Assembly: GCF_003173335.1 (NCBI RefSeq)
Contig: NZ_QGMZ01000061.1
Coordinates: 1 to 43,059, forward strand
Length of the DNA stretch: 43,059 nt
Direction: 5' to 3'
DNA from: Methanospirillum stamsii
Lineage (GTDB): Archaea > Halobacteriota > Methanomicrobia > Methanomicrobiales > Methanospirillaceae
Numbering within the stretch: the stretch's first letter is position 1; each line of letters starts with the position of its first letter. The notes below the pieces were generated by a model, which was not told the DNA's origin, did no database searches, and saw nothing but the letters and a program-made list of their open reading frames with translations. Positions 1 to 43,059 of this stretch are shown in pieces. A program made the translations under genes and the position numbers.

Positions 1-16
1 AGATCCTGATCCGATT

Positions 17-31
17 TGAGGGTTTTACCCT
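17..31. terminator. small hairpin, possible terminator
   Basis: A 6-bp stem (GAGGGT / ACCCTC) encloses a 3-base loop. It lies beyond the 3' end of the first mop gene, which is transcribed leftwards, and could also belong to a gene outside the window. No long T-run follows directly, so the call is weak. Confidence 0.25.
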
Positions 32-96
32 CTTAATGGATCCGGTTTTTCATGGAAAAAGAGTCAGGATAATTTATTGGATAAAAAACAGGGAAA

Positions 97-306
97 TTAA
101 TCTACAGCAACCATAACTTCACTAGATTTCATCACAGCATATGCAGTTTTACCTTCCTTAAGCCCAAGGTTTTCTGCCGCGTGAGCGGTTATTACTGAAG
201 TGACCGTAACACCATTTCCAATATCAATGACAATCTCTGCCATAATCGGTCCCTTTGTAACTGATTTAATTGTGCCTTTGAGACAGTTTCTTGCACTGAC
301 TTTCAT
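97..306 (-). CDS. mop: molbindin-like Mop-domain protein 1
   Basis: This is a single-domain molybdenum-pterin/oxyanion binding protein of 69 residues, the usual size of a molbindin. It begins with the signature MKVSARNCLKGTI, continues with a VTKGPIMAEIVIDIG strand and ends with the SSEVMVAVD strand typical of Mop/TOBE folds. Family members oligomerise in the cytoplasm and store or buffer molybdate or tungstate. A purine-rich GGAGAG stretch precedes the ATG. A paralogue with the same layout lies at 9627-9836, and the two share the string GCCACAGTA 20-23 bases before their starts. Molybdate versus tungstate preference cannot be read from the sequence. Confidence 0.9.
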   Translation of the reverse strand: MKVSARNCLKGTIKSVTKGPIMAEIVIDIGNGVTVTSVITAHAAENLGLKEGKTAYAVMKSSEVMVAVD

Positions 307-761
307 TCTCTACTCTCCTCTGTTGCCATTACTGTGGCAACACCTTATTCACTGTACTATGTAATAAAAATTTTTTAATTGAACCATGAACACATTAGTT
401 GGTGCGTTACATATGAGATAAACGGAGCGAAATTTCTATCTATTTTCTAAAAAAATTCAAATATTATTTCGGGTTCTCTCTTTTTTTAATAATTACTTTG
501 ATAACACCCATGTTAGAAATCGTCTCTAAAATGAGGATTATATTAATTATGAGTAAGAATTAAACAAAAATTATTATTTACCTGCGTGACCAACAATATC
601 AATAACGAACGAATTTGCCAGGAACAGATGATAGATAAAATTAAACGAGCTGTTAGGTATCACATTCTTTTGTAATCAAGGACTCATAACCTATACATTA
701 TGGTATTTTCCAAAATTCCCTTAATATTTTTAACATTTGTGTAAATGCAGGAGTTTTTTTC
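307..761. promoter_or_regulatory. 455-bp divergent intergenic region with hairpin upstream of mop 1
   Basis: This AT-rich spacer separates the leftward mop 1 gene from the rightward radical SAM gene. At 321-342 there is an inverted repeat with 8-bp arms (TGTTGCCA / TGGCAACA, 6-base loop), 15-36 bases upstream of the mop ATG. A GGAG ribosome-binding site at 750-753 precedes the ATG at 762, and an AT box (TTAATATTTTTAA) lies near 720. No coding sequence was recognised in the rest. Confidence 0.45.
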
Positions 762-2555
762 ATGACAAAATCAGAGCCAGAAATATCAATACAATGTAAT
801 TATTGTGAATGCAGGTGTCAGATCTCGGAACACATGACCGGAAAATGTTTAATGTACAGGCATGAAAACGGGCAGATAATTGAGATATATCCTGATTGTT
901 ATCTCAATATTTATCCTGTTACTACTGAATCCATCCCCCTCCTTCATTTTTATCCGAATAGCAGGTTCCTTCTTATCAGTACAATCGGTTGTAACTTCGC
1001 TTGTGAAGGGTGTATATCTGAATTTCAATCATATGGAAATAAAACGGTATCGGAGACGCTGATAAGGCATACCCCGGAGGAGATACTGGATATCGCACGG
1101 AAAGGAAACTGCCGGGGAATTGCCTTTTGTCTGAATGAACCGACTGTTTCCCTGCCTACATTTCTCCGGGTTGCAAAAGCAGCCAAAGAGGCCGGATTTC
1201 TTGTCGGATGTTCAAGTAACGGATATATGACACAAGATACGGTAAATATTCTCATTCCATATCTTGATTATATTAACATCGGACTGAAGGGATATTCAGA
1301 TGAAAGATACCTGGAATGTGGTGCTACTTCAGCCTCACCGGTATTTCGCAATGTCCGGCTGTTTTACGATGCCGGAATAGCGGTGGAACTCTCTATCATG
1401 TACCTGAACGGACGGGAAATGGAAGTAATCCAGGCGGCAGAACATATAAAAAGTATCTGTCCGGACATACCATTTCAGGTCATGCGTTTTATGGCACCTG
1501 ACCGGGAAAAACTCGGATTTTTGGAGCCTTCACGAGAAGATGGAGAAGGTCTTTGTGGCCGGTTACGGGAGTATCTTCACCATGTGTATCTATTTAACAC
1601 CGTTGCTACAACCATGCTTGATTCACTCTGTCCTATCTGCGGTAATGTCATAATTCATCGTGTTTTCTTTGGTCCAATGGCAGCCAGGGTTTTATCCTGT
1701 GAACAGGACGGAGTGTGTTCCTGTGGGTATGTGTTCCCATATACGGGAGATATCACCCCGGTTCAAAAGGACGAAATAGAAGTTCTCGGTGGATATCGTT
1801 CAATTATGGGTGTCAGGTTTATTGCAGAGATACTTGGAATACTGGGAATTACTGAAAAAATATTGATCGATTCGTATTGCAATACGGTAATTGCGAACGG
1901 ATATCTTCACTCCCATCAGGAACAAAAAAGTACTCCGGACACATACTGCGAGATGGTTACCTATCTTGCCCACTTGTCCGGTCGGATAACTCAGGGTTCT
2001 TATTTTGTGAATTATATCCAATCGGTCATTTCAGATATCACCCATAAGGTTTCACATGCTCAAAAACCTCGTGTCATCACCGTCCTGAGTCATCCGTTAT
2101 TCCCCCTCTATGCTGATAGATTTGATAACAGCCTGGTAGAAATTGCCGGGGGGATAAGTCTGAACCGGGAGATTAACTATAATGAGACGGAACATGCAGA
2201 ATATACGGCATCTGAATTCAGTGCCCTTAATCCGGAGATTATCTTTATATCCAGCCATTTCTCAACCCCAGTCACGGATTTTATCAGTACATGCAGGAAG
2301 ACTGGTATTACTGCTGAAGCGATATCGAAAACACAGGTATATGCCCTGAATAAAAAGTATATGCCCACCAGTCCGCCCTGGATCATCGGCCTTATGGAGA
2401 TTGCAAATATTCTGCATCCGGAACTATTTCAGTATTCTCTTCCGGACGAGGAAGAACGGTTAAATAATCTATTTGAGAGTTTCCTTTCAGCATCAGACTC
2501 ATGTGCCGATAATTGCATTCTTATTCCAGATCAATCAGCGGATACAGCGTTTTAA
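762..2555 (+). CDS. radical SAM protein fused to a class III binding-protein-like domain
   Basis: The N-terminal half resembles radical SAM enzymes of the pyruvate formate-lyase-activating/AmmeMemoRadiSam type. It has a cysteine-rich entry segment (C12, C15, C17, C19, C29), the [4Fe-4S] motif C77-x3-C81-x2-C84, and a zinc-ribbon-like pair near residues 290-321 (CPIC and CSC). From about residue 435 to 556 the sequence matches the second lobe of BtuF/FepB-type binding proteins: KPRVITVL, an IAGG turn, a SALNPEIIFIS strand-loop, TQVYALN, and LMEIANILHPELF. No signal peptide is present, so this binding-like domain would be cytoplasmic. The start is supported by GGAG 8 bases upstream. The neighbouring NTPase and Mo/W genes suggest a cofactor or metal-ligand role. 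The reaction is unknown. Confidence 0.85.
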   Translation: MTKSEPEISIQCNYCECRCQISEHMTGKCLMYRHENGQIIEIYPDCYLNIYPVTTESIPLLHFYPNSRFLLISTIGCNFACEGCISEFQSYGNKTVSETLIRHTPEEILDIARKGNCRGIAFCLNEPTVSLPTFLRVAKAAKEAGFLVGCSSNGYMTQDTVNILIPYLDYINIGLKGYSDERYLECGATSASPVFRNVRLFYDAGIAVELSIMYLNGREMEVIQAAEHIKSICPDIPFQVMRFMAPDREKLGFLEPSREDGEGLCGRLREYLHHVYLFNTVATTMLDSLCPICGNVIIHRVFFGPMAARVLSCEQDGVCSCGYVFPYTGDITPVQKDEIEVLGGYRSIMGVRFIAEILGILGITEKILIDSYCNTVIANGYLHSHQEQKSTPDTYCEMVTYLAHLSGRITQGSYFVNYIQSVISDITHKVSHAQKPRVITVLSHPLFPLYADRFDNSLVEIAGGISLNREINYNETEHAEYTASEFSALNPEIIFISSHFSTPVTDFISTCRKTGITAEAISKTQVYALNKKYMPTSPPWIIGLMEIANILHPELFQYSLPDEEERLNNLFESFLSASDSCADNCILIPDQSADTAF

Positions 2556-2582
2556 TTTCATTAAAACCAGGTAATTCTAAAA

Positions 2583-3182
2583 ATGAGTAAAGACATATCA
2601 GAGATTTCCGGCCGGAGTTCGCCTTTATTTATCATTACCGGAGAACAGGGAGAAGGAAAAACTACCTATCTTAAACAGATCCTTGATAAACTCTCAAATG
2701 AGGATATCCGGATGAGTGGCATTGCAGCTCCCGGATATTTCCAGGATGGTCTTCGTTCAGGATTTGATCTGATTGATATTGCTACCGGAAAGTCAACAGA
2801 ACTCTGTTCCATAGTAAAAACTCCTGATTCTGAATTATATGGCAGATATTATTTCATGAACTCTGGTATTTCTTTTGGATGTAATGCAATTCTCAATCCA
2901 TTAAAAATAGGAAAAACAGATCTTGTAGTAATTGATGAAGTAGGAAGGTTTGAACTCAATGGAGTGATGTGGGCCGGATGTATCGACCTCCTGTATGAAA
3001 TGAATCATCCTCCGATGATCTGGACAGTAAGGAGGTGTTTTGTTGATGCTGTGTTAAAGAGATGGCCGTATCCAAAAAGTGTTATTGTGGAGATTAATTC
3101 TGTTCCCCAGTCAGATGTAATCCCGGAAATTTTACATGAGATAAGGCAATTCAGATCAATTTCGCCCTTAAAATGTAAATAG
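2583..3182 (+). CDS. DUF2478/THEP1-like P-loop NTPase
   Basis: This 199-residue protein has a Walker A motif GEQGEGKTT at 20-28 and a Walker B strand LVVIDEVGRFEL with D118 and E119. The IDEVGR(F/M)E block is characteristic of the THEP1/DUF2478 nucleoside-triphosphatase group. DUF2478 proteins are often encoded beside molybdate transport and molybdenum cofactor genes. The gene starts 27 bases after the radical SAM gene on the same strand, so co-transcription is likely. A role as an energy-coupling or metal-handling partner of the upstream protein is an inference. No membrane segment or signal peptide is visible. Confidence 0.8.
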   Translation: MSKDISEISGRSSPLFIITGEQGEGKTTYLKQILDKLSNEDIRMSGIAAPGYFQDGLRSGFDLIDIATGKSTELCSIVKTPDSELYGRYYFMNSGISFGCNAILNPLKIGKTDLVVIDEVGRFELNGVMWAGCIDLLYEMNHPPMIWTVRRCFVDAVLKRWPYPKSVIVEINSVPQSDVIPEILHEIRQFRSISPLKCK

Positions 3183-3376
3183 ACTGATTACTTAAGGATA
3201 TTTTTCATGCTACCTTTCAAAAAGGATCTATCCATGACGGGTTTTTTGAATAATCGGATGAGGATAAAGAATTTCCAGTTCTCATCATCGTAAGAATGAA
3301 AATCCGATTCATTGGCATAATATACTTTGAAAAGAACCATTACATATCTGAATAAACGAGATACAGAATAAAACTT

Positions 3377-4081
3377 ATGAACGTTGAAAGAGTTACAATT
3401 CAGTTCCTTCCGGGAGTGGTTTTGCAGAGAGAAGTGGACTATTTCAATGGAATAAACCATTTCCTCGTTCTTGATCTGGATGGAACCATCAGTGATCCCT
3501 TAACCGGCATTACTCATTCATTAAATTACGCATTACATATGTTTGGATATCCGGAAATGGATGAGAATACTGTTGCTCAATATATCGGGCCACCTCTAGA
3601 CATTATAATGAGAAAAATCACGAATTCTGATTCCAGTGAACTTATTTCACATATTATTCGTCATTATCGGGATTATTACAACCGGATAGGGTATGCAGAA
3701 AATACGCTCTATCCTGGGATATATGAGGGCCTCCAATATCTCATGGCAAAAAATATTCCTATGGGGATCTGTACCTCAAAGAGAGTTGATTTCGCAGAGA
3801 AAATTCTAAAACTATTTCAATTAGATCCCTTTTTTTCATTTATCAGCGGAGGGGATATTGGGATACAAAAAACCAATCAGCTCCGGCTCCTCGTTGAAAA
3901 TAAGATTATTGATAAAACTGCCATAATGATTGGTGACCGTGCAGTTGACATTCAGGCAGCTCATGAAAATGGTCTCAAATCAATAGGTGTTCTCTGGGGT
4001 TATGGAAATAAAGAAGAACTAGGTGAAGTATCCCCTTATCGGATACTGAATCATCCAGAGGAACTCAAAAAAATTATATGA
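3377..4081 (+). CDS. HAD-family phosphatase (phosphoglycolate phosphatase-like)
   Basis: A haloacid dehalogenase-type hydrolase of 234 residues. Motif I is VLDLDGTISD, with catalytic D33 and D35. Motif II is the threonine/serine of MGICTSKR, and the metal-binding motif IV is MIGDRAVDIQAA. The helical cap insert after motif I is that of subclass I, phosphoglycolate phosphatase-like enzymes. The substrate cannot be deduced. About 32 residues precede motif I, which is longer than usual, so a downstream GTG near residue 20 could be the true start. The gene follows a 194-bp gap and may be transcribed separately from the NTPase. Confidence 0.85.
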   Translation: MNVERVTIQFLPGVVLQREVDYFNGINHFLVLDLDGTISDPLTGITHSLNYALHMFGYPEMDENTVAQYIGPPLDIIMRKITNSDSSELISHIIRHYRDYYNRIGYAENTLYPGIYEGLQYLMAKNIPMGICTSKRVDFAEKILKLFQLDPFFSFISGGDIGIQKTNQLRLLVENKIIDKTAIMIGDRAVDIQAAHENGLKSIGVLWGYGNKEELGEVSPYRILNHPEELKKII

Positions 4082-4157
4082 GATTGTAGTTGTTTTTAGC
4101 AAAAAACCGTGTTCAGATTCTTTAAACCGGAATTTATCATCCAATGGTGGATGAAAT

Positions 4158-4184
4158 AAAAAAACGATCCGGTTTTACCGGATC
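4158..4184 (-). terminator. terminator of moeA 1
   Basis: On the minus strand a perfect 8-bp stem GATCCGGT / ACCGGATC with a 3-base loop is followed directly by seven T residues. The stop codon of the leftward moeA-like gene lies in the loop, so the hairpin overlaps the gene end. This is a classical intrinsic-type structure. Confidence 0.6.
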
Positions 4185-5344
4185 ATAGAAACCTGAACTC
4201 TCTCTCCTTTCTTACACCCATCACTCCCCCGGGGAATATGAAGAATCGCATCAGCTTGGATCCCCACCTTCGGACCAAATCTTCTTTCTACCGGATTAAT
4301 GATAATTTTTCCATCGTTATTTTTAACCTGGACAAGATAGAAGACATCCCATCCCTGAAATGGTAAAACATCATTGGTTATCTCACCCATTACCACTTTT
4401 TTTGGAGGAATTGGAACTCCCCAGGATTTTAGAAGAGGGAGCACAAGTTGATAAAATGTCACCAGACATGATACTGATGGCCCGGGCATTCCAAAGACCG
4501 GTTTTCCATCAACAAGCCCACATGAAACAGGTTTTCCTGGCCCCATCGCCACTCCGTGAAAGAGAAGATCCCCACTCTTTTCAATGGCATCAACGGTATA
4601 GTCCTTTGATCCTGCAGATGATCCCCCAAACAGAATAACCATATCACAATCCTTACAGGCAGTACTGATTTTCGAGGACATCTTTTCCGGATCATCAGGA
4701 GTAATGGGATATATCTCTGATAATACACCGTATCTATTCAGATATCCTGATATCATCATCGAATTCGTATCAACAATCTGTCCGGGCACCGGTTCCTTTG
4801 CTGACGGAATTATCTCATCTCCAGTTGGAATTATACCTACTTTCCAACTCTTTGCTGAAATATCTCTGATTCCATAACTGGTAAGTGCTGCAGCATCATA
4901 TGGGGTAAAATAATGACCTGATTCAACAATGGTCTGCCCGGTAATAACATCCGTTCCTGCAAGTATCATATTCTGATTGGAAGAAACAGATCCTTTGATA
5001 ATAAATCTCTCATCATCAACCTTTTCGACTTCCTCAACCGGAATCACTGCATCATATCCTGCCGGCATAGGAAGTCCGGTATTGACACGAATCCCCTGAA
5101 CTTCAATTGGATTTTCAGGAGAGGCTGCTTTTGTATCTTCACTTCTAACTGCAATACCGTCCGGACCTGCAAGATGGACCGGAGGCATGGTTCGTGGTGA
5201 AATAACTGACTCTGCAAGAATTTGTCCGACAGCCTCATGGATAGGAACATTTCGGCTTTTTGGTAGGTACTGAAATGATGACAAAATGATTTTTTGTGCT
5301 TCCTTCATCGATATCAATTGTTCATGTGGCAAAATTCGTGGCAT
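4175..5344 (-). CDS. moeA: MoeA-like molybdopterin molybdenumtransferase 1
   Basis: A 389-residue protein of the MoeA/gephyrin-E family, which inserts molybdate or tungstate into adenylated molybdopterin. Visible blocks are LAGPDGIAVRSEDT (canonical AMDGYAVR), VNTGLPMPAGYDAVIPVEEVE, PTGDEIIP, ILFGGSSAGSKDYTVDAI (canonical GGVSVGDKDY) and VFGMPGPSVSC (canonical GLPGNPVS). The GPGKPVS block keeps the PGKP element. GGAG lies 8-11 bases before the ATG. A paralogue of exactly the same length is at 10056-11225. The deviations from the LPGNP consensus suggest a specialised paralogue, but the overall fold assignment is secure. Confidence 0.88.
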   Translation of the reverse strand: MPRILPHEQLISMKEAQKIILSSFQYLPKSRNVPIHEAVGQILAESVISPRTMPPVHLAGPDGIAVRSEDTKAASPENPIEVQGIRVNTGLPMPAGYDAVIPVEEVEKVDDERFIIKGSVSSNQNMILAGTDVITGQTIVESGHYFTPYDAAALTSYGIRDISAKSWKVGIIPTGDEIIPSAKEPVPGQIVDTNSMMISGYLNRYGVLSEIYPITPDDPEKMSSKISTACKDCDMVILFGGSSAGSKDYTVDAIEKSGDLLFHGVAMGPGKPVSCGLVDGKPVFGMPGPSVSCLVTFYQLVLPLLKSWGVPIPPKKVVMGEITNDVLPFQGWDVFYLVQVKNNDGKIIINPVERRFGPKVGIQADAILHIPRGSDGCKKGERVQVSMIR

Positions 5345-5642
5345 GGGTTTCTCCAGGTTATTTATATTTGATCAATATTTGTTAAAAAATAGCTGGTTTT
5401 GCTTATTCATCATGGATCTCACAAGATACAATCGATAAAAAAAATTTAGCAAAATTATCTGCATATCCTGAAAAAGTGAATAAATTACCGTTTTTTGAAT
5501 GAAGATTACAAGTGAATAGTGTATAAATATTAACTTTTGAAGAAAATTTAAATAATTACCTTTATAATCAACTAGTGTAAAACCAGATACGTCCAGTACG
5601 AATGATTTCATCTTAAGTGTACTGAAATTCGGAAGGAAAATT
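5345..5642. promoter_or_regulatory. divergent promoter region between moeA 1 and binding-protein gene
   Basis: A very AT-rich 298-bp spacer between two divergent genes. Several TATA-like strings are present (5521-5530, 5545-5553, 5561-5568), so the exact promoters cannot be fixed by eye. The palindrome TTGATCAA lies at 5368-5375, 24 bases upstream of the moeA ATG. A strong ribosome-binding site GGAAGGA at 5631-5637 serves the rightward gene. Confidence 0.4.
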
Positions 5643-6704
5643 ATGAACAATCAGTTATTTAGATGCCTGATAAGCATTTTTCTCATTGTAAACGCATCTG
5701 GTTTTTGCGCAGTATTCGCTGAAGAAACCAGAACGATTACTGACATGACCGGAAGAACGGTTATTATCCCGGTGGTAATAGATTCTGTTCTTGGTACAGC
5801 GCCTCCTACTACTGAAGCGGTCTACATGATAGATCCCGATGTTCTGATTGGACTCAATTTTGCATTTAACACCTCAAAATATGTCTCATCAAAGTATACA
5901 AACCTCCCGAATGTTGGTGGTCAACAGATGGGAAATACTCTTAATTATGAAACATTTCTCTCGATGAACCCTGATATTGTCCTCTATGGAGCCACAGTAG
6001 GGACTGATGTATCAGACCAGATTGAAAGTATCCAGACAAAACTCGCTCCTATTCCGGTGGTTGGTGTTGAAGATTCAACGAATGCAGAAGATTATGGACG
6101 TGAGATTGAATTCCTGGGAGAACTTCTCAACGCAGAGGAAGAGGCTGATGATCTGAATATATTTTATGACAACGTGTACCAAACGGTGAACTCTAAGGTT
6201 GCTACTATTCCTGATGAGCAGAAAGTCCGTGTATACTATGCCGAAGGTCCGGATGGCCTGAAGACAGAACCTGAAGAATCAGCTCATGCCCAACTCATAA
6301 AAATTTGTGGCGGTAATAATGTAGCGGATGTTCCGGAGAAGAGTGGTGGCGGGATGACACCAGTCTCAATGGAACAAGTTCTTGCATGGAATCCAGACCT
6401 TATACTCGCCGGTGACAGCAAATTTTACAATTCAGTCCTCTCTGACCCTAATTGGAAGGATATCAATGCAGTGAAGAATAAAAAAGTCTACCTGATTCCA
6501 AACCAGCCATTTGGGTGGATTGACCGGCCACCGGGAGTTAACCGTATCATTGGTATCCCATGGCTGGCCAAAGTTTTCTATCCGGACTTATTTACTGATA
6601 TTGATCTGCCGGCACTAATTAAGGAGTTTTATTCCAATTTCTTACACTATGATTTGACTGATGATGAGGTCAATACAATCATTACCAGTTCTGGTCTTAA
6701 GTAA
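5643..6704 (+). CDS. ABC transporter class III substrate-binding protein
   Basis: A secreted binding protein of 353 residues in the BtuF/FepB/MolA family. Residues 1-26 form a signal peptide with a VFA-EE cleavage site. The mature protein opens with TRTITDMTGRTVIIP, the standard start of this family, followed by IDPDVLIGLNF, the MNPDIVLYG loop, LAWNPDLILAG, KKVYLIP, and a WLAKVFYPDLF ending. The family binds corrinoids, iron chelates or, in MolA, molybdate and tungstate. The setting among Mo/W genes makes an oxyanion or its chelate plausible. No BtuC/BtuD-type permease or ATPase is in the window, so its transporter must be encoded elsewhere. Confidence 0.87.
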   Translation: MNNQLFRCLISIFLIVNASGFCAVFAEETRTITDMTGRTVIIPVVIDSVLGTAPPTTEAVYMIDPDVLIGLNFAFNTSKYVSSKYTNLPNVGGQQMGNTLNYETFLSMNPDIVLYGATVGTDVSDQIESIQTKLAPIPVVGVEDSTNAEDYGREIEFLGELLNAEEEADDLNIFYDNVYQTVNSKVATIPDEQKVRVYYAEGPDGLKTEPEESAHAQLIKICGGNNVADVPEKSGGGMTPVSMEQVLAWNPDLILAGDSKFYNSVLSDPNWKDINAVKNKKVYLIPNQPFGWIDRPPGVNRIIGIPWLAKVFYPDLFTDIDLPALIKEFYSNFLHYDLTDDEVNTIITSSGLK

Positions 6705-6795
6705 AATCAGAAATAATCCTTCAATTCTCCGGACAATCATTATTCTTTTTTTCAAAACACTCAAAGGCTCTTCATCGGATGTAATGATTAATAAT

Positions 6796-6859
6796 AATGG
6801 TTAACTAATTAAAGTAATAATCATTTCAATTAATTTATACCTCAATAATGGTAACCATT
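6796..6859 (+). promoter_or_regulatory. candidate promoter/operator of the methyltransferase gene
   Basis: The 13-bp palindrome AATGGTAACCATT lies at 6847-6859, 7 bases before the methyltransferase ATG. A related half site, AATGGTTAAC, lies 51 bp upstream at 6796-6805. A TATA-like AATTTATAC sits at 6832-6840. With the usual archaeal spacing the transcript would start close to the ATG, placing the palindrome over the initiation region, a good position for a repressor. Confidence 0.4.
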
Positions 6860-6866
6860 AGAAACA

Positions 6867-7739
6867 ATGAGCCAGGATGAGAATATTCAATGCTGGATTA
6901 ATTGCTGGAATTCCACCGCAGAAACAATTAATTTCTTTTCAGATGATATGCAGGCAGAACGATGGAATAAAAGGGCTGAAACATTTGGAAAAGATCTGGA
7001 CGGAAAAAGAAAAAACAAGAAAGATGCTGATTTTTTTAAACTACTGGGTGACGCAGGTTTCAATCCGGAAGGTGCAACTGTTCTGGACATCGGATGTGGT
7101 CCTGGAACACTAACCTTACCTCTTGCAAGAGCCGGGGCAAAAGTAACATCACTTGATATCTCTACCAAAATGCTTGAGAGATTAAAAGAAACAGCGGAAA
7201 ACGAAAATCTCTCTGTAAATCCTATCGAATGTTCATGGTGGACCGCCGATATCGATTCTTTAGGATTTCGAAACGCATTTGATCTGGTCATTGCATCATT
7301 TACACCGGGAATAAGGGATGTTGAAACATTTGACCGGATGATTGCCTGTTCAAAAAAATATTGTTATTACAGTAACTTTATCCGGAGAGATCCTGTAAAA
7401 ATTCCGAGCGATATATATATCCATATTTTGAAAACAACTCCTGAAAATGAATTCTTTGCTGCAGGTTTTTTTTACCCGTTCATGTATCTTTATACCCTGG
7501 GCTATCACCCGATTGTAAAACTTGATCATAAAGCAGAAGATAGCAGTCAGAATTGTGACGAAGCAGCTGACAATACGATTGGATATTTAGAGATGAAACA
7601 TGAACTCTCCGATGAAAGCAGAGAGAAAATCAAAGAATATTACAAAAGTATCTCTGAAAATAATGTATACTACATTCATTCTGATACATACAAGGGAATG
7701 ATGATCTGGTCTATTGAAAAATACAAAAATCAGGTTTAA
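6867..7739 (+). CDS. class I SAM-dependent methyltransferase
   Basis: A 290-residue Rossmann-type methyltransferase. Motif I is VLDIGCGPGTLTLPLA near residues 74-89, the acidic residue of motif II is in VTSLDIS, and motif IV is DLVIASFTPGI. The roughly 70 residues in front are helical and charged, with two early tryptophans and many lysines. The C-terminal 120 residues form a variable substrate region. It is encoded just downstream of the class III binding protein on the same strand, but with a 160-bp gap and its own candidate operator. The substrate is unknown; a link to a metal-chelating or corrinoid compound is only an inference. Confidence 0.82.
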   Translation: MSQDENIQCWINCWNSTAETINFFSDDMQAERWNKRAETFGKDLDGKRKNKKDADFFKLLGDAGFNPEGATVLDIGCGPGTLTLPLARAGAKVTSLDISTKMLERLKETAENENLSVNPIECSWWTADIDSLGFRNAFDLVIASFTPGIRDVETFDRMIACSKKYCYYSNFIRRDPVKIPSDIYIHILKTTPENEFFAAGFFYPFMYLYTLGYHPIVKLDHKAEDSSQNCDEAADNTIGYLEMKHELSDESREKIKEYYKSISENNVYYIHSDTYKGMMIWSIEKYKNQV

Positions 7740-7847
7740 ATCTTTTTAAGTAAATCAATAATATGTGCCTAATTCTTTAGAAAAACTAATTTAGAAAAAT
7801 TCAGCAGGATTTTCCCTGTTTTTAAAAAAGATTTACGTTTAAGATGA

Positions 7848-8600
7848 TTAATCAATTGCAATTCCAGAAAAACTGATATACTCTTCTGATACGACATGAA
7901 CCGGTGATTCGTCCGGAATATTTGATAATGATTTCAGGTCGTTGGCTTTTCCGCTCCAAACAACCTTTCCTTTTTCGAGCATCATGACCTTATCACCGAT
8001 AATTTTTGCATCTTTAAGTGAATGAGTAACCAGAATCGACGGTTGCTTACTATTTACCAGGTGTTCCCGAAGTTCAAGCCGTATCTTATCCCTGGCTGAC
8101 TGGTCTAAAGCCGTAAGAGGTTCATCAAGTAATAGCATATGAGGCTTAACAATCAAAGCACGTGCAAGAGCAACCCGTTGACGTTGTCCTCCGGAAAGAT
8201 TAGTAACCCGTTCGTTTTTTACATGTTCAATCCCCAGATTCTCCAGGAATCGATCCACTTCTCCATTAAACTGGTTTTTAGGAATTTTCCGCATCTTAAG
8301 CCCGAACGAAATGTTTTCAAATACGGTCATGTGAGGAAAGAGGGCGTAATTTTGAAAAACATATCCTATATTGCGCTCTTCTGGTGGGAAAAAGATCCCC
8401 TTCTCACTTGAAAATAATTCACTATTATTTAGAATGATTTTTCCTTCATCCGGTCCAAGGAGCCCGGAAAGAAGATTTAAAACCGTTGATTTTCCGGATC
8501 CATTTTCTCCGAGAAGGACCAATACTTCTCCAGGATTGACGGTTAATTCAACATCCAGCAGAAAATCCCGTAATTTTTTTACCAGACGTGCGTAAAGCAT
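7848..8600 (-). CDS. molybdate/tungstate-type ABC transporter ATP-binding protein
   Basis: The ATPase subunit of a ModC/WtpC-type importer, 250 residues from the start chosen here. It shows Walker A GENGSGKST, the Q-loop VFQNYALFPHMTV, the signature LSGGQRQRVALARAL, Walker B MLLLDEPLTALD and the switch histidine in LVTHS. The ATG at 8600 is preferred over an upstream in-frame ATG at 8648 because GGAGGT precedes it at good spacing and it overlaps the permease stop as TGATG. ModC proteins often carry a C-terminal Mop domain. This one stops soon after the nucleotide-binding domain, and stand-alone Mop proteins flank the locus instead. Confidence 0.88.
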   Translation of the reverse strand: MLYARLVKKLRDFLLDVELTVNPGEVLVLLGENGSGKSTVLNLLSGLLGPDEGKIILNNSELFSSEKGIFFPPEERNIGYVFQNYALFPHMTVFENISFGLKMRKIPKNQFNGEVDRFLENLGIEHVKNERVTNLSGGQRQRVALARALIVKPHMLLLDEPLTALDQSARDKIRLELREHLVNSKQPSILVTHSLKDAKIIGDKVMMLEKGKVVWSGKANDLKSLSNIPDESPVHVVSEEYISFSGIAID

Positions 8601-9397
8601 CAGGACGACCTCCCGGAAATCATTCTGATGAGTATCAGAATTATACACGACATCACAATAAGAACTAGTGAAAGGGCAATGGAAGCAGTAAGATCACTTT
8701 GCATCATCCCGTAAATTGCAAGTGGCATGGTCTGTGTTTTCCCGGGTAAATTCCCGGCAACCATGATGGTCGCTCCGAATTCTCCTATTCCCCGGGCAAA
8801 GCCCAAAATTATCCCTGAAACTAGTCCCGTCCATGCTAGAGGAATGGTAACTTTAACAAACGTTACAAATGGGCCGGCACCCAGAGTCCGGGCTGCAGAT
8901 TCGTATACCTGGTCTACCATTGCAAATGCAGTCTTTGCCTGTCTGATGTAGAGCGGGCCTGCAACAAAGACTTGGGCCAGTATGACTGCAAATGTGGTAA
9001 AAATGATGGTAATCCCGATATCATCCAGAAATCCCCCAATCAGTCCGCGTCTGCCAAAGAGAACCAGCAATGCCAGACCAGCAACGGACGGTGGAAGAAC
9101 AATTGGCAGGTCAAGCAGTGTTTCAACAAAATTTCGTCCACGATATTCATGTCTTGCATTCAGATATGCAATTGGAGTTCCAAGGAGTACAATAATCACG
9201 GTTGCCATTCCTGCCGTTATAAGAGAGAGCACTATGGCACTGTTGACATCCGGATCCAGGATAGCGGTAACAAAGTCTTCGGGTGAAATCCTGAAAAGGA
9301 GAGAGAGTAGCGGCAAAGTAAAGAAAAGAATGGTGATGATGATGATAAGGCTAAATATCGCAATTGCAAATTTAGTTTTTATCTTTTTTGAACTCAT
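8600..9397 (-). CDS. molybdate/tungstate-type ABC transporter permease
   Basis: A 265-residue ModB/WtpB-type inner-membrane permease with about six hydrophobic segments. The EAA loop region is ESAARTLGAGPFVTFVKVTIP. The following stretch, FARGIGEFGATIMVAG and PGKTQTMPLAIY, is highly typical of molybdate/tungstate permeases. It is translationally coupled to the ATPase gene by a one-base stop/start overlap. No ModA or WtpA solute-binding gene adjoins it, although such genes are normally next to the permease. Whether the ion is molybdate or tungstate cannot be decided here. Confidence 0.88.
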   Translation of the reverse strand: MSSKKIKTKFAIAIFSLIIIITILFFTLPLLSLLFRISPEDFVTAILDPDVNSAIVLSLITAGMATVIIVLLGTPIAYLNARHEYRGRNFVETLLDLPIVLPPSVAGLALLVLFGRRGLIGGFLDDIGITIIFTTFAVILAQVFVAGPLYIRQAKTAFAMVDQVYESAARTLGAGPFVTFVKVTIPLAWTGLVSGIILGFARGIGEFGATIMVAGNLPGKTQTMPLAIYGMMQSDLTASIALSLVLIVMSCIILILIRMISGRSS

Positions 9398-9457
9398 TTA
9401 TACTGCCTGTATGAAATTATCGCCTAAAAAAACAAAGTTAAGACTTTTCTGGAGTGC

Positions 9458-9469
9458 CATTCATGAATG
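9458..9469. promoter_or_regulatory. 12-bp perfect palindrome upstream of the permease gene
   Basis: CATTCATGAATG is perfectly self-complementary and lies 61 bases upstream of the permease ATG, in the gap between mop 2 and the transporter. It could be an operator for metal-responsive control, but one occurrence is weak evidence. Confidence 0.25.
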
Positions 9470-9626
9470 CATATATCGGTTTAATTTATTATCATACTGT
9501 GATACTATCTGGTTTGGTTTGACGAAAATGAAAGGAAGTTAAATTTAATACTGATAATCCATTTTGCACATCATCATTGAGATATTTTTTGAGAACCACA
9601 ATTTATATTTCTTCTGGAATGGCCTT

Positions 9627-9836
9627 TTAATCCACGGCTACCAGTACTTCATTTGCTTTAACTATGGCATAAACCAATTTTCCCACTTTAAGGTCCATAT
9701 TATCAATGGACTGTGTAGTGATTATCGAAGTGATAAGATTTCCACCACCAATATCAATGACAACTTCACCATTAACAGGGCCCTTAATAATAGATTTGAT
9801 AGTTCCCTTGAGAGTATTTCTTGCACTAATTTTCAT
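9627..9836 (-). CDS. mop: molbindin-like Mop-domain protein 2
   Basis: The second 69-residue Mop protein, clearly paralogous to the one at 97-306. It starts MKISARNTLKGTIKS, has IIKGPVNGEVVIDIG in the middle and ends ANEVLVAVD. It lacks the cysteine found at residue 8 of copy 1. It is encoded upstream of, and in the same direction as, the permease and ATPase genes, and may be co-expressed with them. The likely role is cytoplasmic molybdate/tungstate binding, replacing the domain missing from the ATPase. Confidence 0.9.
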   Translation of the reverse strand: MKISARNTLKGTIKSIIKGPVNGEVVIDIGGGNLITSIITTQSIDNMDLKVGKLVYAIVKANEVLVAVD

Positions 9837-9938
9837 GATAATTTCTCCATCTCTTGTACTGTGGCGATCCGTAAGAGAATAGTAAACGAATTAATGTGTT
9901 TCCAACAACCGGAATGATTCATTTTTTGTAAGATCATA

Positions 9939-10040
9939 CTATATATATGAAAACAACCAGATAAGCGTAAAATATTTCCCCGGAGATCAATTATTGAGTG
10001 ATGTAGTTAGCTTTTTATCTTTGTTAAACAAGTATATCTA
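9939..10040 (+). promoter_or_regulatory. TATA-like boxes upstream of moeA 2
   Basis: CTATATATATGAAAA near 9940-9954 is a strong TATA-like element about 105 bases before the moeA 2 ATG. A second candidate, AGTATATCTA near 10031-10040, would give an almost leaderless transcript. No good ribosome-binding site precedes the ATG, which fits the second option. Confidence 0.35.
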
Positions 10041-10055
10041 ATTTTGTGAAAAACC

Positions 10056-11225
10056 ATGCCCGGATCCTTTAATACAGATATTCTTATCTCCATGAAAGAG
10101 GCTCAAAAGATCATATTATCTTCATTTCACCATACCCCACAAACCAGAATCATCCCGGTAAAAGATGCCAAAGGATACATCCTTGCCGAACCGGTGTTCT
10201 CCCAGCGTACAATACCACCCCTGCCTCTGGCAGGAATTGACGGTATTGCAATCAGGAGCAAAGAGACGAAAGGTGCCTCAGAAAAATGCCCACTTCAGAT
10301 TGATGGCATAAAAGTTAATGTAGGGCTTCCAATGCCGGAAGGATATGATGCAGTTGTCCCGGATAAAGAAATTCAGGTTAAAGGGCCGGATCATTGGGTT
10401 ATCTCATCCGTTGTATTTCCCCATTATAATGTCATAAAAAAAGGTTCGGATGCAATGAAAGGTCAGATGGTTATCCAAAAAGACCAATATATCATCCCCT
10501 ATGACATTGCCACGCTTTCGCATTTTGGTGTCCGGAATGTAAAGGTAAAAAAATGGAAGATCGGACTTATCGCTACCGGAGACGAGATAGTTCCCCTGAA
10601 AAAAGATCCCCTTCCCGGACAGATTACCGATACTAATACCATCATGATATCCGAATACATCAGGGAGTATAAAGTTCTCACTGAACTCTATCCAATCACT
10701 CCTGATGATCCGGACCTTATTGCAAAACAGATAACATCCGCATGTGAAAATTGTGATATGGTTCTAGTCTTTGGAGGTTCATCCGGCGGTTCGAAGGATT
10801 ATACCGTAAAAGCCATTGAAAAAAGCGGGTCAGTACTCTTTCACGGGGTGGCTATGTTCCCGGGTACATCTGTTTCATGTGGATCTGTCAAGGATACACC
10901 TGTATTTGGAATGCCCGGACAGGCTATTGCAAGTCTCATTACCTTTTTTAATCTGGTATTTCCGATGCTAAAATCATGGGGTGTTCCAATCCCTGCAAAA
11001 AAACATGTTATCGGGGAGATAACCGAAGACATTAACCCATGTAACCAGTTTGATATCTTCCATTTGGTTTCTACAAGATATTCAGATGGAAAGATCAGCA
11101 TTTTTCCACTGGAATGGGCATTTGGACATATGACCGGTATGGCGGCAGATGGAATCCTTCATCTTCCCCGATGGAGTAACGGGTTTAGAAAAGGTGAAAG
11201 AGTCCAGGTTATACTTATCAGGTAA
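10056..11225 (+). CDS. moeA: MoeA-like molybdopterin molybdenumtransferase 2
   Basis: The second MoeA-like protein, also 389 residues and collinear with copy 1. Conserved blocks are ISMKEAQKIILSSFH, LAGIDGIAIRSKETK, VNVGLPMPEGYDAVVPDKE, ATGDEIVP, VFGGSSGGSKDYTVKAIEKSG and FGMPGQAIASL. It departs further from canonical MoeA than copy 1: PGKP is PGTS, and the LPGNPVS loop is MPGQAIA. Those loops bind pterin and metal in the family, so altered metal preference or reduced activity is possible. It is transcribed divergently from mop 2, echoing the association of moeA 1 with mop 1. Confidence 0.87.
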   Translation: MPGSFNTDILISMKEAQKIILSSFHHTPQTRIIPVKDAKGYILAEPVFSQRTIPPLPLAGIDGIAIRSKETKGASEKCPLQIDGIKVNVGLPMPEGYDAVVPDKEIQVKGPDHWVISSVVFPHYNVIKKGSDAMKGQMVIQKDQYIIPYDIATLSHFGVRNVKVKKWKIGLIATGDEIVPLKKDPLPGQITDTNTIMISEYIREYKVLTELYPITPDDPDLIAKQITSACENCDMVLVFGGSSGGSKDYTVKAIEKSGSVLFHGVAMFPGTSVSCGSVKDTPVFGMPGQAIASLITFFNLVFPMLKSWGVPIPAKKHVIGEITEDINPCNQFDIFHLVSTRYSDGKISIFPLEWAFGHMTGMAADGILHLPRWSNGFRKGERVQVILIR

Positions 11226-11233
11226 TCTGGATT

Positions 11234-11752
11234 TCAGCGTTTCAATGAGGGATTTGCCTCTTTATGCTCCAGGTGCTTATTGAGAAGATAGAGAAGAATA
11301 ATGAGAGGCGGGAGCAGGAGATCTATCCATAATATGGGGCCTGCATTATTAACAGCCATGTTTCCTGCAGAGATAATCTGCCAGATATGGCCGACACCTG
11401 CTCCGAATATGAATATACTATAGGCGATAATGGTTGCTATTCTGAATGATCCCGTGACCCTGAAAGAGATTAGACCCAGCACTCCGATTGCAAGGTTGGC
11501 CAAGGCAACCTCCTGCTGAAACGGATTTCCAGTCGGCCATCCGATACTATTCGCTACCTGGTCAGCAAAAAATGTGTGTCCGATAAATGCCCATATACCT
11601 CCAAATCCGATAATTACCAGGAATATCCAACTGAGGAGAATCTCAATCCGTTGTGAGGCAGAGATTTTCCTTTTTCTCTTGTTCATCTCCACTCCTGCAC
11701 CAATGAGCGCAATGAGAATAAAAATCAGGGGGAGAAGATCCACGAATGCCAT
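11234..11752 (-). CDS. DUF6790-like integral membrane protein
   Basis: A 172-residue membrane protein with four or five hydrophobic segments. The pattern SIGWPTGNPFQQEVALANLAIGVLG in the middle is the block I associate with the DUF6790 family of archaeal and bacterial membrane proteins of unknown function. The C-terminus is charged and ends in the cytoplasm or outside by an undetermined topology. A TATA-like TTATATATT about 27 bases upstream of the ATG suggests a leaderless transcript. The gene converges on moeA 2 with only 8 bases between the stops. Confidence 0.7.
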   Translation of the reverse strand: MAFVDLLPLIFILIALIGAGVEMNKRKRKISASQRIEILLSWIFLVIIGFGGIWAFIGHTFFADQVANSIGWPTGNPFQQEVALANLAIGVLGLISFRVTGSFRIATIIAYSIFIFGAGVGHIWQIISAGNMAVNNAGPILWIDLLLPPLIILLYLLNKHLEHKEANPSLKR

Positions 11753-11766
11753 ATATAAAAAACGAC

Positions 11767-11787
11767 AGGAAATATATAATAGGTGAG
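11767..11787. promoter_or_regulatory. shared AT box of a divergent gene pair
   Basis: GAAATATATAATAGG lies between the leftward DUF6790-like gene and the rightward UbiA gene. It can serve as a TATA box leftwards for a near-leaderless transcript starting at 11752, and rightwards for a transcript carrying the GAGGAAGGAAG ribosome-binding site before 11836. Confidence 0.35.
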
Positions 11788-11835
11788 GAACAGGAAGAAA
11801 TATTTTTTTTAACAGAATAAACCAGAGGAAGGAAG

Positions 11836-12693
11836 ATGAAGTCTTTTATGCAAGTTAAACTGTTTGCATGTGCTGATCTTATCCGGATGGATCTTGCCAT
11901 TGGTGCAGGTTTTTTTCTTGTTGCCGGAGAAATTCTTGTAACCGGCGGTCTTCCTCCCATACAACAGGTGATACTCGGATTTCTTACCCTTTTTTTTATT
12001 TCAGGTTCAGCAAATATTTCAAATGATTATTTTGACCGGGAAGTGGACAAAATTAATCTGCCGAGCCGCCCTCTCCCGTCCGGCTGGATAACTATCCGAG
12101 AACTATGGGCCTTCTTTTCACTTTTTACCATTCTCGGGTTTGTTACCGCAAGCCTACTCGGTCCGGAGGTGCTGATACTGGTTTTTCTCCTCTGGGGAAT
12201 TGCATTTTTCTACAATATGAAATTTAAGGAATGTGGGTTTTTTGGCAACTTTATCGTTGCCTTCTGCCTTGGAATGATCTTTATTCTCGCGGGAATACTT
12301 GCCGGAACAATAAACGGAGTAATTCTGACCTTTGCCGGGCTGGCATTCTTCTTTGATCTGGGAGAAGAGGTTGCAAGTGATGTAATGGATGTAAAAGGTG
12401 ATGAAATCCGGTCATCAAAGAGCATTGCAAAACGATGGGGGAAGGATAAGGCAATGGTAGTCTCCGGATTGATGTTCGTGGTTTTCTTTCTGCTAACTCT
12501 CATTCCATTCCTTATGGGCTGGCTGTGGTATGATTACCTGATTCTTGCTCTTATCATGGATCTATGGATGATTATTTGTGTGATAAAACTGATGAGAAAT
12601 GAAACAACAGATAAAGGACGTGTTCAGATCAGAAGACTCTATCTCACCTGGGGTTTGTTTGTTTTCGTATTTGCCTTTAGCAGAATTCTATAA
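11836..12693 (+). CDS. UbiA-family prenyltransferase
   Basis: An integral membrane prenyltransferase of 285 residues. The first aspartate motif is NDYFDREVD (N63, D64, D67, D71) and the second is DVMDVKGDE (D182 to D189). It has about eight hydrophobic segments. Archaeal enzymes of this type include digeranylgeranylglyceryl phosphate synthase, which adds the second prenyl chain during ether-lipid synthesis, and prenyltransferases of quinone or haem pathways. The length and the NLPSRPLPSG continuation of the first motif favour the lipid enzyme, but paralogues are common in methanogens. The ribosome-binding site is GAGGAAGGAAG. Confidence 0.85.
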   Translation: MKSFMQVKLFACADLIRMDLAIGAGFFLVAGEILVTGGLPPIQQVILGFLTLFFISGSANISNDYFDREVDKINLPSRPLPSGWITIRELWAFFSLFTILGFVTASLLGPEVLILVFLLWGIAFFYNMKFKECGFFGNFIVAFCLGMIFILAGILAGTINGVILTFAGLAFFFDLGEEVASDVMDVKGDEIRSSKSIAKRWGKDKAMVVSGLMFVVFFLLTLIPFLMGWLWYDYLILALIMDLWMIICVIKLMRNETTDKGRVQIRRLYLTWGLFVFVFAFSRIL

Positions 12694-12767
12694 GAATGTA
12701 ATAAGTGGCACCTTAATCATTCCAATAATGCGATATCTTCATGATGTTGGGGGATGATTGACAACAC

Positions 12768-14210
12768 ATGAAAAAAAATTCACATATCAGGATGACACTT
12801 CTGATCCTCCTTACTTTTATTCTGGCAGCACAGATTTCTTTTGCTGACACCATTCCGCCGGACCATCCGGTTAAACTTATCTTCATCCATCATTCAGTGG
12901 GTGAAAATTGGCTCTCTGATGATAACGGAGGACTTGGAAGGGCCCTTGGGGATAACAATTACTTTGTCAGTGATACCTATTACGGCTGGGGTCCGGATGC
13001 AATCGGTGATCGGACTGACATAATCAACTGGCCGGAATGGTTTACCGGACCTGACCGGGACAGGTACATGGAAGCAGTTTATTCAGAATTTGATGATGAT
13101 GCTGCAGGCTATGATTATTATAACCGCCCTATGGCTGATCCCGGTGGAGAAAACCAGATTATTGTCTTTAAATCCTGTTATCCCAATTCAAACCTTGCCG
13201 GAAATCCGGACGATCCGGTCGCTGATGGTCCGGATATGACGGTTGGGGGAGCAAAATATGTCTATAACGAACTGCTTGATTACTTTGAAGAGCATCCGGA
13301 AAAACTGTTTATTGCAATCACTCCTCCTCCAGAAATCTCCCCTGAATATGGAGATTCAGCACAAGCCTTCAGTACATGGATGGTGGAAGACTGGCTTTCT
13401 TCTTATCCGGGAACAAATGTCGGAGTATTTGACCTCCATGCCGTTCTGAGCAGCCCGGATAATCATCACACCGCTGAAGGTGATACCCTTGTCTACACCC
13501 CCGGACATGGAAATACTCTTGCCTACCCGACTGATGATCCTCATCCATCCCAGGCAGGAAATATCAAGGCAACCCGAGAATTTGTTCCTCTGCTCAATTA
13601 TTACTACAATCGGTGGATAAACGGGGACAATGCTCCCCGGATTACAACAGAAACTCCGGAACTGACTACAACCACAGAGGCCCCGGACTCTTCTGCTTCA
13701 GAGGAATTGAACGTTGAACCGGTGAGTTCCTCTTCGATAATGGAAAAATCGGCAATTGGGGAGATTGGAGGTGACTGGGCAACCTATGATGACGGAGAGT
13801 CCTCTATCTCCCTTTCTGCTGATACATCATCATCTTTCTGTGTGGAAACAACAGTAATTCCGGGAGGATGGGCAACGGTAGAGACCTTGTCTGATGAGCC
13901 ATCTGACTGGTCCGGGTTTTCAGGTATATCGTATACCCTTTCTGCAGACCGCGAAGGAATACCCTATTCACTGGTTCTCTATGCTGCAGAAGGTCCGGAA
14001 GAAAAGACCGGGTATTCAGTCGCTAAAATAACCGGTCCTGATAGTGCCGGTTCCGGGGAATTTGTTAGTATCCCCTGGCAGGAATTTTCACCCCTGGAAG
14101 GGGATGGTAGTTTTAATCCGAGAGTTGCAAAAGGGCTTTTCTTTTCATTTGAAAGTGGAGATGGAGAACCGATGAGGATTTGTATCAGTGACCTGGCACT
14201 GACCGAATAA
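12768..14210 (+). CDS. secreted SGNH-like hydrolase with C-terminal beta-rich domain
   Basis: A 480-residue exported protein with a signal peptide over residues 1-26 (QISFA-DT). The domain at about 30-285 starts with LIFIHHSVGENWL and ends with a DDPHPSQAGN block, which resembles block V (D-x-H) of SGNH/GDSL hydrolases; the classical GDS block is not obvious. A Thr/Ser/Pro-rich linker (TTETPELTTTTE) follows near residue 297. The C-terminal 140 residues (WATYDDGESSISLS to MRICISDLAL) look like a CIA30/carbohydrate-binding beta-sandwich. A role at the cell envelope, for example deacylating a polysaccharide, is an inference. No membrane anchor is visible. Confidence 0.6.
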   Translation: MKKNSHIRMTLLILLTFILAAQISFADTIPPDHPVKLIFIHHSVGENWLSDDNGGLGRALGDNNYFVSDTYYGWGPDAIGDRTDIINWPEWFTGPDRDRYMEAVYSEFDDDAAGYDYYNRPMADPGGENQIIVFKSCYPNSNLAGNPDDPVADGPDMTVGGAKYVYNELLDYFEEHPEKLFIAITPPPEISPEYGDSAQAFSTWMVEDWLSSYPGTNVGVFDLHAVLSSPDNHHTAEGDTLVYTPGHGNTLAYPTDDPHPSQAGNIKATREFVPLLNYYYNRWINGDNAPRITTETPELTTTTEAPDSSASEELNVEPVSSSSIMEKSAIGEIGGDWATYDDGESSISLSADTSSSFCVETTVIPGGWATVETLSDEPSDWSGFSGISYTLSADREGIPYSLVLYAAEGPEEKTGYSVAKITGPDSAGSGEFVSIPWQEFSPLEGDGSFNPRVAKGLFFSFESGDGEPMRICISDLALTE

Positions 14211-14265
14211 AAATTCCTCCCTTCCGGGATGAAGAACAGGGGAGAAGGGGGAGCAGGATAGTTCT

Positions 14266-14475
14266 CTATTTTTCATTCCCGGATATTTCATCCAAAGAAT
14301 ACCTGACAAAGGTACAAGACCCGGATTTCAATCTCTCACCGGGGGCAAGGGAGAGTATATATCGTTCTGCATGGTCTTCACATACAGCCGATGCACAGCA
14401 TCCAAGGAACTGTATACCGATAGCAGGTTTGCCACAGACAAAAATTCTCGGAAAATAATTCCTGCCGAATGATAT
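14266..14475 (-). pseudogene. cysteine-rich reading frame without a standard start codon
   Basis: An open frame of 70 codons (including the stop) between stops at 14476-14478 and 14266-14268 contains no ATG, GTG or TTG. Its translation looks like real protein: RIFVCGKPAIGIQFLGCC, then ASAVCEDHAERYILSLAPGE, then SGSCTFVRYSLDEISG. It has five cysteines including a CC pair. It begins just after four in-frame or near-frame stop codons at the end of the decarboxylase-family gene on the same strand. It is either a gene starting at ATT (14445), a gene that lost its 5' end, or a frameshifted remnant. The family was not recognised. Confidence 0.4.
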
Positions 14476-14484
14476 TTATTATTA

Positions 14485-14877
14485 TTACTTATCTTCTGGC
14501 AGGAGCCGGAGAGCGGATGCAAGTATTTTTGTCTTCCCCATCATAGCAGCGATCATGATGGTATCAAGGATTTCGTCCCGTGTTGCCCCTTCCTTTTGTG
14601 CAGCCCGGATATGAACTTTCAGACAATTGTCTGCACCAGCTCCTGCAGCGGCTGCAATAGCGATAAGTTCTGCAGTTTTTGGTGAGAGGGAATCAGGCCT
14701 TCCGGTTTTATAATCGGCAAGACTGGAGAGAACAAAGGTATCGGGTCTCTCTCTCATGGCGGAAAAGATAAATGGTTTAACTCCAAGCATATTTTCAACA
14801 TCAGCCATGATATCATCGCCTAATTCTTCACGATGCTGTAAAAAATCTGCAACGATTTGTTCATTCTTATCCTGCAT
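14485..14877 (-). CDS. carboxymuconolactone decarboxylase (AhpD-like) family protein
   Basis: A 130-residue, mostly helical protein of the CMD/AhpD superfamily. The core reads LSPKTAELIAIAAAAGAGADNC, then LKVHIRAAQKEGATRDEILDTIMIAAMMGKT. AhpD peroxidases use a C-x-x-C-x-x-x-H triad. Here the first cysteine is alanine (ADNC-LKVH), so only one cysteine and the histidine remain and a standard disulfide peroxidase cycle is unlikely. The start is fixed by family length. It overlaps the 3' end of the upstream gene by 58 bases, an unusually long overlap. Confidence 0.8.
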   Translation of the reverse strand: MQDKNEQIVADFLQHREELGDDIMADVENMLGVKPFIFSAMRERPDTFVLSSLADYKTGRPDSLSPKTAELIAIAAAAGAGADNCLKVHIRAAQKEGATRDEILDTIMIAAMMGKTKILASALRLLPEDK

Positions 14878-15173
14878 AGTACCACATCAGGGTCAGAACC
14901 CATAAATCTGCCTTTTTTGTGCAGGTGATATTCACCATCTTCCGGCGGGGAATCAGTCGTAAACATCTCCGGAAAAAAGAGATTGGTTTCAGGCCGGTTC
15001 ACAGTATCAGCCCAGGTCTCAATGGTGGTCAGAATACTATCCGCTTCATCGCTGGAGACCGTTATCTTCTCACGTTTAAACCCGACATTGTAGAGTTCTC
15101 CGGTATCGGTGTGATATTTGAGTATTACACTACACCCGTCCTCTGAACTGTCATGTGACCCGGTCCCACCCAT
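14820..15173 (-). CDS. hypothetical protein
   Basis: A 117-residue protein with no recognised family. It starts with a glycine/serine-rich stretch (MGGTGSHDSSEDG), has alternating strand-like segments (SVILKYHTDTGELYNVGF), an acidic helix (SDEADSILTTIETWADTV) and a basic end. The frame stays open upstream of the ATG for about 40 codons with no earlier ATG, GTG or TTG, and that translation is also protein-like (SGAFDTIISTIVSNTALAS), so the true start may be missed or lost. The last 19 residues overlap the next gene and may be read-through after loss of an original stop. Confidence 0.45.
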   Translation of the reverse strand: MGGTGSHDSSEDGCSVILKYHTDTGELYNVGFKREKITVSSDEADSILTTIETWADTVNRPETNLFFPEMFTTDSPPEDGEYHLHKKGRFMGSDPDVVLCRIRMNKSLQIFYSIVKN

Positions 15174-15411
15174 GGCAGATGCCAGTGCGGTATTTGAAAC
15201 GATTGTTGAGATAATGGTATCAAATGCACCTGAAATTACCTGCCCGGAATTGATACATCTTGAGAGGGTAATAAATTAATGAACACACGATATAATATGA
15301 GTGATTGATTTGATCAATATTATCCAAAGATCTGAAAAGGTTACTTCAAATGAGGAGTCATATTTTCAGGGTTTAAAAATTTTGTAGAATAATCTGTTAG
15401 ACAGGGGATCC

Positions 15412-15633
15412 ATGTTTCAAAAATTCAATGTTGTTATTGAACCCGGAGAAGACGGATGGTTTGTTGTGACCGTACCAGGCCTTCCTGGTTGTATAACACA
15501 AGGAAAAACAATAGACGAAGCGACAAAAAATGCCAAAGAGGCAATTGAGGCTTATCTCGAATCAAATCCGAACCATCAAATCACTCTCCGGGCAAGTCAG
15601 GTTTGTGTTAGAGAAGTTCAGGTTAATGTCTGA
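15412..15633 (+). CDS. hicB: HicB-family antitoxin
   Basis: A 73-residue HicB-like protein. It has the degraded RNase H-like fold pattern NVVIEPGEDGWFVVTVPGLPGCITQGKTIDEATKNAKEAIEAYL split over its length, which is diagnostic of the family. In HicAB systems HicB neutralises the HicA mRNA-cleaving toxin and often represses its own operon. The short C-terminal tail (about 20 residues) contains no obvious helix-turn-helix. The order antitoxin-toxin with a 5-base gap indicates one operon. AGGGG lies 4 bases before the ATG. Confidence 0.88.
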   Translation: MFQKFNVVIEPGEDGWFVVTVPGLPGCITQGKTIDEATKNAKEAIEAYLESNPNHQITLRASQVCVREVQVNV

Positions 15634-15638
15634 TAGTA

Positions 15639-15869
15639 ATGAGTAAATTTCCCCTCCTTCCTGCCCGGAAAGTTATAAATGCAATGATCCGTTTGGGGTA
15701 CTGCATAGATCATCAGAAAGGCAGCCATGTTGTGCTTAAAAAAAATGATGGACAACGAACTATAGTAATACCGGATCATAGTGAACTGGACCGAGGGACT
15801 TTAAAAGCAATTTTGAAACAATCTGGTATAGATATCGAAGAGTTACTATCAGTTCTTCTATCACAATAA
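15639..15869 (+). CDS. hicA: HicA-family mRNA interferase toxin
   Basis: A 76-residue HicA/YcfA protein with the double-stranded RNA-binding-like fold. The conserved pattern is ARKVINAMIRLGYCIDHQKGSHVVL, with the catalytic histidine at H30 within G-S-H, followed by VIPDHSELDRGTLKAILKQSGID. It starts 5 bases after the hicB stop. It appears intact and should be an active translation-dependent or free mRNA nuclease held in check by HicB. The pair stands at the edge of the type I restriction island. Confidence 0.9.
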   Translation: MSKFPLLPARKVINAMIRLGYCIDHQKGSHVVLKKNDGQRTIVIPDHSELDRGTLKAILKQSGIDIEELLSVLLSQ

Positions 15870-16451
15870 GAGATTTTTATATTTAAACCGTTCACTCGTG
15901 TAAACCTGAAAAAAGACTGGTAAATACGAAATAATTATACTATATAAGAAAGGTTAGATAACGATCCATACATCTGCACCATAGTTCTTATCACCTCCTG
16001 CTTTAGAACAGGATTCAAAAAATCATCTAATGCTTTTCGAATTTCATTGTTATTATCAATACTTCAATTTTCCTGGAATCACTCCCCGGACTTTGCTTTT
16101 CGGACCTACCGTGCCCCGGAATACCTGGGGATGATAGGGATATGCAGTTGCATTATTTTCTGGCCTATCGGAACACCATCGTTTATCCCAATATTTTTCC
16201 TGTCCGGAAATACTGAAAGAGAAGATTAAAAGAGAACATTCTCTCTAAAGAAGAAAAAATAATACGACCGGAATTACGTCCACTTACGACCGCGAACGTA
16301 TCCGGGTTTTGTTTTACGACCGCGAACGTAAAGTGAATCTATTGTGAAGGCAAACGAAAGGCCGTTTTCCAAAAAATAAATTTAGATCGTGAATCACCGC
16401 TATAAAAAAGCGATAAATCGGCACCACATCGCCGAAGATGAAATATTTTCC
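15870..16451. other. 582-bp region without an intact gene; short coding remnant and palindromic repeats
   Basis: No complete gene was recognised between hicA and the 3' end of hsdR. On the minus strand from about 16060 down to 15942 the translation DNNNEIRKALDDFLNPVLKQ, continuing EVIRTMVQMYG, looks like the C-terminal remnant of a protein, but in-frame stops lie directly upstream. The segment 16263-16330 carries palindromic repeats described separately. Confidence 0.4.
16263..16330. repeat. palindromic repeats TACGACCGCGAACGTA
   Basis: TACGACCGCGAACGTA occurs at 16285-16300 and again, identical, at 16315-16330. Each copy is a near-palindrome of the form TACG-NN-CGCG-NN-CGTA, and the flanking T at 16284 and 16314 is also shared. 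A degenerate relative (TACGACCGGAATTACGT) lies at 16263-16279. They stand just downstream of hsdR, at the edge of the restriction island. Confidence 0.7.
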
Positions 16452-19400
16452 TCACCCAGTAACTGCCGAACAGAGTAACTCAGCCTGTTGCATCACTGTC
16501 TGAATGGCATTCTCCTGTTTGTCCGGAGGATACCCGTTCGCCCGTAGTATTCTTTTTATCGCAACTCTCATCTTTGCCCGGACTGATTTACGTGATGACC
16601 AGTCAATCGTAACATTTTCCTTGATCGTCTTTACCAGATCCTGGGCGATTTTCTTGAGAATTTCATCACCCAGAATCACCACCGCACTATCATTCACGCC
16701 AAGAGCGTCATAAAAGGCCAGTTCTGCCTCGGTTAGTCCCAGATCCTCTCCTCTCTGCTGAGCCTCCCGGATCTCCCTCGCGATTTCAGATAATTCTTTC
16801 AGGATCTCCTGGGTTGTTACTTTCCGGTTGTTGTATTTATTTATCGTCTGCTCAAGCATCTCAGAAAACTTGCGGGCTTCGGTGGTGTTTTTCCGGGTTC
16901 GTGCCCGGATCTGGTCATTCAGCAGCCGGGTCATGGCAGCGACTGCCACATTCTGGTTCTTGTATTTCAGGAGGTCATTGAGGAACTCTTCGGAGAGGAC
17001 TGAGATATCTCCGACATCCTTCCCCATCTCCTTGAAGATATCGACGATGCCAAGGGGAACAATTGATTTTGAAACGATCTGTTTTACCGCAAGATTGAGT
17101 TCATACTCTGATCTTCCTGCTCCTTCTGATGTTTTTATGAGTTGTGCCCGAACGGCCTGGAAATACGCGACATCTTCCCGGATCTCAATGGCTTTTTCAT
17201 GGGGGAGAGCAAGGGCAAATGCCTGGGAGAGTTCAAGCACATGCTGCATAAAGTCTGATTTCCGCTCGGGATAATAAAGGACATAGTTGAATCCTGCCTG
17301 AAGGATGGAGAGTCGGGTTGCTGCCGGAGCTCCCCGCCAGCCTGACCAGTCAAACCCATGGAAGAGATGACAACAAACCTCGTACTTCTCCATCATCTTA
17401 TCAACGATCCTCTCCTGGTCAAACACGGGATCTCCCTTGCCTTTACTCTCCGTGTAGGTGACCAGGGCTTTTTTCAGTTCTTCGGCAAGACCGATGTAGT
17501 CTACAATGAGTCCGCCGGGTTTATCCTTCCATACCCGGTTTACCCTGGCGATTGCCTGCATAAGGGTGTGACCCTTCATGGGCTTGTCGATATACATGGT
17601 ATGCAGACAAGGAACATCAAATCCGGTCAGCCACATATCACGGACAATTGCGATTTTGAATGGATCTTCCGGATCCTTGAATCGTTTTGCAAGGAGTTCC
17701 CGGCCTGATTTTGGCCTGATATGTTTCTGGAAATCTTTTTCATCGCCTGCTGAACCGGTCATGACCACCTTCAGGAACCCGTCATTGTCTGAATCAGAAT
17801 CCCAGTCCGGACGCCTCTCAACCAGTGCCTTATAGAGTTCCACACAGATCCGCCTGCTCATGCAGACGATCATCGCTTTCCCTTCGATGGCATCTGAGCG
17901 CTGTTCAAAATGGCTGATGAGGTCATCAGCAACCTCATTGATTCGCTTCTCATCTCCGACGATGGCTTCGAGTGCCGCCCATTTTGTCCGGAGTTTCTCT
18001 TTTCTGATGACCTCTTCGTTCTCGGTGACTTCTTCAAACTCCTGGTCAATGAGCGGTTTTATCTGCTCATTCATCCTGATATCGACTATACGGCTTTCGT
18101 AATAGATAGGAACGGTTGCCTTGTCTTTGATGGCCTGCTGAATATCATAGACACTGATGTATTCACCAAAGACGTTCCTTGTCACTTTATCCTGAAGGTC
18201 GATGGGTGTCCCGGTAAACCCGATAAATGAGGCGTTCGGGAGTGCATCACGGATATACTTGGCAAATCCGTAACTAATCTCTCCTTTTTTGCTCACCTTC
18301 CCATGCATCCCGTACTGGCTCCGGTGTGCCTCATCAGCGATCACAATGATGTTCTTCCGGTCAGAGAGGAGGGGATAGGTCTCCTTGTTCTCATCTTCGG
18401 GGAAGAACTTCTGAATGGTGGTGAAGACGACACCACCTGAGGCGACACTGAGTAATGTCTTCAGATGGTCCCGGCCCTCTGCCTGGATGGGTGTCTGCCG
18501 GAGGAGTTTTCTGCATCGGGAGAAGGTTCCGAAGAGTTGATCGTCAAGATCATTCCGGTCGGTGATGACCAGGATCGTCGGGTTCTGGAGTGATGGTGTC
18601 TGGATGATCTTTCCGGAGTAAAAGACCATGGTGAGACTTTTTCCTGACCCCTGGGTATGCCAGACAACCCCACACCGGCGGTCTCCGGCGTCGCTGATTG
18701 CTGTTTCTGTAGATCTGACTGCGAGGTTTACGGCATGGTACTGGTGGTATCCGGCCAGTTTCTTGATGGTGTTTCCCCGTTCATCCTCTTCAAAAACGAT
18801 GAAGAACCGGATAAGGTCAAGAAGCCGCTTCTTGTCACAGACTCCCCGGATCAGAACTTCGATCTCCGGGATATGGTTTGGGGCTTCCTGTGCTCCGTCA
18901 ATTGTTCTCCACCGGGAGAACCGCTCGAGTGATGCGGAGAGGGTTCCAATCCTAGTCTGTATTCCGTCGGAGATGACCGCCATGGTATTGTATGAAAAGA
19001 ATGAGGGGATCTCCTGCATGTAGGTCTGAAGCTGGTTATGGGCAATGGTCAGGGTAGCCCGTTCATCGGTGGGGTTTTTGAGTTCAAAGATGATGACCGG
19101 AATACCGTTGATGAAGAGGACGATATCAGGCCTTCGGTGGTTTTTTCCTTCCTGAATGGTGAACTGGTTGACGACAAGGAATTCGTTGTTTTCAGGGTGT
19201 TCAAAGTCGATTAGCCTGACCTGATCTCCACCAACGGATCCATCCTTCCGCCGGTATTCTACCGTGATTCCCCCGGAGAACATCTCATGAACGGTCTTAT
19301 TATTCTGGATAAGGGTGGTATGACCGGGATTGGTGAGGATCTTCAGTGCTGCTTCATGGGCGTCTCGGGGGAGAGTCTTGTTGAGCCGGAAGATGGCATC

Positions 19401-19562
19401 TTCAAGTCTGGATACCAGGAGATATTCTTCAAACGAGGTCCGGATTTGATTTCGTTCTCCGGGTGCGACCTCATACCCATAGAGGACCTCGTACTCAAGG
19501 TCACGAAAGATGTCAAGTGCCGTTTCTTCTACGTCAGATTCACATAATCCCGTTGTTGTCAT
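16452..19562 (-). CDS. hsdR: type I restriction endonuclease subunit R
   Basis: The 1036-residue motor and nuclease subunit of a type I restriction-modification complex. The N-terminal PDDEXK nuclease has D146 in RRPDIVLF and E160-x-K162 in FELK. The helicase follows with Walker A TQGSGKS (303-309), DEAH at 409-412, a GFTGTPI motif III region and the MQAIARVNR motif VI. The C-terminal several hundred residues form the coupling and helical domain. Length is normal for the family. It is the last gene of the operon, 5 bases after the AlbA_2-domain gene. It appears intact. Confidence 0.96.
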
Positions 19563-19567
19563 GATCT

Positions 19568-21025
19568 TTACCGTTTGTCGGCAGTGATTTCAGAGAGATA
19601 TTCGTGTAATACTTCTTTTCCAGCAGGGGTTATCCGGTACTTCTGATTTTTGCTTGTTGGTCTGTCCGGAATGGTGAGCTCAAGAAGACCATCTTCTACT
19701 AATGGCTGGAGAATGTGTTTTCGGAATTTAGTCCTGTCAGTCCGTCCAAATAATGAGAGTATTTCTCCCAAATTGCTCTCTATCTGGCATATTTTCAGGA
19801 GATCCATCTTCTCTCTTCTTAGTGCTATCTTAGTGCTATCCTGGTGCCATCTTAGTGCCTTCTTAGTGCCATCCTGGTGCCGGTCAGGGGGCTGGATCGG
19901 GGTGAAGGTCACGGTGAAAAACCCGTCTGCATCAAAGACCGGGTCCGGGCACCCGGATTCCCGTGCTCCTTCCCGCATCCGTTCGATTCCGGTCCCGGCT
20001 TTTTCGATAAACCCGATCCGGTGATAGAGGTCAGCAATAATTGGATTTCTCCTGACACTCTTATGTCCGAGATCGGTCTGCTGCATCCCTGGAGGAAGGC
20101 CACCCGGACTAATTATCTCAATCCGGTCAGAGAAGATCTGTACAAAGACGTTCGCTCCTTCGATAAACCAGTCCCGGTGCATGACGGCATTCGTGATTGC
20201 CTCCCGAAGTGAAGCCATCGGATACTCGGGGATCTCTTCTCTCTTCAGACCCTCAATCCGGTACGAAAGCCGGGTATTCCGCTCGATGAAGCGGAGACTA
20301 TCCTCGATATCGGCAACTGCTCCGCCTGCGAAATCCTTCCGGTCAAGAATTCGGACATTGGTCGTTCCCTGAAAGAGGATGCAGGTGATGTATGCCTGGT
20401 TGAAGAATCTCCGAGGCTCTTTTGCAAAGAAGAGGATACCGGCATTCCTAAAGAGGAGTTTTCCGCCGGACCGTTCTGTTGCTTCGATATTAACGAGAAT
20501 ATCTTCCCGGTTTCCGTTCGATGATATCCCGCTCTTTGAGAGCCAGTTTGTGAATTTGCCAGCGTCAAAGTCTTGTGGATATTTGAATTTCGAGGAAATG
20601 GAGAGGTCAAACCTGATGGCTCCTTCTTTCTGGAAGAAGGTCCGGATCTCTTCACGGGTGAGTTTCTGGGTTACGGCTCCCTGTCGCCAGAAGAATCCGT
20701 CGCTACACTGGACCGGTTTTTCAGAGCTCTCCCGAACGGTGATGATGGTGACGGTGTCGATATGGGTGATAAGGATCTTCACTGGCGGGTCACAGTTCCG
20801 GGCTATGTCCTGTATTCGTGCTCTGATATCGTTCGTGTCTTTGATGCCCCGGACTGATCCATCGTCCCGGACTCCAAGGAGGATTTTGCCTCCGGCGGTG
20901 TTTGCGAAGGCTACGAGTTCCCGTGCTAAGGCAGAGGAGAGAGATTCCTTGTATTCGAGCATGGAGCCTTCGCCTTCCTGGAGCAGGATCGAGAGATCAG
21001 ATTGGTTCATATCAGGAAACACCAA
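19568..21025 (-). CDS. AlbA_2/Schlafen-domain putative transcriptional regulator
   Basis: A 485-residue protein. Residues 9-120 form an AlbA_2 (Schlafen-like) domain: [28 protein letters not shown] and [18 protein letters not shown]. About 255-375 hold a GHKL ATPase-like segment ([40 protein letters not shown]). The C-terminal 75 residues look like a winged helix. Such proteins commonly accompany type I restriction genes and are thought to be regulators or accessory nucleases. Residues 387-412 are encoded by six 11-bp tandem repeats. The gene overlaps hsdS by 14 bases and is followed by hsdR. Confidence 0.85.
19819..19884 (-). repeat. six 11-bp tandem repeats inside the AlbA_2 gene
   Basis: On the minus strand the units are GCACCAGGATG, GCACTAAGAAG, GCACTAAGATG, GCACCAGGATA, GCACTAAGATA and GCACTAAGAAG. 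Three units make 33 bp, which encodes an imperfect 11-residue protein repeat of the form HQD-x-TK-x-ALR. Because 11 is not a multiple of 3, gain or loss of a single unit would shift the frame before the winged-helix end. Confidence 0.9.
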
Positions 21026-22211
21026 TGAATTGTTCGGGGTTGTCTATGGAGAGTTCACCAGAGAGGAGTTTGGGGAGGAGTGTGTCACGGATAGAGGATA
21101 AATGATGTGAATTTTCTTTGTTATATCGATATTTTACATATAGAGGTTGAATAAAGGAAGAATATTTCTGACAAATCTCTTTAGGGGGCAACACTTTAGG
21201 GATTTTCGCCAAATTTTGTTGTGATACTTTTAATTGAACTGCACCGGTCACATAAGGATGGATGTCAATGAATTGCAAGAATTGCATCAATAATTCTGTA
21301 GATACATCTGCCTTCCCTTGTAATATGTGGGCATGATTATTAACCCAAAATTTCCCCCATACATATTGAAGAACAGGAGAATTATCTTTATTTATTACAG
21401 ACCCATCTTCGGCCAATAAAACATAGATACCATCAAAAATGTATTCATCAATAAAATCCATAACCGAAGCTGCTCCATAATATGGATAAATCCCCTTCCG
21501 GGTTTCTCTCTCCCTACCAGAAAGTGGGATTCTTTTACTATCAAATATTGAGTAAATCTCGCTTAATTGAGTGATTCTCCACCCTTTCGGTATCTCCTGC
21601 CCCTCCACGGTCTCAAACTCGCTCGGAAACAGGGCCGCCGTTGCCGCATCCATCCCCTCGGGCTGCTGGGTCTCGGCCTTAGCCCGGACCGGGTCGAAAT
21701 CGATGAACCAGCTCTTGAATAAGGCCCGGGCGATGGATTCGAGTGTTTCATTCATCCGGCGGTTGAGTTCAATCTTGTCGTCGAGGGTACCGAGGATGTG
21801 GGCGATGGCTTTCTGAGTAACTAAAGAGGGGACATGTATTTCAATATGAGATATATAATTACGATTAAGTGAAGCTTGAGCACTTCCCGAATTAAAAGGT
21901 TTAAATTCTATGTTTTTTAAGGCATAATAGACAAAAAGGGGGAAATTCCCTTTATAATCAGTCACATAAAGAACAGTATTATGAGGCCAATGCGGTTCAT
22001 CACAATAGAAAACATTACCAAAGGATGCTCCACTTCTACCAATAGTAACTCCCGGTTTATCAACAATTATTGTATCATGAAACCCATTTGGACCTGCAGA
22101 ACCAATCACAGGAACATTACCATTTTTTCGATCAGATTCTGTTAAATCATGACCTCTTTGAAGAGAGACAAAGTGATCTAATCGTTTTTTATTATATTTT
22201 TTTTCAATCAT
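21012..22211 (-). CDS. hsdS: type I restriction specificity subunit S
   Basis: The DNA-recognition subunit, 399 residues, with two target-recognition domains (about 1-130 and 205-345). They are separated by the conserved helical spacer TLDDKIELNRRMNETLESIA, continuing RALFKSWFIDFDPV, and a second helical segment sits at the C-terminus (LSSIRDTLLPKLLSGEL). Both half-domains look complete. The gene lies far downstream of hsdM because two or three nuclease genes separate them, but it is in the same direction. Base composition of the recognition domains is more AT-rich than that of hsdM and hsdR, as is common for exchanged specificity genes. Confidence 0.94.
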   Translation of the reverse strand: MIEKKYNKKRLDHFVSLQRGHDLTESDRKNGNVPVIGSAGPNGFHDTIIVDKPGVTIGRSGASFGNVFYCDEPHWPHNTVLYVTDYKGNFPLFVYYALKNIEFKPFNSGSAQASLNRNYISHIEIHVPSLVTQKAIAHILGTLDDKIELNRRMNETLESIARALFKSWFIDFDPVRAKAETQQPEGMDAATAALFPSEFETVEGQEIPKGWRITQLSEIYSIFDSKRIPLSGRERETRKGIYPYYGAASVMDFIDEYIFDGIYVLLAEDGSVINKDNSPVLQYVWGKFWVNNHAHILQGKADVSTELLMQFLQFIDIHPYVTGAVQLKVSQQNLAKIPKVLPPKEICQKYSSFIQPLYVKYRYNKENSHHLSSIRDTLLPKLLSGELSIDNPEQFIGVS

Positions 22212-22225
22212 GATTTTTATGAATT

Positions 22226-22360
22226 CTATAATGTATTTTTTATAAGCATTTCCAAATCAATATCTTCACCTAATATATGTACCATGAACTCTTGAAAACC
22301 AAAGCAATGATATTCTCCCCATTTTACTTCTCCCGGTTTTATTCCACTTAGTACCTTCAA
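22226..22360 (-). CDS. possible small protein or gene remnant with TTG start
   Basis: A 44-residue frame starting at TTG (22360) reads KVLSGIKPGEVKWGEYHCFG, then FQEFMVHILGEDIDLEMLIK. The composition is protein-like, whereas the other frames here are broken. It sits between the decayed DUF1016 copy and hsdS. No ribosome-binding site is obvious. It may be the C-terminal remnant of a lost gene rather than a functional peptide. The family was not recognised. Confidence 0.35.
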   Translation of the reverse strand: MKVLSGIKPGEVKWGEYHCFGFQEFMVHILGEDIDLEMLIKNTL

Positions 22361-22389
22361 AACTTAATTTTCAGTTGTACCTTTAACAA

Positions 22390-22867
22390 TTCACATTATG
22401 GTAGATCGGTAAATGCTCAGTAAACCCGATTCCACTGTCAGATTGCCCCAACAATACAACATGTTCATCAACCCTGTACATCATAGCAGTTCCATCGGCA
22501 ACTATTCGCCAATAACTCGTTCATACTAATCAAGCAACCAGGAACATATCTCCATTTGACTCTTAACTGCAGCAAGATCTCTCTCCAACTTCAGGTCAAA
22601 TGTGATAAAGAGATGGATCGGGTGGAGTAAGAAATGGTGTTCAAAATAAAATTTCCGCTGATATTTATACATCAAAGGAAAAAGTGTAAAAAAATTAGAC
22701 ACATGTAATTGTCGTGACAGTGTCGTTACAATACCCTTATCAGAAAAAAATGCCGATATCGGACCTCCAATTACTGGAATGAATGATAAACCAGCTTTTA
22801 CTCCTGCATGTGTATAATCCCTATAACTCGGCTGCAAATCTTCACAGATATCTTTCTTTTCACTCAT
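22390..22867 (-). pseudogene. decayed DUF1016 nuclease gene behind an unrelated N-terminus
   Basis: The open frame at 22526-22867 (113 codons) starts with a segment of unknown type (THAGVKAGLSFIPVIGGPIS). From residue 44 it resembles DUF1016 proteins: GIVTTLSRQL matches IVQTLSGQL, and FDLKLERDLAAVKSQM matches [16 protein letters not shown]. After the stop, similarity continues with in-frame stops and a frameshift: YERVIGE matches YERVPGE, and DEHVVLLGQSDSGIGFTEHL (about 22400-22470) matches [20 protein letters not shown]. The middle of the family domain is deleted. The first ATG overlaps the stop of the upstream DUF1016 gene, so the short frame may still be translated. Confidence 0.75.
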
Positions 22868-24861
22868 CCCGGATCACCCCCTCAACAAACTCCCGGATCT
22901 CCTCAGTCCCCGGCAGTCCAACCTGATATTTCGAGACAAACACCGAATTCTCTATTCCGGCACAGGCATACTGCACAAGGGCATGATTCTTTTCTGTACA
23001 CAGAAGGAGCCCGACCGGAGGATTATCCCCTTCGGTCATTAGATGAGCCTTGAAGTAATTCAGATACGTATTCAGCTGCCCCAGCGCCTCATGCGAAAAC
23101 CCGCCGGTCTTCAGTTCAATCAGGACATGACACTTCAGCACCCGGTGATAAAACACGAGGTCCACAAAGAAGTACTCATCACCGATCAGAATCCTCTTCT
23201 GCCTGGCCTCAAAACAGAATCCATACCCGAGTTCAAGCAGAAATGCCTCCAGTTTTTGAAGAAGGGCCTGCTCAAGATCAGATTCGTACATCACGTCCTG
23301 GCTTTTGATCCCGAGAAAATCGAACACATAGGGATCGCGGATGATCAGATGGGGTGAATCTGCCAGTGCTCCAGCTTGAACATGCTCAGATAATGCTTTC
23401 TTATCGTGAGAGAGAGCAGAACGTTCAAAGTACAGACTCTCGATCTGTCGTTTCAGCTCCCTCACTGACCAGTTCCCTCTGACACATTCCACCTCGTAAA
23501 ACCGGCGTTTCAGGGGATCATCAATGGGCATCAGGAGAGTAAAATGGCTGAATGAAATAGATTGAATCAACCGATCATCGAAAAAGAGTAAATCCGGCGA
23601 AATATTGCCTTCTGATCCCTCTTGCAGGACCTTAACCGTTCCTGTCAATTGGGCAGACAGTGTCTGCCCAATTCCAAGAGTTGTACATTGGGCAAACACT
23701 GTCTGCCTAATGTTGGGGTAAGCCATATAAAATTGCCGATAGAGTTTGAGAGAACGATAGGAAAACCCATCCTGCCGGGGAAGGTGGCTCGCAAGATCCT
23801 GGAGTATATGATCACCATATGAGGCCCTATCTGAACCATTCTGTTCAAACTCTTTGATATAATATCCAATAAGCCAGTTTCTCACCGTCAAAGAGCGGTT
23901 TACTGCTTTAGCAGCCTGTTGTGTCAGTTCTTCATGTAATTGGGAGATGGAGTTAACAAGATCAGAGAAATTCACTTATGTACACCCCTTCCCCATACCA
24001 ATATCCTCATCCGGCCTGCAGAACTGATGTTGTGCTCTCTCCATCGCACTCTTCAGTTTCGCCTCAAGGAGTTCCCTCGGCGGCAGTTCGGTCAGATATT
24101 CAGCAACCCGTATCCCACTGTCCGAAAGCCCGAGCAGCTCCACATGTTCATCAGACTTCCCGGCACACAAGATAAGACCCATCGGTGACTCTTCACCCGG
24201 AACCCGTTCGTATTTGTCAAGCCACCGGAGATAGAGCTCCATCTGACCCTTGTCAGCAGCCTGAAACCTCCCCAGTTTCAGGTCAATCGCAATAAGACAC
24301 CGGAGCCGGCGGTGAAAGAACAGGAGATCAATATAATAATCCTCTGCGTCGATGGTGATTCTCTTCTGCCTCGCGATAAAAGAGAAATCAGAACCCATCT
24401 CAAGAATGAACCGCTCGATCTCCCGGATAATACCTGATTCAATATCCTTTTCAGAGTAGGTATCAGAAAGCCCGAGGAAATCAAGGAAATAGGGATCACG
24501 AAAGACCAGGTCCGGACTCATCTGGTCTTCTGTCCGGAGAGCTTCGAGCTCCTGCCTGGCTAACTCTTCAGGTTTTCTTGAAAGAGCGGTCCTCTCAAAG
24601 AGCAGCCCCTGGATTTTTGCTTTTAGAAGACGAACACTCCATCGTTCGATCCTGCACATCTCGGTGTAAAAGTCCCTTTGTAGATCATCATCTATTTTAA
24701 TGAGTTCAACAAAATGTGACCAGCTCAATTGTCCAGACAGTGTCTGGACTATTGCGGGTTCATGATAGAGCTCAGCAAACCGAACCATTGAGAATACATT
24801 TGCCCGACTGAATCCCCTTCCGTACTCATGGAGTAATTGTCCAGACAGTGTCTCGACAATT
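22708..24861. repeat. family of five 25-27-bp palindromes inside DUF1016 genes
   Basis: Palindromes centred on GACAGTGTC or GACACTGTC occur at 23647-23673 (perfect 13-bp arms, AATTGGGCAGACA), 23687-23711 (12-bp arms, two mismatches), 24727-24753 (13-bp arms, one mismatch), 24835-24861 (13-bp arms, one mismatch) and, degenerate, at 22708-22732. They all encode the peptide pattern QTLS-x-QL or close variants. The coordinates given span all five; the DNA between them is coding sequence. Confidence 0.85.
22860..23975 (-). CDS. DUF1016 (YhcG-like) PDDEXK nuclease family protein, copy 2
   Basis: A 371-residue member of the DUF1016/YhcG family. The helical N-terminal domain shows VRNWLIGYYIKEFEQNG, LSFSHF-type SISFSHFTLLMPI and ECVRGNWSVRELKRQI. 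The C-terminal PDDEXK nuclease-like domain has QKRILIGDEYFFVDLVFYHR with its aspartate and LIELKTG with E-x-K. It starts at GTG (23975), directly adjacent to the stop of copy 1. Residues around 95-115 contain two motifs, RQTVFAQ and GQTLSAQL, encoded by palindromic DNA. It sits inside a type I restriction operon, where the family is often found; a role in DNA processing or defence is inferred. Confidence 0.87.
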   Translation of the reverse strand: MNFSDLVNSISQLHEELTQQAAKAVNRSLTVRNWLIGYYIKEFEQNGSDRASYGDHILQDLASHLPRQDGFSYRSLKLYRQFYMAYPNIRQTVFAQCTTLGIGQTLSAQLTGTVKVLQEGSEGNISPDLLFFDDRLIQSISFSHFTLLMPIDDPLKRRFYEVECVRGNWSVRELKRQIESLYFERSALSHDKKALSEHVQAGALADSPHLIIRDPYVFDFLGIKSQDVMYESDLEQALLQKLEAFLLELGYGFCFEARQKRILIGDEYFFVDLVFYHRVLKCHVLIELKTGGFSHEALGQLNTYLNYFKAHLMTEGDNPPVGLLLCTEKNHALVQYACAGIENSVFVSKYQVGLPGTEEIREFVEGVIRDE

Positions 24862-25100
24862 TTCTTTCCATACTCTCCCCTGTCATTCTGGAGAACTTCC
24901 TTGTAAATACGTGTCCCAATATTCCAGTATAACAGAACCGTCTCCCGGTTTACTCCATATGCTACCCGGTTTCGGGTTGATGAAATCATCTCACGGATTT
25001 CATGTAAAAGAACCGAGTACCCAGTATCCTGATGCACTCCCTCTTCCTGGTTTGGGGTTGTGACTTTAGCAGGTACAGGTTTTGATGGACTATTCTTCAT
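23976..25100 (-). CDS. DUF1016 (YhcG-like) PDDEXK nuclease family protein, copy 1
   Basis: A 374-residue protein with the complete DUF1016 layout. The helical N-terminal domain contains [20 protein letters not shown] and [19 protein letters not shown]. The PDDEXK-like domain has [18 protein letters not shown] with D258 and then AIDLKLG with D273-x-K275. The two near-identical peptides at 81-89 and 117-125 are each encoded by a palindrome. The start ATG overlaps the hsdM stop by four bases (ATGA), which couples its translation to the methylase. Divergence from copy 2 is large, so they are old paralogues rather than a recent duplication. Confidence 0.88.
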
Positions 25101-26695
25101 AACGTGTACCCTAAACCCCCCAGGTTCTTTCTAATCTCCTCGTCGAGCCGGGCACCTTCCTCCATCTGCCCGGATAACTGCTTTGTCAGCCGGGTCATCT
25201 TCTCTGAAAACGGTTCCCCGTCGTCATCTGCATCTGGGGCACCGACATACCGGCCGGGAGTAAGTACATACCCATGCTTTGCTATCTCGGTAAGGCTCGC
25301 TGATGCACAAAAACCCGGTACATCCTCATATTCCCCGGCACCGGCATCTCCCCGCCAGGCATGATACGTCCCGGAAATCCTCTCGATATCCTCGTCGGTC
25401 AGCTCCCGGTGGGTCCGATCCCGCATGACACCCATCTTCCGGGCATCAATGAAGAGCACTTCACCTCTCCGGTCCCGGAATCTTCCGTTTGATCTGTTCC
25501 GGGCAACAAACCAGAGACAGGCAGGAATCTGGGTAGAGTAAAAGAGCTGACCGGGAAGGGCAACCATACAGTCCACGAGGTCTGCTTCGAGGAGGTTCTT
25601 TCTGATCTCTCCCTCTCCTGACTGGTTTGATGACATCGATCCGTTTGCCAGCACAAACCCGGCTATCCCTGAAGGAGAGAGATGATGAATGAAATGCTGA
25701 ATCCAGGCATAGTTCGCATTCCCGTTCGGAGGAATCCCATACTTCCACCTGACATCGTCCTTGAGGTTCTCCCCTCCCCAGTCTTTCATATTGAAGGGAG
25801 GATTGGCAAGGATGTAATCCGCTTTCAGATTTGAGTGGAGATCCCGCCTGAAACTATCCGCATGTTCAGCCCCGAGATCATGATCAATCCCCCGGATGGC
25901 AAGGTTCATCTTTGCCAGTTTCCAGGTCGTCGGGTTGGACTCCTGCCCATAGATGGAGATATCACCAATCCGACCACCATGAGCCTCCACAAACTTCTCA
26001 CTCTGGACAAACATCCCGCCAGACCCGCAGCAGGGATCATACACCCGACCCTTGAAGGGGGAGATCATTGCAACAAGCGTCTGAACAACACACCGGGGAG
26101 TATAGAACTGACCCCCGTTTTTTCCTTCAGCACTCGCAAACTCGGAGAGGAAATACTCGTACACTCTGCCGATGATATCCTTTGACCGGTTATCAGAGTC
26201 GCTCAGGTTGAGTGTCCCGATGAGATCGATGAGTTCTCCCAGTTTCTCCTTATCAAGACCGGGACGGGCATACTCCTTGGGAAGGATATTTTTCAGAACT
26301 GCATTATCCCGTTCGATGGCATACATCGCATCATCGACGATCTTCCCAATCTCCGGCCGTTTTGCATTCTGCTGGATAAAGGACCACCTGGCTTCTTTCG
26401 GAATCCAGAAGATATTCTCCGACCTGTACTCATCCGGATCCTCAATCACCCCGTACCGGACTTCAGGTTCAGCGATATACCAGGAGCTCTTCGGATCCGA
26501 GTATGCCTGCTCAAGCGAGGAGTGCTTCTCTTCAAATGCATCAGACAGATATTTCAGAAAAATGAGACCAAGGACGACATGCTTATACTCAGCCGCATCC
26601 ATATTGTTCCGGAGTTTATCTGCCGCTGCCCAGAGGGTTGTTTCAAACCCGAGATTTGCTGCCGTTGTTTCTTTTGTCTTTTTTGCACGGGCCAT
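25097..26695 (-). CDS. hsdM: type I DNA methyltransferase subunit M
   Basis: The 532-residue N6-adenine methyltransferase subunit. The HsdM N-terminal helical domain comes first ([20 protein letters not shown]), then [10 protein letters not shown] near 196-204, the SAM-binding motif YDPCCGSGG (219-227) and the catalytic motif NPPF (298-301). A C-terminal helical tail ends the protein ([12 protein letters not shown]). Length is typical. It is the first gene of the leftward operon hsdM-DUF1016-DUF1016-hsdS-AlbA_2-hsdR. It should both modify host sites and form the core of the restriction complex. Confidence 0.96.
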
Positions 26696-26768
26696 ATTCA
26701 GAGATTAGAGGGTTAATCGTGACAAACGATATATGTTTTCAAATACTGGTGCGGTCTACATAGATACT

Positions 26769-27206
26769 ATGGCAATCTGGATAGCATCCGGGAACCGGCA
26801 GAACTGGGAGGTTCTAAAAAAACATAACATCTGGGGAGTCCCAAAGCGGAGCAAAGGACTTCATTCCCGGGTGAAACCTGGTGATACTATCCTCTTGTAT
26901 GTCCGGTCCGAAACACATGGAGATACTGTCCTTCCCTCTGCTATCATGGGAGAATTCAAAGTAATCGAACTCTTTGAAGATGCAAAACTACTCTTCACCG
27001 CTCCACCCCAAATGGGGGATGAGGTGTTTCCATACCGGTTCAGGCTGAAACAAGTCAAAGTATTCAAAGAGCCAGTGGAGATTAAACCGCTTATTCCTGA
27101 ACTTGGGTTTGTGACGAATAAGACCATGTGGTCCGGGCATTTCAGACAGGCAATGCGGGAGATACCAGAAGAAGATTACCGGAAAATAATCTCTGCCGGA
27201 AAATAA
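26769..27206 (+). CDS. EVE-domain (PUA-like) protein
   Basis: A 145-residue EVE-domain protein (older name UPF0310/DUF55) from the start chosen here. An upstream in-frame ATG at 26733 would add 12 residues, but MAIWIASGNRQNWE is the normal beginning of the family. Conserved parts are WGVPKRSKGLHSRVKPGDTILLYV and the C-terminal WSGHFRQAMREIPEEDYRKI. EVE proteins are thought to read modified bases in DNA or RNA and often travel with restriction-modification genes. It is divergent from hsdM with about 70 bp between, suggesting a shared control region. Confidence 0.85.
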   Translation: MAIWIASGNRQNWEVLKKHNIWGVPKRSKGLHSRVKPGDTILLYVRSETHGDTVLPSAIMGEFKVIELFEDAKLLFTAPPQMGDEVFPYRFRLKQVKVFKEPVEIKPLIPELGFVTNKTMWSGHFRQAMREIPEEDYRKIISAGK

Positions 27207-27242
27207 CTTTTCATCATCCTATCAAACTCATATTTTACAAAA

Positions 27243-27504
27243 ATGATTCATTTCACCACCATAACCCATGAAATTGTTGAAGCATTAAATATCCGGATCT
27301 GTGGTTCAGTTGCCAGGAAAGAAGAAACGCCGGATTCAGATATCGATCTTCTGGTTGACATGAATGAAGATGCAAGTCTCCTTGACCTGGCACGACTGAA
27401 AAAAAGATCTCGAAGATCTGACCGGAAAAAAAGACATCACTACAAAACCTGCACTTCATCCTATGTTAGCGGATTCGATTCTGAAAGAAGTAATCCCGCT
27501 ATAA
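27243..27504 (+). pseudogene. frameshifted MNT-type nucleotidyltransferase
   Basis: The first 53 codons carry the nucleotidyltransferase signature ICGSVARKEETPDSDIDLLVDM (GS-x9-DxD type), as in MntA antitoxins of HEPN-MNT pairs. The frame is broken at a run of seven A residues at 27399-27405. Dropping one A restores KKDLEDLTGKKDITTKPALH, then PMLADSILKEVIPL and a stop at 27502-27504, the normal ending of the family. The N-terminus is also short, and no HEPN partner follows. It could be a pseudogene, a programmed slippage site or a sequencing error in the A-run. Confidence 0.75.
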
Positions 27505-28198
27505 AAAGAGAAATTCACCCTGTAGACACAATAGACCTGACCGGAAAATCGGATATCAATTCAGGATAAACCCGGAACTTTGAACTTCCACCCGTAACTC
27601 AATACATCATCTCTTCCCGTCCCATTTTATGCGTCCTTCTCACCCCCCGGACCCGGAAAACTGCCCCTATATGAACCCTCCACTGCGGCATCTCAATCAC
27701 ATCTCCCCAGACTCTCACTTACACAATTTCAAAACCCAGTTCCCTCCGAACCATGCCGCAAAAAAAATCACTTCATCATTATTAATATGAAATATCATTT
27801 TCAACAAATTGTCCAAAAATCCCGAAAAAATTTTACAACAGGATAAAATTATTACGAAAAAACCCCGGCTAAATTGCGCGACAATAACTCCTCATCTGAC
27901 TTCCGCGATCGCTCAGATGGCAGGCACAAATCTCTCATGTATCTAAAACATTTCGGTGATCCGGCCACCCGAAATGTCAGTAATTATCTACTCGTTTTCA
28001 GACATTTCTGGGCACCATCCAAACCAGTCGGTGCAGGTGAGACCATTAGAGCAAAACTACAACATTTGAGTCTGAACAGACCAAAAAAAGAATACCCCCA
28101 CCATATCAGTAACTTTGACGGGCTGCCGATTTCAGCAGGGGTAAGTAGGATATATCATCCTACAACCTCATTAGCTTTCTTTTCCTTTAGGGATCTCA
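27505..28198. other. 694-bp non-coding region with AT-rich block and inverted repeats
   Basis: No gene was recognised. The segment 27760-27862 is strongly AT-rich. It is followed by an inverted repeat at 27893-27919 (CATCTGA / TCAGATG, enclosing the palindrome GCGATCGC) and another at 27948-27977 (ACATTTCGG / CCGAAATGT). A TTG-initiated frame at 27874-28242 crosses these repeats and does not look like protein. The layout upstream of a primase-helicase operon fits a replication origin or a structured control region, but this is an inference. Confidence 0.4.
28145..28163 (+). promoter_or_regulatory. palindrome overlapping a TATA-like box, replication operon
   Basis: GTAGGAT-ATATC-ATCCTAC has 7-bp arms around a TATA-like core and lies 36 bases before the first ATG of the replication operon (72 before the ATG preferred here). 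A protein bound to it would block transcription, so it is a good candidate for an autoregulatory operator. Confidence 0.45.
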
Positions 28199-28234
28199 AT
28201 GCCCTCTTATCCGGCATCCGGGGAGGAATCAGAC

Positions 28235-28573
28235 ATGGATAATGCCGGACGTGGAGAGCGGGTATCCGGATATACCGCCCGGTCCCTGCTCATAGCCGCC
28301 GGATTTACTGCGGAAAAAGTAACCGGCTGCTCCCGGATCTTTGACATCATCGCATGGAACCATGATGAAATAATCGGCCTTGTCATCCGGACATCCCGGT
28401 CAAAAGGCATATCTGATTTCTCATCGCTCGTTGCAGAACTTGGAAATATCGTGCAAAAACGAACTTTTCCGGGAGAGATCCATATCCGGATCTGGATCCT
28501 GCAGTCACATGAATGGAAACAGTATCGGGTCCTCCCCGGTGGAGCCATTGCCTGCTCAGGGGGATTAGTATGA
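28235..28573 (+). CDS. small nuclease-fold-like protein of the replication operon
   Basis: A 112-residue protein from the ATG at 28235; an earlier in-frame ATG at 28199 would add 12 residues. The pattern TARSLLIAAGFTAEKVTGCSR, then IFDIIAWNHDEIIGLVIRTS, resembles short Holliday-junction-resolvase-like or PDDEXK-fold proteins of methanogens (helix, then FD-I-A strand, then LVI-x-S strand). The usual Q/E-x-K is replaced by R-T-S-R-S-K, so catalytic activity is doubtful. The stop overlaps the next ATG as ATGA. The assignment rests on pattern only. Confidence 0.55.
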   Translation: MDNAGRGERVSGYTARSLLIAAGFTAEKVTGCSRIFDIIAWNHDEIIGLVIRTSRSKGISDFSSLVAELGNIVQKRTFPGEIHIRIWILQSHEWKQYRVLPGGAIACSGGLV

Positions 28574-28836
28574 ACATCCATCTGATAGACGAAGTCATCT
28601 TCGCCGCTCATGAGGCAATACCGGAGCATTCAACCCTCGTATCCCGGAGAGGCATAGAGGAACAGATCCTGAAAAACAAAGAGATCTATCCCTTCCTCCA
28701 TCCGATAACAACCGAATACCGGAGGAGTGTCATCAGCAGGGTCATGAACAGTCGGTATCCGGCCTGGAGCGAACAAAGGGGAGTGCATAAGAGTTCATTT
28801 GTCTGGATTATGAAAAACCCGGAGGAGAACCAGTGA
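28570..28836 (+). CDS. small hypothetical protein of the replication operon
   Basis: An 88-residue protein with no recognised family. It contains IHLIDEVIFAAHEAI, a basic middle (SRRGIEEQILKNKEIYP) and TTEYRRSVISRVMNSRYPAW, which could be a winged-helix-type DNA-binding fold. It overlaps the gene before it by ATGA and the gene after it by GTGA, so all three are almost certainly translated together. The ATG at 28570 is chosen for that reason over the upstream in-frame one at 28513. Confidence 0.65.
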   Translation: MNIHLIDEVIFAAHEAIPEHSTLVSRRGIEEQILKNKEIYPFLHPITTEYRRSVISRVMNSRYPAWSEQRGVHKSSFVWIMKNPEENQ

Positions 28837-31800
28837 GCGGAGAGGAAATTCTCCGGACCCTCTCCCTTCTCTTTTCAGAGGGAGATGTCATGGAACTACG
28901 GGCTCTTCGGAAATCCGGGGGGATGGCATCCGGATACTACACCGATAAGGAAAAACTCGTTCGGGATGCCCTGGTTCTGGACAACACCAGTGACATCGCC
29001 GGGATCTATGTCGTCCTCAATAAAATAAATCCGGATCTCCTGGCCAGGCGTGCAAACCGGATGGAGATGCGGCTTTCCCGGGATGACAAGGCCACCGGAG
29101 ACGAGGATATCGTAAGGAGGCAATGGCTCCCCATAGATATCGATCCAAAACGGCCTTCCGGCATCTCCTCGTCTGAAGAAGAACACGAAAAAGCACTTCG
29201 GAAGGCCACAAAGATCCGGGATTTTCTTACCGAAATGGGATGGCCTGAACCCATTCTCGCAGACTCCGGAAACGGATCCCATCTGCTCTATGGAATCGAC
29301 CTTCCCAATGATCCAGCGAACAATACCCTTCTTAAAAATACCCTCACCGCTCTCTCGATATTCTTCTCAGATACAGAATCAGACATCGATACCTCGGTCT
29401 CGAATGCATCCCGGATATGGAAATTATACGGGACATTGTCAAGAAAAGGAGACTCTACAGACAACCGCCCTCACCGGAGATCACAAGCACTCTCAATCCC
29501 AAAAGCGCTCAAAATCGTCAAATCCGACCAGTTAGAAGCCCTGGCGTCGCTCCTCCCAACTCCGGAAAAAATACATCTTGAGCCAAAACCAGCCGGGAAT
29601 TCACCTGTCACGGACCTTGGAGCATGGCTCTGTGATCATGGTCTCTTGTTCCGGGAAAAACCCTATTCCGGAGGCAGGATCTTTCTCCTTGATACATGTC
29701 CGTTCTCATCTGCTCACATGGATGGGGCATATGCAATCCAGTTTGAAAACGGCGGGATCTTTGCCGGATGCCATCACAACTCCTGTGGCGGAGGGACTCA
29801 GCGGTGGAGTGAACTCCGGGAACAGTTCGAAGGACCCCGGCAAAAACGGGATTATGAAGCACGAATAAAACAGGGAATCCGGGACCGGGCAAAAGGAAGA
29901 GTAAAGCGGGATGGATACCGGCATGGCTTGGAAGAATACACTCCGGAGAAAAATAGTGATAATACCGTCGGAAATAGAGAGAATTCAGACGATACCTCCG
30001 GAGATCTGAAAGATGCCTATCCTCCGGACATCCTGAAAGAAGTGTGGGATATACTCAAAACCGGCGATCCCCTTGCCTATTCACTCGGGACCTTTGCCAG
30101 GGATCATGAAGGAGACCTTACCGTTGCAGAATGTTTAGCCCTCTCTCTTGCATCCCGGTCGATAACAAACCCGAAATCCAAGGGACTGCACGTATCGGTC
30201 ACCGGAATAAGCGGAAAAGGAAAAAGTGATGCCTTTGATGTCATGCTCTTACAGGTCCCGAAACTTTCCCGGCTTGGCCAGCGGATAAGTGATAAAGCGC
30301 TCTTTTACGCTGAAAACCTCCGGCCTGGGATGGTCATCACCCTCGATGATACCAGCCTTTCAGACCAGATGCAGGAGATTTTAAAAGGAGTAACCAGTAG
30401 TTTTCAAAAACCCTTCCAGTATCTTACAGTGAATACTGACCGGAAAGGAAAAATCTGTGAGATACCTGAACGATGCCTCTGGTGGATTGCAAAAGTCGAG
30501 GGGACCGGAGATGACCAGGTCCTAAACCGGATGCTCACCACCTGGATAGATGACTCGACCGAACAGGACAAAAAAGTCCTGCACCGGACACTTGACGCTG
30601 CAACCGCACTTCCCGGTCAGGAAACAATGCTCCGGACGGATTTAAAGGTCTGCCAGGCCATGTGGGACATTCTCTTTTCACCGGTCTGGGTTGTCATCCC
30701 ATATGCACATCATATCAGGTTTAATTCCATATCCAACCGGAGAAATCCGGACATGCTCATCGATCTCATCCGGGCACATGCCATCATGAACCAGTACCAG
30801 CGAAAGAGAGAGGAAATAAACGGAATAATCTGTGTTACCGCAACAAGAGAGGATTTTGTCCGGGCATCAGTCCTGTATAAACAACTCAGTGGAAAAACCG
30901 GAGGACAGACTACTAAACTGACAAGAAGAGAGGCGGATGTAATTACCGCTATCAGGAACCTTGAAAAGTTTGAATTCACCATCGCCCAGGTCCAGCGGGT
31001 AACCTGCTTTACCTACAACGCCATTTACAAAGTATTCCATGGAAGTACCAGCCGGGGAGTATCCTATTCCGGCCTCCTCGAAAAATGTCCGGCTCTCTCC
31101 TACATAGACCGGACCGTAACCGATGAACGGGAAGGAATGGATGTAAAACGAAGAACAAAAGCCTACCTCTGGGATGACCTGTTGTATGAGACCTGGTCCG
31201 GAAACGATGAGTGCTGGATTTCTGATGTGCAATCACAAAATGGTTCAGATGATGATTCTGACAATGGAAACAAAGAGTTAGAAACAGGATTGCAACAATT
31301 GCGACATGAGTGCAACAGCTGCAGCAAGAAAACAAGTGACGATTCAGCCGAATTAAAAGAAAATAATCTGTATACTAATAATACTAAGATATATTGCAAC
31401 AATACCGGTATTCAGAGTGCATCTGATTATACTCCTGATAATGAAACACCGTGTGCAACCGAAGGTGCCTTTTCCGCAAGTCCGGATCATATGGCTCGGG
31501 AAAATGGGCAAAAGCCTGAAGTGACGCAGAATTGGTCCGATTTATCATTACGGGAACTGCCGGAACATGCAGCAAGTGTAGCAACTGCAAAACCCGTCTC
31601 ATATACCGGAGAGAATATTGTCCCGATAACTTCCGGCCAGATGAATGGAACATCTGCTCTTTGCAAGGGTAATACAATCACCCATATGGTCCGGGATACT
31701 AATATCGCCCTCTGTGACGCCTGCAAAACCCGGACAATTCAAAAAGAGATAGAATCAATCCGGACTCTTCCGGGTGTGATCAACATTTCCGGCATGAAAC

Positions 31801-31946
31801 GGACGAACTCTGATTATGGCCGGTGTAGTGTCTGCAACTTGCAGGGAATCTCATGGTGGGATCCGGAGACGAAAACCGGATTGTGTACTACCTGCTATGA
31901 ACGGGAAACAGTACTTATTAGGGGTGAATCCGGATGCCATTTGTAG
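28833..31946 (+). CDS. primase-polymerase/helicase fusion replication protein
   Basis: A 1037-residue protein with a GTG start. Residues 90-215 match archaeo-eukaryotic primase motifs: PIDIDPKR (D102, D104), DSGNGSH (H150) and DIDTSVSNASRIWKLYGT (D186, R194). A zinc-binding segment follows (CPFSSAH near 289-295 and CHHNSC at 313-318). An ATPase domain has Walker A GISGKGKS (458-465) and Walker B MVITLDD (500-506). After a helical region comes a low-complexity Asn/Ser/Glu linker (about 795-940), then a C-terminal zinc ribbon with three CxxC pairs (CDAC, CSVC, CTTC). This architecture is that of plasmid or virus replication proteins. The gene is intact. Confidence 0.8.
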   Translation: MSGEEILRTLSLLFSEGDVMELRALRKSGGMASGYYTDKEKLVRDALVLDNTSDIAGIYVVLNKINPDLLARRANRMEMRLSRDDKATGDEDIVRRQWLPIDIDPKRPSGISSSEEEHEKALRKATKIRDFLTEMGWPEPILADSGNGSHLLYGIDLPNDPANNTLLKNTLTALSIFFSDTESDIDTSVSNASRIWKLYGTLSRKGDSTDNRPHRRSQALSIPKALKIVKSDQLEALASLLPTPEKIHLEPKPAGNSPVTDLGAWLCDHGLLFREKPYSGGRIFLLDTCPFSSAHMDGAYAIQFENGGIFAGCHHNSCGGGTQRWSELREQFEGPRQKRDYEARIKQGIRDRAKGRVKRDGYRHGLEEYTPEKNSDNTVGNRENSDDTSGDLKDAYPPDILKEVWDILKTGDPLAYSLGTFARDHEGDLTVAECLALSLASRSITNPKSKGLHVSVTGISGKGKSDAFDVMLLQVPKLSRLGQRISDKALFYAENLRPGMVITLDDTSLSDQMQEILKGVTSSFQKPFQYLTVNTDRKGKICEIPERCLWWIAKVEGTGDDQVLNRMLTTWIDDSTEQDKKVLHRTLDAATALPGQETMLRTDLKVCQAMWDILFSPVWVVIPYAHHIRFNSISNRRNPDMLIDLIRAHAIMNQYQRKREEINGIICVTATREDFVRASVLYKQLSGKTGGQTTKLTRREADVITAIRNLEKFEFTIAQVQRVTCFTYNAIYKVFHGSTSRGVSYSGLLEKCPALSYIDRTVTDEREGMDVKRRTKAYLWDDLLYETWSGNDECWISDVQSQNGSDDDSDNGNKELETGLQQLRHECNSCSKKTSDDSAELKENNLYTNNTKIYCNNTGIQSASDYTPDNETPCATEGAFSASPDHMARENGQKPEVTQNWSDLSLRELPEHAASVATAKPVSYTGENIVPITSGQMNGTSALCKGNTITHMVRDTNIALCDACKTRTIQKEIESIRTLPGVINISGMKRTNSDYGRCSVCNLQGISWWDPETKTGLCTTCYERETVLIRGESGCHL

Positions 31947-32049
31947 TCATATCCGAATACGATTCCGGAAACCGGCGGTGATTTCCGGAAATGACTGGAT
32001 GGAATACTCTATGCTGGCAAGATGGGTCCGGAGAATGATAAGGGAATAG
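31924..32049 (+). CDS. possible 41-residue basic peptide overlapping the replication gene
   Basis: A GTG-initiated frame overlaps the last 23 bases of the primase-helicase gene and reads NPDAICSHIRIRFRKPAVIS, then GNDWMEYSMLARWVRRMIRE. It is basic with a helical end. Overlapping starts are the rule in this operon, which gives some support. No family was recognised and it could be chance. Confidence 0.25.
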   Translation: MNPDAICSHIRIRFRKPAVISGNDWMEYSMLARWVRRMIRE

Positions 32050-32173
32050 CTGAAGTAAAAGTCCGTTATTTCTGGTTTAAACGAGTGCCCCCCCGGATTT
32101 TCCAGAACCATATCAAAAGGACTATTTATTTAAGACACAATAGTGAACCATACAATTTTTTTAAGAATCAGTC

Positions 32174-33700
32174 ATGATATCTGTCCTCTATGTAGACGAT
32201 GAAAAGCCTCTACTTGAACTGGGAAAATCTTTCCTGGAATTGAATGGGCAATTCACCGTCGATATAACACATTCAGCAATACAGGCTCTAAAACTTCTTC
32301 GTTCTCATAATAATTACGAGGCCATCATTTCAGATTATGAAATGCCCGGAATGAATGGTATAGAGCTGTTAAAAACAGTGAGAAAATCTAATAATAACAT
32401 CCCCTTCATCCTTTTTACTGGACGTGGCCGTGAAGAAGTCGTTATTCAGGCATTAAATGAAGGGGCAGATTATTATCTTCAAAAGGGTGGGGAAACTGTC
32501 TCTTTATTTGCGGAATTATCTCATAAAATCCAGATGGCCGTTGAAAAAAGACGGGCAGAAGATGCCCTCATCCAATCGGAAAAACAGTTACGTGTCCTGA
32601 TTGATCACATCCAGGACGGAGTATTCCTTGTACAGGATGGCATTCTTCTCATGTCTAATGAAGTTCAGGCGGCCATGCTCGGGTATAGCGTGGAAGAGGT
32701 AAGCGGGATGTCAATAACTTCCCTGATTGCCCCGGAAGACAGGGATCTGGTTCTTAAAAGACATTACAACAGGCTTTCCGGTCAGACACCCCCTGAATCC
32801 TACGAGTATAACCTCCTTCACCGGGATGGGAAGACCAGAATTCCGGTAAGAATGTTGGTTGGGATAGGGACATACCAGGACCGTCCTGCTGTTATCGGGA
32901 CACTCCATAGCATGGCGAAGGAACATGAACGGGAATCCGCGTTGCAAAAGAGTGAACGAAAATATCGTGACATATACAATAATGCCGGAATCGGACTTTT
33001 TACCGCTACACCTGAAGGGAGGTTTCTCCAGGCAAATCCCTATGCGGTAAAATATCTGGGATATGATTCAGAAGAGGATTTCATCCATTCTATCACGAAT
33101 ATCGGGAGCAGGTATGTCAATTCAGAAGACCGGGATGAGATATTTCGGATACTTAATGCCAAAGGTTTTGTAAAACCCTATGAAACCCGTTTTTTCCGGA
33201 AAGATGGGAGTATCATCTGGGGATCCATTAGTGTCAGACTTGTCAGCGATGAACAAGGGAATAAGATTATCGAAGGAATCTGCCAGGACATTACCGATAG
33301 AAAAGAAGCAGAAATCGCTTTAAAGGAGAGTGAAAACCGCCTTCGCCGGGTATATGATTCCGGACTAATCGGGATTGCGTTTTGGAATCCGGATGGGATA
33401 CTAACCGATGCAAATGATATGTTCCTTGAGATGCTCGGATATACGCGGGATGAATTAAAAGCTGGTCTCATCTGTGTATCTGATTTAGCATCCATTGAAT
33501 ACGTTCATCCTGACAAGGAGGCAATGAAAAACCTCCCAAGTCCCGGGGTGCAGAAGATCCTCTGTGAAAAAGAATTTACCCGGAAAGACGGGAAGAAAAT
33601 TCCGGTGATCATCGCCGGAACCATACTTGATGAGGAGAATAATCAGCGTATAGGATTTATCCTGGATATACCGGACCGCCAGATAAAAATGTCTTACTAA
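32174..33700 (+). CDS. response regulator with receiver and multiple PAS domains
   Basis: A 508-residue cytoplasmic signalling protein. The receiver domain spans 1-125 with VLYVDDE, phosphorylation site D54 in IISDYEMPGMNG, T83 in LFTGRG and K105 in YLQKGG. Three PAS domains follow at about 140-250, 260-375 and 380-500, each opening with a SE-x-x-x-R heptad. No histidine kinase, DNA-binding or other output domain is present, so signalling must pass to a partner protein. A TATA-like CTATTTATTTAAG lies about 45 bases before the ATG. Such receiver-PAS proteins are numerous in Methanomicrobiales. Confidence 0.9.
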   Translation: MISVLYVDDEKPLLELGKSFLELNGQFTVDITHSAIQALKLLRSHNNYEAIISDYEMPGMNGIELLKTVRKSNNNIPFILFTGRGREEVVIQALNEGADYYLQKGGETVSLFAELSHKIQMAVEKRRAEDALIQSEKQLRVLIDHIQDGVFLVQDGILLMSNEVQAAMLGYSVEEVSGMSITSLIAPEDRDLVLKRHYNRLSGQTPPESYEYNLLHRDGKTRIPVRMLVGIGTYQDRPAVIGTLHSMAKEHERESALQKSERKYRDIYNNAGIGLFTATPEGRFLQANPYAVKYLGYDSEEDFIHSITNIGSRYVNSEDRDEIFRILNAKGFVKPYETRFFRKDGSIIWGSISVRLVSDEQGNKIIEGICQDITDRKEAEIALKESENRLRRVYDSGLIGIAFWNPDGILTDANDMFLEMLGYTRDELKAGLICVSDLASIEYVHPDKEAMKNLPSPGVQKILCEKEFTRKDGKKIPVIIAGTILDEENNQRIGFILDIPDRQIKMSY

Positions 33701-33725
33701 AAAAACCGGTCCCTGCTAAAAAAAT

Positions 33726-35186
33726 TTATTGGACCTTATCCAGGGATATGCCCAGTGCATCTGCTACCCCTTTGCCATATGCAGGATCAGCTTTCAGACA
33801 GTTTCCGATATGACGTATCTTGATAAACTCTGGAGCATCGCCCATGTTCCTGGCTGTATTCTCACATAACACCTGCTGTTGTGCCTGGGTCATGAGACGG
33901 AAAAGTTTACCCGGCTGGGTATAGTAATCATCGTCATCTTCCCTGAAATCCCAGTGACCTGCAGCTCCTGAGAGTTCCAGTTTAGGTTCCTCATATTCAG
34001 GCTGTTCTTCCCATTCGCCGTAACTATTCGGTGTATATCCGATGGTAGCCCCGGCATTACCGTCTACCCGCATCTGCCCGTCACGGTGAGAGGTGTGTGC
34101 ATTTGCATACTTTGGACGGTTGACCGGAATCTGGTGATGGTTCACGCCAAGCCTGTACCGATGGGCATCCCCGTAGGAAAACAGCCGGCCCTGAAGCATT
34201 TTATCCGGAGAGAAACTGATTCCGGGAACAACCGCTGCCGGGTTAAAGGCAGCCTGCTCCACATCCTGGAAATAGTTGTCTGGATTCCGGTTCAGTTCAA
34301 GGACACCAACCTCAATCAGGGGAAACTCGCTCTTGTACCAGACTTTTGTCAGGTCAAAAGGATTATATGGCATATTTTTTGCCTCTTCCTCGGTCATGAC
34401 CTGGATATACATCTTCCAGCGGGGGAAATTTCCCCGGTCAATGCTCTCAAGGAGGTCACGTTGATGGCTCTCCCTGTCCTTTGCAATAATCGCTTCTGCT
34501 TCCTGGTCTGTCAGATTTTGGATTCCCTGCTGTGTCCGGAGATGGAATTTTACCCATACCCGTTCTTTTTTTGTATTTATCATGCTGAATGTGTGGCTGC
34601 CAAATCCATGCATGTGGCGGTAACTGGCAGGAATACCCCGGTCACTCATGACGATGGTTACCTGGTGGAGAGCTTCAGGAAGGTTGGTCCAATAGTCCCA
34701 GTTGTTCTTTGCAGAACGCATGTTAGTCCGGGGATCCCGTTTTACTGCCCGGTTCAGGTCCGGGAACTTGTGTGCATCACGGATGAAGAAAACCGGTGTA
34801 TTATTACCAACAAGATCCCAGTTTCCCTCCTCGGTGTAAAATTTCATGGCAAATCCACGAATATCTCGTTCGGCATCTGCAGCGCCACGCTCCCCTGCAA
34901 CGGTAGAGAACCTGACAAAGACCTCGGTCTGTTTTCCTATCTCTGAAAAGAGTTTTGCACGTGTATACCGGGTAATGTCATGGGTTACGGTAAATGTTCC
35001 AAATGCCCCGGAACCTTTTGCGTGCATGCGGCGTTCAGGAATTACCTCTCTGTCAAAATGAGCCAGTTTTTCAAGGTACCATACATCCTGAAGAAGCATT
35101 GGACCACGAGGACCGGCAGTTACCGCATTCTGGTTATCCGGGACCGGAGCTCCTGCTGCAGTAGTTAATTTCTTTTTCTCTCCCAT
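33726..35186 (-). CDS. monofunctional haem catalase
   Basis: A 486-residue catalase that splits hydrogen peroxide to water and oxygen. The active-site histidine is H55 in [13 protein letters not shown], the distal asparagine is N128 in GNNTPVFF, and the proximal haem-ligand tyrosine is Y337 in [14 protein letters not shown]. Length and motifs place it with the small-subunit (clade 3) catalases. The ATG at 35186 is preferred over two upstream in-frame ATGs because GGACG lies 6 bases before it and family proteins begin there. Strict anaerobes keep such enzymes for oxygen exposure. Confidence 0.95.
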
Positions 35187-35349
35187 TTTTATCCGTCCTT
35201 TCTCTGTCATCTGGAAGCAATTATTCGGCATTTAACTTATGAGAATAGAAACTTTTCTTTCAAAAAAATGAATGAAATCAACGTCAATTTCTGGTTTAGA
35301 AATCTTTAACCCTGATAGTTCTGTATTCTGTTATGAGAGGAGAAGTACA

Positions 35350-36687
35350 ATGAACATAATCCGGGTATTCATGATGGTACTGGTGTGCTGGGCTTTAACA
35401 GGTTTTTTTGTTTCCGCTGAAGATACAGATGATTCTGGAATACATAACTTCACAGATGAGTCTATGCCTGAAGATTTTTCAAGGGAAAATGAGGTTTTAA
35501 ACCAAGTTACACCTGCCAGGATCATCACCGGCGATGAAGCGAAAAATTGCGATACACGACTGGTGTTGATTGGAACAACCGGAGGAATATCATGGTATCC
35601 GGAAACAGACCGGGCAAGTTCTTCTTCGGTGCTGATAGTGAATGACTCATGGTATATAATCGATATGGGACAGGGATCTGCAGCAAAACTTTCAGAAGCA
35701 CTTAATTATGGGGATTTTATGGATACTCCGGAAGGCAGAGTGGAAACCGGATCCTCAACGTTCCTTGCACATGCAAATGCTCTCTTCTTTACCCACCTGC
35801 ACCAGGATCATACGGCTGATTATCCGTCATTCCTGCTTATCGGGGCCGGAGCAGGTCTTGGAACAAAGAGGGATCCGGACACCGGTAAAACCGTCTATGT
35901 TCCCCTGAAAGTCTTCGGGCCGGCTAACCGGGGAACACTTGAAGCAGATAAAACAAACTTCTCTGCCCGTGGCGGTCAGGTCATCTATACCGATAGTAGC
36001 AATCCGGACCTGATTACCCCTACACCCGGAACAAGGCAGATGACAGATCTCATCTGGCAGGCATTTGCTCAGGGAATCAATGATGTTACCCTGGATGACG
36101 GGTATCCGGACCACCGGAGTCTTATCGAGGTTCATGAAATCGGAGGGACAGAGTCGGGAGATATTCCGTTTCCGGGCATTGTAGTTGACCCTAATTCGGA
36201 TTCCTGTCCGGAAATGGATCCCTTCGAGGTATACCAGGATGATAATGTCAGGGTCACTGCAACCCTTGTGGATCATCACCAGGTATTTCCCTCAATCGCG
36301 TACCGGTTTAACACAAAGGATGGCTCGGTGGTATTTTCAAGTGATACCGGTCCGGATACCAAAGGAAATCTTCAGAAACTTGCAGACGGTGCAGACATCC
36401 TGCTCCACGAGGTAATTGACCGGGCCTGGATAGATCTGAAATTTGGAACTCCGGTTCCCGGAAGTCAGATGGATGCACTGAAAACACATATGCTGACATC
36501 GCATACTGCGAATGATGTGGTCGGTTCTGTTGCAGAATCATGTAATGTGACAACGCTGGTGTTAAATCACATCGTTCCTGGAAATACTCCCTATGCTCAT
36601 TTGCTGGTGGCAGAAAATGACTTCCCGGGAGAGGTCATCATCGGTGAGGATTTCATGGAGATTGGTCTTACGAGGGATACAGACTAA
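35350..36687 (+). CDS. secreted metallo-beta-lactamase-fold hydrolase
   Basis: A 445-residue exported MBL-fold protein. The chosen ATG at 35350 follows GAGGAG at good spacing, and it gives a clean signal peptide (about 1-23, ending VSA-ED), unlike the in-frame start 26 codons upstream. The metal site is HLHQDH (H149, H151, D153, H154). Further ligands are likely in VVFSSDTGPD, LLHEVID and LNHIVPG. The layout resembles the RNase Z/arylsulfatase-like branch, and a nuclease role is unlikely for an exported protein. The substrate is unknown. It is divergent from the catalase gene. Confidence 0.85.
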   Translation: MNIIRVFMMVLVCWALTGFFVSAEDTDDSGIHNFTDESMPEDFSRENEVLNQVTPARIITGDEAKNCDTRLVLIGTTGGISWYPETDRASSSSVLIVNDSWYIIDMGQGSAAKLSEALNYGDFMDTPEGRVETGSSTFLAHANALFFTHLHQDHTADYPSFLLIGAGAGLGTKRDPDTGKTVYVPLKVFGPANRGTLEADKTNFSARGGQVIYTDSSNPDLITPTPGTRQMTDLIWQAFAQGINDVTLDDGYPDHRSLIEVHEIGGTESGDIPFPGIVVDPNSDSCPEMDPFEVYQDDNVRVTATLVDHHQVFPSIAYRFNTKDGSVVFSSDTGPDTKGNLQKLADGADILLHEVIDRAWIDLKFGTPVPGSQMDALKTHMLTSHTANDVVGSVAESCNVTTLVLNHIVPGNTPYAHLLVAENDFPGEVIIGEDFMEIGLTRDTD

Positions 36688-36715
36688 ACCGGTTCATTTT
36701 TTTCCGGGTATCCGG

Positions 36716-37198
36716 TCAGTCCCGGACAGTAAATCCTGCAGACCGGATAATTTCACACATTTTTTCATCCCAGAGAGCGTCATCCGGTTCTGTCAGACAG
36801 CGAACCTTCTCATCCCAGATTTTTAGTAGATTCGGATCTTCAGCATGCAGGTGCCTGGTTCCCATGACTCTACCTGCCCGTTTACCCTGTGAGTCCAGGA
36901 TTAAAAATCTCCAGCATCCATATTCCCTGCATACGTCCGGACGGGTGAGATGAACCGTACAGTACCAGAGGTCATTCTCCCTGCCTTTACGAAAAAATGG
37001 ACATGCTTCCGGGAGATCGGTAAATACATCTTTATCATCATAAAGAGAGCGGAGATCTTTGGTAACTTCAACGGTGTATCGCTCTCCGGTGTATTCATTC
37101 CGGACCCGAAAAGTATATTCGGATATCTCTTTTTCAATGGCCCACATCAGACCAAGATGACCACAGCACTCTCCACATTGGGAACATTCAAAAACCAG
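36716..37198 (-). CDS. YkgJ-type cysteine-cluster protein with non-ATG start
   Basis: A 160-residue protein of the YkgJ/CxxCxxCC family, thought to bind zinc or an iron-sulfur cluster. The first ATG in the frame (37147) would remove the hallmark, because the codons just upstream read VFECSQCGECCGHLGL. A GGAGG at 37206-37210 stands 7 bases before a CTG (37198), which is taken here as the start; ATT at 37201 is the other option. A second cysteine block follows further in (CPFFRKG, WYCTVHLTRPDVCREYGC), typical of the family. No ATG, GTG or TTG exists between the in-frame stop and the cysteine motif. Function is unknown. Confidence 0.75.
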   Translation of the reverse strand: MVFECSQCGECCGHLGLMWAIEKEISEYTFRVRNEYTGERYTVEVTKDLRSLYDDKDVFTDLPEACPFFRKGRENDLWYCTVHLTRPDVCREYGCWRFLILDSQGKRAGRVMGTRHLHAEDPNLLKIWDEKVRCLTEPDDALWDEKMCEIIRSAGFTVRD

Positions 37199-37243
37199 AA
37201 TCAGGCCTCCGGAATAGTCTTGTGAGAGTATAGTTGTATCATC

Positions 37244-38737
37244 TTATGAATCAATTTTTTGAATCATCGCTGCATAGGTCTTTTTTCCATCAGATAAGGT
37301 AATATTTTCCACATGATGCCACAGGACTGAAAGAGTATTACCAGACTGATGCAAGAGAGATACTTCAGTATACCTCCCAATCAACTCATTTTGTGTAATA
37401 AACAGGTAAAATTGTTCAAATTCAGAATTGTCGGAAAATAATGTCCTGAGGTTTTCTCCATACAGGCCGGTATCTGCATAACCACATAAATAATTCATTT
37501 CAGTACTTGTCCAAGTAATTACCATTGATGAATTAAACATGATGATAGGGATATGAGTGGCATCTAAAAGATGGGTATGGAGAATGTTACGTTTTTCAGC
37601 ATCATTGCGTTGATTTCTCAATTCATCAATCTGAACCCTGATTTCAGCATCATGGGCGATTACTTCTTCGGTTACCCCGATAAGATCTTTATTATTTTGA
37701 AGTAATTGTAATTGCAGGGATTTTTGGCCGGTTACTTCCAGGTAAGAAAAATAAATTCTGGAGAGATCATTTTGTGGAGATGCATCAGCTACAAAATTTA
37801 AAAAATGGCGTTTAATCCCTTTGGATGTAACAAAAGATGACGGAAATTGAAAATAATTCGACCCTTCATAGAGAGAAATAAACAAATTTTTAAAACTATC
37901 TATTGTCTCTTTTGTGAGATAAGGAGTCATAAATTCCATAATTTTTGAGTAATCACCATTCACAACCTGGTAATCATCATGGCTTTTTTTATTGATCTTT
38001 CGAACTTTAATCAGGTGACTGCATTTAATTATTTCATCAGGATTCTGTTCAAAGTAAGACCTGATATCTACAATGCCTGATCTTTTTAATGTATCTATAT
38101 ACTGTTTTACCTGAGAAATATCTACTTTATTAATCGGAATGGGAGCATTTTCAAAAAGGGATCGGTATATTGCCTCGTTTTCAATTAATTTTCTTTGTGT
38201 TATTACTTTTTCAGTAACATTTGAGGCGGTAACGGCGATAAAAAGTGAACCTGGTTTTAATGAAATATTCATTATGGTTATCTCATACCAGAGATCAAGG
38301 CCATTTTTCTGTATTTCTAGTTCTATTTTTGTGACCTTCTGGAAAGAAAATTCTTTTATTCCTTGTATAACTTCCGGTGATGAAAAAATATCAAGACGCA
38401 AAAAGTCAATCCTCTTTCCAATCACCGGTTGATCGGAGAGGTGAAAAAAGTTAAGTGCAGATTTATTCATATAATGCACATGCCATTTTTCATTTAAAAT
38501 GATGATTAAATCATTACTGATATCTATTAAACTTGAAACCGGCACAGTTTCTGTAAGAGAATATTTTTTTGCACTTCCGATCTGAAACTTTCTCACTCTG
38601 CCGAGAATTTCTAATGTATCAAGTTTTCTTGCAACTGTATGACGATTAATGCCGGATAATTCGGCAATATCTTTTATCATTAATGGTTTTTTTGTTTGAG
38701 ACAGGATAGAAAGAATTTTTTTCTGTTCTACATCCAT
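37244..38737 (-). CDS. HTH-PAS sensory transcription regulator
   Basis: A 497-residue protein with an N-terminal winged helix-turn-helix (about 1-62: ILSILSQTKKPLMIKDIAEL, SGINRHTVARKLDTLEILGR). Three PAS-type domains follow at about 70-180, 188-360 and 395-495; the second is long and divergent. There is no kinase domain. A one-component sensor controlling transcription is the simplest reading. A TATA-like GTATAAAAAAATA about 28 bases before the ATG indicates a leaderless transcript. It is divergent from the chemotaxis receptor gene, which may be a target, although this is not shown. Confidence 0.85.
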   Translation of the reverse strand: MDVEQKKILSILSQTKKPLMIKDIAELSGINRHTVARKLDTLEILGRVRKFQIGSAKKYSLTETVPVSSLIDISNDLIIILNEKWHVHYMNKSALNFFHLSDQPVIGKRIDFLRLDIFSSPEVIQGIKEFSFQKVTKIELEIQKNGLDLWYEITIMNISLKPGSLFIAVTASNVTEKVITQRKLIENEAIYRSLFENAPIPINKVDISQVKQYIDTLKRSGIVDIRSYFEQNPDEIIKCSHLIKVRKINKKSHDDYQVVNGDYSKIMEFMTPYLTKETIDSFKNLFISLYEGSNYFQFPSSFVTSKGIKRHFLNFVADASPQNDLSRIYFSYLEVTGQKSLQLQLLQNNKDLIGVTEEVIAHDAEIRVQIDELRNQRNDAEKRNILHTHLLDATHIPIIMFNSSMVITWTSTEMNYLCGYADTGLYGENLRTLFSDNSEFEQFYLFITQNELIGRYTEVSLLHQSGNTLSVLWHHVENITLSDGKKTYAAMIQKIDS

Positions 38738-38759
38738 GGTAAATAACGAATTGATGGGT

Positions 38760-38856
38760 ATAAAAAAATATGCCTCTCGGCGCCACCAGATGAGATTATA
38801 AATAGGATATTTGAGTACAATGATACCCGGATGTTGTAATAAAAAGGGTTGATATA
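38760..38856. promoter_or_regulatory. divergent promoters between HTH-PAS regulator and chemotaxis receptor
   Basis: Leftward, GTATAAAAAAATA (38760-38773) stands about 28 bases before the regulator ATG. Rightward, GATTATAAATAGG (near 38791-38803) can serve the receptor gene, which has a GGTTGAT ribosome-binding site 7 bases before its ATG. Confidence 0.45.
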
Positions 38857-41800
38857 ATGACCATAATTACACATTCAATGATCCAGTCACATGATATTAC
38901 CACACTTCAGAGAATTATTGATGAGATCCCTTGTGCAATATTCCTCATAAAATCAAATGGGGTCTTTATTGGATGTAGTAAAACAGCCATGGATCTTTTT
39001 CATATTGATAAACCGGATCAGATAATTGGAAAAAATCCGGAAATCATTTTCCCTCCATTACAAAGAAATGGAAAAAACAGCAACGAAGAAATAAAGAAAT
39101 GGATATTTATTGCAAGTCAGCAAGGGAATGTAACATTCTATTGGGATAATAAACGGATGAACGGGGAAATATTCCCGGCAAAAGTAACATTATCAAAAAT
39201 CGCATATGAAGGAGAAACCTGTATTCTCGCGACGATTGTTGACAATACTGGAAATGTTTCTAAAGAGGAAACTGAAGCTCTAACAAACGGGAATCCCTAT
39301 GCTCTCATAGTCCTCAACCCTGACCTGACCATCGCCGATGTAAATCCTGCTTTTTCCAGAATTTCCGGATACGTCCGTGAAGAATGGATTTCAAGGCATC
39401 TTTCAGATTTTACTATCATCAAGCGTGACGGACCGACGGTTGATGAAGCGATTAAAGAGAAAAAGACAGTTTCCGGAAAAATTATTGTTCAATTCCCAAC
39501 CGGTATCCGGCATATGGAATATTCATACATTCCGGTTTTTGATTCTCATGGGGATATAATAAAGATATACGATGTTTTTGCAGACCTGACAGACATTGTT
39601 GAGAGGCTCATTGAATCTGAAACTCTTATCGCTGATAATCCTACCAGTATCATTACCACTGATCTTAAAGGGAATTTCCTTCAGTTCAATAAAGCGTTCA
39701 TGAACCTTACCCTGATTCCGGAGGAGAGATTACGCATTATGAACCTTGCTGATTTCAAACTCTTATCCCGGGAAGGTTCGACTTTTTCGGATGCTCTTTC
39801 CTCGAAAAAATCAGAACACGGTTCGATGGTCGTGGATTTTGGTGACCGGATAAAAGTTCTGGAATATACCTACCTCCCGGTTCTGGATGTAAATGATGCA
39901 ATACAGAAGGTTATATGTATCTATAACGATTTGACTGACCTGAAAACTTACCTTGAGGAAAATAAAACCTTTGTATCAGAAAACCCGTATGCAATATTTA
40001 CCTTGAATCTGGATTTACAAGTCACGGACGTGAATCCTGCATTTTCCAAATTGAGCGGATATACATCTGAAGAACTTCTCCGGATGAAATTAACCGATTT
40101 TAAGGTCATTCAAAGAGAAGGGCCTGGTGTGTCTGATGCCGTGAAATCAGGAAAACTCGAAGGGGGAAAAATGGTTGTCCAATTCCCTGTTGGTATCAGA
40201 CATGTTGATTATTTCTACATACCGATTAAGGATCCACGGGGGAATGTTCACAAAATAATTGAAATTTTTTTGGATCAGACAAGTCTTATTGAGCAATTGC
40301 ATGAATCAGAAACTCTTATTTCAGAAAACCCGACAAGTATCATTACAACCGATATTAATGGCAATTTCCTCCAGTTCAATAAAACATTTATGGACCTTAC
40401 CCGGATTCCGGAGGAAAGATTACGCAGCATGAACCTTGCCGGCTTTAAACTTTTATCCCGGGAAGGTGCGACGTTTTCGGATGCTCTTTCTTCGAAAAGA
40501 CCAGAACATGGTTCCATGGTCGTGGATTTTGGTGACCGGATAAAAGTTCTGGAATATACCTACCTTCCAGTTCTGGATGTTAATAATGCAATACAGAAGG
40601 TATTGTGCATATATAATGATTTAACAGATCTGAAAACATACATTGAAGAAAATAAAACGTTTGTTTCAGAGAATCCCTATGCAATCTTTACTTTGAATCT
40701 GGATTTAGAGATAACGGATGTTAATCCTGCATTTTCAAAATTAAGTGGATATTCGCCGGAACAACTTCTTTCCATGAAGCTCCAGGACTTCAAGGTCATT
40801 CAAAGAGGAGGCCCGGGTGTTTCTGATGCCATAAAATCGGGAAAAATCGAAGGAGGGAATATGATCGTCCAGTTCCCCGTTGGTATCAGACATGTTGATT
40901 ATTTTTACATCCCAATAAAAGATCCACGGGGCAATGTTCACAAGATTATTGAGATTTTTTTGGATCAGACGAGTTTAGTCGAGAAGTTGGATGAATCTGA
41001 AACACTGATAAATGAAAGCCCTGCCGGAATAATTACCACAGATCTGAATGGGAAAATACTCTCTTCCAACAAGGCATTTCAGGATATCATTCAGTTATCA
41101 GAATCAAAGTTAACCACGATGAGTCTTCGGGATATCAATGTCATCGGACGTGAAGGAACGACAATTAATGAAATCATCTCTACGAAAAAATCAGGAACCG
41201 GAACCATTACGGTTGATCTTGGCTCTTTTACCCGAATATTAAATTATACCTACATTCCCATCCTGGATGTCAATAATAATGTTACAAAAATTGTCATGAT
41301 GTATATTGATATAACGACTATCAAAAAGATGGTGGTATATCTGGAACAATCTATCAATAACCTGTATGAGAACCTCTCTTCTCTTTCACATGGAAATACC
41401 AGTTTTACCTCAACAGTATTAGATGCAGATAGTGAAATTGCAGGAGCAAAAGAGCAATTTGTTAGGATAAGTCAGGCAGTGAATACCGCCCGTGAAGCAA
41501 TTGCCCGCCTTGTGAGAGATTCAACACAGATTGCTCATGCAGCTATTGAAGGTGATCTCTCATTCCGGATTGACCAAACAATGCACGAGGGAGATTATCG
41601 CAAAGTAATCGAGGGGATGAACCAGACCCAGGCATCCATAGAAACACCGGTCAAGGAGGCGATGCGGATTGCAAAAGAATATGCCGGATATAACTTTACT
41701 GCCCGGTTTGATAAAAAACAGGAGATAAAGGGTGACTGGATATCATTTAGGGAAGCACTTGATGAAATCGGGGATAAGATATCTGAAGCGATAGCAACGA

Positions 41801-42714
41801 TAAATTCGCAGGTAAAAAATCTCTCCCTCAATGCGGATCAGGCAAATGTTAACGTAGGAGAGATAGTACAGGGAGCCGGACAGATGGCACATAGTGCCAG
41901 CCAGGTTTCCACCAATGCAGAGCAGGGCAATTCCGGTGTTCAACAGATTCTCAAAGCAATGGAAGATTTGACTATAACCGTTGCAGATGTATCCAAAAAG
42001 ACTGAAGAAGTATCTGAATACTCAAGGAATGCCAATGACCTTGCAAAAGAAGGAACAACTCTTGCAAAGAAAGCTGAAGATGGAATGCAGGTCATCACAA
42101 TCAGTGCGGATGATATGAATCGGTTGATTGGAGAAATTCAGCAGGATATGGGTCAAATTGGTAAAATTGTTCGTCTTATATCTGATATTGCCAGCCAGAC
42201 AAACCTTCTTGCATTAAATGCCGCAATTGAAGCAGCAAGGGCTGGTGAAGCAGGACGGGGATTTGCAGTTGTGGCAGCAGAGGTAAAGGCCCTGGCAACT
42301 GAGTCGAGAATATCGGCAGAAAATATTGCTGAAATGATTACATCACTCCAGAAAAAATCCGAGGATGCAGGAAATTCATCGGAAACCGCTGCAAAAGCAA
42401 TAAAAGAGGGAAATATCGCATTGAGTGACACACTTAAGGTCTTTGGAAAACTGGCCGAATCGGTTAGTGGGATCTCCATGCATGTCGAGCAGGTTGCTGC
42501 GATGACAGAAGAGCAGGCTTCCGGGGTGGAAGAGGTTACCGCGAGTGTGAATGAGATATCCAATCTTCTTGATGGAAACTCTAAAGAAGCTGTGGAAATT
42601 GCCGGAATCGCAGAAGAATCTGCGGCATCAATTGATGAATTAAAAATGGTTATTGAGCAGGTGAATTCCGGAACTTCCCAGGTATCAAAAGCAGTTGCAA
42701 ATTTCGTTGTCTAA
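38857..42714 (+). CDS. cytoplasmic methyl-accepting chemotaxis protein with seven PAS domains
   Basis: A 1285-residue chemoreceptor with no membrane segment. Seven PAS domains occupy residues 14-840. The first is distinct; the following six alternate between two types (B-A-B-A-B-A) at about 115 residues each, starting near 138, 253, 368, 483, 598 and 713. A HAMP-like segment follows (about 900-990). The signalling domain reaches the end and has the hairpin tip [20 protein letters not shown], continuing [12 protein letters not shown] (about 1112-1143). It should control the flagellar CheA-CheY pathway in response to a cytoplasmic signal such as redox state or a ligand. The tandem duplication inside is described separately. 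Confidence 0.92.
39613..40992 (+). repeat. two 690-bp tandem repeats inside the chemoreceptor gene
   Basis: Copy 1 (39613-40302) and copy 2 (40303-40992) each encode one A-type and one B-type PAS domain, 230 codons. Matching points at 39613/40303 and 39961/40651 differ by exactly 690 bp. Long stretches are almost identical, for example the bases coding for [22 protein letters not shown] in both. The next unit, from 40993, keeps the A-type start but diverges. Confidence 0.9.
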
Positions 42715-42767
42715 CTGAAAGTTATAAATTCTGTCGAACCTGGTTACCAATTTTTTGAGATTTAATT

Positions 42768-43059
42768 ATGATGAGTAGGTCAATTCATTCCTCTTTGTTT
42801 CAATCACAAGATATTCGGGTTTCTCATGCTGAAAAAAAACAGAGATCAGGGTATCGCATTCTTTTAGTCGATGATGATGAAGACCTTCTTTACATAAGTC
42901 AGAAATTTATCGAGCGATATGAAGGATTTGTGGTTGATACAGTCTCATCTGCACAGAAAGGATTAGAAAAACTAAAATTGTATTCATATGATGTTATAGC
43001 TCTACAATGTCATGTTTAAATGGTTAGTTATCTTGATCCTCTCCAATTTTGATCAATAT
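42768..43059 (+). pseudogene. decayed response-regulator receiver domain at the window edge
   Basis: The frame 42768-43019 encodes an 83-residue receiver start: RILLVDDDEDLLYISQKFIE with its acidic pocket, then a strand and helix to YDVIALQ. The expected continuation (D-Y-x-M-P-G-M-N-G) is missing. The bases that follow (about 42999-43028) still resemble it in a shifted frame, with ATG-TCA-TGT-TTA-AAT-GGT aligning to M-P-G-M-N-G, and a stop comes next. The phosphorylatable aspartate is lost. It follows the chemoreceptor in the same direction, so it may have been its partner. The window ends before the end of homology can be judged. Confidence 0.6.

Follow-up and report, generated by a model that had tools for sequence, protein, structure and literature searches.

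Class III binding proteins normally catch metal complexes outside the cell, and radical SAM enzymes require an anaerobic cytoplasm. In methanogens, the reduction of CO2 depends on Mo or W and nitrogen fixation on Mo or V, and little is known about how strict anaerobes acquire chelated trace metals and unpack them. For one class III protein, MolA, we know of no radical SAM partner. It serves MolBC-A, a low-affinity molybdate importer of Haemophilus influenzae (PMC4031551). Radical SAM enzymes encoded within uptake operons have been described for heme: ChuW and HmuW open the imported heme anaerobically (PMC10404700, PMC10035031).

Here we analysed a window of 43,059 nucleotides from Methanospirillum stamsii (contig NZ_QGMZ01000061.1). 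In it, the product of gene 762-2555, named rSAM-PBP, joins a radical SAM enzyme to part of a class III binding protein (Table 1). Fusing half a binding protein to a radical SAM enzyme would represent a new coupling of transporter and enzyme. Our search of the literature on this fusion or its operon gave nothing relevant, in line with a previous sequence-only reading of the window, which knew of no described system of this kind. The import-and-processing route proposed below appears to be undescribed so far.

Like MolBC-A (PMC4031551), the present locus is linked to an importer of the FecCD type with a class III binding protein, and the two binding proteins are related. MolA differs in carrying free molybdate or tungstate. 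The resemblance to ChuW, HutW and HmuW lies in the combination of a radical SAM enzyme and methyl transfer within an uptake operon (PMC10404700, PMC10035031), but the fusion represents another radical SAM family, its methyltransferase is a separate protein and its binding lobe is fused.

Table 1 Features of the rSAM-PBP fusion and of its neighbours in the window.
Feature	Position	Strand	Remarks
Mop-type molybdate-binding TOBE domain protein	100..306	-	69 aa
rSAM-PBP fusion gene	762..2555	+	ATG start, 597 aa; radical SAM with C-terminal class III binding-protein lobe
N-terminal Cys motif	rSAM-PBP residues 12/15/19/29		
Radical SAM domain	rSAM-PBP residues 72-221		C77-x3-C81-x2-C84
CPxC...CxCG motif	rSAM-PBP residues 290-321		
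GGYR	rSAM-PBP residues 343-346		
Helical segment	rSAM-PBP residues 345-405		
Linker helix	rSAM-PBP residues 409-430		
Lobe	rSAM-PBP residues 435-580		
NTPase_1/THEP1 P-loop NTPase	2583..3182	+	28 bp downstream of the fusion gene
MoeA-like molybdopterin molybdotransferase	4175..5344	-	
Exported class III (Peripla_BP_2) binding protein	5643..6704	+	member of the partner clade
Class I SAM methyltransferase, MT3 type	6867..7739	+	homologues adjoin other rSAM-PBP genes
ModC/WtpC-like ABC ATPase	7848..8648	-	
ModB molybdate ABC permease	8600..9397	-	TIGR02141, 225 bits, above cut-off
Second MoeA-like protein	10056..11225	+	

The radical SAM half

The N-terminal ~330 residues of the fusion are a radical SAM enzyme. 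Pfam Radical_SAM (PF04055) matched residues 72-221 with an E of 2e-15, and the product has the CX3CX2C motif of the superfamily within a radical SAM fold, as the sequence-only reading had recognized. In an alignment of the 63 full-length homologues, C77, C81 and C84 were invariant (63/63), and so were C12, C15, C19, C29, C290, C293 and C321. Nearly invariant were C319 (59/63), C117 (61/63), C150 (62/63) and C511 (60/63). The GGY(R) motif preceding the helical segment was conserved as well. C511 belongs to the fused lobe. The exported protein aligned with it from this window (5643-6704) lacks an equivalent residue, so C511 may be part of a site.

Among curated families, AmmeMemoRadiSam (AmmeMemoSam_rS, TIGR04337) gave the best match to the first 323 residues. 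The aligned stretch runs from the N-terminal Cys motif through the radical SAM core to the CPxC...CxCG region, but the score of 101.5 bits lies far enough under the curated cut-off of 220 to place the product outside this family. The fusion also differs from AmmeMemoRadiSam in its additional class III lobe and in its location in import operons. Neither AMMECR1 nor Memo appeared among the neighbour families scanned at the homologue loci, a general scan rather than a dedicated search. The ChuW/HutW/HmuW family was absent from the NCBIfam matches of the 762-2555 product, which thus falls outside it. With Foldseek, the radical SAM half matched PFL-activating enzyme, and NifB structures were also among the matches.

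The rSAM-PBP product had no hydrophobic N-terminus, its hydropathy peaking at 0.89, whereas the exported proteins had a median of 2.77. This agrees with the signal peptide having been judged absent before, and the product is predicted to be cytoplasmic, without an export signal.

The fused binding-protein lobe

The C-terminal part gave a Peripla_BP_2 (Pfam) score of 24.6 bits over residues 388-532, slightly below the cut-off of 27.5. A profile made from 31 homologues matched solved class III binding proteins over residues 376-574, with E values down to 1e-15. HMM-HMM comparison aligned residues 391-580 of the fusion with residues 147-342 of the exported protein 5643-6704 (99.8% probability, E 1.4e-28). 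The AlphaFold model of residues 335-597 had a pLDDT of 76 and a pTM of 0.76, and another model of the 762-2555 product had a pLDDT of 68. Foldseek matched the former to 4hn9, 4pag, 4ovk, MolA (3psa) and BtuF (5ysc), the best E being 7e-8, and YiuA and CeuE were also among the structural matches of the lobe. The class III fold suggested earlier for this region was therefore recovered by structure prediction, homologue profile and HMM-HMM comparison alike. Its extent had to be revised: the linker and second lobe span residues 391-580, instead of a lobe at 435-556.

The first lobe is missing from the fusion. The alignment begins only at residue 147 of the exported protein, and the helices at 345-405 take the place of the missing part. 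With the class III proteins (Peripla_BP_2; 4hn9, 4pag, 4ovk, MolA, BtuF) the fusion shares the long linker helix and the second lobe; unlike them, it has no two-lobed clamshell and no signal peptide, is attached to an enzyme and carries C511. Having only one lobe, the fusion cannot bind a ligand as a normal clamshell does. The other half of a ligand site would have to be supplied by a second subunit or by another part of the fusion, either its radical SAM barrel or its helical segment.

Distribution and operon structure

The 63 full-length fusion loci in the alignment came from methanogens of the Methanomicrobiales and Methanosarcinaceae and from sulfate reducers of the Desulfobacterota. Their conservation rules out a chance match or a frame artefact. 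In the window's phylum, 60 of 393 genomes had a strong match, mostly full length, and some had a solo radical SAM gene only. The phylum of Desulfobacter vibrioformis had matches in 12 of 395 sampled genomes, eight of them full length, and the family of this species in 15 of 86 genomes. Several genomes had two or three copies of the fusion.

To describe the neighbourhoods, the ORFs of ~70 loci were clustered and labelled by profile HMMs. A recurrent operon encoded rSAM-PBP together with a class I methyltransferase, an exported binding protein, a FecCD permease and an ATPase; at many loci, the stop codon of one gene overlapped the start codon of the next. Transport genes of the FecCD type were abundant in this survey of homologues, as would be expected if the metal-transport setting proposed from the window alone is general. 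A methyltransferase of any type lay within 1 kb of the fusion gene at 45 of the 63 loci (main type, 37/63), and an exported binding protein within 5 kb at 36 of the 63. At many Desulfobacterota loci a TonB-dependent receptor was interposed in the operon, and some rSAM-PBP loci were without a nearby transporter. In L118, L119 and L120, a CbiK-type chelatase, a band-7 protein and an ExbB/ExbD set flanked the operon with its TonB receptor.

In several Desulfobacteraceae, the fusion operon also included another radical SAM gene, without the lobe, and a gene for a protein of no known family. The same pair, the lobe-less gene being followed by the gene for this ~389-aa protein, was found beside FecCD genes in L017 (7865-10014), L100 (9419-11559) and L108 (6224-8394), L017 being located elsewhere in the window's own genome. 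The ~389-aa protein (c23) had no match in Pfam, NCBIfam or PDB and was missing from most fusion-bearing genomes. L103 had a broken rSAM-PBP copy (3351-3542 and upstream), consisting of a 63-aa fragment and further pieces interrupted by a stop; the adjacent methyltransferase and binding-protein genes were intact.

In the window itself, the Mop, MoeA and molybdate-transport genes recognized in the sequence-only reading were recovered as a Mop/TOBE protein, two MoeA, ModB and ModC. The MoeA_C domain was under the Pfam cut-off in both MoeA paralogues (4175-5344 and 10056-11225). The gene following the fusion had been taken for a DUF2478 NTPase, which is not the label that fits best. Its product scored 71 bits with NTPase_1 and only 11 bits with DUF2478 (curated cut-off 22.3, E 0.28), and is better assigned to the NTPase_1/THEP1 type than to DUF2478. 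Such a gene adjoined the radical SAM gene only in the window's subclade.

Evolution of the lobe and its exported partner

In a maximum-likelihood tree of the lobe, in which bootstrap was not fully settled and the Desulfobacterota fused lobes were loosely placed, the exported proteins formed a single group (100/99), separate from all fused lobes. A recent duplication of the neighbouring exported gene is thereby ruled out. The exported protein 5643-6704, already noted as a relative of the fused lobe, fell into a clade of 26 sequences from archaea and bacteria (support 100/99) dedicated to rSAM-PBP operons, 20 of the 26 being co-operonic with the fusion. The pairing of fusion and exported protein is therefore old and has been retained.

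Molybdenum, tungsten and vanadium context

ModB was found within 12 kb of 15 of 65 rSAM-PBP loci and of 5 of 199 control FecCD loci, a distance cut-off picked after inspection of the data. Counted by genus, ModB was near the fusion in 5 of 24 genera versus 1.0 expected (P 0.002). Without the window's genus the enrichment was weak (4/49 versus 3/142 control loci, P 0.07). The association with Mo transporters is strong mainly in the window's own genus, in Methanospirillum-type genomes.

A second fusion copy in four Methanosarcina genomes adjoined vnfH and vnfDGK (L061 8837-17742, L064 826-10764, L124 and L125), and in one of the four anfDGK and a FecCD transporter were also close. Class III binding proteins and FecCD transporters were found near the vnf-linked copies in at least two of these genomes. 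One Methanomicrobiales copy had nifE, nifN-like and AnfO-like genes ~5-9 kb away. At Desulfobacteraceae loci, a MOT1 molybdate transporter, a molybdenum hydroxylase or a formate dehydrogenase was near the fusion, a proximity which may reflect only how common such enzymes are in this family.

The closest solved structures to the exported protein 5643-6704 were 4pag, 4ovk, MolA (3psa) and 4hn9, with a sequence similarity to MolA of 85 bits. Based on the ModABC neighbours, the V-nitrogenase genes, nifEN and this similarity, we favour Mo, W or V as the metal that would be imported.

Class III binding-protein genes formed arrays in L016 and L103, accompanied by DUF364/DUF4213 and O-methyltransferase genes. 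The arrays adjoined genes for molybdopterin-oxidoreductase and dinucleotide-binding domains, resembling formylmethanofuran dehydrogenase subunits.

Proposed function and alternatives

We tentatively propose, as a reading somewhat short of probable, that rSAM-PBP is a cytoplasmic radical SAM enzyme of anaerobic metal-complex import, which frees Mo, W or V from a modified chelator. Entry of the chelated metal would depend on an ABC importer of the FecCD type and on the exported class III protein, which in this window is 5643-6704. In the cytoplasm, the fused lobe, which stems from the binding-protein family of this exported partner, would hold the complex at the radical SAM barrel. The radical chemistry of the enzyme, with the class I methyltransferase acting at the same time or afterwards, would then alter or open the chelator and make the metal usable. 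A role in taking over and modifying an imported complex is suggested by the common family of the fused lobe and the exported partner, and, by analogy with ChuW and HmuW acting on heme, the enzyme most likely acts on the complex from its own importer. The loci without an importer, the absence of half of the usual cleft and two bacterial lineages with cobalt chelatase genes speak against this scheme.

The sequence-only reading had also considered that the protein senses a metal complex, for which we found no evidence. The conserved methyltransferase partner points to catalysis, and a sensor function is therefore not favoured.

Salvage of corrinoids or other tetrapyrroles, which we consider unlikely, would involve a BtuCDF-like importer, with the radical SAM enzyme and the methyltransferase remodelling or opening a cobamide, F430 or heme-type ring. 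HmuW and ChuW in heme operons are a direct precedent (PMC10404700, PMC10035031), and the fused lobe shares its fold family with BtuF, IsdE, ShuT and HmuT. In L097, a cobalamin riboswitch (8821-9007) and a cobalamin operon with CbiK were directly downstream of the rSAM-PBP gene, the related loci L118-L120 carried CbiK within ~10 kb of it, and the TonB receptor of L015 scored best with a heme-type subfamily model. However, the TonB receptors at other loci scored best with siderophore models, members of the HutW/ChuW family were absent from the match lists, and no cobalamin riboswitch was found at the other bacterial loci scanned. A riboswitch scan for ligand clues was likewise negative in the window and at most loci.

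A further, rather improbable reading is that iron is freed anaerobically from siderophores or other Fe chelates, with no special connection to Mo, W or V. It is consistent with YiuA and CeuE being among the structural matches and with the FecCD and Peripla_BP_2 families mostly handling Fe complexes. In Methanosarcina barkeri, the Fe/S source affects two "iron(III) dicitrate-binding proteins" that lie side by side (PMC10846266) and have a putative link to the rSAM-PBP operon. The repeated Mo and V context speaks against the iron reading. We doubt even more strongly a NifB-like role, in which a metal cluster or its precursor would be assembled by the radical SAM domain and carried by the lobe. 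Cofactor assembly of this kind would fit the two nitrogenase-linked paralogues and the Foldseek matches between the radical SAM part and NifB structures, yet most loci are tied to importers and have no nitrogenase genes, and by sequence this part is AmmeMemoSam/PFL-activase-like. The release of Mo, W or V from an imported chelate remains our preferred reading, and it is testable, since the fusion is present in the genetically tractable Methanosarcina.

Elsewhere in the window, the ORFs at 16452-26695 resemble a type I restriction-modification system interrupted by two additional nuclease-like ORFs, as judged from the translations only.
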